Below are positions 1 through 64,000 of a stretch of 64,000 nt of DNA, piece after piece. The notes below the pieces were generated by a model. That model saw nothing but the letters and a program-made list of their open reading frames with translations. It had not been told where the DNA came from and did no database searches. Origin of the DNA: Nocardioides cavernae (GTDB lineage: Bacteria; Actinomycetota; Actinomycetes; Propionibacteriales; Nocardioidaceae); the NCBI RefSeq assembly GCF_013410035.1, contig NZ_JACCBW010000005.1, positions 62,001 to 126,000 of the forward strand. The letters are read 5' to 3'. Numbering within the stretch: the stretch's first letter is position 1; the number at the start of each line of letters is the position of its first letter. The position numbers and the translations under genes were made by a program.

Positions 1-297
1 GAGCGCGATCCGCTCGATGATCCGCGCGACCGGCGGTGACGTCGCGACGACGTAGCCGGTGAGCACCACCATCGCCATCTGCAGGGTGAAGGTGGCCAGG
101 TCCCAGAAGCCGCCGCCGAAGGTCTCGGCGACCGTGACCGGGCTCGACCCGTTGACCATCGCGGCCACGGACACCAGCACCACCCCGGCGAGGGCGAAGA
201 CGTAGGCGTCGGGGAACCACTTCTCGGTCCATGCGGCGCTGCGCTGGGCCAGGCGAGCGAGGCCCTTCTCGTTGTCCGTGGTCGCGATCGTCGACAT
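1..297 (-). CDS. Short-chain fatty acid transporter, AtoE-like (N-terminal part, cut by window edge)
   Basis: The first 99 residues are visible; the gene runs off the left edge. After a hydrophilic start (MSTIATTDNEKG) comes a segment with WFPDAYVFALAG and then FGGGFWDLATFTLQMAMVVL, which resembles the start of AtoE/TIGR00366 short-chain fatty acid transporters. Two hydrophobic, probably membrane-spanning stretches are visible (about residues 33-50 and 65-85). The family is thought to import acetoacetate or short-chain fatty acids across the inner membrane. The ATG at 297 is chosen because the protein begins there in the family-like way. No partner gene is visible on the cut side. Confidence 0.75.
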   Translation of the reverse strand, partial: MSTIATTDNEKGLARLAQRSAAWTEKWFPDAYVFALAGVVLVSVAAMVNGSSPVTVAETFGGGFWDLATFTLQMAMVVLTGYVVATSPPVARIIERIAL

Positions 298-316
298 GGT
301 CGCCGAACGTATCGGG

Positions 317-946
317 TCAGCGCCGAGCGCGCTCCGTGGGGGCTCCCGGCGTGCGCAGCCCGTGGGTGATGCCCCACAGGACCGCCTTGGTGCGGCTGTC
401 GACGTCGATCGTGCGGTAGGCGGAGCGGATGTAGGACTTCACCGAGTTGATCGAGAGGTTGAGCTGGACCGAGATCTCGTGGTTGCTGAGGCCGCCGGCG
501 ATCAGGGACAGCACGTCCGACTCGCGTACCGTCAGGCCCTGCTCGCGTCCCGGCCAGTCCGCGCCTCGACGCCCGCTCGGCGCGGCGTGCAGGGTCAGCC
601 GTCCGTGGTGGACCTGCAGCAACGACGCCACCAGCAGCTGGCCGGGCAGCCGGGCCGACAGGGCGGCGTCGTAGCCGCGTGCGGCCAACGTCGTCACCGG
701 GATGCGGTCGACGTCCCACGAGAACGCCACCACGCGACCGACGAGCGGGTCGGTGGCGAGGCGTCCGGCCCCGGCGTGGGGCTCGCCCTCCCGGGTGACC
801 GGGTCGTGCAGCGCGAGGTCCACGCGGGCCGGCACGCCGCGGCGCAGCCCGACGACCTTGACGTCGGGTGCGTGCCGGGCGACCTGCGCGGCCACGCCGA
901 AGGCGATGACCTCCTCGAGGTCGACGAGCGCGACGGTGAGGCTCAT
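317..946 (-). CDS. LuxR-type DNA-binding response protein without an obvious phosphoacceptor
   Basis: 209 residues starting at MSLTVALVDLEEVIAFGV. The C-terminal third carries a LuxR/GerE helix-turn-helix: LTVRESDVLSLIAGGLSNHE, then NLSINSVKSYIRSAYRTI. The N-terminal part has the length and first beta strand (VALVDLEE) of a receiver domain, but the acidic pocket and Asp are not clear, so it may be an atypical receiver. The start overlaps the stop of the upstream sigma-like gene by 4 bp (ATGA), so the two are probably translationally coupled. Targets are unknown. An upstream in-frame extension exists but would lie inside the sigma-like gene, so the ATG at 946 is preferred. Confidence 0.8.
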   Translation of the reverse strand: MSLTVALVDLEEVIAFGVAAQVARHAPDVKVVGLRRGVPARVDLALHDPVTREGEPHAGAGRLATDPLVGRVVAFSWDVDRIPVTTLAARGYDAALSARLPGQLLVASLLQVHHGRLTLHAAPSGRRGADWPGREQGLTVRESDVLSLIAGGLSNHEISVQLNLSINSVKSYIRSAYRTIDVDSRTKAVLWGITHGLRTPGAPTERARR

Positions 947-1281
947 GCGACCTCGCCCCCGTCCGGTGCGGCCGGGCCGCCGGCGGCCGTACGACGCTCG
1001 CGCAGCACGCTCGCCCGGGCGAACGCCGAGACCCACGCCCGCCCGGTCGAGCGGACGGGGTCGAAGTGCGGCGCGTGGTGCCACAGGTCGGCGTAGATCG
1101 CGCACGTCGCGTCCTCCGCCGGACGGCCCGGGCCGAACGCCTGGAGCACCGCGCCGTATACGCGGTGGCAGGTCAGGTCGTAGACCCGGGCGAAGGCATC
1201 GGTCTCACCCCTGCCGCAGGCGAGGAGCGCCGACTCGAGCTCACCCGCCCTCGCGGTCGTGGCGTCGTTCGTTGGTGGCAC
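943..1281 (-). CDS. Short ECF sigma-like protein with region 2 only
   Basis: 112 residues from a GTG start (VPPTNDATT) preceded by GGGAG. The core (DAFARVYDLTCHRVYGAVLQ, then AEDATCAIYADLWHHAP and GRAWVSAFARASVLRERR) matches sigma-70 region 2 of ECF factors of the SigK type, which binds core polymerase and the -10 element. Region 4, which reads the -35 element, is absent: the reading frame ends about 15 residues after region 2. The next gene, overlapping by 4 bp, supplies a LuxR-type helix-turn-helix. The pair may act together as a split promoter-recognition unit; equally, this may be a degenerating sigma factor. Divergent from the marR-like gene. Confidence 0.7.
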   Translation of the reverse strand: MPPTNDATTARAGELESALLACGRGETDAFARVYDLTCHRVYGAVLQAFGPGRPAEDATCAIYADLWHHAPHFDPVRSTGRAWVSAFARASVLRERRTAAGGPAAPDGGEVA

Positions 1282-1308
1282 GTGCGCTCCCTGGGACGAG
1301 GCGAGTGT

Positions 1309-1320
1309 CTTGTGCACAAG
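1309..1320. promoter_or_regulatory. Perfect palindrome between divergent genes, candidate MarR operator
   Basis: CTTGTGCACAAG is a perfect 12-bp palindrome lying 28 bp upstream of the sigma-like gene (start 1281) and 42 bp upstream of the marR-like gene (start 1363). MarR/OhrR dimers bind such palindromes in divergent promoters, so autoregulation is likely. That this exact site is bound is inference. Confidence 0.5.
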
Positions 1321-1362
1321 CCAATAGCCCACAATGTAGCCGGTGTGGGGCAAACTGGTCGC

Positions 1363-1800
1363 ATGGGGAACCCGTCGGCACCGACCTTGTCCGAGCAGCT
1401 CTGCTTCGACCTCTACGCCGCGTCGCGCGCGGTGACGGCCGCCTACCGCCCCGCCCTGCAGGAGCTGGGGCTGACCTACCCGCAGTACCTCGTCCTCATC
1501 GTGCTCTGGGAGCACGACGGCTGCACCGTGCGCCAGATCGCGGACGAGCTCCACCTCGACCACGGCACGCTGACGCCGCTCCTCAAGCGGATGGAGGTCC
1601 TGGGGCTCGTCGCGCGGCGCCGCGACGACCGCGACGAGCGCCAGGTCCTGGTCTCCCTCGCCCCGCAGGGGGAGGAGCTGCGGCAGCACGCGGCCCGCAT
1701 CCACTGCGGCATGAAGGACCTGCTCGGCCTCGACGCGGACGAGTTCGACGCGCTGCAGCTCACCTTGCGGACGCTGACGCGCCGCACGCTCAGCGCGTAG
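1363..1800 (+). CDS. MarR-family regulator, OhrR-like with N-terminal cysteine
   Basis: 145 residues. LCFDLYAASRAVTAAYRPAL, GLTYPQYLVLIVLWE and LDHGTLTPLLKRMEVLGLV, then a DDRDERQVLV wing, are the classic OhrR-branch MarR signature. The cysteine at about residue 14 sits where OhrR has its peroxide-sensing Cys. OhrR proteins repress peroxidase genes until an organic hydroperoxide oxidises this Cys. No ohr peroxidase gene is adjacent here; the neighbour is the WrbA-type quinone reductase, whose 3' end overlaps this gene's end by 11 bp on the other strand. The ATG at 1363 leaves a normal N-terminus; longer in-frame starts would cross the promoter region. Confidence 0.88.
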   Translation: MGNPSAPTLSEQLCFDLYAASRAVTAAYRPALQELGLTYPQYLVLIVLWEHDGCTVRQIADELHLDHGTLTPLLKRMEVLGLVARRRDDRDERQVLVSLAPQGEELRQHAARIHCGMKDLLGLDADEFDALQLTLRTLTRRTLSA

Positions 1801-2383
1801 CCAGGCGTCCCGCCACGTCGAGCACCCGCGTGACCAAGTGGTCCAGGGCGGTCTCCGCGGTCTCGTCGACCCCGCCCTGCTCGGTCACGACCCCGACGCC
1901 GTAGGGGTTGCCGTCGTCGAACTTGGTCTGGTCGGTGTAGCCCGGCGGCACGATGATCCCGCCGAGGTGGCAGAAAGTCGTGTGCATCGCGAGGATCGTG
2001 GACTCCTGCCCGCCGTGCAGCGTCGAGGACGAGGTGAAGGCGGAGTAGACCTTGTCGGCCAGCGCGCCCTCCTCCCAGAGCGGGCCGAGGGTGTCGATGA
2101 ACGCCTGCAGCTGGCTGGTGACGTGCCCGTAGCGGGTGCCGGACCCCATGATCACGGCGTCGGCCCACGCGAGGTCCTCGGGCTGGGCCTCCGGGACGTC
2201 GCGGGTCGCCTCGAGGTGGGCCGCCCAGGCCTCGACGCCCTGCACGACGTCGTCGGGAGCGGTCTCCCTCGCGCGGCGCAGGCGTACGTCCGCCCCCTGC
2301 GCCTCCGCGGTCGAGGCGAGGCGCGAGGCCATCGCGTGGGCGGTGCCGTAGCTGGAGTAGTAGATGATCGAGAGCTTCGTCAT
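1790..2383 (-). CDS. wrbA: NAD(P)H:quinone oxidoreductase, WrbA flavodoxin-like
   Basis: 197 residues. The N-terminus MTKLSIIYYSSYGTAHAMA is the FMN phosphate-binding loop of flavodoxin-like WrbA proteins. Further family marks are GSGTRYGHVTSQLQAFID, the catalytic-region AFTSSSTLHGGQES, and HTTFCHLGGIIVPPGY. WrbA reduces quinones with two electrons from NAD(P)H and so limits redox cycling and oxidative damage in the cytoplasm. This fits the peroxide-type MarR regulator encoded convergently, with 11-bp overlapping 3' ends. The ATG at 2383 is chosen because the family protein begins directly at this first beta strand. Confidence 0.93.
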   Translation of the reverse strand: MTKLSIIYYSSYGTAHAMASRLASTAEAQGADVRLRRARETAPDDVVQGVEAWAAHLEATRDVPEAQPEDLAWADAVIMGSGTRYGHVTSQLQAFIDTLGPLWEEGALADKVYSAFTSSSTLHGGQESTILAMHTTFCHLGGIIVPPGYTDQTKFDDGNPYGVGVVTEQGGVDETAETALDHLVTRVLDVAGRLATR

Positions 2384-2456
2384 CCGTTGCACGCTAGCCT
2401 CACACCGGTGGCATCCCACCCTCGTCGGGGTGGGACCGACGACCCAGGAGGGACGG

Positions 2457-2864
2457 ATGGGCGCCGAGCAGGAGATCCGCGACCTGGTCCACCGGTGGGC
2501 CGCGGCGGTGCACGGCGGCGACCTCGCCGCGGTGCTCGCCGACCACGCGGAGGACATCGTGATGTTCGACGTGCCGCCGCCGCACCGCGGGGTCCGGGGA
2601 CTGTCGACCTACCGGGAGACGTGGCCGCCGTTCTTCGAGTGGCAGCGGTCGGGGGCGGTCTTCGAGATCGACGAGCTCGACGTCGTCGCCGGGGACGACG
2701 TCGCCTACGCGTTCGCCCTGCTGCGCTGCGGCAGCCCCGACGAGCTCGCCGCCGATCCCGACCAGCGGCTGCGCCTCACGCTCGGCCTGCGTCGCGACGC
2801 GGGGCGGTGGGTCGTGGCGCACGAGCACCACTCCTTCGCCGACACGTCCGGTCCCGCCGGCTGA
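2457..2864 (+). CDS. SnoaL-like/DUF4440 nuclear transport factor 2-fold protein
   Basis: 135 residues with an AGGAGGGA ribosome-binding site 3 bp before the ATG. The pattern IRDLVHRWAAAVHGGDLAAV, then HAEDIVMFDVPPP, GLSTYRETW and a final RWVVAHEHHSF strand is typical of the SnoaL-like ketosteroid-isomerase fold. These small proteins form a cone-shaped pocket that binds hydrophobic ligands; the substrate cannot be told from sequence. It is divergent from wrbA, with 73 bp between the starts, so co-regulation is possible. Confidence 0.85.
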   Translation: MGAEQEIRDLVHRWAAAVHGGDLAAVLADHAEDIVMFDVPPPHRGVRGLSTYRETWPPFFEWQRSGAVFEIDELDVVAGDDVAYAFALLRCGSPDELAADPDQRLRLTLGLRRDAGRWVVAHEHHSFADTSGPAG

Positions 2865-2897
2865 GCCGACGCCCGACCACGGGGGTGGCGCCGGCCC

Positions 2898-4151
2898 TCA
2901 GGCGTGGTGCTCGACGAGCGGAGGCGCGGCGTCGACCTCCGGGACCGACGGCCGGGTGGCACGCCGCAACCGGCCCTGCTGGGTCGTCATGAGCACGGCC
3001 GCGAGCACCGTCGCACCGACGGTCACCCCGAAGGCGGCCGTCGCCCCGGAGGCGTCCGCGAACCGACCCGCCAGGGTGGACCCCACGGCGTAGCCGAGTC
3101 CGGTCGCGCTGGCGAGGACCGTCATGGCCGCGCCGACGCGGGCGACGGGCACGGCACGCTCGGCGAGCGAGAACACCGCGATCATGTAGGGCGCAACCGC
3201 CAGGCCGAGGACCAGCACGACCGGGGCGGCGGTGGCGGGGGAGTCCACGAGCAGCAGCGGGAGCGCCAGGACGAGCAGGGCGTACGCCGCGACGAGCGCG
3301 CGCCGCTCGTGGCCGATCCGCTCCGGCAGGTAGGCCGTCGCCAGCCCGGCGACCGCGCTGCCGACGCCGAGGGTGGCGTGGACCAGGCCGGCCACCCCGG
3401 GCTGCCCGGCCGCAGTCGCGAGGACCGTGGCACCGGTCTGCGTGGCGCCGAAGAGCATCCCGATCGAGAGCTGCGCACCCACCAGGACGAGCAGGGCGGA
3501 ACTGAGGAGCCGCCCCGGCGCCGCCGCCAGGTCAGGCGCGTGGGCGACGCGCGCCGACGGGTCGAGGGCGAACGCCGAGCCGAAGACGGCCAGCAGCGCC
3601 GCGGCCAGCAGCAGGGCACCGCTGGGGGAGTAGAGCGCGACGGAGAGACCGACGAGGGCCGGGCCGAGGGCGAAGGAGGCCTCGTCCGCGGCACCCTCGT
3701 AGGAGAAGGCGGCGTCGACCAGGCGACGCTGGTGCACACCGGTGCCGCGGGTCAGGGGACGCCAGCGCACCCGGGCGAGCGGCCCCACCTGCGGCAGCAC
3801 GAGGCCGGTCGCGGCCGCCGCAGCGACCACCGCGGCCGCAGGGGCGCCGGCACCGACGACGCTCACCAGCGTGACCAGGCCCGCCGCACCGAGCAGCGAC
3901 TGGACGAGCACGACGGGCCGCTGGCCCACGCGGTCGGCCAGCGTGCCCGCGACCGGCGCACCGACCGCGTTGGCCACCGCGAGGGCGCCGGCGCTCAGGC
4001 CCCCGAGGCCGTAGCTGCCGGTCGCCGTGGAGACGAGGAGGAGCGTGCCGAGCTGGCTCATCGCCAGGGGGAGCCGGCCGACGAAGGCGACCAGCACGTA
4101 GGTGGGGCCGGCGAGCTGCACGAGGTGCCGGTAGGAGGCGAGAGGTGTCAC
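2898..4151 (-). CDS. Major facilitator superfamily transporter
   Basis: 417 residues from a GTG with AGGA seven bases upstream. The protein is almost entirely hydrophobic, with about twelve membrane segments. [20 protein letters not shown] is the MFS loop 2-3 motif (DRxGxR/P). A second half repeats the fold ([20 protein letters not shown]). The class is proton-driven small-molecule export or import. Overall look is that of drug-efflux-like MFS proteins of actinobacteria, but the substrate is unknown. The gene is divergent from the clpP operon, with about 200 bp between the starts. A longer ATG form (start 4268) would run through a low-complexity region and is not favoured. Confidence 0.85.
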
Positions 4152-4282
4152 GAGGGTCCTTCGGGTGCGTCGGAACGACGCGCCGAACCCACCTCCAAGA
4201 CGCGCTGAACCCTCTGCTGCGCGCCATCCTACGGACGGGAGCCGTCCGCACCGGAATCGGCGAGCCACAGCGCGAGTGGTCG

Positions 4283-4314
4283 CTCTGCCGTGGGCAGATC
4301 CGCCGACGGCAGAA
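4283..4314 (+). promoter_or_regulatory. Candidate PopR-type operators upstream of the clpP pair
   Basis: TCTGCC-GTG-GGCAGA (4284-4298) is an inverted repeat with a 3-bp spacer. Directly after it, a weaker left arm plus a perfect GGCAGAA half-site ends at 4314, exactly 40 bp before the clpP ATG. The same motif, also 40 bp before a start, occurs in front of the PopR-like gene (5928-5944). From memory, the published Streptomyces PopR site is TTCTGCC-N3-GGCAGAA; the match is therefore close. Binding is inferred. Confidence 0.7.
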
Positions 4315-4354
4315 CGCCCTGTGCTCCCGGTCTCCGCCGCGTCAGGGTGGCGAC

Positions 4355-4969
4355 ATGACCACGACCACCACCCCCGACCGGATCGGCGACGAGCTCGTCC
4401 GGCGGCTCATGCACCAGCGGATCATCGTGCTCGGCGAGGAGCTCCGCGAAGACAACGGCAACCGCCTCATGCACCAGCTGCTGCTGCTCTCCGCCGAGGA
4501 CCCGCGCGCCGACATCAGTCTCTGGATCAACTCGCCCGGCGGGTCCGTGTCCTCGATGCTGGCCATCCACGACGTGATGACGCTGATCCCCAACGACGTC
4601 AGCACGCTCGCGATGGGGATGGCCGCCAGCGCCGGGCAGTTCCTGCTGTCCGCGGGCACTCCCGGCAAGAGGTACGCCCTCCCGCACGCGCGGGTCCTGC
4701 TGCACCAGGGCTCCGCCGGCATCGGCGGCACGGCCGTGGACATCGAGATCCAGGCCGACGACCTGCGCCGGACCCGCGACACGGTCATCGGCCTGGTCTC
4801 GGCGCACACAGGCCAGAGCCGCGAGACCGTGGAGCGGGACTCGCGCCGCGACCGCTGGTTCGACGCGGAGGCGGCGCTGGCGTACGGCTTCGTCGACCAG
4901 GTGATCAGCTCCCTCGACCACGTGACGCCCGACCGGCAGCGGCCGGTCGGGCTGGCGGGTGCCCGATGA
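4355..4969 (+). CDS. clpP: ATP-dependent Clp protease proteolytic subunit, catalytically complete
   Basis: 204 residues. ClpP forms a double heptameric chamber that degrades proteins unfolded by ClpX or ClpC. The triad is intact: Ser92 in [10 protein letters not shown], His117 in VLLHQGS, and an Asp in [11 protein letters not shown] (about residue 162). [18 protein letters not shown] is the handle/oxyanion region. The downstream clpP-like gene overlaps by 4 bp (ATGA), so the two subunits are made together. Paired, PopR-controlled clpP3-clpP4 operons are known in Streptomyces as a backup to the main clpP1P2; this pair is probably that kind. The start is the first ATG after the candidate operators. 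Confidence 0.95.
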
Positions 4970-5562
4970 GCACCTACACGATCCCCTACGTCGTCCAGCA
5001 GACCCCGCGCGGCGAGCGCACCCTCGACCTCTACTCCCGGCTCCTGTCGGAGCGCATCGTCTACCTCGGCACGGAGATCGACGACGGCGTCGCCAACGCG
5101 GTCATCGCGCAGCTGCTCCACCTGTCCTCGGAGAGCCCCGAGCCGCCGATCAGCCTCTACATCAACTCACCCGGCGGGTCGATCTCGGCGATGCTGGCCA
5201 TCTACGATGCCATGCAGTTCGTGAAGCCACCGGTCGAGACCGTCTGCGTGGGCCAGGCGGCGTGGACCGCGGCGGTCCTGCTCGCCGGCGGGGCCCCGGG
5301 ACGGCGGGCGATCCTCCCGCACGGCCGGGTGGTGCTTCACCAGCCGGCGACCCAGGGCCGGGGCACGATCCCCGACCTGATCCTCGAGGCGGACGAGGTC
5401 GCCCGGGTGCGCCTGGAGCTCGAGGAGGTGCTGGCGCGCCACACCGGGCGTACGCCCGAGCAGGTGCGGCAGGACACCGACCGCACCCTGGTGCTCCCCG
5501 GCGCGGCCGCGGTCGACTACGGGATCGTCGACACCGTGCTGACCGAGCAGGGGCCCGCGTAG
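4966..5562 (+). CDS. ClpP-like subunit with the catalytic serine replaced (probably inactive)
   Basis: 198 residues, clearly Clp[40 protein letters not shown] and [11 protein letters not shown] are conserved. Where active ClpP has GQAAS, this protein reads [13 protein letters not shown], with Trp100 in the serine position (codon tgg at about 5263-5265). The His is kept. It should therefore assemble but not cleave, like ClpR or other non-catalytic partners in mixed ClpP rings. A tcg-to-tgg change is a single base, so a sequencing error or recent mutation must be excluded. Translationally coupled to the intact clpP by an ATGA overlap. Confidence 0.9.
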
Positions 5563-5587
5563 GCGTAGGCGTAGGCGTCGGAGGCGG

Positions 5588-5887
5588 CTACGCGGCGAGG
5601 GCGAGCGCCTGCGGACGGGCAGCTCGGGTGGCGAGCTCGCCCACGCCGAGGTCGAGTGCCCCGGAGATCGCCTGGAGCATCTCGGAGGAGGGGTCCTTGC
5701 GACCGCGCTCGACCTCGGAGAGGTACTGCACGGAGACCCCCGCCCGCTGGGCCACGTCGAGGAGTCGCTCGCCGCGCTGCAGCCGCTCCCGGTGGATCTC
5801 GCGGCCGACGAGCTCGCGCCAGAGCGGCTCGGGCGCCTCGGGTGCGCGGTGCGGCTGCTGACCGGGGAACCTCAGGATCTCGCCCAT
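5588..5887 (-). CDS. popR: PopR/ClgR-type XRE regulator of clp genes, ending in a Leu-Ala-Ala tail
   Basis: 99 residues with one helix-turn-helix: LLDVAQRAGVSVQYLSEVER followed by GRKDPSSEMLQAISGAL, the ClgR/PopR signature. It lies 25 bp from the end of the clpP pair, convergently. The C-terminus is ALALAA. In Streptomyces, PopR is destroyed by ClpP1P2 through two terminal alanines, so loss of the main protease raises PopR and switches on the second clpP operon; the tail here fits the same feedback circuit. A matching palindrome lies 40 bp upstream of its own start. The symbol is given by architecture and context, not by alignment. Confidence 0.82.
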   Translation of the reverse strand: MGEILRFPGQQPHRAPEAPEPLWRELVGREIHRERLQRGERLLDVAQRAGVSVQYLSEVERGRKDPSSEMLQAISGALDLGVGELATRAARPQALALAA

Positions 5888-5926
5888 GTGGCGAACCTAG
5901 CCCGGGCGACGGGCGGGTGCCGAGCG

Positions 5927-5945
5927 GTTCTGCTCAGGGCAGAAC
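5927..5945 (-). promoter_or_regulatory. Autoregulatory PopR-type operator
   Basis: GTTCTGCTCAGGGCAGAAC: arms TTCTGCT and GGCAGAA around CAG, one mismatch from a perfect inverted repeat. The inner edge is 40 bp upstream of the regulator's ATG at 5887, the same distance as the site before clpP. This points to one regulator acting at both promoters. Confidence 0.7.
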
Positions 5946-5976
5946 GCCGGTCACCCGCCCGTCGGCGGCGGGGACG

Positions 5977-6804
5977 TCAGGCGGCGGGGACCGGCTCCGC
6001 GAGGTCGCTGCGCAGCCGCCGGAGGATCCGCGTGAGGATGCGCGACACCTGGGCCTGGGTCAGCCCGACGCGGTCGGCGATCTCCTGCTGCGTGCGCTCG
6101 TCCACGAAGCGCCACTCGAGGATCCGGCGCTCGCGGTCGGAGAGCCGGCCGACCGCGGTGTCGAGGACGAGCCTGGCCTCGAGGGACTCGAGCCCGCGGT
6201 CCTCCCACCCGAGCAGGTCGGCGATCGTGGCGGAGCCGTCGCCGGCCGCGCCGTCGATCGAGGCCGGCCGGAAGCAGCCGTCGGCGGACAGCGCCTCGAC
6301 CACGTCGTCGAGCGCCACGTCGAGGCGGTCCGCGATCTCCGACGGCCTCGGCGATCGGCCCAGCTCGGCGTAGAGGTCGTCCTGGGCCCCGGCGATGCGC
6401 GCCTGGAGCTCCTGCACCCGCCTCGGGGCCCGGATCATCCAGCCCGCGTCGCGGAAGTGGCGGCGCAGCTCGCCGCGGATGGTGGGCACGGCGTACGACA
6501 GGAAGTCGTGCCCCGCCGCGGCGTCGAAGCGCTGGGCGGCCTTGGTGAGGCCGAGGAGCGCGACCTGCTGGAGGTCGTCGAGGTCGATCCCCCGGTTGCG
6601 GTAGCGCGCGGCCATCGACCTCGCCATCGCGAGGTTGGTCTCGATGAGGTCGTCGACCAGCCGCCGGCGCTCGGCGGGGCTCGTCTCGTCGCGCAGGCGG
6701 GCGACGGTCTCGTCGGTGCGGCGGGCCCGGCCCTCGCTCTCGGTGCTGGACCGTGGGGCGCGCTGGGGTGCGGGGGTCTGGGGGACGATCGTGACGGTGG
6801 CCAC
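5977..6804 (-). CDS. RNA polymerase sigma factor, SigF/SigB general-stress type
   Basis: 275 residues from a GTG preceded by GGAAGGAG. Region 2 is seen in NLAMARSMAARYRNRGIDLD and FLSYAVPTIRGELRRHFRD, region 3 in PRRVQELQARIAG, and region 4 in LSDRERRILEWRFVDERTQQ plus QAQVSRILTRILRRLR. The order and sequence fit the sporulation/stress sigma factors (SigF, SigB) of actinobacteria. These are normally held by an anti-sigma factor, but no rsbW-like kinase gene is adjacent, so control must come from elsewhere. It is divergent from the jetABC operon (227 bp between starts). A longer reading frame to 7002 would cross that whole promoter region and is rejected. Confidence 0.92.
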   Translation of the reverse strand: MATVTIVPQTPAPQRAPRSSTESEGRARRTDETVARLRDETSPAERRRLVDDLIETNLAMARSMAARYRNRGIDLDDLQQVALLGLTKAAQRFDAAAGHDFLSYAVPTIRGELRRHFRDAGWMIRAPRRVQELQARIAGAQDDLYAELGRSPRPSEIADRLDVALDDVVEALSADGCFRPASIDGAAGDGSATIADLLGWEDRGLESLEARLVLDTAVGRLSDRERRILEWRFVDERTQQEIADRVGLTQAQVSRILTRILRRLRSDLAEPVPAA

Positions 6805-7031
6805 GAGGGTTCTCCTTCCGGCAATGGGGTCGCGGTTCGTGGCTCTGGTGAGAGCGTGCCCCCACCTTCGCCACGGGCCGGACGGCACAACAGCCGGAAA
6901 ACGAAGAAGAGTGGACAAACTGTGTACAGCAGGGGTGGACGGGGCGCGGTCACCCCACTGCCACGCGGCGTCGCGTCCCTTGGGATGCTTGCGGCCGACC
7001 ACAGGCAGGCACGAGCGGGGGACACGGAGCA

Positions 7032-8525
7032 GTGAGCGAGACGGCCGGCGAGCTGGCGCGCGTCAAGGGCGCGTTCGACCAGCCCACGCTCACCCTCCTG
7101 CACCAGCGCCAGGCCCCGGTGGTGATCACGATCTTCCGCACCGCGTTCGGTCGCACGAACAACCCGATCCCGACCGCACGCCTGCACACCCAGGTCGAGG
7201 AGCACGTCGCCGAGATGCGGCGGGCGGGGGAGCAGGACGTCCCCGCCGGCACCGGACGCGAGATCTGCCAGCGCTGGATGCGCGGGCAGTGGCTCGTGCG
7301 GTCGCTCGACGAGGCGGGTCACGAGGTGTACGCCCTCACGTCCCACGCCCAGCAGGCGCTCGAGCTGGTGAAGAACCTCGCCCGCGACCGGGCCACCCTC
7401 AGCGAGCACCGCGTCGCCACCATCCTCAGCACGGTCCGCCGCTTCAACTCCGAGGCCAACCCGGACCGGACAGCGCGGGTGACGATCCTCAACGACGAGA
7501 TCGCCCGGCTGCGGGCCGAGCGGGACCGCCTCGTCGACGGCGGCGACCTCGCCGGTGCGACCGAGGACTACATGCTCGAGGGCTTCACCGAGCTGCTCTC
7601 CCTGATCTCCGCGCTGCCGAGCGACTTCGCCCGGGTCGAGGAGCGGTTCGCGACGATCCGCACCGAGATCCTGGCGGCGTTCCGCGCCGAGGACCGCCCC
7701 GCCGGCGAGGTCATCGACGACTACCTCGCCCGCGCCGACGCGCTCATGACCGCGACCCACGAGGGGCGGGCGTTCGAGGGCGCGTTCGCGCTCCTGCGCG
7801 ACGACGGGCTGGTCACCCGGCTCCGCGAGGACCTCACCGACCTGCTCGAGCACCCGCTCTCGGACCGGATCCTCAGCGACGCCGAACGCGCCGAGCTGCG
7901 GGGGACGGTGCGACTGGTGCGCGACGGGCTCGACCGGGTGCTCGCGCAGCGCTCCCGCGTCACGGCGACGCTCAAGGAGTACATCGTCTCCCACGACGGC
8001 GCGCGCGACCGCGAGCTCGAGCAGACGCTGCGGCAGGTCGAGTCCGAGCTGATGACCTGGATGGCGCGCACCGGCCCGCGGGCCACCCACGACGTCCCGC
8101 TGCTCCCCGCCCGGGCGAGCGTCGAGCACCTGCGCGAGCGCTTCCACGACCCCGCCGACGACGTCCTGCCCGAGCGGATCGGGCGCCCGGACCCGGACCT
8201 GGCCCCGCAGGTCTCGCTGTCCGAGCTCGTGGCCCAGGGCGGCCCCAAGCTCGCCGCGCTGCGCGAGCGGCTCGACGCGGCGACCACCTCGCTGCTCCCC
8301 GCCGCGTCCCTGGGCGCGCTCTTCGACGAGCTCGAGCCGTCGTTGCGCCGCCCCGTGGAGATCTTCGGGCTCCTGCACCTCGCGGCCGAGCGCGAGTGGC
8401 GCACCGAGGACGCCACCGAGGCGTACGTCGCGCTCCGCCCCGACGGGACCCGACGCGCCTTCACCGTGCCACGCACGCCCCTGCCCGACCCCGACCGCCG
8501 GACCGAGACGGAGCACCCCGCATGA
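7032..8525 (+). CDS. jetA: JetA/MksF-like kleisin subunit (DUF3375)
   Basis: 497 residues from a GTG. The protein is largely helical and matches the DUF3375 family: an N-terminal winged-helix part (LLHQRQAPVVITIFRTAFGR), central helices with EQTLRQVESELMTWM, and a C-terminal domain (ELEPSLRRPVEIFGLLHLAA). In Wadjet/MksBEF complexes this kleisin bridges the SMC heads. The next two genes follow with 4-bp overlaps, so all three subunits are made together. Wadjet complexes extrude plasmid DNA loops and, with the JetD nuclease, cut closed circular DNA. No jetD is present here, so this may be a DNA-organising rather than a cleaving complex. Confidence 0.88.
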   Translation: MSETAGELARVKGAFDQPTLTLLHQRQAPVVITIFRTAFGRTNNPIPTARLHTQVEEHVAEMRRAGEQDVPAGTGREICQRWMRGQWLVRSLDEAGHEVYALTSHAQQALELVKNLARDRATLSEHRVATILSTVRRFNSEANPDRTARVTILNDEIARLRAERDRLVDGGDLAGATEDYMLEGFTELLSLISALPSDFARVEERFATIRTEILAAFRAEDRPAGEVIDDYLARADALMTATHEGRAFEGAFALLRDDGLVTRLREDLTDLLEHPLSDRILSDAERAELRGTVRLVRDGLDRVLAQRSRVTATLKEYIVSHDGARDRELEQTLRQVESELMTWMARTGPRATHDVPLLPARASVEHLRERFHDPADDVLPERIGRPDPDLAPQVSLSELVAQGGPKLAALRERLDAATTSLLPAASLGALFDELEPSLRRPVEIFGLLHLAAEREWRTEDATEAYVALRPDGTRRAFTVPRTPLPDPDRRTETEHPA

Positions 8526-9352
8526 GCGTCGACACCCACCGCGACCCGGCCGCACAGCCGGCGACCGACGCCGAGGTCGAGCCCTGGCTCGAGGGCAAGA
8601 CCCCGCACGACGTCCCGGACGACGGCCCCGACGACGCCGCCGACGGTGGGTCGGTGTCGCTGTTCGAGGGCGACGAGGGCGGCCTCGAGCACGCCCAGCG
8701 TCGCGTGCTCGTCACCCTGCTCAAGCAGCGCTTCATCAGCGCGCGCACGCACCCGCGCGACTGGACCGTGCTCGTCGAGCACGAGCGGCTCCTGAGGTCC
8801 CGGCTCAACGACCTCTTCCTCGACCTGCAGATCGACCGGGGCCGGGAGGTCGCGTGGAAGCGGCAGGCCGTCTCGGAGACCGGCAGCCGGTTCCCCACGA
8901 TCCTCTACGACGCGGCGTGGTCGCGCGAGGAGACCCTCGTGCTCGTCCACCTCCGCGACCGCCTCCGCGCCGGGCTCGCCACCGGTGACGCCCGGGTCTT
9001 CGTGGACCGCGAGGACGTCGTGGACTACGTCGCCAGCTTCCGGCCCTCGCACGCGACCGACGTCGCGGGCGACGAGAAGCGTGCCCGCAACGCGGTCTCC
9101 AGCATCGTCAAGTCCGGCCTGCTGATCCCGGCCGGGTCCGACGAGCGCTTCGAGATCAGCGAGGCGGTCGAGCCGCTGATCCCGATCGAGCTGCTCCGCG
9201 AGCTGCTCGACGCGCTGGTCGCGGCCAACTCCACGGCCGTGCCCGAGGCCGGGGAGCCGGCCGACCTCTTCGACGACCCTGTCGACGATCACGACGACGT
9301 CCCCGACGTCCTGTCCGCCGACGTCGACGGCCCCGACGAGCGGGAGCAGTGA
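8522..9352 (+). CDS. jetB: JetB/MksE-like kleisin-interacting subunit (DUF4194)
   Basis: 276 residues, overlapping jetA by ATGA. An acidic leader (about residues 1-60) precedes a domain with AQRRVLVTLLKQRFISARTH, WTVLVEHERLLRSRLNDLFL and KRARNAVSSIVKSGLLIPAG, fitting the DUF4194/MksE winged-helix family. MksE/JetB dimers bind the kleisin and regulate the SMC arms. The acidic tail (DDPVDDHDDVPD) is longer than a minimal MksE. Position between the kleisin and SMC genes is standard for the system. Confidence 0.87.
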   Translation: MSVDTHRDPAAQPATDAEVEPWLEGKTPHDVPDDGPDDAADGGSVSLFEGDEGGLEHAQRRVLVTLLKQRFISARTHPRDWTVLVEHERLLRSRLNDLFLDLQIDRGREVAWKRQAVSETGSRFPTILYDAAWSREETLVLVHLRDRLRAGLATGDARVFVDREDVVDYVASFRPSHATDVAGDEKRARNAVSSIVKSGLLIPAGSDERFEISEAVEPLIPIELLRELLDALVAANSTAVPEAGEPADLFDDPVDDHDDVPDVLSADVDGPDEREQ

Positions 9353-12300
9353 GCATGTCCATCGACGAGATCGAGCAGACCGCGGCCGACGGGCTCTTCG
9401 CGCGCCGCGACGTCGACACCCCGGCCGACGACACGATGCAGTGGCGGGCGGCCCTGCTGCAGCTGGTCAACTGGGGCGGGTTCGACGGCCTGACGGTGGT
9501 GCCGCTGCGCGGCGACGCGACGATGATCTCCGGCGCCTCGGGCGTCGGGAAGAGCACCATCCTCGACGCCTACACCGCGCTGATGATGCCCTCGGACACC
9601 AAGTTCAACGGTGCCTCCAACGACGCCGTGGCCGGTCGCGCCCGAGGTGCCGGTCAGCGCAACCTGCTGTCCTACCTCCGCGGCGCGGTCGACGTCGTCG
9701 ACGACCCCCGCACCGGGCGGCCGGTCGAGAAGCTCCTGCGCGGCAAGGGCTCCGACACGTGGGGCGCGATCGCGATGACGTACGTCAACGACCAGGGCGG
9801 TCGCTTCACCGCGCTGCGCACCTACTACGTGCCGCGGCGCGCGACCCGTTCCGCCGACGTCCAGATGCAGCTCGTGACGCAGGAGGGCCCGGTGGCCCTC
9901 GACGCGCTCGAGGTGGCCGTGCCCGAGCGCTTCCACGCCAACACCCTCAAGAAGCTCTTCCCGGGCGTGCGCGTGCACCGCACGTACGCCGAGTTCGCCG
10001 CGGTGCTGCACGCGCGGCTCGGCATCGGCGCGAACGGGGACGGCGCCAAGGCGCTGCGGCTCCTGGCGCGGATCCAGGCCGGCAACCAGGTCCGCAGCGT
10101 CGACGAGCTCTACAAGGACATGGTCCTCGAGCGACCCTCGACCTTCGCCGCGGCCGACCGCGCGATCGAGCACTTCGACGACCTCGACACAGCTCATTCG
10201 GCCATGCGGACCGAGGAGCAGAAGCTCGAGCTGCTCGCGCCGATCGTCGACCTCCACGAGCGCCGCACGACGGCGACCCGACGGCTCGCCGAGCTCGACT
10301 CCTACGGCGTGACGCGCGACGGGGACACGCCGCTGCGCACCTGGCTGCTGCGCACCCACCTGCGGCTCCTCGAGGCAGCGGTCGTCGAGAACCGCGCGCA
10401 GCGCGCCGCCTGCAGCGACGAGCTGAGCGCCACGACCTCCACCGAGCGCACCCTGCTCGCCGACCTCGAGGCGGCGAAGGAGTCGCACCGCGCCGCCGGC
10501 GGGTCGAGCCTCCAGTCGCTCGCGCTGTCCCTCGAGCAGGAGCAGGTCGTCCGTGAGGACCGGCTCTCACGCCGCACGGTCCTGCAGGAGCGGCTCCTCC
10601 CGCTCATCGACGCCACCGACGCCGAGGCTCCCGACGTCGACTCCGCGCTCCTGTCCGCCGAGTCGTTCGCCGTGCTCCAGCTGCACGCCCAGCAGTGGCT
10701 CGCCGGCTGGCAGCGCGACCAGGAGCGGATCCGGCGCGAGCGCGACGACGTGCTGCGCAGCCAGTTCCCCCTCAGCCAGCGCCAGTCCGAGCTGCGCCGC
10801 GAGCGGGACTCGCTGGAGGGGCGGTCCGGCCGCGTGCCGGCGCGGATGCACGAGCTGCGCGCAGAGGTCGCCCAGGCCAGCGGGCTCACCGTGGAGGAGC
10901 TGCCGTTCGTCGCCGAGCTGCTCGACGTGGCGCCCGACGAGGCGCGCTGGCGCACGGCCGTCGAGACGGTCCTCGGCGCCAGCGCCCGGACGATGCTCGT
11001 GCCGCTGGACCGCCTCGACGACTTCTCCACCGCCATCGACGGGCTGCGGCTGCGCGGACGACTCACTTTCGAGGGCGCGGAGCTCGACCTGCCGGACCTC
11101 GGGCCCGGCGACCCCGAGCGCGTCGCCGGCAAGCTGGTGTTCCGGGACTCGCCGTTCGCGGGCTGGGTCCAGGCGCACGTCGGGGAGCCGGCCCGCAACG
11201 CACTGTGCGTCGAGACCGCCGACGGCCTCGGCGGTCCGGGCTTCCGGGTGACCCTCGCCGGCCAGACCCGCAACGGTCGTCGGGGCGCCCACGGGCGCAA
11301 CGACACGCGCAGCATCCTCGGCTTCTCCAACGCCGACGCGCTCGCCGAGGTCGACGAGGAGCTCGACGCGCTCGCGCAGCGGCTCGACGACGTCGGCGCC
11401 CGCATCGCGCAGCTCGACCGCGAGGCACGGGTGCTCGACCAGCAGCGCACGGCCTACGACGCGGTCGCCACCGCACGCTTCGAGGACCTCGACGTCGACG
11501 GCAGCGAGCGCCGGATCGCCGAGCTCGAGCGTCGTCGCACCGAGATCCTCGAGTCCGACGACGGGCTCCAGGCGCTGGAGGCCCAGATCGCCGAGCTCGG
11601 CGCGCGGCTGGAGGAGGCGCGGCGCGCCAGGTACGCCCTCGAGCAGCGCCAGCGCGACCTCAACACGACCCACGCGGAGCTGGTCGACGCCGAGGACCAC
11701 GTCAACGACCGGCTGCGGGCCATCGACGACGACGGCACGGTCGTGCTCACCGAGGAGCAGGACGCCTCCCTGGCGGCCGACTTCGCGGCCGCTGCGGCGC
11801 CGGCCGACCCCGACGACCTCGACCGGTTCGCCGAGACCTCGCAGCGCCTGGCCGAGCGGCTCCGCACCGCGGTGGCCGACGCCGAGGCCGAGGTCCGGCG
11901 CGTGGACGACGACCTCACCCAGGTGTTCCGCGTCTTCAAGCTCCGGTGGGACTCGCCCAACCTCGGCACGACGGCCGACTCCTACCCCGACTACGCGCGC
12001 ATCCTCGACGACATCCGCGGGGAGGGTCTCGCCGCCCGGCGCGCCGAGTGGCGTCGCCGGCTCACCGAGTGGAGCGGGCAGGACCTCGTCCCGCTCGTCG
12101 GGGCGATGGCCGCGTCCATCGAGGAGATCGAGGACCGCCTCGAGCCGATCAACGGCATCCTGCGACGCCTCGAGTTCGGCGCCTCGGGCGACCGCCTCCG
12201 GATCCGGCTGCGCCGGCTGGCGCCGGCCCACGTGCAGGCCTTCATGAAGGACCTGCGTGCGCTGTCGTCCGGCTCGACGGCCGACCTCGGCGAGGAGGCG

Positions 12301-12831
12301 CTCGAGCAGCGCTTCGCCGAGCTCAGCGCGTTCATGCAGCAGCTGCGCCGACCGAGCCAGGTCGGGGACGCCACCGCCGCCCTGACCGACCGCGAGCGGC
12401 TGCTCGACGTGCGCCGTCACGTCGAGATCAGCGCCGAGCGCTACGACCACACGACCGGCGAGCTGCGGGCGACCTACCGCACGCTGGGGGAGAAGAGCGG
12501 TGGCGAGAGCCAGGAGCTCGTGGCCTTCATCGTCGGCTCCGCGCTGCGGTTCCGGCTCGGCGACGAGATGCGCTCGAGGCCGCGCTTCGCCCCGGTCTTC
12601 CTCGACGAGGGCTTCGTCAAGGCCGACTCCGAGTTCGCCGGCCGCGCGGTCCAGGCGTGGCGCGGGCTGGGCTTCCAGCTCATCGTCGGCGTCCCGCTCG
12701 ACAAGGTCACCGGTCTCGAGCCCCACATGGACGAGCTGCTGGCGATCACGAAGAACAGCACCACGCACCAGTCGTGGATCACACCGATCAGCGACGCGAG
12801 CCGCGAGGCCGTGGTGGCGTCACGTCCGTAG
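9349..12831 (+). CDS. jetC: JetC/MksB-like SMC ATPase
   Basis: 1,160 residues from a GTG overlapping jetB's stop by 4 bp. Walker A is GASGVGKST (62-70); the ABC signature region is EKSGGES (1048-1054); Walker B is VFLDE (1083-1087), next to GFVKAD. Between them lie long coiled-coil arms (about 270-500 and 660-790) around a hinge-like globular segment. This is the head-arm-hinge plan of MksB/JetC, which hydrolyses ATP to extrude DNA loops. Its end overlaps by 12 bp with a convergent ABC permease gene, which leaves no room for a downstream jetD/mksG nuclease gene; none is found upstream either. Confidence 0.92.
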   Translation: MSMSIDEIEQTAADGLFARRDVDTPADDTMQWRAALLQLVNWGGFDGLTVVPLRGDATMISGASGVGKSTILDAYTALMMPSDTKFNGASNDAVAGRARGAGQRNLLSYLRGAVDVVDDPRTGRPVEKLLRGKGSDTWGAIAMTYVNDQGGRFTALRTYYVPRRATRSADVQMQLVTQEGPVALDALEVAVPERFHANTLKKLFPGVRVHRTYAEFAAVLHARLGIGANGDGAKALRLLARIQAGNQVRSVDELYKDMVLERPSTFAAADRAIEHFDDLDTAHSAMRTEEQKLELLAPIVDLHERRTTATRRLAELDSYGVTRDGDTPLRTWLLRTHLRLLEAAVVENRAQRAACSDELSATTSTERTLLADLEAAKESHRAAGGSSLQSLALSLEQEQVVREDRLSRRTVLQERLLPLIDATDAEAPDVDSALLSAESFAVLQLHAQQWLAGWQRDQERIRRERDDVLRSQFPLSQRQSELRRERDSLEGRSGRVPARMHELRAEVAQASGLTVEELPFVAELLDVAPDEARWRTAVETVLGASARTMLVPLDRLDDFSTAIDGLRLRGRLTFEGAELDLPDLGPGDPERVAGKLVFRDSPFAGWVQAHVGEPARNALCVETADGLGGPGFRVTLAGQTRNGRRGAHGRNDTRSILGFSNADALAEVDEELDALAQRLDDVGARIAQLDREARVLDQQRTAYDAVATARFEDLDVDGSERRIAELERRRTEILESDDGLQALEAQIAELGARLEEARRARYALEQRQRDLNTTHAELVDAEDHVNDRLRAIDDDGTVVLTEEQDASLAADFAAAAAPADPDDLDRFAETSQRLAERLRTAVADAEAEVRRVDDDLTQVFRVFKLRWDSPNLGTTADSYPDYARILDDIRGEGLAARRAEWRRRLTEWSGQDLVPLVGAMAASIEEIEDRLEPINGILRRLEFGASGDRLRIRLRRLAPAHVQAFMKDLRALSSGSTADLGEEALEQRFAELSAFMQQLRRPSQVGDATAALTDRERLLDVRRHVEISAERYDHTTGELRATYRTLGEKSGGESQELVAFIVGSALRFRLGDEMRSRPRFAPVFLDEGFVKADSEFAGRAVQAWRGLGFQLIVGVPLDKVTGLEPHMDELLAITKNSTTHQSWITPISDASREAVVASRP

Positions 12832-15486
12832 CAGCCGGGCGAGCGGCGTACGCCTGACCCGGCGCCACTCGAGCAGTGCGAGCCCGGCGGCCCAGGCGAG
12901 CAGTACCGCCACGGTCGGCACCGTCCACCACGGCACCACCGGGTCGACCGGGTCGGGTGCGAGCGTGAGTCGCTGCAACGAGAGGGCGCCCAGCAGGGCG
13001 TGGGCGCAGACGATGCCGGCACCGACGCCCATCGCGGCCGCGACGCCGACGGGCACGACGACCTCCCCGAGCAGCACCCGCCTCAGGTCCCGGTCGGTGG
13101 CGCCGAGGGCGCGGAGCCTGCCCAGCGACGTACGACGCGCGGGTGAGCCCGTCGCCGTCGACAGCGCCGTGGCCAGCAGGGCCAGGACCGGGAGCAGCAC
13201 GCACGCAGCGCCCGCCAGCGCGCCCAGCGCCGACGGCAGGGCCGCGCCGCGTCGCCGGTCCAGCTCGCCGGCATAGGTCAGCACCACGCCGCCGGGCGCC
13301 TCGTCCACGACCGACTCCAGGGCTGCCGCGGAGCCCGGGCCGACCGCCCAGAGCGTGTCCGGCTCCGCCGGGAGGCCTCTGGACTCGAGGGCACGCCGGT
13401 CGAGGACGACCACCGGGCCACCTGACGCCCCGACGTCGGGCGCGGTGCCCACGACCTCCAGGGGGATGCTCGTGTCCTCCCAGCGCAGGCTCGGGTCGTC
13501 GGTGAGCCCGGGAGGGCCACCGAGCAGCAGGGCAGGCACCCGCTCGCCGGCAGGAGCACGCAGGCGCGCGAGCTGCGAGGCGTCGGCGAGGTCGCCCGCG
13601 CCGACGAGCGCGCCATAGGTGGTCGCGTCCACGACGACGAGACGCACCGACTCCGCGCTCCCGCGAGCCGAGACGCGTACGCCGTCCTCGACGCGTCCGG
13701 CGGCCACGGCACGGACGCCGGGCGCGGCGGCCAGCTCGCCGGCAGCCGTCGCCAGGGCAGCGTCCGGGCGGGCGTCGAGCCGCGCGTCGCCGCCCACCAC
13801 CGCGAGCGTTCCCGCGGCCTGGCCGTCGCGCAGGGTGGCGGCGAAGGCGGCCGCGAAGGTGGCGCCCGCGAGGGCGAGCACGACGACGACCACGGGAAGC
13901 ACGGGGAACGCGCTGCGCACGAGCCGGGCGCTGACGAGGAGGGGCACCACGGCGCGCGAGCGCCGCGCCAGCCGGAGGGCCCGGCACAGGAGGGGCGGTG
14001 CTGCCCGGACCAGGACGAGGCCCGCGAGCACGGGCAGCCAGGTGGCGGTGCTGGCGGCGGTGAGGTGCTCGCCGCCGCCGTCGTCCCCCACCCCGACGAC
14101 CCCGCGTTGCTGGAGCGCGACCCAGGACAGGCCCGCCGCCGCGACCACCGCGACCTCCAGGCCGAGGCGTCGCAGGCCCGCGGCCCGCGCCCTCGCGCGG
14201 CGCACCGACCGGTTGGCCGGTGCGCGCGTCCCGCTGGCGCGGACGACGCCGACGGCGAGGACGGCGGGCGCGAGCGACGATGCCACGAGGACCGGCGCCG
14301 ACCAGGCCCAGCCGACGGAGCCCGTCGCCACCCACGCGACGGCGAGACCGGCGGCGGCGCCGGCGGCCGTGACGACGAGCGACTCCACCACGAGCTCGCC
14401 GGCGATCCCGGCGAGGCTCGCCCCCCGCTGGCGCGCCAGGAGCAGGGACCCGGTGCGGCGGCGCACCAGGAGCTGGCCGGCGAGCAGGAGCGCCAGGACG
14501 GCGGACGCGAGCAGCACGAGGAGCAGCACCTGGGCCTGGCCCCGTGCGGCACCGACCTGGGTGCGGGCCTCGCGCAGGACGGTGCCGAGCAGGCTGTCCC
14601 ACGCGGTGTCACCGACCCCGGTCCCGGCTCCCGACTGCAGTGCGGCGATCGTCCGCTCGAGCGACTGCGACCCGCGCCAGGTGACGGCCTCCGCCCTGGG
14701 GGCGAACACGACCCTCCTCCGGATCGCGTCACCCGGGAGGACCAGCCTGAGGTCGGCCAGCGACTCCGCGGGGACGAGGGCCGTGGCCGAGGCGCGCCCC
14801 TCCGCCCCCGCGACGGTCGAGGCCTGGAGCAGCTGGGGTGCGACCTGCCAGGCCACGTCGCCCGGGTCGTCGGGCACGAAGACGCCGCTGATCTCGACGA
14901 CGGTCGTGCGGCCGTGCTCGTCGCGTGCCGGGACGCGGGTTCCGACCTCCAGGCCGAGGGCCTGGGCGACCGGGGCGGACACGGCGACCTGGACGGACGG
15001 CTCCCGTGCGGACGGCGGGCCTGCGCGTGGAGGCGCGCCCTCGGCGTACGACACCCCCGGACCGCCGTCGGCTGCCTCGACGAAGGCGAGCTGGAGGTAG
15101 CGCCCCGGTCCGGCGTCGAGGAGCTGCAGGGACGTGCTGGTGACGGTGACCACGCCGGGCCGGAGCACCCGTCGCAGACCGGCCGGCATGCCCTGCCGAG
15201 CGAGGTCCGCGTCCTGGCGGACCTGCGTGACGGTCCCGGGGTCGCGCGTCGGGCCCGACGGGTCGTCGTACCAGTCGGGCAGCATGGCCAGCACGGTGCC
15301 GCGCGGGCCCGCGTCGCGCACCGCGGCGGCCACGGCGGCGTCCGCCGAGCGCGTCGTGAGCGGGTCGACCGCGGCCATCATCGCGACGGTGGCCGCGCCG
15401 ACCGTCGCCACCAGGAGCAGCAGGCCGAGGTCGGCACGGAGCCGGCCGAGGACCGTGGGGAGGTGCAGCCGGGACGTCGGGCTCAC
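12820..15486 (-). CDS. FtsX-like ABC transporter permease (second subunit)
   Basis: 888 residues from a GTG that overlaps the upstream permease stop (GTGA). One membrane segment near the N-terminus (LGLLLLVATVGAATVAMMAA) is followed by a large extracytoplasmic domain, then clusters of membrane helices around 330-640 and at the C-terminus. The region RRTSLGRLRALGATDRDLRR is the cytoplasmic coupling helix of FtsX/MacB-type permeases. Together with the upstream permease and two ATPases it forms a type VII ABC system, usually moving lipids, lipoproteins or peptides, or sensing antibiotics. The substrate is unknown. The same frame stays open far upstream, but that part is antisense-like noise within the neighbouring gene. 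Confidence 0.85.
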   Translation of the reverse strand: MSPTSRLHLPTVLGRLRADLGLLLLVATVGAATVAMMAAVDPLTTRSADAAVAAAVRDAGPRGTVLAMLPDWYDDPSGPTRDPGTVTQVRQDADLARQGMPAGLRRVLRPGVVTVTSTSLQLLDAGPGRYLQLAFVEAADGGPGVSYAEGAPPRAGPPSAREPSVQVAVSAPVAQALGLEVGTRVPARDEHGRTTVVEISGVFVPDDPGDVAWQVAPQLLQASTVAGAEGRASATALVPAESLADLRLVLPGDAIRRRVVFAPRAEAVTWRGSQSLERTIAALQSGAGTGVGDTAWDSLLGTVLREARTQVGAARGQAQVLLLVLLASAVLALLLAGQLLVRRRTGSLLLARQRGASLAGIAGELVVESLVVTAAGAAAGLAVAWVATGSVGWAWSAPVLVASSLAPAVLAVGVVRASGTRAPANRSVRRARARAAGLRRLGLEVAVVAAAGLSWVALQQRGVVGVGDDGGGEHLTAASTATWLPVLAGLVLVRAAPPLLCRALRLARRSRAVVPLLVSARLVRSAFPVLPVVVVVLALAGATFAAAFAATLRDGQAAGTLAVVGGDARLDARPDAALATAAGELAAAPGVRAVAAGRVEDGVRVSARGSAESVRLVVVDATTYGALVGAGDLADASQLARLRAPAGERVPALLLGGPPGLTDDPSLRWEDTSIPLEVVGTAPDVGASGGPVVVLDRRALESRGLPAEPDTLWAVGPGSAAALESVVDEAPGGVVLTYAGELDRRRGAALPSALGALAGAACVLLPVLALLATALSTATGSPARRTSLGRLRALGATDRDLRRVLLGEVVVPVGVAAAMGVGAGIVCAHALLGALSLQRLTLAPDPVDPVVPWWTVPTVAVLLAWAAGLALLEWRRVRRTPLARLLRT

Positions 15487-18400
15487 GACCCACCGTCCCG
15501 GAGACGCGAGGGGGTGGACCGCCGGACGAGCCGTGCGGTCGAGGTCCACGTGACGACGAGCACGCCGACGACCAGCCCGGCGACGAGCGTCACCTCCGCC
15601 GCCCACGGCCACGCCACCACGGGCGTCGGCACGGGTGCCGCGCCCACGTCCGACCGGACGAGGTGAGGCGCCACCAGCACGGTCGCGGCGGCGCCGACGA
15701 GCGTGCCGACGAGGGTCAGGGGCAGCAGGAGCGTCAGGTGCTCCGCGAGCAGCAGCCGGACGGCCTGACGTCGGGAGACCCCGAGTGCCCGCAGTCGGGC
15801 CACGCCGGTGGAGGCGCGGGACCGGTCGGCGCCCACCACCAGCACGACGGCGGCCGCGAACAGGGCCACGGCGAGCGCCAGCAGGACCAGGAGCGTGGTG
15901 GGAGCCGCCACGCGCAGCGGGCCGCGGGCCAGGTCGGTGGCCAGCCCCTCCCGCGTGGTGACCGTGCCGAGCTCCTCGGCCGCGATCGCCGCGGCCGTGC
16001 CGGTGGACGGGTCGGCCACCCACCAGCCGTCGACGACCGGCTCGAGGGACCCGGCGCGGACGAGCGCGCGCGACAGGGTGTCCGCGTCGGCGAGGACCGC
16101 GACCTCGCCCGGCGCCGACGGGACGGCCGGGATCACCGTCGCCACCCGCAGGGCCAGCGAGGTGCCGCCCACGATCGCCGCCAGCTCGTCCCCGACCGAC
16201 GGGTCGACGGCGTCGACCAGGTCCTGCGAGACGGCGACCGGTACGGCCGTCGGGTCGGGGAGGACGGTCGTGAGCACGTCGGCACCGGTGTAGGCGAAGA
16301 AGGTGAGGTCGACCTCCATGGACGTCGTCAGCTCGGTCGTGCCGCCGGTCGTCCGGACGTCGGTCGTGGCCCCACCGACCGGCCCCTGGTCCTGCAGCGG
16401 GCGTACCTCCCACGGGTCGGCCACCTCGGCGGGGCCGTCGGTCTCGCTCCGCGGGGCGGCCGTCGGCACGGAGACGGTGGCGGTCACCGTCGAGGTGGTG
16501 CTCGCCGCGCCGGGGGTGGCGCCGGTGGGGCCGTCGAGCTCGAGCCGCACGGCGACGAGCTCGAGGTCGGGGCCGACCTCCGCCGACCACGCCAGTGGAT
16601 GGGGCCGGCCGTCCAGGTCGACCTCGCCGGCGGGGACCCCGGCCCGGAAGCCGGTCGGGTCCTCGAGCACCGTTGTCACCCGGGCGGTGAGCGAGGACCC
16701 TGCCGGTCCTCGCCCGCGCAGGGTGACACCGGCGCCGTCGTGGGGGAGCGCGATCCCGGCGACCTCGGCCGCAGGGGCCAGCGCCCGGCCGACCTGCCCC
16801 CAGGACCGGCCGGCGCCCAGGCGACCGCGCAGCAGCGAGCCGGCCCGCCGGGTGTCGACGGCGACGAGCACGGGTCGCGACCCCTGACGTCCGATGAAGC
16901 GACCGAGTGCCAGCGTTCGGTGGATGACCGGCGACGCGACGGGTGGCGAGCCTCGTGCACCGAGCGCGTCGACGACCCGGCGTGCCTCGGCGACGCCGGC
17001 CGGGGAGCGCAGGGTGAGGGAGAGGTCGGTGCCGACCCGGAGCGCGGCCTGGTCGTCCTGCGAGGTGTCCCAGGTGCTCCGCAGCGCCAGCGCGAACACC
17101 GCGGCGGCGACCGCGGCGGCGACGAGGAGCAGGGCCGTGGACGCCCGGGCGCGCTCCGCGGCCCGTCGTGCGGCCAGCGGTGCCACGAAGCCGCGGGCGC
17201 GACCGGCGAGCGCGGCGCCACGGCGCAGGCACGCGGCGACGAGACGGACGCCGAGCGCGGTCAGCACGGCCAGGCAGAGGACCGGCGCGACGGTGAGGAC
17301 GACGTCGCCCGCGCCACCCGGCGTGGTCCGCTGACCGCGCAGCTGCCACCAGGCGACGACAGCGCCGACGACCAGCAGCGCGTCGAGGCCGAGGCGCGCG
17401 AGCCCGACGCGGGGGGAGGGATCGGCGACGGGACGCAGACGCAGCGTCGCGACCACCAGCGCCGCGACGAGGAGCACCGCGGTGGCGCACACGGCCAGCA
17501 CGAGCACCCAGGTGACGACGGGTCCCTGCGCGAGCCCGGCCGCGGCGAGGTCGCGCCGGTGGGTCAGGCGGGAGTGCAGCAGGGACGCAGCGGGCACGGC
17601 GACCACGGCGGCGAGCACAGCGAGCACGGCCCCTTCCGCGGACGCCAGCAGCACCTGCTGGCGTCGTCCCTGGCCCGTCGCGGCGAGCAGGTCCCGCTCG
17701 TCCTCCCGCACGGACCCGACCAGGCGGCCGGTCAGCAGGGCCGCGGCGACCGAGAGTGCGACCCCGAGGAGGAGGACCACGAGCACGGTGGACGCGGTGC
17801 TCGCGCTCTGGGCGTGCAGGTGGGCGAGCGTGCGGGGCAGGTCGGAGGCCAGCCGGCTCAGTCGCGCCCGCTCGCCCACGACCGCGGCGAGACGACCGGG
17901 TGCGTCGACGAGTCGCTCCTCGGCCCGGCGCAGGGCGGAGTCGCCGGCCAGCTCGAGCGAGGGGTACGCCGTCACGCGCAGCGCGTTGATCGAGGAACCG
18001 GAGTCGAGGAGCTCCTGCTGGTCGACGACGAACGGGCCGTAGGTGGGGGCGGCCTCGAGCCCGTCGCTGTACGACGGTGAGAACCCTGCCCCGCCGAGGG
18101 GGTCCCGCTCCCACTCCAGGACCGCACGCGGCCGGAACGTGCCGACCACCACGAGCGGCACCCTCCGGTCCAGCCCACCGAGCCCGCGCTCGTCGCCCAG
18201 CCCCACCCGGTCGCCGGGGCCCAGCCCCAGCAGGCGCGCGGTGGTGTCCGGGACGGCGACCTCCGTACGGCCGGCCGAGGCCGTGGGCCACCGGCCGGCC
18301 GTCAGGTCGGCCCGGCCGGCGAGCGCGTCGCTCGCGAGCAGGTAGGCCTGGCTGTCGGTCCGGGCGGCGTCCGCGACCAGGTCGCGGAGGCGTGAGGTGA

Positions 18401-18689
18401 GCGTGGTCTCCTGCGTGGGTTCCGTCGGGCCGAGCACCTCGGCGACCACCCGCGCCGCCTCGTCGCGCGCCGCGGCCGCGTCCTCGCTCCCGAGGTCGAC
18501 GAGGAACGCCGTCACGCCCAGGTCGGCAGGCTCCGTGCGCAGGACCTCCTGGTCGAACCCGCGGGACTGCGTGACGCCGAGGACGAGCGCGCAGGTGCCG
18601 ACCAGCGTGCACGCGGTCGCGACGAGCGCCACGACGGCGGCCAGCAGCCGCCACTGGACGCGCGCTCGGCGGAGCACCAGGACGAGCAC
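15483..18689 (-). CDS. FtsX-like ABC transporter permease (first subunit)
   Basis: 1,068 residues from a GTG 10 bp after the ATPase gene. The N-terminal helix (LAAVVALVATACTLVGTCAL) leads into an extracytoplasmic domain; helix clusters follow near 290-500, another soluble domain near 530-880, and terminal helices at 890-1040. ASTGVARLRALGVSRRQAVR is the conserved FtsX coupling segment, and a related one (VREDERDLLAATGQGRRQQV) occurs near 330, so the protein is an internally duplicated FtsX type. It belongs to a four-gene operon read in the order ATPase, ATPase, permease, permease. Role inferred from family only. Confidence 0.87.
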   Translation of the reverse strand: MLVLVLRRARVQWRLLAAVVALVATACTLVGTCALVLGVTQSRGFDQEVLRTEPADLGVTAFLVDLGSEDAAAARDEAARVVAEVLGPTEPTQETTLTSRLRDLVADAARTDSQAYLLASDALAGRADLTAGRWPTASAGRTEVAVPDTTARLLGLGPGDRVGLGDERGLGGLDRRVPLVVVGTFRPRAVLEWERDPLGGAGFSPSYSDGLEAAPTYGPFVVDQQELLDSGSSINALRVTAYPSLELAGDSALRRAEERLVDAPGRLAAVVGERARLSRLASDLPRTLAHLHAQSASTASTVLVVLLLGVALSVAAALLTGRLVGSVREDERDLLAATGQGRRQQVLLASAEGAVLAVLAAVVAVPAASLLHSRLTHRRDLAAAGLAQGPVVTWVLVLAVCATAVLLVAALVVATLRLRPVADPSPRVGLARLGLDALLVVGAVVAWWQLRGQRTTPGGAGDVVLTVAPVLCLAVLTALGVRLVAACLRRGAALAGRARGFVAPLAARRAAERARASTALLLVAAAVAAAVFALALRSTWDTSQDDQAALRVGTDLSLTLRSPAGVAEARRVVDALGARGSPPVASPVIHRTLALGRFIGRQGSRPVLVAVDTRRAGSLLRGRLGAGRSWGQVGRALAPAAEVAGIALPHDGAGVTLRGRGPAGSSLTARVTTVLEDPTGFRAGVPAGEVDLDGRPHPLAWSAEVGPDLELVAVRLELDGPTGATPGAASTTSTVTATVSVPTAAPRSETDGPAEVADPWEVRPLQDQGPVGGATTDVRTTGGTTELTTSMEVDLTFFAYTGADVLTTVLPDPTAVPVAVSQDLVDAVDPSVGDELAAIVGGTSLALRVATVIPAVPSAPGEVAVLADADTLSRALVRAGSLEPVVDGWWVADPSTGTAAAIAAEELGTVTTREGLATDLARGPLRVAAPTTLLVLLALAVALFAAAVVLVVGADRSRASTGVARLRALGVSRRQAVRLLLAEHLTLLLPLTLVGTLVGAAATVLVAPHLVRSDVGAAPVPTPVVAWPWAAEVTLVAGLVVGVLVVTWTSTARLVRRSTPSRLRDGGS

Positions 18690-18699
18690 GACCCGCGCC

Positions 18700-19365
18700 T
18701 CAGCCGTCGATCCGGCCGTCCGAGATCGCGAGGACCCGGTCGGCGAGCGACATCAGCACCGCGTCGTGCGTCGCCACGACCGCGGTGACGCCCTCCGACT
18801 CGACGACGGCGCGCAGCAGTGCCATCACGCCGAGCCCGGTCTCGGTGTCGAGCTGGCCGGTGGGCTCGTCGGCGAGCAGCACCCGCGGCGAGCCGGCCAG
18901 GGCGCGCGCGATGGCGACGCGCTGCTGCTGCCCGCCCGAGAGCTCGTCCGGTCGCTGCAGTGCGTGGGCGCCGAGCCCGACGAGGTCGAGCAGCAGCGCC
19001 ACGCGTTCCTCGCGCTGCGCGGCGGGCGTACGCCGCAGCCGGAGCGGCACGCCGACGTTCTCGGCGGCGGTGAGGGCGCTCAGCAGCCCGAAGGTCTGGA
19101 AGATGTAGGAGACCGTGTCCCGGCGCAGGGTGCTGAGGCCCTCGTCGTCGAGCGCGGTCACCTCGGTCCCGGCGACCCGGACGGTCCCCGCGTCCGGTCG
19201 GTCGAGCCCGCCGAGCAGGTTGAGCAGCGTCGTCTTGCCGGACCCCGAGCGACCGACCACCGCCACCAGCTCGCCCGGTGCCACGTCGAGCGAGACGTCG
19301 TCCAGCGCGTGCACCGGGGTCGCGGTCGAGCCGTAGGTGCGGGTGAGCCCGCGTGCGCTGATCAT
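18700..19365 (-). CDS. ABC transporter ATP-binding protein, LolD/MacB type
   Basis: 221 residues. Walker A is GRSGSGKTT, the Q-loop lies in YIFQTFGLLSALTAAEN, the signature is LSGGQQQR, Walker B is VLLADEPTGQLD and the H-loop is VVATHD. All ATP-hydrolysis motifs are intact. This size and sequence fit ATPases that pair with FtsX-like permeases. It overlaps the upstream ATPase gene by 4 bp and precedes the permease genes, so it probably forms a heterodimer with the other ATPase or powers one of the two permeases. Confidence 0.95.
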   Translation of the reverse strand: MISARGLTRTYGSTATPVHALDDVSLDVAPGELVAVVGRSGSGKTTLLNLLGGLDRPDAGTVRVAGTEVTALDDEGLSTLRRDTVSYIFQTFGLLSALTAAENVGVPLRLRRTPAAQREERVALLLDLVGLGAHALQRPDELSGGQQQRVAIARALAGSPRVLLADEPTGQLDTETGLGVMALLRAVVESEGVTAVVATHDAVLMSLADRVLAISDGRIDG

Positions 19366-20261
19366 CGGTCGGAGCGGACCTGCACGTGGTCGTCGGCGAG
19401 GGCCAGCCGGACCCGCCGCGTGAGCTCGAGCGCGTCACGGAACTCACGGGGCAGCTGCACGCGCCCGGCGCGGTCCATCACTGCGAACTCCTCCGCCCTC
19501 GCCGGCGTGTCCGCCGTCGCGTGGCTGCGGAGCACCTCGCTGCTCGTGCGCCCGTCGCGGATCGCGACGGTGCGCGCCACCTGGTCGCTGACGGCGGCGT
19601 CGTGGGTCACGACGACGACCGTGGCGCCGAGCTCCCGGTTGACGTCGCGCAGGGCGCCGAACACCTCGGCCGCCGTGTCGCTGTCGAGCTCCCCGGTGGG
19701 CTCGTCGGCCAGCAGCAGGCGGGGCGCGTTCGCCAGCGCCACCGCGATGGAGACGCGCTGCTGCTCGCCGCCGGACATCTCGTGCGCACGGCGGTCCGCG
19801 CAGTGCGCCACGCCCACGAGCTCGAGCAGCTCGGCGGCGCGCGCACGACGCTCGGCCCGGTGACGGCCCGCGATCGCCAGGGGGAGGTCGACGCACTGCC
19901 GGGCGGAGAGGTACGGCACCAGGTTGCGGGCCGTCTGCTGGCGTACGAACCCGACCACGTGACGCCGGTAGTGCACCTGCTCGCGTCGGGACATGTCGAC
20001 CAGGTCGTGCCCGGCGACCCGTGCCCGTCCGGCGGTGGGGGAGTCCACCGCGGCCAGCACGTTGAGCAGCGTCGACTTGCCGGAGCCCGACGCTCCGACG
20101 AGGGCGACCATCTCGCCCTCGTGCACCAGCAGGTCGAGGCCCTGCAGCGCCTGCACCTCGACGTTCTCGGTCTGGTAGATGCGCACGAGGTTGTCGCACA
20201 CGACGAGCGCGTCGTGGCCGAACTCGGGGGAGTGCTGCGGGGGAGCAGGCAGGTCCAGCAC
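19362..20261 (-). CDS. ABC transporter ATPase fused to a C-terminal AbrB-like segment
   Basis: 299 residues. Walker A is GASGSGKST, the signature is MSGGEQQR, Walker B is LLLADEPTGELD and the H-loop is VVVTHD. After the nucleotide-binding domain, about residues 255-299 read EEFAVMDRAGRVQLPREFRD and then LTRRVRLALADDHVQV. That segment has the form of a SpoVT/AbrB swapped-hairpin domain, which normally binds DNA or dimerises. The fusion may hold the ATPase dimer together rather than bind DNA. The GTG at 20261 has GGTGGAG before it; a TTG at 20309 would be longer but less likely. First gene of the exporter operon. Confidence 0.88.
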   Translation of the reverse strand: MLDLPAPPQHSPEFGHDALVVCDNLVRIYQTENVEVQALQGLDLLVHEGEMVALVGASGSGKSTLLNVLAAVDSPTAGRARVAGHDLVDMSRREQVHYRRHVVGFVRQQTARNLVPYLSARQCVDLPLAIAGRHRAERRARAAELLELVGVAHCADRRAHEMSGGEQQRVSIAVALANAPRLLLADEPTGELDSDTAAEVFGALRDVNRELGATVVVVTHDAAVSDQVARTVAIRDGRTSSEVLRSHATADTPARAEEFAVMDRAGRVQLPREFRDALELTRRVRLALADDHVQVRSDR

Positions 20262-20412
20262 CGCTCCACCCCGTTCCCGGCTCGATCGAGCGCCGACCGA
20301 TGCTAGCAATGACGCGCATCACGCGGCGGCCCGCGACCGTTCGGGAGCGGGCGCCCCACACCGGCATCCGCACTTCTGCGTGTCGGATGAGAAAAGTGGG
20401 CGGACTTGTGCG

Positions 20413-20442
20413 TTGACGCCGACGAATGCTGCTCCCTAGTGT
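20413..20442 (+). promoter_or_regulatory. Candidate housekeeping promoter for the secreted ThuA protein
   Basis: TTGACG (20413-20418) and TAGTGT (20437-20442) are separated by 18 bp, about 70 bp before the ATG at 20510. The spacing and -35 box fit a SigA-type promoter. The rest of the 248-bp gap between this gene and the divergent ABC operon shows nothing else I can name. Confidence 0.4.
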
Positions 20443-20509
20443 GACGAACCTCACGCCGTACGTGCCCCCGCACGTGCGCACCCGCGTGGTCTCGAGAAGG
20501 CAGGACAGC

Positions 20510-23500
20510 ATGAGCAGGTTCCGTTCCCCGTCGCAGCGCGCCAGGACCTCCGTCGTCGGCCTCCTCGCCGCGGCCGTCGCCGGGAGCGGCCTCGCCGCCG
20601 CCCCGGCGGCGGCGGCCGAGAGGCCCGCCGCGAAGCAGTCGACGCCGGCCAGGTCCGTGGCCCCCACGCACGCGGGTCACGACCACGACGCCACCCCGCT
20701 CGCGGTGGAGCCGACCTACGACGTCCTCGTGTTCAGCAAGACCACCGGGTTCCGGCACGGCTCGATCGGCGCGGGCATCCGCTCGATCAGGCGCCTCGGC
20801 GCGCAGTACGGCTTCACGGTCGACGCCACCGAGGACGCGACCCAGTTCACCGCCGCCAACCTCGAGAAGTACGAGGCGGTCGTGTGGCTCTCCACGACCA
20901 GCGACGTGCTCAACGACACCCAGCAGGCGGCGTTCGAGGACTACATCCAGGCCGGCGGCGGCTACGTCGGCGTCCACGCCGCGTCGGACACCGAATACAC
21001 GTGGCCCTGGTACGGCCAGCTGGTCGGCGCGTACTTCCAGAGCCACCCGGCCGGCACCCCCACGGCGACGATCGACGTGGAGGACAAGGCGACGCCGTCC
21101 TCGTGCGCGCTGCCGGACCGCTGGGAGCGCACCGACGAGTGGTACAACTTCCAGTCGCCCGCCAACCCCGTCGTCAACGGCGGCGGTGCCGACTACAGCC
21201 CGCGCGTGAACGAGAACATCAACGTCATCGCCTCGCTGGACGAGTCGACCTACGAGGAGAACGACGGCGCGCCCGGCGACGACGACCACCCGATCGCCTG
21301 GTACCAGGAGTTCGACGGCGGCCGCAGCTTCTACACCGGCGGCGGTCACACCGACGAGTCCTTCTCCGAGCCGCTCTTCCGGCTCCACCTGCTCGGTGGC
21401 ATCCAGTACGCCGCGGGCGAGGCCCCGGACGGCTGCACGCCGCCGCCGCCCACCGACGAGTCCTTCGAGCAGGTCACCCTCGCCAAGGGCGTCGACAAGG
21501 TCGGCGAGCCGATGAGCATCTCCGTGCTGCCCGACGGGCGGGTCCTGCACAACGCCCGTGACGGTCGCATCTTCCTGACCGACCTCGAGGGCAACACCAC
21601 GCTCCTCTACGACGTGCCGATCTACTCCCACGACGAGGACGGCCTCCAGAGCCTCACGGTGAGTCCGACCTTCGATGAGGACGGCTGGGTCTACCTCTAC
21701 TACGCCCCACCGCTCTCGACCCCGGCCGGCGACGCGCCCGTCAACGGCACCGCCCAGGACTTCGCGACGTGGCAGGGCTACAACGTGCTGACCCGGATGA
21801 AGCTGGTCGACGACGAGCTCGACCCGACGACCGAGCAGGAGCTCCTGCGCGTCGAGGCCGACCGCGGCATCTGCTGCCACGCGGGCGGCGCCATCGACTT
21901 CGACGCGGACGGGAACCTCTACCTCTCGACCGGCGACGACTCCAACCCGTTCGAGTCCGACGGCTACGCGCCGCTCGACGAGCGCGCCACGCGCAACCCG
22001 GCGTTCGACGCCCAGCGCAGCTCCGCCAACACCAACGACCTGCGCGGCAAGGTCCTGCGGATCACGCCCGACCCCGCGGCGGCGTCGTACACGGTCCCGG
22101 ACGGCAACCTCTTCCCCGAGGCGTCGGACACCCAGCAGAAGACCCGTCCCGAGATCTACGCGATGGGCTTCCGCAACCCGTTCCGGATGACGGTCGACAA
22201 GCGCACGGGCTACGTCTACCTCGGTGAGTACGGCCCGGACGCAGGCGGTGCCAACCCCACCCGCGGGCCCGGCGGCATCGTCGAGTTCAACCAGATCCGC
22301 GAGGCCGGCAACTTCGGCTGGCCCTACTGCGCCGGCACCAACACCGCGGCGGAGACCTACAACGACTGGAACTTCGCGACCAACAGCACCGGCCCGAAGT
22401 TCGACTGCTCGGCGCCCGTCAACAACAGCCCCCGCAACACCGGGCTGACCAACCTGCCGCCGGCGCAGCCCGCCTGGATCAAGTACGACGGCGGCAGCGT
22501 CACCTACAACGGCGTCACCACCAACGAGTTCGGCGGCGGCGGGGAGGGCCCGATGGCCGGCCCGGTCTACAACTTCGACCCCGACCTGGACTCCGACGTG
22601 AAGTTCCCGGAGTACTTCGACAACCACTTCTTCGCCGGTGAGTGGACCCGCGGCTGGATCCGCGACGTCGCGATGGAGGCCGACGGTGACGTGGCCGGCA
22701 TCGACCCGTTCTTCGACTCGATGACGCTGTACGCGGCGATGGACATGGAGTTCGGGCCCGACGGGTCCCTCTACGTCCTCGACTACGGCAACGGCGGCTA
22801 CTTCACGGGCAACGAGAACTCGGCCGTCTACAAGATCAACGCCATCAACGACGGCGCGCGGTCCCCGTCGGCGACGGCCTCCGCGACCCCCGACTCCGGC
22901 GTCGCACCGCTCACCGTGCAGTTCTCCAGCGAGGGGTCGAGCGACCCCGACACGGGTGACTCCATCGCGTCCTACGCCTGGGACTTCCAGAACGACGGCT
23001 CGGTCGACTCCACGCAGCCGAACCCGACGTTCGTCTACGAGGACGAGGGGGTCTACGACGCCCGGCTGACGGTCACCGACACCACCGGTCGCACCGGCGT
23101 CGCGACGGTCGTCATCACGGTCGGCAACACCCGCCCGACCGTCGAGATCGAGATGCCGCCCAACGGCGGGTTCTTCGAGTTCGGTGACTCCGTGCAGGTC
23201 TCCGTGGACGTGACCGACCCCGAGGACGGCGACGTCGACTGCACGAAGGTCGACATCGAGTACATCCTCGGCCACGACTCGCACGGTCACCCGCTCAGCT
23301 CGCGCACCGGCTGCGACGTCCTGCTGCCCACCGTGGCGGACGGCGGCCACGACCCGTCGGCCAACATCTTCGGCGTCATCAACGCCAGCTACACCGACGA
23401 AGGCGCCGACGGCGTACGCGCCCTGTCCGGCGAGGACGAGGTGGTGCTGCAGCCCAAGCGCAAGCAGGCCGAGCACTTCTCCAGCCAGCAGGGTGTGGGC

Positions 23501-26500
23501 ACCGAGGCGACGACCGACCCGCTCGGCGGGTCGCGCAACCTGTCCAACATCGACGCGGGCGACCACGTGTCCTTCGAGCCGGTCAGCCTCTACCAGGTGC
23601 CCAAGCTGCGCTTCCGGGTCGCCTCCGCCGGTGCCGGCGGCACGATCGAGGCTCGCCTCGACAGCCCCACGGGCGCTCTCGCCGGCTCGGTCGCCGTCCC
23701 GGTGACGGGGGGCTGGCAGCAGTGGCGGTTCGTCGACATGGACATCGCCGCCTCGGCGCAGGAGGGCTCGCACGAGCTGTTCCTGGTCTTCACCAACGAC
23801 GACCCGGCCGCGACCGGCCTGTTCAACGTCAACTTCTTCGACGCCGCCGGCAAGGGTGTCTCGGCCAACTCCCGGCCGCAGGTCGGCGCGGAGGGCACGC
23901 CCCGCCAGGGCACGGCCCCGTTGACGGTGGACTTCACGGGGAGCGCGACGGACTTCGACGGCGACCCGCTGACCTACGCGTGGGACTTCGGTGTCCCGGG
24001 CGACGCCGACACCGCCACCACCCTCGACGCGTCGTACACCTACACCGAGCCGGGCACCTACACGGCCCGGCTGACCGCGACCGACTCCAACGGCCTGAGC
24101 GGCTACTCCACGGTGCCGATCCGGGTGCTCAACGCGTGCGGCGTCCAGCAGTCCGACGAGTTCGACGGCACGTCGCTCGACGGGAAGTGGGACGTGATCC
24201 GCGACAGCGGTGAGTGGAGCGTCGAGAACGGCGGCCTCCAGCTGCCGATCAACAGCGGCAGCCTCTACGGCATCGGCGGCAACGCCGAGGACATCATCGT
24301 CCAGGACGCCCCCGAGGGGGAGTTCGAGGTGACCGCGAAGATCACCGCCGAGGTCAGTGAGAACTACCACCAGGCCGGGCTGCGCCTCTACTCCGACGAC
24401 GAGAACTGGGCCTCGGTCCACCTCATCTCGGCCGGCGGCGCTCGCGACGTGGAGTTCATCTACGAGGCCGACGGCGTCCCGCGCAACAACGCCGAGGACA
24501 AGCTCGGGGGAGTGCCCGCCGGGTTCCCCTCCACCTACTGGGTGCGGCTGGTCTCGGACGGCACGGACCTGCGGGCGTTCTACTCCGCGGACGGAGAGGC
24601 GTTCTCGCCGGTGGGCCGGCCCGCCTCGCTGAGCACCTTCGACGCGCCGAAGATCGGCCCGGCGGCGGTGTCCGGCGGTGCCCCCAGCAGCCCGACGGCG
24701 ACGTTCGACTGGATCCGCTTCGAGCCCGACGGCACCAGCGGCTCCACCGACCCCTCCGACGAGTTCGACGGCCCCGGCCTCGACGACTGCCGATGGAACG
24801 CCTCCGTGCGAGAGGACCCGTCGCGCTACGAGGTGGAGGACGGGGCACTGACGATCACCACGACCGGCGGCGACCTCTACCAGGACTCCGACGCCTCGGG
24901 CACGTCGAACCTGATCCTGCAGTCGGCGGGCAACACCACGGACGACTACACGCTCGAGACGCGCGTGTCGACGACGTTCACCGACGGCTACGCCCAGGCC
25001 GGGCTCATCGTCTACGGCGACGACGACAACTACGTGAAGCTGGACCCGATCTCCGACACCGGGGCCGGGCGGATCAACCGCGTGGAGCTCCGCTCGGAGC
25101 GCAACGCCGCGATCCTCGACCCCCAGCCCCAGCTCGACGCGCCGGCCAACGTGTCGTCGTACCGGCTCCGGCTGACCAAGGACGGCACCAGCTACCTCGG
25201 TGAGGTCGCCTTCGACGGCGGTGCGTGGCAGAGTGTCGGCACCGTCACCCACCCCGACGAGGGCATGGACTTCGGCCTGTTCGCCATCGGCGTGCAGCAG
25301 CCGGACCGGACGGCGTCGTTCGACTACTTCAGGGTCACCCCGGCCGAGGCGGCGAACCGCCCCCCGGTCGCCGACGACGACACCGCCACCACCACGGCGG
25401 GCAAGGCCGTCAACATCCCGGTGCTGTCGGGTGACACCGACCCGGACGGCGACACCCTGACCGTCGAGTCGGTCACCGCGCCCGGCGACGGGACGGCGAC
25501 CGTCAACGACAACGGCACGGTGCGCTACACCCCGGACGCCGGCTTCACCGGGACCGACACCTTCGACTACACCGTCTCCGACGGCAACGGGGGCAGCGAC
25601 GTCGGCACCGTGACGGTGACGGTGGTCGAGGACTGCGGCTTCCGGACGCCGGACGACACGTTCGACGGGGCGAGCCTCGACACCTGCCGGTGGAACGCGA
25701 TCGTCGCCGGCGACGCGGACACGCGCCGGGTGGCGGACGGACGCCTCTTCATCACCACGACGCCCGGCGAGATCTACCAGACCGGCACGGGCAAGTCGAA
25801 CCTCGTGCTCCAGTCGGCCGACCACGCCGGCGCGGACTGGGAGCTCGAGACCCACGCCGACGTGACGGGGCTCGACGGGGGCTACAGCCAGGCCGGGCTG
25901 ATGGCGTACGGCGACGACGCGAACTACGTCAAGATCGTCGCCATCTCCGACGAGAACAGGCCCTCGCCCAACCGCGTCGAGCTCCGCTCGGAGGTCAACA
26001 ACGTCATCGTCGGCGCCAACCCCCAGCCCGAGCTCGAGGTCCCGGCCGGGACCGACCTGACCGACCTGAGGCTCCGGCTGACCAAGGACGGGTCGACGTA
26101 CGCCGGCTCGGCGTCCTTCGACGGCGGTGACACCTGGGTCGACATGCCCAGGACGGTCGAGAACGCGATGTTCGAGCCCCGGTTCGGAGTCTTCGCGGCC
26201 GGCGTGCTCCAGGAGGGTGACGAGGTCTCCTTCGACGCCTTCTTGGTCGACGGCGAGGACCCGGTCGACCCGGGCAACGCGGCCCCCGTGGCCGTCGACG
26301 ACACGGCGACGACCGCCCAGGACACCGCGGTGGGCGTCAAGGTGCTCGCCAACGACACGGACGCCGACGGCGACGCGCTGTCGGTCCAGTCGGTGACCAA
26401 GCCGGCCCACGGCACCGCGGTCGCGGGCGCTGACGGCACGGTGACCTACACGCCGGCCGCCGGGTGGTCCGGGACGGACACGTTCGACTACGTCGTGTCC

Positions 26501-27112
26501 GACGGCACCGACTCCGACACCGGGACGGTGACGGTCACGGTGACGAAGAAGCCCGACGGTCCGGCCGCGCCCGACACCACCATCACCGGGTCTCCCCGCG
26601 ACACCACGCGGGCGAAGACGGCCAACCTGCGCTTCGCAGCCACCGGCCCGGGTGCGGCGGGTGCGACGTTCGAGTGCTCGCTCGACGGCTCCGCCTGGGC
26701 GGCGTGCACGTCGCCGAAGGTCTACCGCGACCTGCGCGACGGCGAGCACGAGTTCGCTGTACGCGCGGTCGGCGCGGGCGGTGCCGACGCCACTCCGGCG
26801 ACGGTGTCGTGGACCGTGGACCGCACGGGCCCGAAGGTGCGGAAGGCCTCGCCGACCGGCTCGACGCGGGACCGTACGCCGACGATCGGGGCGGTCGTCA
26901 CCGACCGGCTCTCCGACGTCCGTGGGCGCGACCTCACCCTCGTCGTCGACGGGACCAGGGCGCGGGGGATCTCCTACGACGCCCGGACCGGCAAGGTGAC
27001 GTGGACGCCGAAGCGTGGGCTCGCGCCCGGGCGCCACACCGTCAAGCTGGTCGCCGAGGACGCCGTGGGCAACCGGACGGTCGAGAAGTGGAGGTTCACC
27101 GTTCGCCGGTGA
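20510..27112 (+). CDS. Secreted multidomain ThuA / sugar dehydrogenase / PKD protein
   Basis: 2,200 residues with AGGA before the ATG. A Sec signal peptide (about 1-40) ends in AAAPAAAAER. Then: ThuA-like domain (69-310, YDVLVFSKTTGFRHGSI); glucose/sorbosone dehydrogenase beta-propeller (319-780, with EDGLQSLTVSPTFDEDGWVY and YAMGFRNPFRMTVD); PKD domain (784-874); CBM6-like domain (983-1110); second PKD (1121-1210); three concanavalin-like domains (1215-1410, 1416-1613, 1708-1918); two Ig/cadherin-like repeats (1617-1707, 1923-2013); and Ig-like C-terminus. There is no LPXTG anchor. It probably oxidises or binds sugars or polysaccharides outside the cell. Domain borders are approximate. A long antisense open frame here is a codon-bias shadow. 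Confidence 0.9.
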   Translation: MSRFRSPSQRARTSVVGLLAAAVAGSGLAAAPAAAAERPAAKQSTPARSVAPTHAGHDHDATPLAVEPTYDVLVFSKTTGFRHGSIGAGIRSIRRLGAQYGFTVDATEDATQFTAANLEKYEAVVWLSTTSDVLNDTQQAAFEDYIQAGGGYVGVHAASDTEYTWPWYGQLVGAYFQSHPAGTPTATIDVEDKATPSSCALPDRWERTDEWYNFQSPANPVVNGGGADYSPRVNENINVIASLDESTYEENDGAPGDDDHPIAWYQEFDGGRSFYTGGGHTDESFSEPLFRLHLLGGIQYAAGEAPDGCTPPPPTDESFEQVTLAKGVDKVGEPMSISVLPDGRVLHNARDGRIFLTDLEGNTTLLYDVPIYSHDEDGLQSLTVSPTFDEDGWVYLYYAPPLSTPAGDAPVNGTAQDFATWQGYNVLTRMKLVDDELDPTTEQELLRVEADRGICCHAGGAIDFDADGNLYLSTGDDSNPFESDGYAPLDERATRNPAFDAQRSSANTNDLRGKVLRITPDPAAASYTVPDGNLFPEASDTQQKTRPEIYAMGFRNPFRMTVDKRTGYVYLGEYGPDAGGANPTRGPGGIVEFNQIREAGNFGWPYCAGTNTAAETYNDWNFATNSTGPKFDCSAPVNNSPRNTGLTNLPPAQPAWIKYDGGSVTYNGVTTNEFGGGGEGPMAGPVYNFDPDLDSDVKFPEYFDNHFFAGEWTRGWIRDVAMEADGDVAGIDPFFDSMTLYAAMDMEFGPDGSLYVLDYGNGGYFTGNENSAVYKINAINDGARSPSATASATPDSGVAPLTVQFSSEGSSDPDTGDSIASYAWDFQNDGSVDSTQPNPTFVYEDEGVYDARLTVTDTTGRTGVATVVITVGNTRPTVEIEMPPNGGFFEFGDSVQVSVDVTDPEDGDVDCTKVDIEYILGHDSHGHPLSSRTGCDVLLPTVADGGHDPSANIFGVINASYTDEGADGVRALSGEDEVVLQPKRKQAEHFSSQQGVGTEATTDPLGGSRNLSNIDAGDHVSFEPVSLYQVPKLRFRVASAGAGGTIEARLDSPTGALAGSVAVPVTGGWQQWRFVDMDIAASAQEGSHELFLVFTNDDPAATGLFNVNFFDAAGKGVSANSRPQVGAEGTPRQGTAPLTVDFTGSATDFDGDPLTYAWDFGVPGDADTATTLDASYTYTEPGTYTARLTATDSNGLSGYSTVPIRVLNACGVQQSDEFDGTSLDGKWDVIRDSGEWSVENGGLQLPINSGSLYGIGGNAEDIIVQDAPEGEFEVTAKITAEVSENYHQAGLRLYSDDENWASVHLISAGGARDVEFIYEADGVPRNNAEDKLGGVPAGFPSTYWVRLVSDGTDLRAFYSADGEAFSPVGRPASLSTFDAPKIGPAAVSGGAPSSPTATFDWIRFEPDGTSGSTDPSDEFDGPGLDDCRWNASVREDPSRYEVEDGALTITTTGGDLYQDSDASGTSNLILQSAGNTTDDYTLETRVSTTFTDGYAQAGLIVYGDDDNYVKLDPISDTGAGRINRVELRSERNAAILDPQPQLDAPANVSSYRLRLTKDGTSYLGEVAFDGGAWQSVGTVTHPDEGMDFGLFAIGVQQPDRTASFDYFRVTPAEAANRPPVADDDTATTTAGKAVNIPVLSGDTDPDGDTLTVESVTAPGDGTATVNDNGTVRYTPDAGFTGTDTFDYTVSDGNGGSDVGTVTVTVVEDCGFRTPDDTFDGASLDTCRWNAIVAGDADTRRVADGRLFITTTPGEIYQTGTGKSNLVLQSADHAGADWELETHADVTGLDGGYSQAGLMAYGDDANYVKIVAISDENRPSPNRVELRSEVNNVIVGANPQPELEVPAGTDLTDLRLRLTKDGSTYAGSASFDGGDTWVDMPRTVENAMFEPRFGVFAAGVLQEGDEVSFDAFLVDGEDPVDPGNAAPVAVDDTATTAQDTAVGVKVLANDTDADGDALSVQSVTKPAHGTAVAGADGTVTYTPAAGWSGTDTFDYVVSDGTDSDTGTVTVTVTKKPDGPAAPDTTITGSPRDTTRAKTANLRFAATGPGAAGATFECSLDGSAWAACTSPKVYRDLRDGEHEFAVRAVGAGGADATPATVSWTVDRTGPKVRKASPTGSTRDRTPTIGAVVTDRLSDVRGRDLTLVVDGTRARGISYDARTGKVTWTPKRGLAPGRHTVKLVAEDAVGNRTVEKWRFTVRR

Positions 27113-27116
27113 CGGA

Positions 27117-27157
27117 CTGACTGCCGGGGGCCGGTACGACCGGCCCCCGGCAGTCAG
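27117..27157. terminator. Strong bidirectional terminator hairpin
   Basis: CTGACTGCCGGGGGCCGG pairs perfectly over 18 bp with its complement across a 5-base loop (TACGA). It starts 4 bp after the stop of the secreted protein and its right arm contains the stop codon of the convergent tetR gene, so it serves both genes. There is no long T-run, as is common in high-GC actinobacteria. Confidence 0.88.
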
Positions 27158-27747
27158 CCGCTCGGCGCCATCAGGACCCACAGGAGCTCGATGGTGCGGT
27201 CGAGCCACCGGGGGTCGACCTCGCCGTGGCGCACCAGCTCCCCCAGGTAGGCGCCGATCATCAGGCTCACCACGCCGTCGGTGTCGAGCCCCGGGCGCAG
27301 CAGGCCCTCGTCGATGTCCTCCTGCATCCGGGTGGCCAGCATGTCGACGTGCGGGCGCAACGCCGTCCGGAACAGGTCGGTGAACTCGGGGTCGCCGTTG
27401 GTGAGCAGCTCCGCGAGACCGCCGGGTCCGAGGACGTCGCCCATCTGGTGCCACACCTGCTCGAGGGCGATGCAGATCCTGTCCCGCACAGTCCCCTCGC
27501 GCGGCACCTCCGGCGCGCTGACGGCCTCCGCCAGGACGGCCCTCAACAGCTCGGCACGGTTGGAGTGGCGGCGATAGATCGTCGTCTTGGCGACGCCGGA
27601 CCGCGCCGCGACCCCGTCGATCGTGACCGCGCCCGGGCCGCCCTCCCGCAACAGCTGCAGGACCGTGTCGTGCAGGCGGTGGTCGACCGAGGCCGCACGC
27701 GGCCGTCCGGGACGCGCCTGCCCGGACGTGTCGTCAGTGGGGGACAT
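27154..27747 (-). CDS. TetR-family transcriptional regulator
   Basis: 197 residues; GGAGGT lies before the ATG at 27747. The N-terminal helix-turn-helix is VTIDGVAARSGVAKTTIYRR followed by HSNRAELLRAVL, typical of TetR. The C-terminal part (from about 90) is the ligand-binding and dimer domain, of the AcrR-like C-terminal type (DPRWLDRTIELLWVLMAPSG). It is the last gene of a small operon; its start overlaps the end of a tiny membrane-protein gene by 14 bp. The ligand is unknown. TetR proteins usually repress their own and a neighbouring promoter, which here would be the region 28060-28189. Confidence 0.9.
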   Translation of the reverse strand: MSPTDDTSGQARPGRPRAASVDHRLHDTVLQLLREGGPGAVTIDGVAARSGVAKTTIYRRHSNRAELLRAVLAEAVSAPEVPREGTVRDRICIALEQVWHQMGDVLGPGGLAELLTNGDPEFTDLFRTALRPHVDMLATRMQEDIDEGLLRPGLDTDGVVSLMIGAYLGELVRHGEVDPRWLDRTIELLWVLMAPSG

Positions 27748-27904
27748 GCGACCTCCGGTCGGGAGCGGGCTCGTCGTCCCGCGTCTCGCGTGCGTCGCGG
27801 GGGAGGACCGACGTGGCCTCCAACGCCGCGACGACGAGGACGTGGACGACCACTGCCGCAAGGCTGAAGGCGGCCAGGACCATGAGCGGGTGCACGGTCC
27901 TCAC
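27734..27904 (-). CDS. Tiny single-span membrane protein upstream of tetR
   Basis: 56 residues from a GTG that overlaps the previous gene's stop (GTGA). The N-terminus VRTVHPLMVLAAFSLAAVVV continues into one hydrophobic helix (about 8-30), followed by a charged tail rich in Arg and Asp. Third codon positions are GC-rich, as in real genes of this genome. I do not recognise the family. Coupling to tetR and to a second tiny membrane protein suggests a three-gene unit, perhaps part of an envelope-stress or efflux response. Confidence 0.55.
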   Translation of the reverse strand: MRTVHPLMVLAAFSLAAVVVHVLVVAALEATSVLPRDARETRDDEPAPDRRSHVPH

Positions 27905-28059
27905 GCCCCGCCCGTCTCGCCCTTCGCAGCCCGGCGGTCCGGGGGCTCGGGGTGCTCGCGCCACTGGTCGAGGAAGTACACCAGGGTCACCCCACCCATC
28001 GACAGGCCTCCCGCCACCACTGCGGCGACGATGAACACCACGATCTCCCAGCTGGGCAC
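27901..28059 (-). CDS. Tiny single-span membrane protein, first gene of the tetR operon
   Basis: 52 residues from a GTG at 28059. WEIVVFIVAAVVAGGLSMGG then VTLVYFLDQW is one long membrane helix, followed by a short charged cytoplasmic-looking tail (REHPEPPDRRAAKGETGGA). Codon use is strongly GC at third positions. No family recognised. The 130 bp upstream are shared with the divergent GAF-ANTAR gene and contain TACG-N5-CGTA (about 28108-28121), a weak candidate for a TetR site. Confidence 0.55.
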   Translation of the reverse strand: MPSWEIVVFIVAAVVAGGLSMGGVTLVYFLDQWREHPEPPDRRAAKGETGGA

Positions 28060-28189
28060 CTCGACCGCTCCGTCCCGGGAGGCGTCCCGCCTCCCCGCCT
28101 AGTTCCGATACGTCCAGCGTAGCGTAATGACGCGCGGCGCCCAAGCGGCGCAGGTCGCGCCGCGGATTGCGTTGTGGGAGTGTCGGACC

Positions 28190-28909
28190 ATGACGTCGGG
28201 GTCGCAGGCCGAGCGGATCGCAGACACTGCACGCCACCTGCAGGAGACCCACGACGACCCCGAGGCGACGTGGCAGACGGCGGTCGAGGTGATGCAGGAG
28301 TCCGTCGACGGGTGCGACGGCGTCGGGTTGTCGATGGTGCACCGACGTCGTGAGGTGACCACCGTCGCCGCGACGTGCGACCTGGCCCGCGAGGCCGACC
28401 GGCTGCAGTACGAGCTGGGCGAGGGCCCGTGCCTGGACGCGGTGTGGGAGCGGCACATCGTGCGGAGCAGGGACCTGGCCGCGGACCGGCGCTGGCCGAC
28501 GTGGGGGCCCCGCGTGGCGGACGCGACGGAGGCGCGGAGCATCGTGTGCTACCAGCTGTTCACCAACGAGGACCGGATCGGCGCCCTCAACCTCTACTCG
28601 AGGTCGTTGGACGCCTTCGACGACCGCACCGTCGAGGAGGGCTACGCGATCGCCGCACACGTGTCGATCGCCGTGGCCGCCTCGCAGGAGGTCGACGCGC
28701 TCACCCAGGGACTGGCCAGCCGCACCGTCATCGGTCAGGCCACCGGGATGCTGATGGAGCGCTACGACCTGGACCCGGCGCGCGCCTTCAGCGTGTTGTC
28801 GCGCATGTCGCAGGAGGGCAACATCAAGCTGCGCACCCTCGCCGAGCAGATCGTCGAGCACCGGCGCGACGGACTCGGCGAGGCCCGCCCGCAGCAGCCG
28901 CTACGCTGA
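28190..28909 (+). CDS. GAF-ANTAR RNA-binding antiterminator
   Basis: 239 residues. GAF domain at about 20-165 (LQYELGEGPCLDAVWERHIV, DRRWPTWGP, IGALNLYSRS), then a C-terminal ANTAR domain (about 175-230) with LASRTVIGQATGMLMERYDL and ARAFSVLSRMSQEGNIKLRT. ANTAR domains bind paired hairpins in nascent RNA and stop early termination; GAF senses a small ligand or redox state. Actinobacteria carry many such proteins, with mostly unknown signals. A paralogue follows after 49 bp. The ATG at 28190 is chosen; an ATG at 28127 would add 21 residues that do not look coding. Confidence 0.9.
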   Translation: MTSGSQAERIADTARHLQETHDDPEATWQTAVEVMQESVDGCDGVGLSMVHRRREVTTVAATCDLAREADRLQYELGEGPCLDAVWERHIVRSRDLAADRRWPTWGPRVADATEARSIVCYQLFTNEDRIGALNLYSRSLDAFDDRTVEEGYAIAAHVSIAVAASQEVDALTQGLASRTVIGQATGMLMERYDLDPARAFSVLSRMSQEGNIKLRTLAEQIVEHRRDGLGEARPQQPLR

Positions 28910-28958
28910 CGGGGTGTCCAGACCGCGGGCGCTGCTACTTCTGCGCGAAGCGGGTCCC

Positions 28959-29696
28959 ATGTCGATCCACGATCGAGCCCACACCCTCAGCGAGATGGCC
29001 GCACAGCTGCGCCCCGCGTCGGGTGCGCAGCCGACCGCCCAGTCCGTCATCGACACCGCGGTCGGGCTCATCCCCGACGCCCGGTGGGCGAGCGTCACCA
29101 TCCGCAGCGGCCGTCGGTCGTTCGAGACGCTCACCTCGACGCACGACGAGGCCCGCGCCGCCGACCGGCTGCAGTACGAGCTGGGGGAGGGGCCGTGCGT
29201 CGATGCCGCGACCGAGGTCGGCTGGCTGCGCACCGGCGACGTGGGTCACGACCCGCGGTGGCCCACCTGGGGCCCGCAGGCATCCCGCCTCGGGGTGAGC
29301 TCGTTGCTCAGCCTCCAGCTCACCTCGGACGACCAACCCGTCGGAGCCCTCAACCTCTACTCGCCGGAGCCTGATCTCTTCCGGGACGACGACGAGATCG
29401 CCTTCGCCCTCCTCTACGCCTCGCACGCGGCGCTCGCGCTGACCAGCACCCGGCAGATCGAGGGCCTCAGGAGCGCGATCTCCTCGCGGCACGTGATCGG
29501 CCTCGCCCAGGGCATCCTGATGGAGCGCTACGACCTCACCGTCGACACGTCCTTCGCGCTCCTCCGCCGCTACTCCAACGTCCACAACGCCAAGCTCGCG
29601 CGCGTCGCGGCCGACGTCGTGTCGACCCGCCGGCTGCCTTCCGGGGCGGGGGCGGACGGGGGCGGTCCGACGCCCGGGACGGCCGACCCGGGCTGA
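28959..29696 (+). CDS. GAF-ANTAR RNA-binding antiterminator (second copy)
   Basis: 245 residues, same order: GAF (about 25-165; LQYELGEGPCVDAATEVGWL, DPRWPTWGPQ, VGALNLYSPE) and ANTAR (about 170-228; ISSRHVIGLAQGILMERYDL, TSFALLRRYSNVHNAKLARV). Shared sequence with the upstream gene shows a local duplication. A GTG at 28914, 4 bp after the previous stop, could add 15 residues; I prefer the ATG because MSIHDRAHTLSEMA looks like a normal start. The tail after ANTAR is Gly/Pro-rich and probably unstructured. Confidence 0.9.
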   Translation: MSIHDRAHTLSEMAAQLRPASGAQPTAQSVIDTAVGLIPDARWASVTIRSGRRSFETLTSTHDEARAADRLQYELGEGPCVDAATEVGWLRTGDVGHDPRWPTWGPQASRLGVSSLLSLQLTSDDQPVGALNLYSPEPDLFRDDDEIAFALLYASHAALALTSTRQIEGLRSAISSRHVIGLAQGILMERYDLTVDTSFALLRRYSNVHNAKLARVAADVVSTRRLPSGAGADGGGPTPGTADPG

Positions 29697-29815
29697 GGCG
29701 AGGGCACGTGTCGTCCGCGGGCGTCGCGACGGGCGATGCACGGGAGATGTCCGGGCGATCGACCGGCGTTCCGATCCGGGTGTGCGACGTTGTCGCTCGC
29801 ACCCCGCCCGCACGT

Positions 29816-29851
29816 GCGGCGTACGCGGGGGTCACGATCCCCGCATGCCGC
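29816..29851 (+). terminator. Imperfect hairpin downstream of the GAF-ANTAR genes
   Basis: GCGGC (29816-29820) and GCGGGG (29825-29830) pair with CCCCGC (29839-29844) and GCCGC (29847-29851) around an 8-base loop, with a small internal bulge. It lies about 120 bp after the second GAF-ANTAR gene. No T-run follows, so it could be a terminator or a structured leader of the next gene. The rest of 29697-29949 shows only a GAGGAG ribosome-binding site before 29950. Confidence 0.4.
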
Positions 29852-29949
29852 TGTGCGTTCGTCAGGCATCTGCTCCGCCAGGACACGCATGACAACTTGT
29901 TCGTCCTCGGCGGCATCCCACGCGTGACGAACCTACTTCGAGGAGTGCG

Positions 29950-31437
29950 ATGAACCGCCTGCGTACGGCGCCCGGCCCCGTCTCGCCGACTGTCCACGGG
30001 AGGCGTGCTCGATCGAGGATGGCGGTCCTGGCTGTTGCCGCAGGCTGCCTCGCCGTGGGTGGCGTCCTTGCCCCGGTGTCGGCCGCGCTGGTCGTGGCCC
30101 CGTCGGCGCCGGGCGAGTCCCGAGCGACTGCGACGTCTGTGCGCGAAGTGGAGTTCGGTCAGTCGGTCCTGGTCGAGAGCAACGGCACGACAGCACAGGC
30201 GACGTTGAGGTTCCGTGGGCGCGAGGGTGAGGGCATGGGTCTCCTCGGCTCCTTGAGCTTCGTGGAGCGGTGCGACTTCTCCACCCTCCACTCGCGGGGC
30301 GTGCTCGTGCCCCGGTCCGCGACGGGCGTGTGGATGTTGCCGCGTACCGGCAGCTACACCTTGCGCTTCGATGACCGGTGCCCCACCAACACCAGCCCAG
30401 GTGGCGGTGGGTACCAGGAAGACCGGCGCATCGCACTCAGGCGAGTGGTGCTCCACCGTCGCGCCGTCGGCGAGACGGTGCCGACGCGGACCACGAGGAC
30501 CACGGTGCACGCCGGTCTGGTGACGCTGCGGACCCGAGCGGACGCACTCGAGGTCGGGCCCGCGACGGTCACCGCCGACACTGGCGGAACCCCCGCCACC
30601 GTCGAGCCCGTCGGACGCCTCCTCCGCGAGCGGTTCGTCACCGACGAGGAGGCGCGGGCCGAGCGGACGTGCGAGACGACCTACCTCGAGGTCGGTCAGC
30701 GACCGAGGACCGTCACCGACGAGCGTTGCCTCGGCGGCGTGAAGGTCCGTCGTGGCGCGACCTACGTCGTGTTCGCGGCAGCACCCGTACGGCTCACTCC
30801 CTACCGCACGATCCGGACGGACGTGGACGCGGCTGAGCCGGCGACGTGGTCGGGCAAGGGGCCTGTCCGGCTGAGCTTCACCGGTCGGTCCGGTGACGTC
30901 GTACGGTTGGACGCGCCGGCCCTCAAGGGTGTCAAGAGGTGGGCTGCTGAGCTGCGGGGCCCCAGCGGCCGCCGGGTGTTTGCGCTGGGGAACACCTCGG
31001 ACTACTCCGTGGTCGCGAATCCGTGGCGGCTGCCACGAGACGGGCGGTTCTCCCTCAACCTGGGCAGGACGCCGCGCCCGAAGAAGTCCGTACGCGCCGT
31101 GGTGCGGGCCGTGGACGTGACTCCTCTGGAGGTCGGCGTTCCGCAGGCCCTGACGTCGACGGATGGTCGGTGGGTCGTGGCACTGCTGCGAGACGGCTCT
31201 GTGCACGACGCCGTCCCCGTCGTGACGGACGCCGCCGAGGACTCGCCGACCGGCTGGAAGGCCTCCGCCCTCGGCGCGACCAGGACCGACCCCGACGGGT
31301 TCGCGCGGCCCGTTCCCGCCCTCACCGCGCCAGGTGCGGGACGACCCGTCGAGTACAGCAACGGCGTGGTCCTCATCCCTGGCCACAGGGACGGGACCAC
31401 GTCCGTCACCGTTCGGCTCGACACGGTCTCGAGATAG
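29950..31437 (+). CDS. Secreted protein of unknown function
   Basis: 495 residues with CGAGGAG before the ATG. A signal peptide is clear: Arg-rich start, then MAVLAVAAGCLAVGGVLAPV and a cut near residue 45-50 (AALVVAPSAPG). The mature part is beta-rich, with repeated stretches that end in a bulky residue and Gly, and segments such as GVWMLPRTGSYTLRF and RDGRFSLNLGRTPRPKK that resemble pre-peptidase-type beta sandwich modules. Cysteines at about 107 and 138, 238 and 257 could form disulphides. No catalytic motif is seen. No operon partner: the next gene on this strand is a pseudogene. Confidence 0.75.
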   Translation: MNRLRTAPGPVSPTVHGRRARSRMAVLAVAAGCLAVGGVLAPVSAALVVAPSAPGESRATATSVREVEFGQSVLVESNGTTAQATLRFRGREGEGMGLLGSLSFVERCDFSTLHSRGVLVPRSATGVWMLPRTGSYTLRFDDRCPTNTSPGGGGYQEDRRIALRRVVLHRRAVGETVPTRTTRTTVHAGLVTLRTRADALEVGPATVTADTGGTPATVEPVGRLLRERFVTDEEARAERTCETTYLEVGQRPRTVTDERCLGGVKVRRGATYVVFAAAPVRLTPYRTIRTDVDAAEPATWSGKGPVRLSFTGRSGDVVRLDAPALKGVKRWAAELRGPSGRRVFALGNTSDYSVVANPWRLPRDGRFSLNLGRTPRPKKSVRAVVRAVDVTPLEVGVPQALTSTDGRWVVALLRDGSVHDAVPVVTDAAEDSPTGWKASALGATRTDPDGFARPVPALTAPGAGRPVEYSNGVVLIPGHRDGTTSVTVRLDTVSR

Positions 31438-31460
31438 CGGCTGCCTCGACGCACAGCGAG

Positions 31461-32274
31461 TCAGCGATCTGTCCCGGCAGGGACGGTGGCGACGTCCCTG
31501 GTGCCGAGGATCTCGTCGTCCGGGAGTGCGCTCGCCAGCTCGCTGAGGACGTGGTCGTCGAGCACGAGGTCCGCCGCGGCTGCGTTCTCGGCCAGCCTCT
31601 CCGGCCGGCGTGTTCCGGGGATCGGTACGACGCCCTCGCTGAGCAGCCATGCAAGGGCGACCTGGGCGGTGGTGGCGCCGAGCCGGGTGGCGATGTCATC
31701 GACCCGCTTGACGAGCGCGAGGTTGGCTGCGAAGGCGTCGGGTCGGAAGCGGGGGAGCCCGCGTCGGGCGTCGTCGGGCGCGAGGTCGTCGAGTGAGCGG
31801 ATGCCGTCGGTGAGCGTGCCGTGGCCGAGCGGTGAGAAGGCGACGAAGCCGATGCCGAGCTCGCGGACCGTGGCGAGCTCGCCGTTGTCGATGACGTCGC
31901 GGGAGAACAGCGACATCTCCGACTGGACCGCGGCCAGCGGGTGGACGGCATGGGCGCGGCGGATGGTCGCAGCAGAGGCCTCGGAGAGGCCGATGTGGCG
32001 GACCTTGCCCTCGGCCACGAGCTCGCTCATCGCGCCGACGGACTCCTCGCTCGGGACGTCGGGGTCGACGCGGTGGAGGTAGTAGAGGTCGATGACGTCG
32101 GTCCGGAGGTGGCGCAATCACCAGTCCGGCGATCCAGCGCAGGTCGTCCTCGTGGTAGCGGCGCCTGCCTCCGCTGTCGCGGTCCGTCGGGTCGAGGAGC
32201 AGTCCTTCGCGCTCGTAGTAGCGCAGCGCCTTGACGCCGACACCCGACAGCTCGGACGCTCGTCCGATGGTCAC
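31461..32274 (-). pseudogene. Deletion chimera: MerR head joined to aldo-keto reductase tail
   Basis: From 32274 down to about 32116 a MerR helix-turn-helix is read: VTIGRASELSGVGVKALRYY then [15 protein letters not shown], about 53 residues. At about 32110-32116 it joins, out of frame, the last two-thirds of an aldo-keto reductase: [45 protein letters not shown] and [16 protein letters not shown]. The MerR effector part and the reductase's first ~100 residues, with catalytic Asp, Tyr and Lys, are missing. A deletion between two tandem genes explains this. An ORF within the reductase part (31461-32117) could still be translated but cannot be an active reductase. Confidence 0.85.
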
Positions 32275-32365
32275 CCCAACGGGCGCGGAAGGAGTACGGC
32301 ACGGGACCGGGCCCCACCCTCGTGACTGCCGTTGTCGGGGGTCGCAGGCGTCTAGCATGCGGCGC

Positions 32366-32973
32366 ATGTCGTTCCGTCCCGGATCCTGGCTCACCGTCGC
32401 CGTCCTGCTCGCCGTCGCACTGCTGCCGTCGACGGCGTACGCCGAGCGTGTCGTGACTCGCGACCCCGCGGGCGATGCTCTCGCCACGTCCGAGGTGAAG
32501 GGTGTCGAGCAGTCGACCATCGCACCGGACCAGCGCGCGCTCGACATCGTCCGTACGGTGGTCGACCACCGCCGCGGAGCCGTGTCGGTGCGCGTGCAGT
32601 TCCGGAAGCTCGGCACCGACCCCCTCGTGTTCGTCGGCACCCGCCTGAAGCTGCCCCGGGGCAGGGTCGACGTGTACGTCGAGCATCTCGGCGGCAAGCC
32701 GATCGTGACTGGTGCTGCCCACGGGGCAGGGAGATCGATTGCCGGGGCCTGAGGGTCGACGTCCATCGCGCGACCCGGTCCACGACCCTGTCGGTGCCGA
32801 CCTCATGCCTGGGCGACGCCCGCTGGGTCCGCGTCGGCGTGGTCGCGTACGGCATCGACCTCGACCAGGAGGACGACGCGGGGGTGAGCGGGGTCTACTC
32901 CGACGACGCGCATCGCGACGGCAGCTTCGACGTGGAGAAGGCGGCCCTCGGCCCGAGGGTCCGCCGCGGCTGA
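32366..32973 (+). pseudogene. Secreted protein gene with an internal frameshift
   Basis: The first frame (32366-32752) gives a signal peptide (LTVAVLLAVALLPSTAYAER) and a domain with RDPAGDALATSEVKGVEQ and LDIVRTVVDHRRGAVSVRVQ, then ends early. Shifting frame near 32720-32735 restores a convincing continuation to 32973: EIDCRGLRVDVHRATRSTTL, VPTSCLGDARWVRVGVVAYG and a normal stop. The two cysteines in the second part match the usual form of such actinobacterial secreted proteins. So the gene is one coding region of about 200 residues broken by a one-base insertion or two-base loss, or by a sequencing error. Confidence 0.75.
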
Positions 32974-33315
32974 GCCCGGCGCGTGAGCGGGGGCCGACGT
33001 CCGCATGCCCATCAACCTGCTCGGCAGACTGCTGAGCATCGCCCCGTGCTGGATGAGCTCGACCGCCACCTCGCGGTGGCGAGGCAACGGGCGCACCGTT
33101 ACGTCTGGTTCAAGGGCGACTGAACAACCGGGCCCGCCGCGATGGGTGCATCCACCGTTGTCATGTCGACGGACGCCGCCTCGGCCAGGCTGGCACCAGG
33201 ACGACTCGCGGGAGATGCTGGCTGACTGACGCCGGCGACCGCGCCGCCCGAGCGGCGCCGCCGCGTCGTCCACGTACCAAGAACGGAACACGCCAAACCC
33301 CCCGACACAGGGAAA
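32974..33315. other. Intergenic stretch at the chromosome-element border with a possible gene remnant
   Basis: No complete gene is visible. A short + strand frame at 33046-33123 reads VLDELDRHLAVARQRAHRYV and ends WFKGD; it may be the 3' remnant of a gene but no family is recognised. I found no tRNA in this stretch. It separates the decaying chromosomal genes from the integrase end of the mobile element. Confidence 0.35.
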
Positions 33316-33347
33316 GCCGCCGGACGACTGAAGGGTCACCCGGCGGC
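33316..33347 (-). terminator. Hairpin terminator downstream of the integrase
   Basis: GCCGCCGG (33316-33323) pairs with CCGGCGGC (33340-33347). Read on the minus strand the hairpin is followed by CTTTCCC, a weak T-rich end. It lies about 130 bp after the integrase stop and would end leftward transcription from the mobile element. Confidence 0.5.
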
Positions 33348-33348
33348 G

Positions 33349-33461
33349 TTCCGCAGGTCAGAGGCGGTGTTCTTCGATCACTCGTGGTTCATCGAAGGGC
33401 CGCCACGTGGTGGAGATCAGATGTCGTAGTAATGAGTACCTCAGCGCGCTGACCTGCGGAA
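33349..33461. repeat. Nested inverted repeats, candidate attachment/recombination region
   Basis: TTCCGCAGGTCAG (33349-33361) is repeated perfectly in inverse at 33449-33461. Between them lie a second inverted pair, TTCGAT (33373-33378) and ATCGAA (33391-33396), and the palindrome CCACGTGG (33403-33410). The block sits between the integrase stop and the chromosomal flank, where attL of an integrase-adjacent element is expected. No tRNA end is recognisable. Which part is the crossover core cannot be decided without the other end. Confidence 0.5.
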
Positions 33462-33477
33462 ACAGCTCCTACGAGGG

Positions 33478-34635
33478 CTAATGGGGTGCACTCGGTACGC
33501 TCAGCATCGCGTCGATGGCCGCCTTCGTGCGCTCCGTCGACGACGGCATCAGATGTGTGTAGGTCCTCAGGGTGAAGCCGGGGTCCGCGTGCCCGAGGTA
33601 CTCGCTCAGCGCGAGGATCGACTCACCCGCATCCAAGAGCGTACTGGCGTAGAAGTGTCGCAGCGCGTGACAGCCGTTCTCGCGCTTTGCCTCCAAGCCG
33701 GCCGCGCGGAGCGCTGGACGCCAGATCTTCGGGTTGAAGTAGTTGCGGTTGAGTGCACGCGACTCCCGCGAGTACAGGATCAGGTCGAAGCTCCGTTCCG
33801 GCCCATCGCTCTTGTCCCAAGGCAGTGTCACCGATCGCGGCGGGTAGCGCGTGACGTGGTCGTTAATGAGCTCGAGGACGCGGTCCGGGAGCGGGACGGT
33901 GCGAATCTTGCGCCCCTTCGGCAGTCCGAACAGTTGGCGATTGCTCCCGAGCAGGTTTACCTGGCGCTTGATCTCGATCTCACCGGTGTTGAGGTCGATG
34001 TCGTCCAACGACAGCCCGAAGATCTCGCCCTGGCGTAGCCCGAGTCCGATTCCGAGATCGACGACGAGCTTGAACTGGTCCGGCAGGTGATCGCGTACCG
34101 CCATCGCCTGCTCGTGCGTCCAGGGTTTCAGCTTGCTTGGATCTGACTTCGGTCGCCGAACCGATGGCGCCTTGCACGGGTTCTTCGGGATCAGGCCGTC
34201 GTCGACGGCGGCCGTGAACACCGAGGACACGTTGGCGTACATGACCTTCTGATAGTTCCCCGAGAGGCCGGTGAGGGTGCGTAGCCATCCCTGGATCGTC
34301 GATGGCTGAATGTCGGCGAGGTTGCGACTTCCGAGATGAGGCATGACGTGAAGCCGAAAGCGGAGTTTGACCATCTCGACGGTTCCCTCTTCAAAGGTCT
34401 GCGCCGCCAGCCACTGTTCGGCGTAGTCGTCGAAACGCACCTTGCCGGCATCGGGGTCGATGTAGTGGCCGCGGACGATGTCGGCGGACACCATGGCGGC
34501 GAAGCGATCTGCCTCGACCTTCCTCCGGAAGGTCTTGGCACGGGCTCGGCCATCGGTCTCCCGCCAGCGGACCCGGTAGGTGACGGTTCGCTTCCCGTTG
34601 GTCGATGTGCGCTCCCGACGTTCAACCCACGCCAC
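33478..34635 (-). CDS. int: Tyrosine site-specific integrase
   Basis: 385 residues from a GTG overlapping the excisionase gene by 14 bp. N-terminal arm-binding and SAM-like core-binding parts (about 20-150) precede the catalytic domain with Arg201 (GIGLGLRQGEIFGL), His323 and Arg326 (CHALRHFYAST), His349 (EYLGHAD) and the nucleophile Tyr359 (RTYTHLM). All are in place, so the enzyme should be active. It recombines attP and attB to insert or, with the excisionase, release the element. A longer frame to 34725 would run inside the excisionase gene. Confidence 0.95.
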   Translation of the reverse strand: MAWVERRERTSTNGKRTVTYRVRWRETDGRARAKTFRRKVEADRFAAMVSADIVRGHYIDPDAGKVRFDDYAEQWLAAQTFEEGTVEMVKLRFRLHVMPHLGSRNLADIQPSTIQGWLRTLTGLSGNYQKVMYANVSSVFTAAVDDGLIPKNPCKAPSVRRPKSDPSKLKPWTHEQAMAVRDHLPDQFKLVVDLGIGLGLRQGEIFGLSLDDIDLNTGEIEIKRQVNLLGSNRQLFGLPKGRKIRTVPLPDRVLELINDHVTRYPPRSVTLPWDKSDGPERSFDLILYSRESRALNRNYFNPKIWRPALRAAGLEAKRENGCHALRHFYASTLLDAGESILALSEYLGHADPGFTLRTYTHLMPSSTERTKAAIDAMLSVPSAPH

Positions 34636-34861
34636 GATCCACCGCCAGATGCTCCTGCAGCCACGCGCGAACAGTCGCCGGGTCGTAGCGGAGATGCCGC
34701 CCGACGCGATACGCGTCTGGGCCACAGCCCTTGTGTCGCCACTGGTAGAGCGTGGCGACCGGGATGCCGAGGAACTCGGCCACCTCGTCGGCGGAGAGAA
34801 GTCGCTCCATGTTCTGCCGCGCCCTGGGGACGCCGCCCTTCGCGTTAGAGACCTGGGACAT
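34622..34861 (-). CDS. xis: Excisionase-like helix-turn-helix protein (MerR/Xis type)
   Basis: 79 residues. LLSADEVAEFLGIPVATLYQ followed by WRHKGCGPDAYRVGRHLRYD and AWLQEH is the winged helix of HTH_17/excisionase-family proteins. Such proteins bend attachment-site DNA and bias the integrase to excision. AAGGGAG lies before the ATG at 34861; a start at 34810 would lose 17 residues outside the domain. Overlaps at both ends with neighbouring genes show tight coupling to the integrase. Confidence 0.9.
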   Translation of the reverse strand: MSQVSNAKGGVPRARQNMERLLSADEVAEFLGIPVATLYQWRHKGCGPDAYRVGRHLRYDPATVRAWLQEHLAVDRGVG

Positions 34862-36152
34862 CGGGCTGCGCTCCCTTCGCGGGCGGACGGTGGATGAGGG
34901 CGGCGTGGAGGTCTGCCCGGCTCGTCCCCGCCGACGAAGCTGAGGGCTCTTCCGGGGGTCGCAGGTGCTCGCGGGCGGTCCGGATGACCTCGAGGTCAGC
35001 CGCGCGTGCGACGGGCACGAAACGTTCGCGGACCGGATGGACCAAGCGCCCGTCGCCGCTCACGAGCCGAGGGACCGTCACGCGCTGGACGAAGGCTCCT
35101 CGTTCGACTCCGGATTCGAGAACGTCGGTGATGCGCGAGTCGACCCCACGAAACAGCGTCTGGAAGCCGCCGAGCATCCTCGGCTCGATCACCGCCTCCG
35201 GCCGCAGCGCCTTCAGTCGGCTGACGGCGTTCGCCGCCTCGCCTGCGGCGGCCGTGCCGTTGCCGAGCCGCCCTCCGATGTTGAGGAGTTCTCGCTGGAT
35301 GCGCGAGTAGGTCTCGGCGCGGGTACCCCATTCCCCAGCAAGGTTGGGGTCGATCCGCTTGGCGTATGGCACCAGACCAGCGCTCAGTAGTCGCTGCGAG
35401 TCGACGACCAGGCGGAGATTCATCGCATCGGGGAAGGACGCCAGCCTCACGAGGAGGTTGTGCTCGGCCTGGAGGACGCCGAGGACTCCCGGCTTGGCGG
35501 GGCCGCCAATGGGCTTGGTCCGCGGGCGCCAGCCCGTCTGGTCGACGCTGTAGTCGGGCTGCCCGAGGCTGACGTCCAGCGCCGTGGCGAGCGCCGCCCA
35601 GCCGAGTCGATCGCACCCGGCGAGGGGCTCCCATCCGGGGGTGCTGCGATACCGGCGATCGAGCACGACGAGGGCCTGGCTGATCGCGGCGACGTCGCCT
35701 GCAATCGTCCGCGCCTGTGCTGCGGTCAGGTGTGTCGCCTGATCTGGCGCGGTGTCGTGCTCGGCGAGGGCTGCAGCGCGTGCGGCGAGGCGCCAGTGCT
35801 CGACGACGTTGTTCGCGCTCGGGGTCGTGAACTCCTGGCTCGACGCCTGCCGTGTCGCCTGATCGCGAGCCGCCTCCAAGGCTCGAGCGAGCTCAGCCAC
35901 TGCGGCGCCGTGATCGCTCGCCGCACGGAACGGATCGGCAGGCTTCTGCGGAATGTTCGGGAACGTGAGAGGTCGCGCCACTCCCATGGCTTGTGCGCAC
36001 CAGACGAGAACGGTCTTACGGAACCGAAGGATCTGTGGGCCGGCCGCGGCGCGCTCAGCGGACGAAGCATCAGCGAGGCGGCGCATGATGCGGTGTTGAC
36101 GCAGCAGTGCCGCCAGCTCTGTGCGCATCTGGGCACCGTTCTCGCCGTACAT
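34845..36152 (-). CDS. Element protein of unknown function
   Basis: 435 residues, mostly helical and Ala/Arg-rich. It opens with RTELAALLRQHRIMRRLADA and RFRKTVLVWCAQAMG; the middle has a QALVVLDRRYRSTPGWEPLA segment. No enzyme motif (no HUH, no P-loop) is visible, so it is not a recognised relaxase or replicase. Its start shares an ATGA with the 99-residue gene upstream and its end overlaps the excisionase by 17 bp. Similar-sized helical proteins often sit near the integrase in actinobacterial elements, but that does not give a function. Confidence 0.65.
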   Translation of the reverse strand: MYGENGAQMRTELAALLRQHRIMRRLADASSAERAAAGPQILRFRKTVLVWCAQAMGVARPLTFPNIPQKPADPFRAASDHGAAVAELARALEAARDQATRQASSQEFTTPSANNVVEHWRLAARAAALAEHDTAPDQATHLTAAQARTIAGDVAAISQALVVLDRRYRSTPGWEPLAGCDRLGWAALATALDVSLGQPDYSVDQTGWRPRTKPIGGPAKPGVLGVLQAEHNLLVRLASFPDAMNLRLVVDSQRLLSAGLVPYAKRIDPNLAGEWGTRAETYSRIQRELLNIGGRLGNGTAAAGEAANAVSRLKALRPEAVIEPRMLGGFQTLFRGVDSRITDVLESGVERGAFVQRVTVPRLVSGDGRLVHPVRERFVPVARAADLEVIRTAREHLRPPEEPSASSAGTSRADLHAALIHRPPAKGAQPDVPGL

Positions 36153-36451
36153 CAGCCGATGTCCAGGTCGTGCGCGTCAACGAGCATCGCCAAGATCAGT
36201 TCGATCGACAGAGCGTCGATGCCGTAGCTCTCGAGCTCCTCGATGGCGTTGCTCGCGACGGCGAGCAGAATGGCGCGGTCGTCGGTGAGGTCCTCGGTGT
36301 CGAGTGCCGGGCACTCGTCGCCATGGACGCGGTCTAGTTCGAGCAGGACGCGCTCGTACGCGGAGGATGCATCGAGCGTCAGGGCGCGGTCGGCGAGCGC
36401 CGCGACGTAGGACCTCGCTTGCGCGAGCGTCTGTGCGTGGGGGAGAAGCAT
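36152..36451 (-). CDS. Small acidic element protein of unknown function
   Basis: 99 residues after an AGGAGGGA ribosome-binding site. It is helical and acidic (LLELDRVHGDECPALDTEDL, AIEELESYGIDALSIELILA). No family recognised. It overlaps the next gene by ATGA, so the two are co-translated. The 118 bp between this start and the DUF4913-like gene upstream contain nothing else visible. Confidence 0.65.
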   Translation of the reverse strand: MLLPHAQTLAQARSYVAALADRALTLDASSAYERVLLELDRVHGDECPALDTEDLTDDRAILLAVASNAIEELESYGIDALSIELILAMLVDAHDLDIG

Positions 36452-36569
36452 CTTCCCTCCTTCAGTGGGTCGGATACCGACCCTGAGCTGGGAGTCGTCG
36501 TCTGGCCGTGGCTGCCCGGACTTCTGTGGATGAGTCCGCGCGCGGGCTGCCTATGGCGTGCTCCTGGAC

Positions 36570-37106
36570 TCAGCCGATGAGCCGCTGGTTGGCGATCGCC
36601 GCGATCCGGCGCCTACGCAGGACGTCCTCTCGGACGAACTCCGCGAAGTCTTCGTCCCGATTCCGGATCTCGATCTCGGTGCCTGCCTGGGATACCGGCT
36701 CGCCGGGCCATGTCGTCTGCCTCGTGGGGCGGTCGCGATCGAGCCGCGTGCCGCAGATCGAGACTCAGTCCCGGAGGCGGTAGCGAGCGTCGGAGAACTC
36801 GCGCATCCATGCGATAGGAGCCGACGGTGACGCTGACTCGTGGTAGCAGCTCAGCCAGTGGCAGTGGAGCGCGGAGAGCTCCCAGACGAGCTCGTCGTGA
36901 CGGTGCCAGTACGGCGGCACAATGTTGGGCGGCAGGCCGAAGGTGCTCTTGAGCCACTTCACCCAATGATCGAGGTCATGCCACTCGATCTCGGCCTGCT
37001 CGGCGTCGAGGAGGTTCCAGTTGATTGGGACCGGAGGGCGTTCGAGCAGATCGGTCGCGCTGCGCCAGGCATCACCGTCGTCGGGCTCGTCCGGAAACGG
37101 ACTCAT
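36570..37106 (-). pseudogene. DUF4913-like element protein interrupted by an in-frame TGA
   Basis: The first part (37106 to 36765) codes for 113 residues with WHDLDHWVKWLKSTFGLPPN, PPYWHRHDELVWELSALHCH and WMREFSDARYRLRD, fitting the DUF4913 family of actinobacterial element proteins. A TGA stops it at 36767-36765. The same frame then runs on for 64 codons to 36570 with strong GC at third positions and a protein-like sequence: CGTRLDRDRPTRQTTWPGEP, EIEIRNRDEDFAEFVRED. No ATG, GTG or TTG restarts it. So this is a longer gene with a premature stop, a readthrough case, or a sequencing error. The 113-residue part may function alone. Confidence 0.65.
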
Positions 37107-37118
37107 CGAAGGATCCGG

Positions 37119-37532
37119 TCAGAGGCCGACGGCGGGCGGCTGCGGCACAGCGGTCAGGGGCCGGTCGGCGGCGTGATGTCCGCGATGAACGACGTAGTCG
37201 GTCTTGTTGGCGTTGTGTCCGATCTTGCGGGCAACGAACTCCTCCTTGATGACGCTGGCCTCGCGGCCGTCCACCTCGTATTCGTGGACGTAGTCGCTGG
37301 CCACGAAGGAGTCGCCCTTGCGGAAGCGGGCGTAGGTCTCACGGGCGGTGCTCTCGAAGGCGACCATGTCGTGGAATGTCGGGTCGAGCTTCGTGAAGCT
37401 GCCGTCGACCTCCTTGCGCCACTGCTCGACGCCGACGCGCAGCCGGCAGCACTCGGCGCCCTGCTTGGTGAAGTGAAGCTCCGGCGCGGACGCGACAAAG
37501 CCGACAAGGCTCATCTGGGTGGGAATGGACAT
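37119..37532 (-). CDS. ssb: Single-stranded DNA-binding protein, element-encoded
   Basis: 137 residues with an OB fold of SSB type: MSLVGFVASAPELHFTKQGA, RLRVGVEQWRKEVDG, FHDMVAFESTARETYARFRK and GDSFVASDYVHEYEVDGREA. The acidic C-terminal tip of host SSBs (DDDIPF) is absent; the protein ends VPQPPAVGL, common in element-borne SSBs. It probably coats single strands during transfer or replication of the element. Its ribosome-binding site CAGGAG lies in one arm of an inverted repeat. Confidence 0.85.
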   Translation of the reverse strand: MSIPTQMSLVGFVASAPELHFTKQGAECCRLRVGVEQWRKEVDGSFTKLDPTFHDMVAFESTARETYARFRKGDSFVASDYVHEYEVDGREASVIKEEFVARKIGHNANKTDYVVHRGHHAADRPLTAVPQPPAVGL

Positions 37533-37536
37533 CCTG

Positions 37537-37582
37537 ACTCCTGAATCCGGGCGGCGCCCTGACTGCGCTCGCGCTCAGGAGT
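37537..37582 (-). promoter_or_regulatory. Inverted repeat covering the ssb ribosome-binding site
   Basis: On the coding strand ACTCCTGA (37582-37575) can pair with TCAGGAGT (37544-37537), which contains the AGGAG of ssb. A transcript starting upstream could fold so that the site is hidden. This might limit ssb translation or allow autoregulation; it is inference from one 8-bp pair with a 30-base loop. Confidence 0.35.
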
Positions 37583-37628
37583 GAGGTGCGTCGAACGAAC
37601 CAACGCGGCTAGGCACTCAGCCGATCGG

Positions 37629-38630
37629 CTACCAATCCCCGGTCACGGCGGCCAGGAAGTTGTTGATTGTCCGCCCAACAGCACGAACTGATCCGGGCTT
37701 CCACTGCTTGGCCGCGACCAACACCGTCGGGTCGAAGTACTTGAGGCAGTCTGGACCGATGCCCAGGATGAGGCTGTTCGGGTCGGACAGCGGTTGGCCG
37801 CACCTCGCGCAGCTGGTGACCGCGAACCGTTTGCGGCCCTGTCCCGGTCGGTATTGCCGACTGCCCAACCGTTCGACTGCCCGATCAAACTCCGCCACAG
37901 CCGCTACCGGATGGCGTTCGACCTTCAACTCCGGTGCGGTGTCCGGCGACGCCTCGAGGAACTGACTCTTCACGGCAACTCTGGCGTCCGGGATGGATGT
38001 GAAGGCCCATACGAGGAGCCAAGCGGAGGCATCAACGTCAGGCGCCGTGTGGACGGGAACAAGCCCCAGCGCTGAGGGGGCGATCGCACGCGCCTCCCGG
38101 ATGAAGCGGCTCTCGTGGTGCGCGGACCAAGCAGCGCGCGGAGCATTTCGGAGTGTTGCCCAGACTTGGACCCCGGATTCGGCCGCGACGTAGTCGAATC
38201 GGGCCTGGAACTCGGAGATGGTCAGCGTTGCTGCCTCAGTGCGGCGATCGTCGAGTGCCCTTGCCAGGCGCTCCCAGACAGGACTTCGAACTGCAACTGA
38301 TTCTGCCGCAACAACGTCCGTACTCGTCGGCGTAGGTCTCGTCCTCTCCTGGCGACGCGTGTGCGGCGCGTCAGGCGAACTTGGACCAGAGGGATCCCAG
38401 CTCGTCTCCGGGAGCCGCTCGTCGAGAAGGCGGATCCTTCGCTCCCAAGGTTCGCGCAGTTCTTCCGGCACAGCTGGCAGGTGAAGAATCTTGCAAGCTT
38501 GGAGCATGTCGCGTGCCCGGTCGACCTTGCCCTTGCGCGCCCACGCTTCCACCTGCATGAGGTTCGCAGCCAGCCGGGTTACCGGATCCCTCTTGCGTCC
38601 AGACGCCCGAGAAGGAACGGCGGCAGGCAT
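37629..38630 (-). CDS. Element protein with a C-terminal DUF6011-like zinc motif
   Basis: 333 residues; AAGGA lies before the ATG at 38630. After an N-terminal helical part (KVDRARDMLQACKILHLPAV, EELREPWERRIRLLDERLPE) and a linker, a central alpha/beta region follows (FQARFDYVAAESGVQVWATL). Near the C-terminus CARCGQPLSDPNSLILGIGP then DCLKY is a Cys-x2-Cys ... Gly-Pro-x-Cys pattern as in DUF6011, likely one zinc or structural site. Function unknown; it may bind DNA for processing or replication. The longer frame to 38981 covers the end of the coupling-protein gene and is not used. Confidence 0.7.
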   Translation of the reverse strand: MPAAVPSRASGRKRDPVTRLAANLMQVEAWARKGKVDRARDMLQACKILHLPAVPEELREPWERRIRLLDERLPETSWDPSGPSSPDAPHTRRQERTRPTPTSTDVVAAESVAVRSPVWERLARALDDRRTEAATLTISEFQARFDYVAAESGVQVWATLRNAPRAAWSAHHESRFIREARAIAPSALGLVPVHTAPDVDASAWLLVWAFTSIPDARVAVKSQFLEASPDTAPELKVERHPVAAVAEFDRAVERLGSRQYRPGQGRKRFAVTSCARCGQPLSDPNSLILGIGPDCLKYFDPTVLVAAKQWKPGSVRAVGRTINNFLAAVTGDW

Positions 38631-38671
38631 GATCGAGATCCTTCCACAGGCGTACGAGGCCCGAGTGGGAA

Positions 38672-40399
38672 TCAGCCCACGCCCTGCCGTGCCGTGAATG
38701 GACGGAGATCGGTGACCATCGGCGGCGCGCTGCGAAGCAAGACGAGGCCTGTGCCGAACGGCAGGGTCCGGATGCGCTCCGGCGGCATCACAGAGACTCG
38801 CCGTGTCGACCGTTGAAGCGATCGCGCGCCGTAGTCGCTGATAGTGACGGTGTCCGAACGCTCGTCGCGTTCGCCGATGAGGACGGACAGTTCCTGCAGA
38901 TCCTTGGAAGCCGACGCTCCGCCCAGGACGACCTTCACGATCGAGGCGTCCCAGATGGTGTTGGCAGCATGGTCTCCCCACTTGTTGCGCGCCTGGGCGA
39001 GTGATTGCAGCACTGGCATCGTGGTGATGCCGGTCCCACCGCCCTCGGCCATCAGGACCGGCAGCGAGGGGAGGGGGGCGAGGTTGCCGATCTCGTCGAG
39101 CGCCATGAGGACGGGAGGGTCCAGGCGCGCGCCCGGTGACGCGGCGGCGAGGTGGCGTGCGACCTCGGTGAGGTCTTCCATGAACGCGGCGACGAGCGGC
39201 CCCGACGCACCGGCGCCGGCTCCCGTGGCGAGCAGGTAGAGCGTGCTGTCCTGGGTGAGGAAATCGCGCGGGTCGAACGCCTCGCCCGCCTCGGGGCTGA
39301 CGGCGTCCAGTACGGCGGGGTCGGCGAGGCAGGCGAGGGCTTGGGCGACGGCCATCCAGATGGAGTCACGGGTGCGAGGGTCGGAGCTGACCATGCCTTC
39401 GACCGAGTCCGACCATCCTGCAGCGGCTTGCGGGTGACTGGCGAGGATGCCGACGGCGTCAGCTGCGGCAGACGCGGACAGCGACCATTCGAAGAGGGCC
39501 CGAGTCGGTAGCTTCTCGAGCGCGGCTGCATGGAGGAGTGCTTGGAGTGCGGAGCGGGCCTTGCCTTCCCAGAAGCCGCCGGACTCGGTGCCGCCGGAGG
39601 AGAGTCCGGTCGATGACGCGAGACCCGCAGCGCGGATCATTGCGGTCAGAGGGTGTTCGCAGCCGCGGATCGGTGACCATCGGACGCCGCAGCCGCCGAC
39701 GACAGGCAGCCCTGCCGTGAGATGTTGAGGGTCGAAGACGGCGACCGGCCCTCGTTCCTTGCGGGCGTCGATGGTGGCGGCGATGTTGTCCGGCCGGGTG
39801 GAGGTAGTGACGACTGCGCCGGGCGCGTCGAGGATGGCATTGATGACGAGGTGGAGTCCCTTGCCGGAACGTGGCGGTCCGATCACGAGGATTGAGTCCT
39901 CGACCGATGCCCAGATCTCGCGGCCGCAACTGCGTCCGATCAGGTAGCCGACGTCGTTCGCGCGGGGGTGGGGGATCGAGGGGCGGAGGGTGGCGGCGCG
40001 TCGTACGAGCGCCTTCTTCGACGCGGCCGTCTCGATGTCACGAGCGGTTGCCGTGCCGTGGATGCGGTGGGGATCACGAGCAGCCCGGTGCCGCAGCCGA
40101 GCGACCACTCGCCACGCGCACCAGGCGACTGTTGCGAAGACGCCGAGGAACAGCGTCACCACGCACCAGTACGCGATCGCTGACAACCCGGGCGCCTCAA
40201 ACGCCCGCGCCGGTCGGCTCGGATCGGCGAGCACACGCAGTCCGCTCGCGATCCCGCCTTCGGGCGTCGTCGCGCCCGTTGCGACCGCGGCGGCCATTGC
40301 AGCCGTGCGGAGCACGAGCGCCAACGCGAGCGCCGCCACCATCCCGATGAGCGCCAAGTTCACGAGCTCGTCGTTCGCACCACGTGACGGAGGGGTCAT
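38672..40399 (-). CDS. Type IV secretion coupling ATPase, VirD4/TraG family
   Basis: 575 residues. Two N-terminal membrane helices (about 12-30 and 72-97) precede the motor domain. Walker A is GPPRSGKG (174-181) and Walker B is VLMALDE (about 430), followed by IGNLAPLPSLPVLMAEGGG and GITTMPVLQSLAQARNKWG, the family's sensor region. The protein takes the relaxase-DNA complex to the channel and pumps DNA. Its ATG overlaps the preceding gene's stop (ATGA), part of a chain of coupled genes 43,827 to 38,672. Confidence 0.93.
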   Translation of the reverse strand: MTPPSRGANDELVNLALIGMVAALALALVLRTAAMAAAVATGATTPEGGIASGLRVLADPSRPARAFEAPGLSAIAYWCVVTLFLGVFATVAWCAWRVVARLRHRAARDPHRIHGTATARDIETAASKKALVRRAATLRPSIPHPRANDVGYLIGRSCGREIWASVEDSILVIGPPRSGKGLHLVINAILDAPGAVVTTSTRPDNIAATIDARKERGPVAVFDPQHLTAGLPVVGGCGVRWSPIRGCEHPLTAMIRAAGLASSTGLSSGGTESGGFWEGKARSALQALLHAAALEKLPTRALFEWSLSASAAADAVGILASHPQAAAGWSDSVEGMVSSDPRTRDSIWMAVAQALACLADPAVLDAVSPEAGEAFDPRDFLTQDSTLYLLATGAGAGASGPLVAAFMEDLTEVARHLAAASPGARLDPPVLMALDEIGNLAPLPSLPVLMAEGGGTGITTMPVLQSLAQARNKWGDHAANTIWDASIVKVVLGGASASKDLQELSVLIGERDERSDTVTISDYGARSLQRSTRRVSVMPPERIRTLPFGTGLVLLRSAPPMVTDLRPFTARQGVG

Positions 40400-40857
40400 G
40401 CCGGCGCCTCGAACGGGGTGACTGTCCGTGAGGTCATCCCGAGGAGCACGAGTCCGCCGCGGGTTGCGGCGAGCAGCGCGGGAGGGAGGTTGACCGACGC
40501 GTTGCCTTCGGCATCGGCGTTCTGACGTACGACGACGTACGCCAGCGCGACCTCCTCGCCGGGCTGAAACCCGGCACCAGCGAGCGCAGGCGGTGGCGGA
40601 GTGGGTGGCTGCGCCGCGGCGGCTGGTGCCGGCGTCGGGGGAGTCGCAACGTCGGTGAACGTCGAGCCGTCGGCCTCGCGTACCTCGACGCGCACAGGCG
40701 CGCCGAGGTCTGAAGTGACCTCGTCGATGACGGCCCGAAGGTCGCCGCGGGTTCTGTCCTGTTCGGAATCGCGCGGGACACCATCAACGTCGACCGCGAG
40801 CACGCCCTCGGCGTCGATGGCGACGTGAACGACGCTCAGCACGACGGGGATCTTCAT
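40396..40857 (-). CDS. Element protein of unknown function with a proline-rich middle
   Basis: 153 residues. N-terminal alpha/beta part (MKIPVVLSVVHVAIDAEGVL, LRAVIDEVTSDLGAPVRVEV), an Ala/Pro linker (about 75-90), and a C-terminal beta-rich part with GEEVALAYVVVRQNADAEGN and LLAATRGGLVLLGMTSRTV. Overlaps of 4 bp at both ends tie it to the ArdC-like and VirD4-like genes, so it probably belongs to the transfer apparatus. The family is found beside coupling proteins in such elements, but I cannot name its role. Confidence 0.7.
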   Translation of the reverse strand: MKIPVVLSVVHVAIDAEGVLAVDVDGVPRDSEQDRTRGDLRAVIDEVTSDLGAPVRVEVREADGSTFTDVATPPTPAPAAAAQPPTPPPPALAGAGFQPGEEVALAYVVVRQNADAEGNASVNLPPALLAATRGGLVLLGMTSRTVTPFEAPA

Positions 40858-41933
40858 AGCCCGAGCACCGCCCCATCACGGCGTGCAGTGGTGCTGACAG
40901 CAGTTGTCCCAGTGCGGTGGCCGAGGGCTTCTCGGTCGAGCCTAGGCGGGTTGCCGTCGCCGACCTGCTGGGTGTCGACCTTGTCGAGGACGCCGAGCGC
41001 GGTCGCGCGGACAAGTTCGGCGGCTGCCTGGACGACCTCGACCGGGCTCTCGCCGGGGACACTCGCTGCCCAGGTCGAAACGTACGGCACCGTGTAGGAG
41101 GAGGTGTCGAGCCCGTGTGCGGCACCGACCATGAGCGCGACGGATTCGGCTTCCACCTCGGCGATCCCACGGTGCAAGGTCGCGTCGGCGGCGGACTCGG
41201 TCGACAGGGCGCTCTCAGATGGCGCGTGGAGAAGAACATGGCCGAGCTCGTGGGCGAGCGTCTTCACCTGGGCCGCCTCGTCCATGTCCACGCGGACCGA
41301 GACCTCGCGGGAGAGGAAGTCAGTCAGCCCGTTGGCACCGCCGATCGCCGCCGCCGAGGAGACCAGACGGAGCTCGAAGCCGGCGGCCGTGATCTGGTCG
41401 GCGAGCCCGTCCCAGAGTCCAGCCGGGGCCTCACCCTGGAGTAAGGATGGGCGGGGGAGTTCGGGCACAGGGTCGCCTGTGGTCTGGGAGATGTCCCAGA
41501 CGTAGGTCGGCTTGACCCCGATCATTCGGGTGCGGGCGTACTCGCCGGACATCGGCTTCTCGTTGCGCGCCAAGCGTCGCCAGGAGTTCGGGTCGTCGGG
41601 CGTGAACGAGGCGAACCGGCCGGTGACTGGTGCGAGGATGCCGTAGCCGTGCTGACCCTTCGAGACGCTGCGGCCGAGCGAGAGCCACTGGTGGAAGCCG
41701 GCGACGTACGTCGGCGTCGGCTCGGGCACCCTGCCCTCCTTGTACGCCGCGAAGTGCTGCGCCGCGATCAGCATCGAGTTCCCGAAGCTGCGCCCGCGGA
41801 ACTGTGCGGCGAAGGTCAGGGCGCGCTTCCAGTCCTCGCCGGTCACCAGCGCAGCGACGGACTCGGACAACTGCTCCTGGAGCGCTTCGAGCTTCGCTTC
41901 GCGGGCCGCTCGACCGCGAACCTGAGTGGTCAT
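40854..41933 (-). CDS. ArdC-like antirestriction protein with zinc-metallopeptidase domain
   Basis: 359 residues. The N-terminal ArdC-type single-strand DNA-binding part is seen in LQEQLSESVAALVTGEDWKR, FRGRSFGNSMLIAAQ and WLSLGRSVSKGQHGYGILAP. The C-terminal part has the zinc site HELGH (228-232) in VKTLAHELGHVLLHAPSE, with a distal Glu in IAEVEAESVALMV. ArdC-like proteins protect incoming plasmid DNA from host restriction during entry. The ATG at 41933 overlaps the VirB4 gene's stop (ATGA); the longer frame to 42032 is inside VirB4. Confidence 0.88.
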   Translation of the reverse strand: MTTQVRGRAAREAKLEALQEQLSESVAALVTGEDWKRALTFAAQFRGRSFGNSMLIAAQHFAAYKEGRVPEPTPTYVAGFHQWLSLGRSVSKGQHGYGILAPVTGRFASFTPDDPNSWRRLARNEKPMSGEYARTRMIGVKPTYVWDISQTTGDPVPELPRPSLLQGEAPAGLWDGLADQITAAGFELRLVSSAAAIGGANGLTDFLSREVSVRVDMDEAAQVKTLAHELGHVLLHAPSESALSTESAADATLHRGIAEVEAESVALMVGAAHGLDTSSYTVPYVSTWAASVPGESPVEVVQAAAELVRATALGVLDKVDTQQVGDGNPPRLDREALGHRTGTTAVSTTARRDGAVLGL

Positions 41934-43423
41934 GACGCTGTTCCTGTCATGCGTCCGGTGGTGTCGAAGAGCTCGAGTTCGGCGGGATGCATCTGGTGCT
42001 GGACGACGAAAGAGCGGTTCTTGATCCGCCACAGTCCTTGGCCGGTGCCGAGCGTGGGGATCAGTGACTGCTCGGTGCCAGTGAGCCCCAGTGCCGCCGA
42101 CGCTGCGCCGAGCTGGTCAGCTTCCTGGCGATAGACGATGCGGGTCTCGGCGTTGGCGAGGAGCGACGAGGCGAGAGCGCGCATGGCGGAGCCGGAGTCG
42201 CCGACATTGTCGAGGTCGGTGAGCTTGTGGAAGATCAGCATGTTCGCGATCCCGTAGTGCCGCGCGAGGCGCCAGTGGGCGTCCATCCGGCGCAGCAGCG
42301 CCGGGTGCGACATCAGGCGCCAGGCCTCGTCGTACACGACCCAGCGCTGGCCACCGTTCGGGTCGAGCAACGCCGATTCCATCCACGCCGACGCGCAGGT
42401 CATCAGGACGGATATGAGGGTGGCGTTCTCGGTGACGCGAGACAGATCGAGGGAGATCATCGGCAGACTCGGGTCGAACGCGACAGTCGAGGGCCCGTCG
42501 AACAGTCCCGCGAGGTCGCCCGCGACGAGGCGCCGAAGTGCGTGACCGACCAGTCGTCCATCCTCCGTGAGGCGGCCGTCGGGGTCGTCCGCCGGGCCCG
42601 GGGCGAGGAGCCTGTCGACGACCATCGGGAGGACCGGTACGTCGGCTCCGCGGACGGTGCGGTCGATGGCGATGTCGACGGCCGTGTGCTCGAGCGGGGT
42701 GAGCCGGCGTTCGAGCACGGTCTCCGCCAGGGCACCGACGAGGTCACGGCGACGAGATGCGACCTGGCTGGCCCATTGGGCATCGTCGTACCCGGACGGA
42801 CGGTGGCCCTCGTCGAGCGGGTTCAGACGGTTGGCCATGCCATGTCCCAGCGCGATGGCGCGACCGCCGACGGCTTCGGCGACGGCGGTGTGCTCGCCCT
42901 TCGGGTCACCGGGGACGTAGACACGGCGGCCGAAGGGGATCGACCTCGTGTAGAGGCTCTTGGCGAGACAGGACTTGCCGGAACCGACGATCCCGGCGAG
43001 CACGAGGTTCGGTGCGGTAATGAGCCCGCGTGCGTAGAGAATCCAGGGGTCGTAGACGAAAGAACTCCCGGAGTAGAGGTCCTGGCCGACGAAAACGCCT
43101 TCGCTGCCGAGGCCGCCTTCGGCGAGGAACGGGTACGCGCCCGCCAGGGTCGCCGAGGTGTCCTGGTGGCGTGGCACTCGGAATCGTCCGGGAGTCCGCA
43201 GCGTGGCGGGACCGTGTTCGCCGGCGCGGGGGAGGGTCACGGTCGCCCGCTTCTCGGTGGACAGTTCTTCGGCCTTGCGCTTGGCTTCCGCGCGCCGGGC
43301 TTCGCGATCGGCGGACAGGAGTTCTCGCGCCGCGGCCTTGCGGAGCCTGCGATCGTGCCGCCGTTCTCGTCCCGGTGAGACGAGCACGGCGGAGTGGAGG
43401 CGCCCGTCCTGCCAGCCGGTCAC
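41930..43423 (-). CDS. VirB4-like conjugation ATPase
   Basis: 497 residues from a GTG that overlaps the previous stop (GTGA). After a charged N-terminal helix (LRKAAARELLSADREARRAE) comes the ATPase domain: Walker A GIVGSGKS (144-151), RRVYVPGDPKGEHTAVAEAV, Walker B QRWVVYDEAWRLM, and IFHKLTDLDNVGDSGSAMRA. This is the family of large ATPases that drive the type IV channel. It is short on the N-terminal side compared with classical VirB4; in these elements the SCO6880-type protein encoded about 8 kb upstream is thought to provide a partner part. The cargo block now separates the two. Confidence 0.9.
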   Translation of the reverse strand: MTGWQDGRLHSAVLVSPGRERRHDRRLRKAAARELLSADREARRAEAKRKAEELSTEKRATVTLPRAGEHGPATLRTPGRFRVPRHQDTSATLAGAYPFLAEGGLGSEGVFVGQDLYSGSSFVYDPWILYARGLITAPNLVLAGIVGSGKSCLAKSLYTRSIPFGRRVYVPGDPKGEHTAVAEAVGGRAIALGHGMANRLNPLDEGHRPSGYDDAQWASQVASRRRDLVGALAETVLERRLTPLEHTAVDIAIDRTVRGADVPVLPMVVDRLLAPGPADDPDGRLTEDGRLVGHALRRLVAGDLAGLFDGPSTVAFDPSLPMISLDLSRVTENATLISVLMTCASAWMESALLDPNGGQRWVVYDEAWRLMSHPALLRRMDAHWRLARHYGIANMLIFHKLTDLDNVGDSGSAMRALASSLLANAETRIVYRQEADQLGAASAALGLTGTEQSLIPTLGTGQGLWRIKNRSFVVQHQMHPAELELFDTTGRMTGTAS

Positions 43424-43827
43424 AGCGACATCCCTGGCTGGTGCGTCGTCCGCTGAACCGGAGCGAACGACGGGTAGTCGCGGATGTCGTAGGCGATCGT
43501 TGCCTCGATCTCGTGTGCCCGATCTACGCATTCGGCGATCTGGTGGATCATCTCGGCGGCGCGATGAAGCTCCCAGGACTCTCGGTACGACGCTGCCCGC
43601 CCGGCGTTGGCATCGCCGTTCATCCACGCCTGCTTGCGAGTCGGCCCGTCGTGGAACTCGCCGAGCTGGTGCAGTGACTGGCTCAGCGATGCGAGAGCGG
43701 AGCTGATGGAACCCAGAACCGCGTAGATCGCGGTCGGATCGTCGATCGTGCGCGTCGCGTGAGCAAGCCCGCGGACTGCTTCCCGGAGTTCGTCGGCGTC
43801 GGCGACCGGGTCGTTGAAGGTAGGCAT
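43420..43827 (-). CDS. Helical element protein of unknown function
   Basis: 135 residues; GAGGAG precedes the ATG. It is nearly all helix (DADELREAVRGLAHATRTID, IYAVLGSISSALASLSQSLH, ELHRAAEMIHQIAECVDRAH), with the size and heptad pattern of a small helical bundle similar in style to ESX/WXG-type or scaffold proteins, though no WXG is present. It is coupled to VirB4 by GTGA and so likely acts in the transfer machinery. A longer frame to 43986 would overlap the opposite-strand zinc-ribbon gene and is not used. Confidence 0.7.
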   Translation of the reverse strand: MPTFNDPVADADELREAVRGLAHATRTIDDPTAIYAVLGSISSALASLSQSLHQLGEFHDGPTRKQAWMNGDANAGRAASYRESWELHRAAEMIHQIAECVDRAHEIEATIAYDIRDYPSFAPVQRTTHQPGMSL

Positions 43828-43923
43828 CGGTGGCTCCTCGGTCGATGGCTTCATCGATGAGGTGCACCGGGCGCTCCGCCGTGTCGCCGGGAGAAGGGTC
43901 GGCGACCGACCTAGCCTGTGGTC

Positions 43924-44046
43924 GTGGCCGACCTGACGGAGCCTTGCCCGAACTGCGACACGCTGATGCGCTGGGAGACCTCTCACGAGCGCTGTGACGG
44001 CTGCGGTTACATCAGGCCCTGCTGCGAGGGCGCTCCCTGCAGTTGA
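43924..44046 (+). CDS. 40-residue zinc-ribbon protein
   Basis: A GTG frame gives VADLTEPCPNCDTLMRWETS, then CDGCGYIRPCCEGAPCS and a stop. CPNC and CDGC are two zinc-knuckle pairs spaced as in zinc ribbons, with further Cys at the end. It is the only + strand gene in this part of the element and is divergent from the helical protein gene (start 43827). Such tiny ribbons are often DNA-binding or regulatory. Clear Cys pattern; start less certain because no strong ribosome-binding site is seen. Confidence 0.6.
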   Translation: MADLTEPCPNCDTLMRWETSHERCDGCGYIRPCCEGAPCS

Positions 44047-44052
44047 TCCGGC

Positions 44053-44217
44053 CTACTCGTCGGCGGCGTCGCCGATATCCCGGCGGCGGACACGGCGGCG
44101 CTTGCCGGTCTTGCGAAGCACCGGCCAAGGATGGCGGACTGCACGGCCGTGGCGGCGGTTCTTGTGGGGCTTACAGAGCTGGCAGCCCTTGTGCTGCCGG
44201 TGAGGCGAGTGCGCCAT
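44053..44217 (-). CDS. 54-residue basic Cys-containing protein
   Basis: Reads MAHSPHRQHKGCQLCKPHKN, then a strongly basic tail (LRKTGKRRRVRRRDIGDAAD). The GCQLCKPHK motif recurs in small actinobacterial proteins as I recall; the function is not known to me. It probably binds nucleic acid. It is convergent with the zinc-ribbon gene, stops 6 bp apart. The 112 bp before the terminator of the cargo operon (44218-44329) show nothing else. Confidence 0.6.
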   Translation of the reverse strand: MAHSPHRQHKGCQLCKPHKNRRHGRAVRHPWPVLRKTGKRRRVRRRDIGDAADE

Positions 44218-44329
44218 CGTGACGACTCCGATCCGTGAACAACACCCGCCACGGAGGGCGGGGTTGGTGCGGAATCGGGGCCATGGAAGGAAGGCTACGC
44301 CGCACGCCCGACACGTTCCGGGGAACAGA

Positions 44330-44365
44330 AGACCCCGCAGGCGTCTCGGGTCACCTGCGGGGTCT
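44330..44365 (-). terminator. Terminator of the kinase-helicase cargo operon
   Basis: AGACCCCGCAGG pairs perfectly over 12 bp with CCTGCGGGGTCT around a 12-base loop. On the minus strand it is followed by TCTGTTCC. It lies about 95 bp after the stop of the operon's last gene, so it closes the cargo operon and isolates it from the transfer genes to the left. Confidence 0.75.
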
Positions 44366-44459
44366 GGGCAGAATCATGGAGCAGGTTGGCTGGCTCTGTC
44401 CCGGGAATTCGGAATCTCCGCGCTCGGATCCGTCCGGGGTGGCCGGACTACGGCTCTCC

Positions 44460-46274
44460 TTAGATTTCGAAGTCGTCGTGTGTCGCAACCCGGGCGAGCT
44501 CGATCTGGCCGGTTGGAAGCACCCAGTAGTGGATGCGTCGAGCGGAGGGAGTGTTGACCTGGAGACTTGCCCGCCACGCGATGGCTCCGTCATCCCGGAC
44601 GCGCACCGGGTCGTCGCCTCCCGGACCCGCGCGTAGATGGTGGACCTCGCGGCTGGGGAGCTGCGGTGCCAGTCCTGTGACGATCTCGAAGGCGACGTCG
44701 GCCACCTTCTCTGGCTTGATTCCCTGGAGTCGTTCCAGCGACTCGAGGAATCGTGGGCCAATGATGAAGTCGGCGAGCGGGCGGTTTCGCTGTTCGCTGG
44801 GAAGGGTGCGAGTAGCCCACTGGGTGAGTACGAGGTACCGGAACTCCTGCTCGGGGTCGGCGAATCGAGGGCCGTTTCCAGCCGGGCTCTCGGACTTGCC
44901 GGTGCTGGTTGCCTTCCGGAGCCGCGCACGCGTGGACTTCAGGTCGTTCTCTGCCTTGTTCGCCCGCCGCTCGGCCTGGTCCAGCAGGTATCGGAGCTGC
45001 TCGCGCTCGTCGGACCCCGCGAGCACCTGGGTCTGGAGGTTGACGACCTCGCGCTTGAGCCCGGCAATCTCGGCAGTCAGCCCGTCGACCTTGAGCAGCA
45101 GGCCTCGGGTCGATTCGGTCGGCCGGTGAGGGGCAGGAGACGCCGATGCCGGCCGCTGGCTCGGGCCGGGGCGGCTCCTGTCGAGCATGGCCGGGCTCGG
45201 CCGCGGCGTCGCGGCTGCCGGCGGCTGCGTGGGCGACGGCGCTTCGATCACCTGCACAGGTGTCGGCGCCGGCGGCGGCATCGGCAAGGACGTGACAGCC
45301 TTAGGCTCGTCGACCTCGGAGTGGTCCGGCTCTTCGCTGAGCCACGGCGGCCCGCCCGGTAGCAGCGAGGGAGCCGACACGATCGGCTCGTCATCATCGA
45401 CATCGTGCAGGGCGAGTGCCCAATTCGGCCCTGTCGCCGTTACCCGGGCAGGAATGACCTCGCCGACGGTCATGAGCGTGCGGAGGTCGTCCTCAGGGTT
45501 CGCGGTGACGTCGGCACGAAGGACCGTGACGACAACCGGGGGTGTGGTGGTCTGGGGATAGAGGACCAGCTCCGCCTTCCCGTTGCGCACCTTCGCGACC
45601 TTGCTGAGGACGACGTCACCGACGGCGTACGCCGCGAGGGCCTCACCATGCCGCCGGAGGCTCTGTCTGATGTCGACCCGGTTGCTGTCGGCGTCGTACC
45701 AGCCCTCGATCCGCAGACCGGCTTCCACGATGCGATCGATCGGGACGTCATCGACCGCAAGTTCTTCTGCGATCGCGGCGGGGAACAGATTCCCGACGTC
45801 CACGAGTGCTCGGCCGGCGACGACCATCTTCACCGTGGTATCGACCTTGCGGAGTTCACGGGTGGGGACTGACTGGAGGAGCCCGGCCGCTGCGGCCATC
45901 CGGAGCATGTCGGAGATGAGCTTCTGTGTGGCGCGGTCTCCGTCGTCTTCGTTGAAGGCGAATCGGAGCGGCGACTTTGAGAGGTCAGAGGCCCACTCAT
46001 GTCCGACGGGGTAGACGCGGCCGGCGCCACCGTAGACCTGGGTTCCCGCCGCCATCCGATCGGAGAAGTCCCAGGTGAACGGCCCGGTGGGCATCAGATA
46101 GACGTCGGCGAGGCTCCCGGCCTCACGTGCGACCTCCTCGACGTCGATCCACGGATCTGTCCGACCGGCCGGAATCGTTACGACGACAACGGGCCGCTTG
46201 CGAGAGTTGCCGTTAAGGAGATTCGCGAGTGCAGCGGCGGCGAGGTCGTCATCAACCCGGTGGACGGCGGACAT
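44460..46274 (-). CDS. Third gene of the Mokosh-like operon: coiled-coil protein with a possible OB/S1-like segment
   Basis: 604 residues from an ATG 4 bp after the previous stop. Residues 1-190 form an alpha/beta domain with VYLMPTGPFTWDFSDRM and then YGGAGRVYPVGHEW (81-94) that I cannot assign. Residues 215-295 look like one or two OB/S1-type barrels (YAVGDVVLSKVAKVRNGKAE; GEVIPARVTATGPNWALAL). A Pro-rich linker (320-390) leads to a coiled coil (391-455: VDGLTAEIAGLKREVVNLQT, DQAERRANKAENDLKSTRAR) and a C-terminal domain (about 475-604). It may sense or hold RNA or DNA for the helicase and nuclease encoded upstream. No catalytic motif is evident. Confidence 0.75.
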   Translation of the reverse strand: MSAVHRVDDDLAAAALANLLNGNSRKRPVVVVTIPAGRTDPWIDVEEVAREAGSLADVYLMPTGPFTWDFSDRMAAGTQVYGGAGRVYPVGHEWASDLSKSPLRFAFNEDDGDRATQKLISDMLRMAAAAGLLQSVPTRELRKVDTTVKMVVAGRALVDVGNLFPAAIAEELAVDDVPIDRIVEAGLRIEGWYDADSNRVDIRQSLRRHGEALAAYAVGDVVLSKVAKVRNGKAELVLYPQTTTPPVVVTVLRADVTANPEDDLRTLMTVGEVIPARVTATGPNWALALHDVDDDEPIVSAPSLLPGGPPWLSEEPDHSEVDEPKAVTSLPMPPPAPTPVQVIEAPSPTQPPAAATPRPSPAMLDRSRPGPSQRPASASPAPHRPTESTRGLLLKVDGLTAEIAGLKREVVNLQTQVLAGSDEREQLRYLLDQAERRANKAENDLKSTRARLRKATSTGKSESPAGNGPRFADPEQEFRYLVLTQWATRTLPSEQRNRPLADFIIGPRFLESLERLQGIKPEKVADVAFEIVTGLAPQLPSREVHHLRAGPGGDDPVRVRDDGAIAWRASLQVNTPSARRIHYWVLPTGQIELARVATHDDFEI

Positions 46275-46278
46275 GCGG

Positions 46279-48000
46279 CTACTGCGGGACGGCGCGGAGA
46301 GAGAGCGAGACACGCTCACGGTCAAGGTCGACATCCTGGACGAGAACCGTGACCGCGTCGCCGACGGACACCACGTCGGATGGGTGGTCTACGCGGCGAT
46401 CAGCAAGTTGGGAGATGTGAACCAGTCCGTCAACCTCGCCCAGATCGACGAATGCGCCGAAGTTCGTAATGGTCTTGACCGTGCCCGAGACGACCTCGCC
46501 GACGCTCAAGGACTTCAGTGCCTCCCGCTTCCTTTCCGCTCGCGACTGCCGTGGCGGCGACATGGCGTCAGGCGACGACGGCGGGGGCCCCGTAGTTGAA
46601 GACGCCGGATTGACGTAGGTGCGGTACCTCTCGGGCAGGGTCCCCAAGATCTCCAGAGCGAGGCCACAGTTCTCACGCATGTACCGGTCGTAGGCACGGT
46701 CCGCCAACACCTGATCGCTGACGAGGTCGCCCTCCTCCTGGCGGAACTTCCGGTTCGAGTCCCCCCGGAACGACAACCAGTTGAAACTCGTCTTCACGTA
46801 GTAACTATCGCTCACGAGGATCTTCGCGTGAGTGTCGTCAACGCGCACGACGGCGAGCCGCGAGGACCGCCCAGCTGCGTCGTGCAGCGACTGGAGGGCG
46901 TGGCGATCTGTCTTCGCGTTGTCGCCGAAACCCCAGAAGATCGTGACATCTGCACTTCGCGCTAGTTGCTCGAGGCGTCCAACAAACTGCCGGGTCACTA
47001 CGGAGCCTGTGATCCAGGGGCTGATGATGAGAAGGCGACGCTTCGGTCCCGTTAGTGCGTCATCCAGCCACGCGGGGTGGTCGGCCATGGAGAGCCACCG
47101 GATGGCGGTGCGATCTAGTCGGTCATCGTCCGCCTGCGGCGCGGTGTCGGCGTCATTCAGCGCGGTTTGGATCGCGATCACTTCGTCGCGCGAGAGTCGG
47201 GGACCGGGCTCGTCCGCAGGCTCGTAACTGACCTCTTCGGTCGAGCTGATGCCGAGCTTGTCGACTGCGTCGACGTCTTCGAGTGCAGCCAGATGCTCCT
47301 CTCTCCACTGGCCGTCGACCTCGATTCCCAGGCGAACTGAGCTCGAGTCAATGTCCCTGTAGACGAGCAAGATGGCGTCGCGATAGAAGTTCCGGCTCTC
47401 CGTTACACCGGTGACCCCGAGGATCTTGAAGTCGGAACGGGCGTACCCATCGATTGCGTCAGAGATGGCAGTGACTGTGAGGTCAGCACGCTCTACGTCG
47501 ACGCCGCCTTTCTGCGGCAGAACGATGAATTGGGACTTCCTGGCGGTACCGGAGCGCACGAGCGAGTTTCTGCGCCAGCTGGTGACGCCGCCTGTGAGCC
47601 GGTCGTATACCACCTGGATGGTCGTCGGCTTCGGGCGTCGCACGCGCGCGTCACGTGCAGCCTCAAGGCCATTGGGGAGCAGGCTGAGGACTCGCGGCTG
47701 CCCCGGGGCAGGGGGGCGGTAGTCGACGAACTCCGACCGGAGTAGGCCCGCGACCGTAGTTGCGGTGTCTTCTGGGGTGAGGCCCATGAAGAGCTCGAGA
47801 TCCTCGACGGTGTAGATGCCGTTCAGCAGGGCAGCGAGCGCGTACTTCTGTGCCTTGTCCAGGTCCTCGACTTCCTCAGCGAGGACATCGACCGTGAGTA
47901 CCGACGCCGGGATGTAGCAGGGCTCCGCCGCCAACAGGGTGTGTCCCGGTAGCGCGTGCGCATGACGCCGTGCGGCGTCGGCATAGATGTCGCGGCTCAC
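46279..48000 (-). CDS. mkoB: MkoB-like phospholipase-D nuclease with C-terminal S1 domain
   Basis: 573 residues; its ATG overlaps the kinase-helicase stop (ATGA). Order: winged-helix-like part (about 45-100, LDKAQKYALAALLNGIYTVE); middle; PLD-type domain (about 315-455) with one HKD-like motif, DDTHAKILVSDSYYVKTSFN (His391, Lys393), after LLIISPWITGSVVTRQFV; S1 RNA-binding domain at 500-572 (GEVVSGTVKTITNFGAFVDL, GLVHISQLA). With a single motif the active site would need a dimer, as in other one-motif PLD nucleases. In type I Mokosh systems a PLD protein (MkoB) partners with a kinase-helicase. The S1 fusion suggests an RNA target. Confidence 0.85.
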   Translation of the reverse strand: MSRDIYADAARRHAHALPGHTLLAAEPCYIPASVLTVDVLAEEVEDLDKAQKYALAALLNGIYTVEDLELFMGLTPEDTATTVAGLLRSEFVDYRPPAPGQPRVLSLLPNGLEAARDARVRRPKPTTIQVVYDRLTGGVTSWRRNSLVRSGTARKSQFIVLPQKGGVDVERADLTVTAISDAIDGYARSDFKILGVTGVTESRNFYRDAILLVYRDIDSSSVRLGIEVDGQWREEHLAALEDVDAVDKLGISSTEEVSYEPADEPGPRLSRDEVIAIQTALNDADTAPQADDDRLDRTAIRWLSMADHPAWLDDALTGPKRRLLIISPWITGSVVTRQFVGRLEQLARSADVTIFWGFGDNAKTDRHALQSLHDAAGRSSRLAVVRVDDTHAKILVSDSYYVKTSFNWLSFRGDSNRKFRQEEGDLVSDQVLADRAYDRYMRENCGLALEILGTLPERYRTYVNPASSTTGPPPSSPDAMSPPRQSRAERKREALKSLSVGEVVSGTVKTITNFGAFVDLGEVDGLVHISQLADRRVDHPSDVVSVGDAVTVLVQDVDLDRERVSLSLRAVPQ

Positions 48001-51000
48001 AGGTATTCGATCCTTCCGATCCCCGGCCGACCAATATGGGTCAGCGCCCTACCTAGTGGACCTTCTTTACTGCCGGCGAACTCCGAGTCGCCGACGATCC
48101 AGAGAACGTCTCTCGCACGTGACAAAGCGACGTTGATCCGCCCGGAGTAGCGCTCGTCCAAGAAGCCGAAGTCGCCGGTGAGATTGCTTCGCGTCACTGA
48201 GAAGATGACGACGTCTGCTTCACGACCTTGAACCGCGTCAACCGTGTTCACGGTGACGCTGAGTCCGGTCAGGTTGAGGCGTCGAATTGCGCGCTCGATC
48301 TCCAGACACTGGGCTCGATATCCGGTGAGAACAAGCACTGATACTGGTCCGCCCTTGATGCGACGCATGCCGCCCTGCTGCGTGCTGCCCTCGAGCCGCG
48401 CGAGTAGCTTTGCGATCTCGAGTGCCTCGGTCTTGTTCGAGGAACTTTCGCCGCGGGCCCGCTTGGGCTCTTCTCCACGGTCGGCTCGGCGGCTGGTCGA
48501 GAACCAGACGAGGCGGTCGTTGTCCTCAACCGACTCAGGAAGCAGGGCAGGGTATGGCTCGTGGGTGAGCTCACCGTCATAGAACGTGTCGGAGATCAGG
48601 CGCCCGATCGGGACGGCCATCCGATGCTGCGTGGTAAGTCGCGTTCGGCACGCTTCAGGCGACTCGGCCAGGAGGATGTCGAACAGCGAGGAGTTGTGGA
48701 AAAGCTTGTCCAGCTCGAACTCGTCGACGAGGTCCTTGTGCTCGAAGACCTCCTCCGCCATCGGGGGGAGCTGTTGTGGATCACCGACCATGACCCACCG
48801 CTTGGAGCGCGTCATCGGAACCAATAGTTCGGACGCGGTGGCCCGTGATGCCTCGTCGATGATGCAGAGGTCAAACTGCATCTCTTGGACTTTCGCGTTC
48901 GACAGGAATCCCATGCAGGTGCCTGCAACGACCCGTTGCGTTGGCAGGAAGAGGGGCTCACTCGCCCCAGGGTCGGTCAGGCTGTTCAGCCAGTCGCCCT
49001 GAATCTGCAGGAGCTCTCGAATTCGTTGATGTCCCGGGCTCGTGCCCACCAGACGATCGATGAGTGAGGCGAGCTCCGAGTCAGTTGGTTCGGCGGAGAG
49101 CTCCTCGCCCAGTCGTCCGGCGGCCATTCGAACGGTTGCAGCCGCCTCCTCAGACCGCTCGGACGCGCGGTAGTAGTCCGCCAGCATCGTCGCGCGATCG
49201 TCCGGAAGATCCTCATTGTCTAGCCGGTCCGACGGCTCCAAGACCCCTAGGGCCTCTCGACGATCTGCAGCCTCCCGCAGAGCCGCCCGTGCCTCCTCGG
49301 CTCGAAGGGCGAGGGACACGGACTCGACTTCGATTCCTTCGCGCTCAGCGAGAACGCTCAAGCCGTTTTGCGCACGCTTGGCGATCTCGGCCGTCCAAGC
49401 ACTGAGCTTGTTTGCGAGCAGGAGGTGCGAAGCATCCGGGTCGACTTTGTCGTCGCGACTCGAGAGCCGGACGACGTCCGCGACACCGGAGTCGAACAGG
49501 CGTGTGACGGCGTTGTCGATCGCTACGTGCATCTGGCTGACCAACAGCACCTTGTCGCCTGGCCGGGCGCGCAGGTACTGGTTGATCAGTTCACAGATAA
49601 ATGACGTCTTTCCGGTTCCTGGTGGGCCTTCGACTAGATAGATGTCCTCTGAACCGAGCGCGTTGGCGACCGCGGCGATCTTGTCGTCGTCGAGGTCGGG
49701 CGTGATCGGCTCGAAGGCAACCGGATCAGGCGCCGTCGCGACCTCCGGGTCGAGGACGATCTCGCGAAGGTGTGGTCGTGCCGAGCTGCCCTCGCGGAGA
49801 GCAGCGAGGGCCGTCTTCTGCCGCTTTATGGCGGCTTGCGAGGGACGGCGATCACGCACGAGCACGCCGTGGCGTGGCATGTCCCGAGTGGTTTGGAGTG
49901 CGCGCACGACCAAGTCGGTGCCCGCCACATCGACGACGTTGACCGGAACGCCGCGAGCGGTTGGGTCGTCGTCAGGTCTGGCCACACGCTCTTGGTCCAG
50001 GACGGCAGGAGGCACAGGCGCCGGTGACTCGAGTTCGAACTCCATGCCGCTTCTACCGACGACCTCGTAGGAGATTGGCTCCTCGAGCCGCTTCTCGAGT
50101 TGCTCCTTCGCGTCGATGAGTTGCGACCAGCTATTTAGTCGCGCCTGCTTGAACCTTTCGCCGAAGCGGTCGCTGAAGTCCTGGACTGCCTTGCTGAGCA
50201 GGGTGCGCAGTTCCAGGGCTGCCTGAGCTGCTTGCTTGGGATTGGCAGGACGCTCGGCTGACCAGGCGAAGTCTCGAGCGTCGATCGGAACGGCATCCTC
50301 GTTGGCGCGAAACCGCTCAAGCGCTTCAAAGTCGGTTACTTTGGCCCACTTTGCCAGGAGCCGGTACTGGTCCGTGAAGACCATTCCAAGCTCCAAGCGG
50401 TCGCCGATGAGCCGAAAGCCCTCAGCGTTGTAGTACGACTTTCCGTCGGCGCCTGTCTCCAGGCGGGGGAGCACCACCGTCCCATCGCCGAGGAGTCCGG
50501 GAACGGCGGACTCGGGACGCCGATCAGGTGACTCCTCCTCAAGAGCACGCCGCGCCGTATTGGACAGCTCGAAGACGATGGTCTTCTGCTTCCGCCATCT
50601 GCTAAGTCGAGCCTCATGAATGGCCTGCAGTTCGACAAGCATCACCTGGCCGTCGGCAGGGCGCCTACTCGGCTCCGGATCGAGGCTACGAGACAGCAAA
50701 TCAAGTACATCCGGCGGGACGTCCGCCCCAGCCAGCGCCTTGGCGATGTCGGGGAAGTCTCGAATGGGCGAGTCGGTAACGCACTGAAGGAGCGTGGCTG
50801 CGAGCCCGTACACGTCGAATCGCGTCGATCCACGAGACGCGTGGTCTGGCGGCGCCCAAGGAGCGTTTGTGCTGCCGACGACCGTCGCATCTTGGGCGGC
50901 TGCGACCTGGTCTTTGATCTTGCTCAGGGCGAAATCTGTGAGGATCGGGGCGGTGCCATCCCAGAGCACGTTTGTTGGTTTGATGTCGCGATGCAGCACG

Positions 51001-51386
51001 GCCAGCGAGTGGGAATGCGCGAGGGCCGATGCGAGCGGGAGTGCGACAGCCTCGGCAAGGTCGTCCCAGCCCGGTGGCTCATCGAAGGTGCTCAACCAGG
51101 AGCTGAGCGTTTCGGGGACCCACTCCATGACGAGGTAGTAGGCGCCGATTCCGTCGTCGACCCCACTGTCGAGCAGCGCAGCGACATTCGGGTGGTTGAG
51201 CTTCCGGTTGGCCGCAGTCGAACGTTCGAAGTAGATGCGGTAGATGTCGTCAGCAGACGCTGGAAGTAGCTTGACCGCGACCATGCGGCCGCCCTGATGC
51301 AGGTCCGTTGCCTGGAAGACCTCGCCTTGTCCGCCGACCCGACGCGTGTTCGCGATCTCGGCATATCTGCCGGCAATGATCCGCAT
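47997..51386 (-). CDS. mkoA: MkoA-like Ser/Thr kinase fused to a UPF1-type helicase
   Basis: 1,129 residues. Kinase domain (about 1-275): VGGQGEV loop, AVK (Lys39), HRDIKPTN (132-139) and DFA (151-153) instead of DFG, which may lower or change activity. A linker region (about 275-560) follows, then a superfamily 1 helicase: Walker A GPPGTGKTS (Lys593), DEAS (844-847), VGDPQQLPPMAEE, TQHRMAVPIGRL, NTVDAVQGREADVVIFSVTR and RINVALSRARD. These are motifs I-VI of UPF1/COG1112 helicases. From published work on type I Mokosh, MkoA is such a kinase-helicase, paired with a PLD nuclease, and defends against phage. The ATG at 51386 is preferred; 51446 would add 20 residues. Confidence 0.9.
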   Translation of the reverse strand: MRIIAGRYAEIANTRRVGGQGEVFQATDLHQGGRMVAVKLLPASADDIYRIYFERSTAANRKLNHPNVAALLDSGVDDGIGAYYLVMEWVPETLSSWLSTFDEPPGWDDLAEAVALPLASALAHSHSLAVLHRDIKPTNVLWDGTAPILTDFALSKIKDQVAAAQDATVVGSTNAPWAPPDHASRGSTRFDVYGLAATLLQCVTDSPIRDFPDIAKALAGADVPPDVLDLLSRSLDPEPSRRPADGQVMLVELQAIHEARLSRWRKQKTIVFELSNTARRALEEESPDRRPESAVPGLLGDGTVVLPRLETGADGKSYYNAEGFRLIGDRLELGMVFTDQYRLLAKWAKVTDFEALERFRANEDAVPIDARDFAWSAERPANPKQAAQAALELRTLLSKAVQDFSDRFGERFKQARLNSWSQLIDAKEQLEKRLEEPISYEVVGRSGMEFELESPAPVPPAVLDQERVARPDDDPTARGVPVNVVDVAGTDLVVRALQTTRDMPRHGVLVRDRRPSQAAIKRQKTALAALREGSSARPHLREIVLDPEVATAPDPVAFEPITPDLDDDKIAAVANALGSEDIYLVEGPPGTGKTSFICELINQYLRARPGDKVLLVSQMHVAIDNAVTRLFDSGVADVVRLSSRDDKVDPDASHLLLANKLSAWTAEIAKRAQNGLSVLAEREGIEVESVSLALRAEEARAALREAADRREALGVLEPSDRLDNEDLPDDRATMLADYYRASERSEEAAATVRMAAGRLGEELSAEPTDSELASLIDRLVGTSPGHQRIRELLQIQGDWLNSLTDPGASEPLFLPTQRVVAGTCMGFLSNAKVQEMQFDLCIIDEASRATASELLVPMTRSKRWVMVGDPQQLPPMAEEVFEHKDLVDEFELDKLFHNSSLFDILLAESPEACRTRLTTQHRMAVPIGRLISDTFYDGELTHEPYPALLPESVEDNDRLVWFSTSRRADRGEEPKRARGESSSNKTEALEIAKLLARLEGSTQQGGMRRIKGGPVSVLVLTGYRAQCLEIERAIRRLNLTGLSVTVNTVDAVQGREADVVIFSVTRSNLTGDFGFLDERYSGRINVALSRARDVLWIVGDSEFAGSKEGPLGRALTHIGRPGIGRIEYL

Positions 51387-51476
51387 CTGGCTGTCCCTGC
51401 TCCCGTCCGAATGTTTCGGTCCGAGCCTAGGGAGCAGGTCCGACACTTGCTGCGGTTTGGACGATCTGCGGAGGGA

Positions 51477-52925
51477 TCAAACCCGGCGGCAGAGTGGGAG
51501 CGCACTCGCCGCGAAGGACTGCGCCTGCTGTCCCCAGAGCCGGCGCGTCTCGCACGACGCTTGGATCGCCGCCTGCTCGATCGCCGCGACAGCGCGCTCG
51601 AGCTCGTCGGGGTCACCAGCGCTGACGGCGACGAACCCGGTCGCCCGCAGGACTCCGTGCCCGGCGGTGAGGTCGGCCTCCTGCTGGAGGACGTCCTGGT
51701 ACTCGGCGGTCTGCTGGGCGTCCTCGATCTGGCCGATCTTCTGGCGCTGGGCGGCGTCGGAGATGTACTCGGTCTTCTTCTTGCGGATGTCCCGAGCAGC
51801 GCGATCGGTGCGCATCGGCGTGTAGAGCAGTGTGAAGGTCCGCCGGATCCCCGAAGACAGCAGCAGCGGCGCGAGGAAGCCGGGGTACACGAGGGACCGC
51901 GGCCACTCGCTGATCCAGAGGACGCAGTGGTGCGCGGAGTCACTGCGCAAGGAGCCCCACGCTTCGTTGACCGCGACGGGCCCCGCGGTGGCGAGGTCCC
52001 CGCCTATGTCGCCCTGCCGCTCGAGTGCGCCCGCGACGGCGGGGTCGTACGCCGACCTGAGGATCAGCGCAAGGTCGCCGGGCGTGAGCCATTCGCCGGG
52101 GGAGAGGTCGGCGGATCGGAGGGCGGCGAGCATGGTCGCCATCTCCTGTCGGAGTACGGCGGCCGCCCCTCGCATGCCTCCGCCGGCAGCCCGGATCGCT
52201 CGTCCGGCCACCTTCATGTCGAGTGAGATCGAGACGGTCGATGCATGGCGCTCGCCTGCCGGACCAGCGCGGTCGACCAGTTCGCCGTACGTCGTCGACG
52301 CCCACGAGGCTGAGCGGTTGCCGTGCTGCTCCCACCAGTCCGCCAGGCCCTTGCCGGAGTCAGGGAGCGTCCGCTCCATCACCTGCACGGAGGCGATTCG
52401 CCCTGAGCGGCATGCCGTCGCGAGGACGCGGCCCCACGAGACGACTCGGCGTTCCTGCTCAGCTGGGTCGAGCAGCACAAACGCGGGGTGGGAGACACCG
52501 ATGATCGCGGTCAGGGTGGCGGCGTGCGGGTCGTGAACCATGACGGCGTCCGTCTCGGGGTCCACCCACTGACGCAGGCGCGCCGCGTCGCCGGGCAGGG
52601 CCAGCGTGCCGGCGGGGCGCGGCTTCACGATCCTTCGGCGGTACAGCAGTTGTCCGCCGGTGGATCGCCAGAGCCATCGCGCGCGGATCGGCGCCCACTC
52701 GATGAGCTTGCGCCCTCTGACACCAACGAACGCCAGCGCGACCAAGAACAGGATGATCGGGAACGTCATCACCACGGCGCCGACGTACAGACCGACGATC
52801 AACGTGCCCGACGCGAGGCTGGCCATCAGGAGTTGGGGCCCGGAGAGACCGAGCAGGACGCCGCGTCGGGTCAGGCGCGAGAACTTGACCGGGGTCAGCT
52901 CCGGTTCGCGGGTCGTCGTGGCCAC
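51477..52925 (-). CDS. SCO6880-family conjugation protein (PrgI-like membrane N-terminus)
   Basis: 482 residues from a GTG. Two membrane helices lie at about 28-70 (LLMASLASGTLIVGLYVGAV, IILFLVALAFVGV). Then comes a long soluble part with WVDPETDAVMVHDPHAATLT, DWWEQHGNRSASWASTTYGE and RTFTLLYTPMRTDRAARDIR, which are characteristic of the SCO6880 group. This family sits next to the VirB6-like and VirB4-like genes in actinobacterial elements and is considered a VirB3/VirB4-N-like channel component. Downstream the cargo operon starts 90 bp away. Confidence 0.85.
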   Translation of the reverse strand: MATTTREPELTPVKFSRLTRRGVLLGLSGPQLLMASLASGTLIVGLYVGAVVMTFPIILFLVALAFVGVRGRKLIEWAPIRARWLWRSTGGQLLYRRRIVKPRPAGTLALPGDAARLRQWVDPETDAVMVHDPHAATLTAIIGVSHPAFVLLDPAEQERRVVSWGRVLATACRSGRIASVQVMERTLPDSGKGLADWWEQHGNRSASWASTTYGELVDRAGPAGERHASTVSISLDMKVAGRAIRAAGGGMRGAAAVLRQEMATMLAALRSADLSPGEWLTPGDLALILRSAYDPAVAGALERQGDIGGDLATAGPVAVNEAWGSLRSDSAHHCVLWISEWPRSLVYPGFLAPLLLSSGIRRTFTLLYTPMRTDRAARDIRKKKTEYISDAAQRQKIGQIEDAQQTAEYQDVLQQEADLTAGHGVLRATGFVAVSAGDPDELERAVAAIEQAAIQASCETRRLWGQQAQSFAASALPLCRRV

Positions 52926-52931
52926 GGCCGG

Positions 52932-54224
52932 TCACTTCTTCCCAGCGGTGTCGACCAGCGTCGAGTCCGCGACTGGGGGTGGGACTGTCGAAGGAGCGGC
53001 GGACTCATGTGCCTGTGCCTGTCCGGTCGCCTGGGCAGCGACGAAGTTGCCAAGCCGAGGACCGGCCGCTGCCGCCTCCTTTGCGACCACGACTCCGGCG
53101 GCAGCTGCGCCGCCCGCGGCTGCGGTTCCTCCGGCGGCACCGCCGGATCCGGCGCTTCCGCCTTTAGCTCCAGTCGACGGTCCGCCGGCGGATGGTCCCG
53201 TGGCCCCGGGCGAGGTGCCGGAGGTCGTACCGCCGCCACCGTCTGCGCCGCCCGCGATCAGGACCTTGGCCGGCTCGCTGCCCGTGCGGCGAGAGAGCGG
53301 GATCGGCATCGGCCGGTTGAGCGAGGACTTGGCTTCCTGCTCGGCCGACATCGCGTGGTACATGTCGAAGCCCATGAAGGCGATGGCCTTGTAGGTCAGG
53401 TACGGCGCGAAGCCGGCCATCAGCATCAGTACGACGCCCGCCATCGGCTGGCTGACGGACTCGAGGTCGGCGTCGATCGGCGCCGAGACCTGGGCGGTGG
53501 CGAGCAGGAAGATCACCACGAGGACGACCTTCGAGAGGATCATCGCGATCACGAACGTCGCCCAGCGGCTCAGCCACGTCCGGGTGTGGTCCCAGCTGGC
53601 ACCTGCGAGCGCGATCGGTGCGAAGACAATCGCGATCAGAAGCAGGGCCTTGCGGATCAGCAGGCTGATCCACACGACCATCGCTCCGATGATGGCCAGG
53701 CTGGCGAGGAAGATCGTGATGATCGCTCCGGCGCCCGGAGCGCTGAGGTTGATGGCGCCGAGTCCTGCGGCGAGTACGGCGACCTTGTCGCCCATCTCGT
53801 TCATGTTGGTGCCGGCTGCGTTGACGATGCCGATGCAGAGCTGGTCCGTGATCTCGAGCGCGGTTGCGAGCAGAGCGAGCGCGACGAACGATCCCAGGAT
53901 CGACTTAGCCAGGCCGAGTGCGGCCCTGGAGAGAGCGGCTGGTTCGCGTCGGAGCATGCCGCCGATGACCTGGAGCATGAAGAAGCCGAGCATCACGAAG
54001 ACCCCGACGCCGAACATGATGTTGTAGACCTTCGTGTACTCGCCGCTGGTCACATCGACGTACGTCGTGGTGTCGATGACCTTCCAGACGGAGGTGAACA
54101 TCCACTCGGCCGCGCCGCCCATGCCCTGAGCGAGCCAGTCGAACGGCGCGGTGATCACCGCGCCAGCCGCGTCCCCGGCGGCGTTGCAGACCTCCTGGAT
54201 CACCGGTACGTCGCAGACACCCAT
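52932..54224 (-). CDS. VirB6/TrbL-like conjugation membrane protein
   Basis: 430 residues. About six membrane helices (70-95, 105-130, 145-170, 180-205, 215-245, 255-280), as in KVYNIMFGVGVFVMLGFFML, IITIFLASLAIIGAMVVWIS and FVIAMILSKVVLVVIFLLAT. SWDHTRTWLSRW is a conserved loop of the TrbL/VirB6-like group. The tail (about 310-430) is Gly/Ala/Ser-rich and low-complexity, probably extracytoplasmic or flexible. It forms part of the inner-membrane channel. The gene is 6 bp upstream of the SCO6880-type gene. Confidence 0.87.
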   Translation of the reverse strand: MGVCDVPVIQEVCNAAGDAAGAVITAPFDWLAQGMGGAAEWMFTSVWKVIDTTTYVDVTSGEYTKVYNIMFGVGVFVMLGFFMLQVIGGMLRREPAALSRAALGLAKSILGSFVALALLATALEITDQLCIGIVNAAGTNMNEMGDKVAVLAAGLGAINLSAPGAGAIITIFLASLAIIGAMVVWISLLIRKALLLIAIVFAPIALAGASWDHTRTWLSRWATFVIAMILSKVVLVVIFLLATAQVSAPIDADLESVSQPMAGVVLMLMAGFAPYLTYKAIAFMGFDMYHAMSAEQEAKSSLNRPMPIPLSRRTGSEPAKVLIAGGADGGGGTTSGTSPGATGPSAGGPSTGAKGGSAGSGGAAGGTAAAGGAAAAGVVVAKEAAAAGPRLGNFVAAQATGQAQAHESAAPSTVPPPVADSTLVDTAGKK

Positions 54225-54234
54225 GATCGATTCC

Positions 54235-54540
54235 TCAGACCTGCTGGCCGACGTTCCAGAAGAAGTTCACCAGTGTCACCGAGGCGCCGCAGACGATCGC
54301 GGCACCCAGGGCTACGAGAACGCCGAGCTTGCCACGACCGGCAAGGTGCGGGTTCGACGAGTTGGCCCCCAGCGCCCAAACGATCGCCGAGATGATCAGC
54401 GCGAGTACGGCGAGCACCAGGCCAACCGTCATGGAGGCTCCGACGATCTTCTTGAGCTGACCGATCCCGGGCAGGCCGTTGGAGTTCGGGTCGATCGAGA
54501 TGTCGAGGGGGAGCAGGAGTGCTGCTGTGAGTAGGTCCAT
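54235..54540 (-). CDS. Small two-span membrane protein of the transfer channel (DUF6112-like)
   Basis: 101 residues. Two membrane helices (about 35-58 VGLVLAVLALIISAIVWALG and 73-97 GVLVALGAAIVCGASVTLVN) with a short charged loop. The layout resembles VirB2-like pilins and the DUF6112 group seen in these operons. A second, related gene follows upstream (54573-54863), so the operon has a duplicated pair. The ATG at 54540 has GGAG before it. Confidence 0.8.
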   Translation of the reverse strand: MDLLTAALLLPLDISIDPNSNGLPGIGQLKKIVGASMTVGLVLAVLALIISAIVWALGANSSNPHLAGRGKLGVLVALGAAIVCGASVTLVNFFWNVGQQV

Positions 54541-54572
54541 CGGAGGCTCCTGACGTCGGACGGGCGGACGTC

Positions 54573-54863
54573 TTAGAGGTGCGGGCCGATGTCCAGCAGC
54601 CAGTTGGCCCAAGTGAGCGCGGCGCCCGTCAGCGCCGCTCCGCCGATCGCGACGAAGCAGCCAAGCTTCGCCTTCTGAGCGGTGTGCCAACTGCCCGAGC
54701 TCGAAGCAACGGCCCAGGTCGTGACCGAGATGACGAGCATCAGCACGGCGACGATCAGGCCGTAGGTGAGAAGGGCACCAACGATGGTGCGGAGGTTGCC
54801 AGCGCCGCCGACGGCACCGAAGTCAGGCCCAACCGTAGTTGTGATGACGTCGCGGCTGCTCAT
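54573..54863 (-). CDS. Small two-span membrane protein, paralogue of the neighbour
   Basis: 96 residues with the same plan: GALLTYGLIVAVLMLVISVT and GCFVAIGGAALTGAALTWAN as two membrane helices and a Lys-containing loop (HTAQKAKLG, compare AGRGKLG in the neighbour). The two are probably the pilin-like or channel subunits of the conjugation system. They sit immediately upstream of the VirB6-like gene. Confidence 0.8.
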   Translation of the reverse strand: MSSRDVITTTVGPDFGAVGGAGNLRTIVGALLTYGLIVAVLMLVISVTTWAVASSSGSWHTAQKAKLGCFVAIGGAALTGAALTWANWLLDIGPHL

Positions 54864-54912
54864 GCTTCGAGGTGCTCATACCGCACCACTACGGGAGTCA
54901 GCAGTAATCGCG

Positions 54913-57729
54913 CTACGCGTGCTCCGCGGGCCCTGGCTCATCATGCACGAGGCGGATGAGAACCTCAGGCGTCGTGGCGGAGTTCCTAAGGAGCCGCTCT
55001 CGGATGTCTGGGTCAGAGGCGTGTGAAAGCAGTGCCTCCAGCACGTCCCCAGGGCAGGCCGGATTGGACGCTGCTAGCCGCAGTACCTCGATGCTGGAGT
55101 TCAGAGATGCTGCGCGAACTCCATCCTCTGAGTCTCCCGAGGCCAACTCCATCAGCAGTTCTTGAGGTGCATTCGGGTTGACCGCGATCAGGTTAAGCAG
55201 CGCAGGGTCCGAGGTGACTCGGGCGGCTCGCGCAAGAGCTGCTGGGGGAGCGATCGGATTTCGAGCCAGCGCGTCGATGACCTCTCTTGAGTCAAACGGG
55301 CGTTGGGAGCGGCCGTAGTGACTAGGCGGATCGCAGAAGACGCTCAATACGGTGGGGTTCGTCGAGCTCACGAGTCGTGCGAGCTGCTCAGCCGATGCCT
55401 TCGGGTGCTTTGCGACACCAACGTGGGTGTCGATGTCGTCCGTCGCGACCAGCAGGTCTAGGACAGATTCCGGTGTGCGCCAGAACTCCGCGACCGCACG
55501 CCAGATGTCTGGCTCGCCTTCGTTTACGAGGTGGGCGAGCGGCGCAGCTGGCGGGTCCTCCCAATGATCAGTGTTGAGGTATGAGTCAACAACGGCCCGC
55601 CGAACGATGGGGTCCGGATCGAAGGCGAGGCGTGCGAGAAGTTCTTTCCGCTCTTCGCTGTACGGTGCCAAACCGGAGTTGGAGGCGACAGCGGCGCGAA
55701 CATCACCTCGGTCGTCCCGTGAAAGCAACACTAGGGCTTGGATCGCCTTGATGTCTTCCGTGTGCCGGCACGAGCGCTGCGTCCAGGCCGCCGCGGCGCG
55801 ACGGACCGATGGGTCCTGATCCCTGGCCAACGAAAGCAGGACAGACCCGGGCGTAGATCGGTTCGAGGCGACCGCGCGCCTCACGTTGACATCAGCGCTC
55901 GTCGCGAGTTCATGAAGGATGTCGGGCGCAGTTGCCTCGGCACTCGCGAACCGGAGGGCTTGAGCCGCACCGCCGGCAACTTTGGTCCACTCGAGTTTCG
56001 AGATGGCGATGTCGAACTGATGCGAGAGGGCGGCTCGATCCTTCTCGAAGGTGGCAGGGTCCAGGACATCGACGTAGTACGACCCGCCCTCGTCCATTGG
56101 CGCGTACTCCCTCTTCTTCGTCCATCGTGGCGCAATCCAATGGGCATCCCGCAGACGAGACAAGATCTCGATCGGGGTGGTCCGCCGGAGAAAGCCGCGG
56201 AGGATCGATTCGCGCGATTTGGATAGCGCCTGGGAAAGATCGTCGGCAAGAAGGATGCGGAGGACCTCCGACATACCTGCTTCAGGTAGGGCGGGGTTCG
56301 CAATCAGTGAGTCGAGCAGAGACCTATGAGAGCGAAGCAGGTCCTCGCCCTGTGTTCTGGCACGGCTGGCCCCGCTCGGAAGTCGCAGGAACGCTGTGGA
56401 CGCCGTGCGCGCGATCTGGATGAGAGCGTCGGGCGGGGCGGAAGGATTTGCCGCGAGTCCTTCCAACGCCGAGACTTCGGCGATTCTGACTTGGGTCAAG
56501 TTGTACTCATCGGAGGGGCTGTCGTAGCCCGCTGACCACCGCGTGTTGTTCCCAGCGTCACCTGCTTCGACGACACGACGGCACATGGCTGCTGCAAGCT
56601 GCTGGAGCGCCATCGAGGGTGTCGAACAGTTGGCCGCGACGGCGGCACGCACGCTCATCTCAGTGTCGTCTGCCAGACGTGTAAGGATCGCCGAAGGCGT
56701 CGCAGGATTGCCGGCGACTCCCTGCCGGATCTTGGGAGATGGATCGACCGCCAGTCGAATGAGCGACTCCGCTGGAGCGCTCGCGGACTCCGATGCAGCG
56801 GCTCGGCATGCCTCGCTCGGGTCGGCCGCCAGAGCCGCGAGGGTTTCGGCGGGTGTCGAGGCATTGCGCGCGACCGTCTCGCGTACGCCGTCGTCAGGAT
56901 GGCGCCCGAGCTGCTGGAGGACGTCAGCTGGCGCTGCTGCATGCTGAGCGATCTGACGGGCAGTGTGTGCATCACTCTTGGACGCGAGACGTCGCGCGAT
57001 GCCCGGACGATCCTCGGCGGAGGTCGATGGGTTCCTCCACAGCCCCGTGAGGACGCCGAGGTCATCGGTCTCGACAAGTCGGGCCAATACCTCAGGGGAA
57101 GAGGAGGCCTTCGCCTGTGCAAGCGCAGCGACACGGGGCGACGAATCGCCACACAGGTCTTCGAGTGTTGTTCGCGAAACGTCCTGCGCTTCTGCAACTG
57201 CCCGGCGAACCAGCTCTTCACTATCGTGAACAAGCACCTGGCGCTCCGCGTGCTTGCCATACGCCCGGGCGATTGAGGCGCGGTCGGCCGGGGCGCCGAG
57301 GAATCCTGTCTGACGCACTACGTCTGCGAGGTCCGTTTGCGTCATCAGCCTGGCCCGCGCGATCAAGGGAGTGGCCCGATTTGACGCGACCGCGCGGCGA
57401 ATTTCCGGTTCTTTGCTACCCGCCAGCGTCTGAAGGGTTTCTGGGGGTGTCGACTCATTCGAGGCGACTGCGAGTCGTTGCTCGACGCCGGACTCCGGGT
57501 CCGCGGCCAAGGCGGCCAGCACCTCTCCGCTGGTTGACGGATTGCCGCCGACATTCGCTCGAACTGCCGAGTCCGACGAACGCGCCAATCGGGCGAGAGC
57601 TGACACCGGCGTTGAGGGGTTCGCGGCTACGGCGATGACGACCCCACGCCGAGAACTATCTGCGAGCTGTTCGAGGGCAGCGGGGCTACTGCCCGGATCC
57701 CGGGCGGCCTTATGGGGGAAGAGGATCAA
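54913..57729 (-). CDS. Variant leucine-rich-repeat protein (cargo of the element)
   Basis: 938 residues made almost wholly of about 24-residue repeats of the form VAxNPSTPxxxLxxLAxDxxxxVR, for example AANPSTPVSALARLARSSDS and VASNESTPPETLQTLAGSKE. This is the LRV (leucine-rich repeat variant) pattern, which builds a curved helical solenoid for protein binding. There is no signal peptide, so it is likely cytoplasmic. A less regular stretch lies at about 395-630. GC at third positions is lower than in flanking transfer genes, which points to separate acquisition. No enzymatic domain. It could be a toxin-, effector- or defence-type scaffold; function unknown. Confidence 0.82.
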   Translation of the reverse strand: MILFPHKAARDPGSSPAALEQLADSSRRGVVIAVAANPSTPVSALARLARSSDSAVRANVGGNPSTSGEVLAALAADPESGVEQRLAVASNESTPPETLQTLAGSKEPEIRRAVASNRATPLIARARLMTQTDLADVVRQTGFLGAPADRASIARAYGKHAERQVLVHDSEELVRRAVAEAQDVSRTTLEDLCGDSSPRVAALAQAKASSSPEVLARLVETDDLGVLTGLWRNPSTSAEDRPGIARRLASKSDAHTARQIAQHAAAPADVLQQLGRHPDDGVRETVARNASTPAETLAALAADPSEACRAAASESASAPAESLIRLAVDPSPKIRQGVAGNPATPSAILTRLADDTEMSVRAAVAANCSTPSMALQQLAAAMCRRVVEAGDAGNNTRWSAGYDSPSDEYNLTQVRIAEVSALEGLAANPSAPPDALIQIARTASTAFLRLPSGASRARTQGEDLLRSHRSLLDSLIANPALPEAGMSEVLRILLADDLSQALSKSRESILRGFLRRTTPIEILSRLRDAHWIAPRWTKKREYAPMDEGGSYYVDVLDPATFEKDRAALSHQFDIAISKLEWTKVAGGAAQALRFASAEATAPDILHELATSADVNVRRAVASNRSTPGSVLLSLARDQDPSVRRAAAAWTQRSCRHTEDIKAIQALVLLSRDDRGDVRAAVASNSGLAPYSEERKELLARLAFDPDPIVRRAVVDSYLNTDHWEDPPAAPLAHLVNEGEPDIWRAVAEFWRTPESVLDLLVATDDIDTHVGVAKHPKASAEQLARLVSSTNPTVLSVFCDPPSHYGRSQRPFDSREVIDALARNPIAPPAALARAARVTSDPALLNLIAVNPNAPQELLMELASGDSEDGVRAASLNSSIEVLRLAASNPACPGDVLEALLSHASDPDIRERLLRNSATTPEVLIRLVHDEPGPAEHA

Positions 57730-57929
57730 ATCAGGCCTCCGCTGTCCTCTATGAGGGTGTGATCGTTGCCCAGGGCGTCGCTTGTCAGCCTGCCAGAATC
57801 TGGGTCCGTCCGGTGGACGAACTGTGACGCTTGAGCCGATGCTTCTCCCCGGCGGTTGAAAGGCGCGGCGCTCCCAACCCCGAGTAACGCGGCCCTTTTT
57901 GCGCCGAGGATGGCCTTTCCCTCCGACAC
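57726..57929 (-). CDS. Doubtful small frame before the repeat protein
   Basis: A GTG frame of 67 residues (VSEGKAILGAKRAALLGVGS ...) ends with ATGA overlap into the repeat-protein gene. The overlap favours a real leader gene. Against it: mixed third-position bases and no recognisable feature. If it is not a gene, 57730-57940 is plain intergenic sequence. Confidence 0.25.
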   Translation of the reverse strand: MSEGKAILGAKRAALLGVGSAAPFNRRGEASAQASQFVHRTDPDSGRLTSDALGNDHTLIEDSGGLI

Positions 57930-57940
57930 AACCTCGCTCG

Positions 57941-59059
57941 TCAGTGAAGTCGGCGGACCATCATGACCTCACCGGAGAACTCGCTGATCGTCCCGTAGCG
58001 AACGACGTCACCGGTCCGCGGCGCGTGGAGGATCCTGTCGCCGCCGACGTAGATCGCGACGTGATGCGGGCCCCCCGCGCCGGGGTAGCTGAAGAAGATC
58101 AGGTCGCCTGGTCGCTTGAACGCCCACGGAATGCCAGTGCCGCGGTGGATCTGGTCGCCGGAGTAGTGGGGCAGACGGATGCGTCCGCCGGAGGCTTGGT
58201 AGGCCGCGTGCAGGACGAGCCCGGAGCAGTCGAAGCCGCCGCCCGTGGGCCCCTCGAAGTTGCCGCCGCCCCAGACGTAGGGCTTGCCGAGCTGTGATGC
58301 GGCCGCCTTGATGAAGTTGCCGGCGAACCCCGGGGGAAGGTTCAGCGGCACTTCGCCCGCCGGCTCGGCACAGGCGAGGTCCCTGGAGAGCGATACGCCG
58401 CTCAGCGTCGCCAGAACCTTCTCCGCGATGGGCTGGTTGACGGCGTACCTGTCGGGATAGGCCGAGACCTGCACGGCCTGGGCGGCGGCGCCGGAATCCA
58501 TCGATGCCCACCCGTCGATGTCGAGCAGGCCCCGCGGCGAGCCGTGGTTCGGGCCGCTGGGTCCGCCGTAGAAGGCTCGGGATGACCAGACGGGATCCAT
58601 CAGGTTCTCGACGCTGCCCCATCCAGCGGCGGGGCGTTGCTGGAAGAGGCCCACGGAGTCGTGGTCGCTGCCGTCACCGTCGTTCGGGATGTCGCCGGAG
58701 TGAGGGTAGGCGCCGACGTTCGACAGGACCCGAAGAGATGACTCGGTTAGCGCGGTCATGATCGCGATCAGCTGGCCGCGGGCCGGGATGTTCTCGCTCT
58801 GGCCGGTGGCGATGATCGCCGCGGCCCGGATGAGCTGCTGTTGGTTGAGGGTGACGGTCTCACCGTTGGTGTTCGTCGCGCTGAGGCTGTCCGGCACCGG
58901 GCCGCTGACGCCAAGGCTCTCGGTCGCCTGACCTTCCCACATGCAGCTGCCCGATCCCGCGGCAGCGGGGCTGATCAGGGTCGCGACGCCGAGGACGGCG
59001 GCGCCAGGTGCGAGAAGTACGGCGGCCGCGGCGCCAACCACGAGCACCTTGATGCCCAC
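57941..59059 (-). CDS. Bifunctional cell-wall hydrolase: lysozyme-like plus NlpC/P60 (VirB1-like)
   Basis: 372 residues. A signal anchor (MGIKVLVVGAAAAVLLAPGA) is followed by a lytic transglycosylase-like domain (about 75-220) with the Glu106 in AIMTALTESSL and SVGLFQQRPAAGWGS. The C-terminal NlpC/P60 peptidase (250-372) has Cys278 (GGGFDCSGLVLHAAY), His333 (PHHVAIYVG) and His345. Both activities cut peptidoglycan so the conjugation channel can cross the wall. It is coupled in order with the VirB8-like and ParB-like genes. Confidence 0.93.
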   Translation of the reverse strand: MGIKVLVVGAAAAVLLAPGAAVLGVATLISPAAAGSGSCMWEGQATESLGVSGPVPDSLSATNTNGETVTLNQQQLIRAAAIIATGQSENIPARGQLIAIMTALTESSLRVLSNVGAYPHSGDIPNDGDGSDHDSVGLFQQRPAAGWGSVENLMDPVWSSRAFYGGPSGPNHGSPRGLLDIDGWASMDSGAAAQAVQVSAYPDRYAVNQPIAEKVLATLSGVSLSRDLACAEPAGEVPLNLPPGFAGNFIKAAASQLGKPYVWGGGNFEGPTGGGFDCSGLVLHAAYQASGGRIRLPHYSGDQIHRGTGIPWAFKRPGDLIFFSYPGAGGPHHVAIYVGGDRILHAPRTGDVVRYGTISEFSGEVMMVRRLH

Positions 59060-59066
59060 GGCGTCG

Positions 59067-59732
59067 TCACCTGAGTGGGTTGTCGAGCTGCGAGAGCCGC
59101 AGGACGTGACAGCGATCGAACGAAGGCTCGCAAGCGACGAAGACGGTGAACGCGACCGGGTGCGACGACTCGGCGCTCTCGCCGTTCCAAACGCCGCTCC
59201 GGTGCCGCGTGCCGGTGACAGTCACGGCCGTCGTACCCGGTCGGAGGTGGCCGTGAGCCTGCTGGACCGCGGAGTTCCAGGACTCCGGAACGTAGGCGTC
59301 GTCGATCTCGATCGTCTGCCGTACCTCCATCGCCCCGAGGTCGAGCCATTGGTCGACCGTTGGCAGGTAGGTGGCCACGTCGGCGATCAGGCCGGGAGCC
59401 TCCTCGCCGGAGGGGTCGGCATCGGCCAGGACGGCCGCGGTGTAGTCGCTCGGCAGGAAGCCGAGGCTCGTGTCCCAATCGAACAGTGACGACGCGACTG
59501 CGCGTGAGTACGCGATCGGATCGTTCGTGCGGGGGAGCGCGCGATCTTTGAGCGTGACCACCGGAGTCGCCTCCTCCGGAATCGCCCCGAACTCTCCGGG
59601 CGGTGGAGACGCCGGAGTGGACTCGGCGGACTGTGGTCCACGCACGAGTCCGTAGATGCCGACGGCGAGGGTAGCGAGGGTGAGGACGCAGCCGAGGATG
59701 ACGGCGATCTGGCGCCAGGTGAGGTTGCGCAT
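59067..59732 (-). CDS. VirB8/TcpC-like conjugation protein
   Basis: 221 residues with one N-terminal membrane helix (RQIAVILGCVLTLATLAVGI) and an extracytoplasmic domain of NTF2-like appearance (DPIAYSRAVASSLFDWDTSL, YLPTVDQWLDLGAMEVRQTI, HPVAFTVFVACEPSFDRCHV). TcpC/VirB8-type proteins have this plan and scaffold the channel. It lies 7 bp from the hydrolase gene. Family assignment rests on topology and context. Confidence 0.75.
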   Translation of the reverse strand: MRNLTWRQIAVILGCVLTLATLAVGIYGLVRGPQSAESTPASPPPGEFGAIPEEATPVVTLKDRALPRTNDPIAYSRAVASSLFDWDTSLGFLPSDYTAAVLADADPSGEEAPGLIADVATYLPTVDQWLDLGAMEVRQTIEIDDAYVPESWNSAVQQAHGHLRPGTTAVTVTGTRHRSGVWNGESAESSHPVAFTVFVACEPSFDRCHVLRLSQLDNPLR

Positions 59733-59777
59733 CGTGGCTCCGAGGTCGAGGTTGCGGACACTCGAGAGGTACGCCGA

Positions 59778-60755
59778 TCAGGCCGACGCGGCCGCCGTAC
59801 GCGCCTCACGGAGCTGGTCACGCAGCTCGATCGTCTCGGCGACGACGCGCTCGAAGCGCGCCCAGTCGTCGTCCTTGAGAGCAGCCGCAAGCTCCGCGAC
59901 GTCGTACAGCGCGGTCCACCCCTCGAGCTCGGACCACATCAGCACGAACGACCGCGGGCTGTGGTGCTTCGGCGCGCGCTTGGCCTTGCTCCGCAGAGCG
60001 CGTAGGCGCTTGGCGTTCTCTTCCTCCTGAACCCGCTTGAGCGCTTCGACGGAGAGTCGGGCGACTTCGTCCTGCTCCTGCCGGGACGGGGAAGGCGGCT
60101 GGCTCGCCAGTTCGACGGCGGCCTTCACGCGCTTGTACGCAGGTGATACCGGGGCACCGTCGTCGATCTCCCTCAGCATGTTGGCTGCGAACTCGCGGAC
60201 GGACGCGCCGAGCGCTTCGGCCTTGGAGACCGCCTCGATCCAGTTGGTCTGCTCGAGGCGCTGCCATGCGTCCCTGCCGGTCAGCCGCTGCGCTGCGCGA
60301 GTTCGGGCGTCACCGCACGGGTCCGGGGAATCCCCGGAGCCGGAGGCTCCGCCATCGCGACCTGCCCCGCCGAACTGCGTGGCGGCCATTCGACGCTGGG
60401 CATCCTCCTGCTCAAGCATCTTGATCTCGGCGTACAGCCGGGCGGTCTCTACCGGGGAGAGCGGCTTGCGCTGCTCGTTCTCGTCCTGCTGGGCGAGCAG
60501 GTGCGAGAGCTGATCTGAGATGCCTGAGCGGACCCACACGTTCAGGGTGCGCCGCCCGAGCCGGCGCAGCGCTTCGAGCCGGCGCCAGCCGCAGATCAGG
60601 ACGCCGTCGGGGGTGATCGTGACGGGCTGGAGCAGGCCGACCTCCTCGATCGACTTTATCAGCGCGTTCAGGTCGCCCGGATCCTTGCGGTGGCGTACGC
60701 CGACGGTGATCGAATCGATCTGTCGCTCGAGCTCGATGTGCCCCTTGTCAGACAT
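59778..60755 (-). CDS. ParB-like N-terminal domain protein
   Basis: 325 residues. ParB/Srx-type domain at about 8-95: IDSITVGVRHRKDPGDLNAL, SIEEVGLLQPVTITPDGVLI and GWRRLEALRRLG (the GxRR box with W). Then Gln/Glu-rich helices (ENEQRKPLSPVETARLYAEI), a likely helix-turn-helix, and a basic helical tail (LRSKAKRAPKHHSPR). It may bind a centromere-like or origin site and stabilise the excised circle. No ParA gene is seen nearby. It overlaps the preceding gene by 8 bp. Confidence 0.87.
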   Translation of the reverse strand: MSDKGHIELERQIDSITVGVRHRKDPGDLNALIKSIEEVGLLQPVTITPDGVLICGWRRLEALRRLGRRTLNVWVRSGISDQLSHLLAQQDENEQRKPLSPVETARLYAEIKMLEQEDAQRRMAATQFGGAGRDGGASGSGDSPDPCGDARTRAAQRLTGRDAWQRLEQTNWIEAVSKAEALGASVREFAANMLREIDDGAPVSPAYKRVKAAVELASQPPSPSRQEQDEVARLSVEALKRVQEEENAKRLRALRSKAKRAPKHHSPRSFVLMWSELEGWTALYDVAELAAALKDDDWARFERVVAETIELRDQLREARTAAASA

Positions 60756-61596
60756 CGATCCTCCTGGCGACCTTCGGGGCAGAGTCGCGGATCTCAACGA
60801 CGAGCCCGTCGTCGGCGAGCAGGTCGACGACCTTCCAGTCGCAGACCAGCATGGCGAGTACGCCAACGCCGGCCCGGGTCGCGGCGGCGGCCTTGTCAGG
60901 GTTGCCGAGCACGATCCGCAGCACGGTGGCCCAGGAGTCGCGGTCCAAGTCGAGGGCCACGCGGCCGGCCAGGTCGCGCCGGAGGTAGGCGTGGGCGACG
61001 TGGCGGTCGCCGGCTTCCATCAGCCGTGTGGCGATGTAGTCGAGGGTGCATGTCGCGCTGCCGCTCGGCCAGCCGAGAGCGACGAACATGCTGATCACGA
61101 GGTTGAGCGCCTCGAACGCTGTCGTCGGCGCTGTCACTCCGGGCTCCAACCGCGGCGCCGCCGGGGCTGGGTCCGCCGTCGACGGGCCCCGGCTCTCAGC
61201 GAGGAGTTCGAGGAACCCCGTCTCGTCCTCGCCGAAGCGGCGAGCGTCGTGGTGACGCATGACCTCCCGCCTGCGCGCTTGGGCCGTCGAGCAGAGCAGC
61301 CCGGCCGCGCGCTCCTCGGCGATCAGGCTGACCTGGACGGCACGGGTGATGACGGCCCACGGGTCGTCCGCGCACCTGACCGCGCGCGAGCGCATGGCCT
61401 CGAAGGCGGCGTACGCCGAGTCCTCCGACTCGCAATTGTGAGCGCGCGCGAGCGATCGGTACTTGCGGATCGTGAACTGCATCAGCCGCTCCGCCTCGGG
61501 GTCCTGCCGCCAGGCCCAGTAGCCGACGCTCTCCCGGTCGTGAAGGCGCTGCAGGAGTGCGCGGAGTCCTTCAGGGGTGGCGAACGAGGCGCTCAC
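60748..61596 (-). CDS. Element protein of unknown function between ParB-like and prim-pol genes
   Basis: 282 residues, helical. RLMQFTIRKYRSLARAHNCE then AYAAFEAMRSRAVRCADDPW and VISMFVALGWPSGSATCTLD. The first part has the look of a sigma-like or DNA-binding helical domain, and the pattern is found in replication regions of actinobacterial elements, but no firm family can be given. It is coupled to neighbours at both ends by short overlaps. Confidence 0.65.
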   Translation of the reverse strand: MSASFATPEGLRALLQRLHDRESVGYWAWRQDPEAERLMQFTIRKYRSLARAHNCESEDSAYAAFEAMRSRAVRCADDPWAVITRAVQVSLIAEERAAGLLCSTAQARRREVMRHHDARRFGEDETGFLELLAESRGPSTADPAPAAPRLEPGVTAPTTAFEALNLVISMFVALGWPSGSATCTLDYIATRLMEAGDRHVAHAYLRRDLAGRVALDLDRDSWATVLRIVLGNPDKAAAATRAGVGVLAMLVCDWKVVDLLADDGLVVEIRDSAPKVARRIDV

Positions 61597-61934
61597 AGTC
61601 CCAGTCCTTCCTGGCTCACGGTGGGCGCTGCTCGGTGTGGTCCGGGGTGGCGGAGCGTTCGGGTCGTCGTGGCCGGCGTACGGCGCGCTCGTCGTACGAG
61701 CTCCGTCTGGAGATCGATCCCGCGGCCGACCATCGGGCTGAGGTAGGAGCCCAACTCAGTGGGGCGCACCCATGCGATCCGCTTCTGCATCTGCTCGCGT
61801 GCGGGCTGTTCGGGCCCGAGCAACGGATCACGGTGTCGTGCAAGCTCGCTGGCGGTGGGCTCGACACCCTCGGCGGGGCTCGGGCGCTCGGGCGGCCGAT
61901 AGCTGTGGCGGCGGTACTCGGCATGAGTGTTCAC
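61593..61934 (-). CDS. Small basic element protein of unknown function
   Basis: 113 residues, rich in Arg and Pro (RRHSYRPPERPSPAEGVEPT, LVRRARRTPATTTRTLR). A short ordered part is ARHRDPLLGPEQPAREQMQK then RIAWVRPTELGSY. ATGA overlaps at both ends place it firmly in the prim-pol operon. No family recognised. Confidence 0.6.
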   Translation of the reverse strand: MNTHAEYRRHSYRPPERPSPAEGVEPTASELARHRDPLLGPEQPAREQMQKRIAWVRPTELGSYLSPMVGRGIDLQTELVRRARRTPATTTRTLRHPGPHRAAPTVSQEGLGL

Positions 61935-62839
61935 AGGTGGATCCCTTCACTCGCTGGGGTAGGGCCCGGGCGGCTCCCCGGGCCGAGCCGCATGGCAATG
62001 CGGAACGCGGAGTTGACCGTGGTCTCGATCTCGCGGTCCGGGAGTCCGGCGTACTGGGCTGCCGGCCCGAGCCAGCCCATGACGTCCGCGCGGCTCAGCC
62101 CGTTCTCGACCAGCCGGCACGACGCCCAGAAGAGGGCACGGTTGCGGCCGCCCTCCGGCGTGAGCGCGACGGTTCGCGCCAGGGCGTCGGGGCGGCAACC
62201 TGTGGCGGGCATGCCGGGCGGCGGGGGAGTCCGCGCCGGTCGCGGTGGCTCCAGGAACCGGCGAAGCGCGGCCGCATCGACGGGCCTCGCCGGGTGCGTG
62301 GCGACGGCGATGACGTCGTACGACCGCTGGATGCCGTCAATCGTGACGCGCGACGGGGGAGCGATGACGTAGCCGCCGTCGCCGCGGAAGTCGATGTGCG
62401 CCGTGGGAACTTGCCAGCTGCGCTGCTCCTGGCCGCGGACGTTCGGGTAGTAGGCGTGGAGCCCGCCAGAGGGTGTTCGTACCAGCCACGCCCACCCGTC
62501 CCCGAAGCTCTGGCTTCGTGCTCGTTCGAAGGCGTCGAATCCGCTGGCGCCGGCGTGCACGTCGACATCGACGACAAGGACGCCAGTCGGTGCGCCCGTG
62601 GGTAGGCCGATGTTCGCGTTGGGGGTGCGTTGCCACCAGGCGTGGACGACGCGGGCGACGGAGGTCGCGTCGTGGAAGCCGTTGGGCGTGAGCGGCTGCT
62701 TGCCGCCCGGGACGCACGGGAAGACCGGGATCCCGAGGTTGGCGTAGCGCAGTGCGGCGGCCGCGAGCGTCGGCTCGTCAGCGACTCGCTGCATCGTCGA
62801 CACCGACCACGTCGGAACCGGGTTGGTGGGGTCGAACAT
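61931..62839 (-). CDS. Bifunctional DNA primase/polymerase (prim-pol) of the element
   Basis: 302 residues. Prim-pol domain: AALRYANLGIPVFPCVPGGK, the metal-binding pair Asp91/Asp93 in GVLVVDVDVH, RTPSGGLHAYY and HIDFRGDGGYVIAPPS. A helical C-terminal part follows with GGRNRALFWASCRLVENGLS, the usual PriCT-like ending. It primes and copies DNA at the element's origin after excision. No helicase domain is fused, so the host or another gene must supply it. First gene of the operon; iteron-like repeats lie just upstream. Confidence 0.92.
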   Translation of the reverse strand: MFDPTNPVPTWSVSTMQRVADEPTLAAAALRYANLGIPVFPCVPGGKQPLTPNGFHDATSVARVVHAWWQRTPNANIGLPTGAPTGVLVVDVDVHAGASGFDAFERARSQSFGDGWAWLVRTPSGGLHAYYPNVRGQEQRSWQVPTAHIDFRGDGGYVIAPPSRVTIDGIQRSYDVIAVATHPARPVDAAALRRFLEPPRPARTPPPPGMPATGCRPDALARTVALTPEGGRNRALFWASCRLVENGLSRADVMGWLGPAAQYAGLPDREIETTVNSAFRIAMRLGPGSRPGPTPASEGIHL

Positions 62840-62858
62840 GCCCCAGACGATGCGCCGT

Positions 62859-62937
62859 CAGGTATCCACGATTTCGGGATACCTGGACGGATCGGAGAGG
62901 GGGATACCTGCGTTTGCGCAGGTCAGCAGGTATCCCC
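62859..62937. repeat. Iteron-like inverted repeats upstream of prim-pol, candidate origin or operator
   Basis: CAGGTATCC (62859-62867) and GGATACCTG (62877-62885) form one inverted pair; GGGGATACCTGC (62900-62911) and GCAGGTATCCCC (62926-62937) form a second, perfect over 12 bp. So four copies of GGATACCTG lie in 79 bp, 20 bp upstream of the prim-pol start. Such arrays are typical of replication origins or of a repressor site for the whole operon. The remaining gap to 63140 shows no further element I can name. Confidence 0.65.
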
Positions 62938-63140
62938 AAGTCGTTGTGATCAGCCCGGCGAGATGGGGTCTCTCACCCGGTTGCTGATGTCAGACGGGGC
63001 ACTGGCATGGGTGCGATTGGCGGTGGCGAGGGACGAGCGAATGGGCCAATCGGCTCAAATCTGTCGGGCCACGTCACTAACCTTGCTCTGATGGTTCTGT
63101 CAGCAGTCTCTGAGGCAGCCACGGGGTCGCCTTGGACACC

Positions 63141-64000
63141 ATGGCCGAGTGGGCGTCCCCACAGCGATCGCCGACGGTGGAAGCAGTGAACGCCGAGGCT
63201 CGCGACCACTTCGTCCGAGCTGATATCGACGGCGCGCAACGAACGCCGGAACCCGAGCCCGAGAGGGCAATGCGCGGAGCGGTCGAATCTGCGATTGCCG
63301 CAAGTGAGCACGAGGTTCGATACCTAAAGTCACAAATCGGCAGTGCCGAGGCTTCGCTCCGATCAGCATCCCAACGCGCCCAGGATGCCTTCAAGGGCGT
63401 TGAGCACGACGGCGCCGACTCCCTGAAGAAGGCATCGGTGGCCATCGCCAACCTGTTGCAGGGTGCGAGCAACGACATCCATAGCTATTTCGGCAGGTAC
63501 GAGGAAGTTCTCAAGACGTTCAACATCGCACTCTTCGGCAGGACAGGAGCAGGGAAGAGCAGCCTCATCTCCGCTCTCGCTGAGCTCGATGGCGGGAGAG
63601 TCTCCCGTGGTGAGAGCGACTGGACGGTGGATGTCACCCCTGTCGAGTGGAACTCCTGCCGGCTGTACGACACCCCCGGGATCAACGGCTGGGGTCGAAC
63701 CCGAAGCGTTGAGAACCTTGAGACGGCTGCTCGTCGTGCCGTCGAGGTGGCCGATGTGGTGCTCTTGTGCTTCGACACGCAGAGCCAGCAGGCCAGTGAG
63801 TTCTCGAAGGTCGCGGCTTGGGTTCAGGAGTTCTCGAAGCCTGCCGTCGCAGTCTTGAATGTGCGCAACTCAATGTGGCGACACCCTGCCCGGATGACAG
63901 TGGCGACCGGCCGGGCCAACGTGCAGAAGAGTGTTCGGGAACACGCCTCGAACATTCGCGACTCACTGGCTTCGATCGGCATGGACGCCGTCCCCGTGGT
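63141..64000 (+). CDS. Dynamin/IRG-like GTPase (N-terminal part, cut by window edge)
   Basis: The frame is open to the right edge (286 residues seen). A helical leader (about 40-125) with AIAASEHEVRYLKSQIGSAE and SLKKASVAIANLLQGASNDI precedes the G domain: P-loop GRTGAGKSS (133-141) in FNIALFGRTGAGKSS, a T/S switch region TVDVTPVEW, and DTPG (177-180). The expected NKxD is seen only as VLNVRNSMW, so base recognition may be altered. Long GTPases with a coiled leader are found in phage-defence and membrane-remodelling systems. It faces away from prim-pol, so it may be cargo or chromosomal. Start: ATG at 63141; an in-frame stop lies 28 bp before it. Confidence 0.8.
   Translation, partial: MAEWASPQRSPTVEAVNAEARDHFVRADIDGAQRTPEPEPERAMRGAVESAIAASEHEVRYLKSQIGSAEASLRSASQRAQDAFKGVEHDGADSLKKASVAIANLLQGASNDIHSYFGRYEEVLKTFNIALFGRTGAGKSSLISALAELDGGRVSRGESDWTVDVTPVEWNSCRLYDTPGINGWGRTRSVENLETAARRAVEVADVVLLCFDTQSQQASEFSKVAAWVQEFSKPAVAVLNVRNSMWRHPARMTVATGRANVQKSVREHASNIRDSLASIGMDAVPV

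What the first reader, a model, noticed from the sequence alone, without database searches (positions are those of the whole stretch)
44460..51386. Mokosh-like kinase-helicase/PLD system with an S1 domain and an extra third gene inside a conjugative element
Three genes in one direction, joined by ATGA or a 4-bp gap, with their own terminator: kinase-UPF1 helicase fusion, PLD nuclease with S1 domain, and a coiled-coil protein with a possible OB/S1-like segment and an unassigned YGGAGRVYP-motif domain. Type I Mokosh (as published) has the kinase-helicase plus a PLD protein. The RNA-binding S1 domain and the third gene are not, to my knowledge, part of the described core. The kinase has DFA instead of DFG. 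The block splits the SCO6880-type gene from the VirB4 gene, so it is clearly cargo.
Basis: partly seen in the sequence, partly recalled or inferred. Interest (0 to 1): 0.88.

Follow-up and report, generated by a model that had tools for sequence, protein, structure and literature searches.

The report
Mokosh defence pair beside unrelated gene
A mobile DNA element, probably in an actinobacterium, carries a two-gene anti-virus system of a known kind with an RNA-binding add-on that it shares with relatives on mycobacterial plasmids; the third gene beside it, which looked like a new component, is found elsewhere without the system and is most likely a separate passenger.

Summary
Genes 1 and 2 are type I Mokosh: PADLOC MkoA 2.5e-193, MkoB 1.4e-54. 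MkoB's S1 domain is real. S1 and the kinase's DFA motif occur together in one clade: the window plus Mycobacterium gallinarum and M. marinum plasmids, 3 of 13 loci compared. That is a modest variant of a known system. C belongs to an actinobacterial family partly matching PADLOC's HEC-07 (13 of 14 members); its function is unresolved. Side finding: 6 of 6 alphaproteobacterial loci read carry a PP2C phosphatase gene after MkoB.

The parts
47997..51386 (-). MkoA: serine/threonine kinase (HRD, DFA) fused to a UPF1/IGHMBP2-like SF1 helicase
   Evidence: PADLOC MkoA 2.5e-193; Pkinase, AAA_11, AAA_12; alignment with 5 homologues
46279..48000 (-). MkoB: PLD-type protein with one HxKx4D motif and a C-terminal S1 domain (residues 500-569)
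   Evidence: PADLOC MkoB 1.4e-54; PF00575 6.4e-23; S1 shared with L016 and L017 among 13 loci
44460..46274 (-). Gene C: separate family; conserved N-terminal domain with YGGAGRVYP, Pro-rich linker, coiled coil, conserved C-terminal domain; part of the cargo block but not of Mokosh
   Evidence: homologues on 12 plasmid records, in L014, L015 and G001; none near MkoA/MkoB in the stretches held; partial HEC-07 match
44330..44365 (-). hairpin after gene C, likely terminator
   Evidence: in the block shared with L014; not listed by the simple scan
51477..52925 (-). SCO6880-type conjugation gene, upstream edge of the cargo slot
   Evidence: 93% identical in L014; plasmid relatives annotated SCO6880 family
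43420..43827 (-). 135-aa gene on the downstream side of the slot; kept in L014, partly recognisable in L022
   Evidence: no Pfam match
41930..43423 (-). VirB4-type ATPase (GTG start overlapping the previous gene)
   Evidence: 97% in L014; 32-79% in L019 and L022-L024; sequence

Best explanation
The block is two unrelated cargo modules side by side in a hot spot of an actinobacterial-type conjugative element. Module 1 is a type I Mokosh pair of an S1/DFA clade. Module 2 is gene C. Inferred working of module 1: the SF1 helicase of MkoA senses or engages abnormal (phage) RNA or RNA-DNA; its kinase domain regulates the response; MkoB's PLD domain cuts nucleic acid; MkoB's S1 domain, closest to a domain of ribosomal protein S1, gives MkoB its own grip on RNA and so steers cutting to transcripts. 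Shown: the genes, domains, motifs, clade, slot and modularity. Inferred: every biochemical step and the antiphage role here. Gene C is an independent gene of unknown activity, possibly a conflict gene because its N-terminal domain matches a segment of HEC-07.
For: PADLOC and Pfam hits. The same MkoA-MkoB-S1 pair without C on M. gallinarum and M. marinum plasmids. The S1/DFA loci form one group with 100/100 support in a 13-row MkoA tree. Slot swap in L014: SCO6880, TrbL, VirB4, VirD4 and C kept at 87-97% protein identity, MkoAB replaced by DO-GTPase2 (PF19993 8.4e-9) plus a 143-aa gene. The GTPase gene and its 143-aa neighbour without C in a Curtobacterium plasmid. A C homologue alone in another genome of the genus. 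Backbone relatives L022-L024 have neither MkoAB, C nor the GTPase pair between SCO6880 and VirB4.
Against: C sits 4 bp after MkoB and before a shared putative terminator, so it may be co-transcribed. C holds this slot in both elements, which could mean that it serves whatever lies upstream. Only nine genomes of the genus, the window's own included, could be searched, and the genome-contig search reaches close relatives only, so Mokosh-C pairs elsewhere are not excluded. The S1 of the window's MkoB is about as close to ribosomal S1 (60.7% to a Tsukamurella rpsA) as to the S1 of the M. gallinarum MkoB (60.8%), so a single origin of the fusion is not proved. L022 has about 0.9 kb of other sequence between its 135-aa-like gene and VirB4, so its slot is not plainly empty.
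Confidence: 0.75

Rival explanations
1. C is a shared accessory protein: an adaptor or effector that works with whichever two-gene module occupies the slot upstream of it (Mokosh here, the double-GTPase pair in L014).
For: C is kept at 87% while the upstream module changes; gaps of 4 bp (window) and 10 bp (L014) to the upstream gene; homology between the two elements breaks at the end of SCO6880 and within the first ~18 codons of C.
Against: Both modules occur elsewhere without C, and C occurs elsewhere without either. A retained neighbour in a hot spot gives the same picture without any joint function.
Confidence: 0.12
2. C is a lineage-specific third Mokosh gene of the S1/DFA clade.
For: Operon-like spacing in the window.
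Against: The two S1/DFA loci read besides the window (L016, L017) lack C; L014 has C without Mokosh in the stretch held.
Confidence: 0.05
3. C is a backbone (transfer or maintenance) gene of this element family rather than cargo.
For: Present in both close elements; homologues sit on large actinobacterial plasmids; one of these, L012, also has a homologue (62.5%) of the window's 54-aa gene, about 6 kb from C.
Against: Absent from backbone relatives L022-L024 in the stretches held; in the 12 plasmid stretches with a C homologue, tblastn with the window's SCO6880, TrbL, VirB4, VirD4, NlpC, ParB, primase and integrase found nothing; one homologue is chromosomal with none of these within about 14-16 kb.
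Confidence: 0.08

Closest known systems
Mokosh type I (MkoA-MkoB)
   Same: kinase fused to SF1 helicase, followed by a PLD protein; strong PADLOC matches; gene overlap as in relatives
   Different: MkoB carries a C-terminal S1 domain and the kinase has DFA; a further gene follows that is not part of the system
MkoA-MkoB on Mycobacterium gallinarum pJCM6399 and M. marinum pRAW
   Same: 59-65% identical MkoA, DFA kinase, S1 on MkoB
   Different: no gene C; pRAW MkoB has V in place of the PLD histidine
PADLOC HEC-07
   Same: residues 6-130 of C match positions 169-294 of model PDLC04161 (6e-14); 13 of 14 aligned C homologues match that model
   Different: only about 125 of 553 model positions covered; the rest of C did not match
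Alphaproteobacterial Mokosh loci with PP2C
   Same: MkoA-MkoB gene order; PADLOC MkoA and MkoB models matched in the one locus scanned (L026)
   Different: third gene is a PP2C phosphatase; DYG in the four kinases printed; HxK motif not found by pattern and no S1 by blastp with the window's S1, apart from a 26-aa match at E 0.1 in L026

Membership tests
Mokosh type I | MkoA: kinase-SF1 helicase protein | tested here: met
   PADLOC 2.5e-193 over residues 22-1126; HRD, DFA, GPPGTGKT, DEAS
Mokosh type I | MkoB: PLD protein encoded next to MkoA | tested here: met
   PADLOC 1.4e-54; HAKILVSD; 4-bp overlap. No Pfam PLD model reached E 1 for it
Mokosh type I | NERD domain (listed for Mokosh type I in a table of PMC10952713; whether it is defining is not clear) | tested here: inconclusive
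   no NERD match in any of the three proteins at E 1, although the 1112-position MkoA model is matched nearly whole; passage seen
Mokosh type I | protection against phage | not testable with these tools
   needs an experiment
   0 of 12 other Mokosh loci read have C; 0 of 15 C homologues read have MkoA/B in the stretch held
PADLOC HEC-07 | full-length match to a HEC-07 model | tested here: not met
   only positions 169-294 of 553 matched by the window protein
DO-GTPase conflict systems (PMC7159879), for the L014 module | GAP1 protein typically downstream of the GTPase | tested here: inconclusive
   the 143-aa downstream gene has no Pfam match and looks short for the three-domain GAP1 described in the passages read

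The most novel reading that the evidence does not exclude
Gene C is a plug-in partner that docks different defence modules (Mokosh, double-GTPase) to a common output, so that an element can swap the sensor while keeping C. The S1/DFA clade would be a distinct Mokosh subtype whose nuclease is aimed at translated mRNA through a domain taken from ribosomal protein S1.
Probability: 0.1. Interest if true: 0.65.

Novelty: new variant of a known kind. Interest (0 to 1): 0.35.

Why it matters
A ribosomal-type S1 domain on the nuclease subunit is a testable hint that Mokosh acts on RNA; the passages I could read state this role but give no mechanism. The variation around the kinase (DFA together with S1; a PP2C phosphatase gene in Alphaproteobacteria) suggests, by inference, that phosphorylation is used and tuned. 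The corrected view of gene C keeps an unrelated gene from being annotated as a Mokosh subunit.

Tried and rejected
Rejected: third gene as a Mokosh component. Not supported: an OB/S1 segment in C. An idea of mine from the sequence, not supported: a RelE-like C-terminal domain in C. The C-terminal alignment had no Pfam match to such a family; 3 families at E 0.075-0.25, in 2, 1 and 1 of 14 members. Against solved structures it gave eight chains at E 0.58 to 7.4: seven rRNA N-glycosylase A chains over one stretch of 72 positions and one ribosomal protein; at that E-value I take them as chance and draw nothing from them. N-terminal domain: three chains, best E 0.28, taken as chance. The whole C alignment matched only coiled coils at best (keratin, E 0.0096). 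Pfam matches of the other members of A1 were mostly coiled-coil families, with PF05139 in 2 of 14 at best 0.0029; PHROGs gave three families in one member each, best 0.00087. C in phage records: none at E 1e-5; in viral contigs: 44 stretches matched a pattern, none encoded a relative. MkoB in viral contigs gave one locus, matching the S1 part only. Attachment sites: no exact repeat of 16 bases or more between about 31.3-33.6 kb and the window's last 4 kb plus the next 14 kb; no tRNA in the window or that stretch; the element's ends are not defined. HEC-07 literature: no paper in the library; Hma-embedded candidates only in passing. The original Mokosh paper is not held, so the definition of Mokosh rests on PADLOC models, on passages of PMC11291487 and PMC10952713 and on recall.

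Rows and limits. C by tblastn on plasmids: 12 records, all 12 read; L012 and L013 have no annotation. L009's C is split between frames and was left out of alignments A1, A5 and A6; L013 was also left out of A6; the G001 homologue was found later and is in none. MkoA by tblastn on plasmids: 354 records, 30 listed; 12 of these 30 were read (L016-L020, L025-L027, L029-L032). The 18 not read: three M. marinum, one Streptomyces, five cyanobacterial and one A. tumefaciens record, and eight that match over 54-58% only. Of the alphaproteobacterial rows listed, 6 of 7 were read. PADLOC was run on MkoA and MkoB of L018 and L026 and on MkoB of L016 only; the other loci are called Mokosh by alignment or tblastn with the window's proteins and by gene order. 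With the window's MkoB, tblastn at 1e-5 found the MkoB of only 1 of the 6 alphaproteobacterial loci (L031). One search compared nothing because of a wrong file and was redone. In one search the query for the 135-aa gene was in a wrong frame; the right frame was used.

Full report
Observation. One search gives three consecutive minus-strand ORFs. MkoA's start is best placed at 51386 by alignment with five homologues; MkoB starts with GTG at 48000 and overlaps MkoA by 4 bp; C starts at ATG 46274, 4 bp after MkoB. A hairpin with a 14-bp stem follows C; the simple terminator scan did not list it.

Mokosh pair. hmmscan against PADLOC gave MkoA 2.5e-193 and MkoB 1.4e-54. Pfam found a protein kinase and SF1 helicase domains in MkoA and an S1 domain at 500-569 of MkoB, but no PLD model in MkoB up to E 1. 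Helicase relatives of known structure include SMUBP-2 (IGHMBP2), DNA2, UPF1 and SEN1. PADLOC's MkoB model is 610 positions long and the window's best stretch ends at position 382, so these calls do not show whether the model includes any S1-like tail. A review table lists a NERD domain for Mokosh type I (PMC10952713, passage); none was found here.

S1 and DFA. Thirteen MkoA-MkoB loci were compared (window, L016-L020, L025-L027, L029-L032). S1 is found in 3 and DFA in the same 3; L018, L019, L020 and L027 have DFG. In the four alphaproteobacterial loci printed (L025, L026, L029, L030) the motif reads DYG; L031 and L032 were not printed, only found not to match the DFG/DFA pattern. The only other blastp match of the S1 domain was 26 residues of L026 at E 0.1. 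The three S1/DFA loci lie on one side of a branch with 100/100 support; 7 of 500 label shuffles cluster as well. Two further M. marinum records are annotated with S1 as well and a third is covered over the full length (not read). The S1 domain matches ribosomal protein S1 best, over residues that lie between about 175 and 290 of the models and chains, which I take from recall to be its third domain; it is 60.7% identical to a Tsukamurella rpsA, against 60.8% to the M. gallinarum MkoB S1. Ribosomal S1 is the likely source; a single fusion event is not shown. DFA keeps the Asp; whether the kinase is active is unknown.

Slot. Locus L014 (Nocardioides guangzhouensis) aligns with the window over 38703-44313, 44308-46220 and 51491-54823, and over two shorter stretches, at 89-91% nucleotide identity. 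Between 46220 and 51491 there is no match: the window has MkoAB and the first ~18 codons of C, L014 has a 451-aa DO-GTPase2 protein (PF19993, 8.4e-9) and a 143-aa protein without Pfam match. L014 has a further insert of about 1 kb after the hairpin. In the next relatives, L022 (Microbacterium plasmid, SCO6880 about 70%), L023 and L024 (Streptomyces), no MkoAB, C or GTPase pair lies between SCO6880 and VirB4. In L023 and L024 only one or two small genes lie there. L022 has a remnant like the 135-aa gene and about 0.9 kb of other sequence, and its genes look frame-disrupted. L019, an Arthrobacter conjugative plasmid, carries MkoAB shortly after its own T4SS genes, so Mokosh and conjugation genes have met elsewhere.

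Gene C. tblastn found 12 plasmid records, all actinobacterial, no phage record, two loci in genome contigs and one further genome among nine of the genus, the window's own included. All 15 homologues outside the window were checked by tblastn for MkoA and MkoB within the stretch held (7 kb flanks for the plasmids, about 9 kb around the match for L014 and L015, about 14-16 kb for G001): 0 of 15. Conversely, 0 of the 12 other Mokosh loci read have C, and none of the 12 C records is among the 30 MkoA rows listed; 324 further records were not listed. The DO-GTPase2 gene and, directly after it, an unannotated stretch matching the 143-aa protein (45%) occur in a Curtobacterium plasmid without C. So the three modules separate. 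Against a clean separation from the element: the plasmid locus L012 holds, about 6 kb from its C, a homologue of the 54-aa gene that follows C in the window. The genome-contig search used exact peptide patterns and finds close relatives only, so more C homologues must be expected.

Architecture of C: the 14 aligned members share an N-terminal and a C-terminal domain, with a variable middle, linker and coiled coil; the N-terminal domain is weakly alike (18-22%) in L008, L010 and L011. Thirteen of 14 match the HEC-07 model PDLC04161. No Pfam, PHROG or solved-structure match is convincing. Structure prediction could not be completed.

Mechanism. A 2024 paper states that Mokosh degrades foreign viral transcripts and has domain homology to the piRNA pathway (PMC11291487, passages read). 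S1 on the nuclease subunit fits an RNA target. It does not prove it: S1 folds can bind other partners (recall).

Side finding. All 6 alphaproteobacterial loci read (L025, L026, L029-L032; 6 of the 7 such rows listed) have a PP2C gene overlapping the end of MkoB, confirmed by Pfam. The MkoB identity was scanned in L026 only. These MkoB proteins showed no HxK motif by pattern. The six form one clade (100/100; 22 of 500 shuffles cluster as well), four of them close, so they count as few independent cases. One paper in the library holds both Mokosh and phosphatase, each once (listing only).

Novelty in print. Searches for Mokosh alone, or with helicase/PLD, kinase, S1, Mycobacterium or phosphatase, listed no paper whose title or abstract start concerns an S1-fused MkoB or a Mokosh phosphatase. 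They covered the open library only, the listings were capped, and most listed papers were not opened.

Noticed in passing
L025 11870-12595, L026 11882-12664, L029 10945-11754, L030 10882-11667, L031 10849-11667, L032 10882-11667: PP2C phosphatase gene overlapping the end of MkoB in 6 of 6 alphaproteobacterial loci read; in 3 of 6 (L030-L032) a DUF3800 gene follows. A kinase-phosphatase pair inside a Mokosh operon.
   Followed up: partly
L017 9001-10854 (M. marinum pRAW): MkoB has V in place of the PLD histidine (VAKVLVSD), so the nuclease may be inactive although the S1 domain is kept.
   Followed up: no
window 54913-57729 and L014 1299-3743: A second variable slot between TrbL-type and NlpC/P60-type genes: a 938-aa leucine-rich-variant/HEAT repeat ORF in the window, a NERD-helicase-like protein with a cold-shock domain in L014.
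   Followed up: partly
L014 7207-8990 and L028 5010-6484: DO-GTPase2 protein plus a shared ~143-aa protein with no Pfam match, a possible two-gene conflict module; in L028 it lies beside a type ISP restriction enzyme.
   Followed up: partly
L014 10976-12007: About 1 kb inserted after the hairpin behind gene C, absent from the window.
   Followed up: no
L012 789-932 and window 44053-44217: A 54-aa protein next to C in the window has a 62.5% homologue about 6 kb from C on a Curtobacterium pusillum plasmid.
   Followed up: no
window 33478-34725 and 61931-62839: Tyrosine integrase and primase-polymerase genes of the element; no attachment repeats found, element ends undefined.
   Followed up: partly
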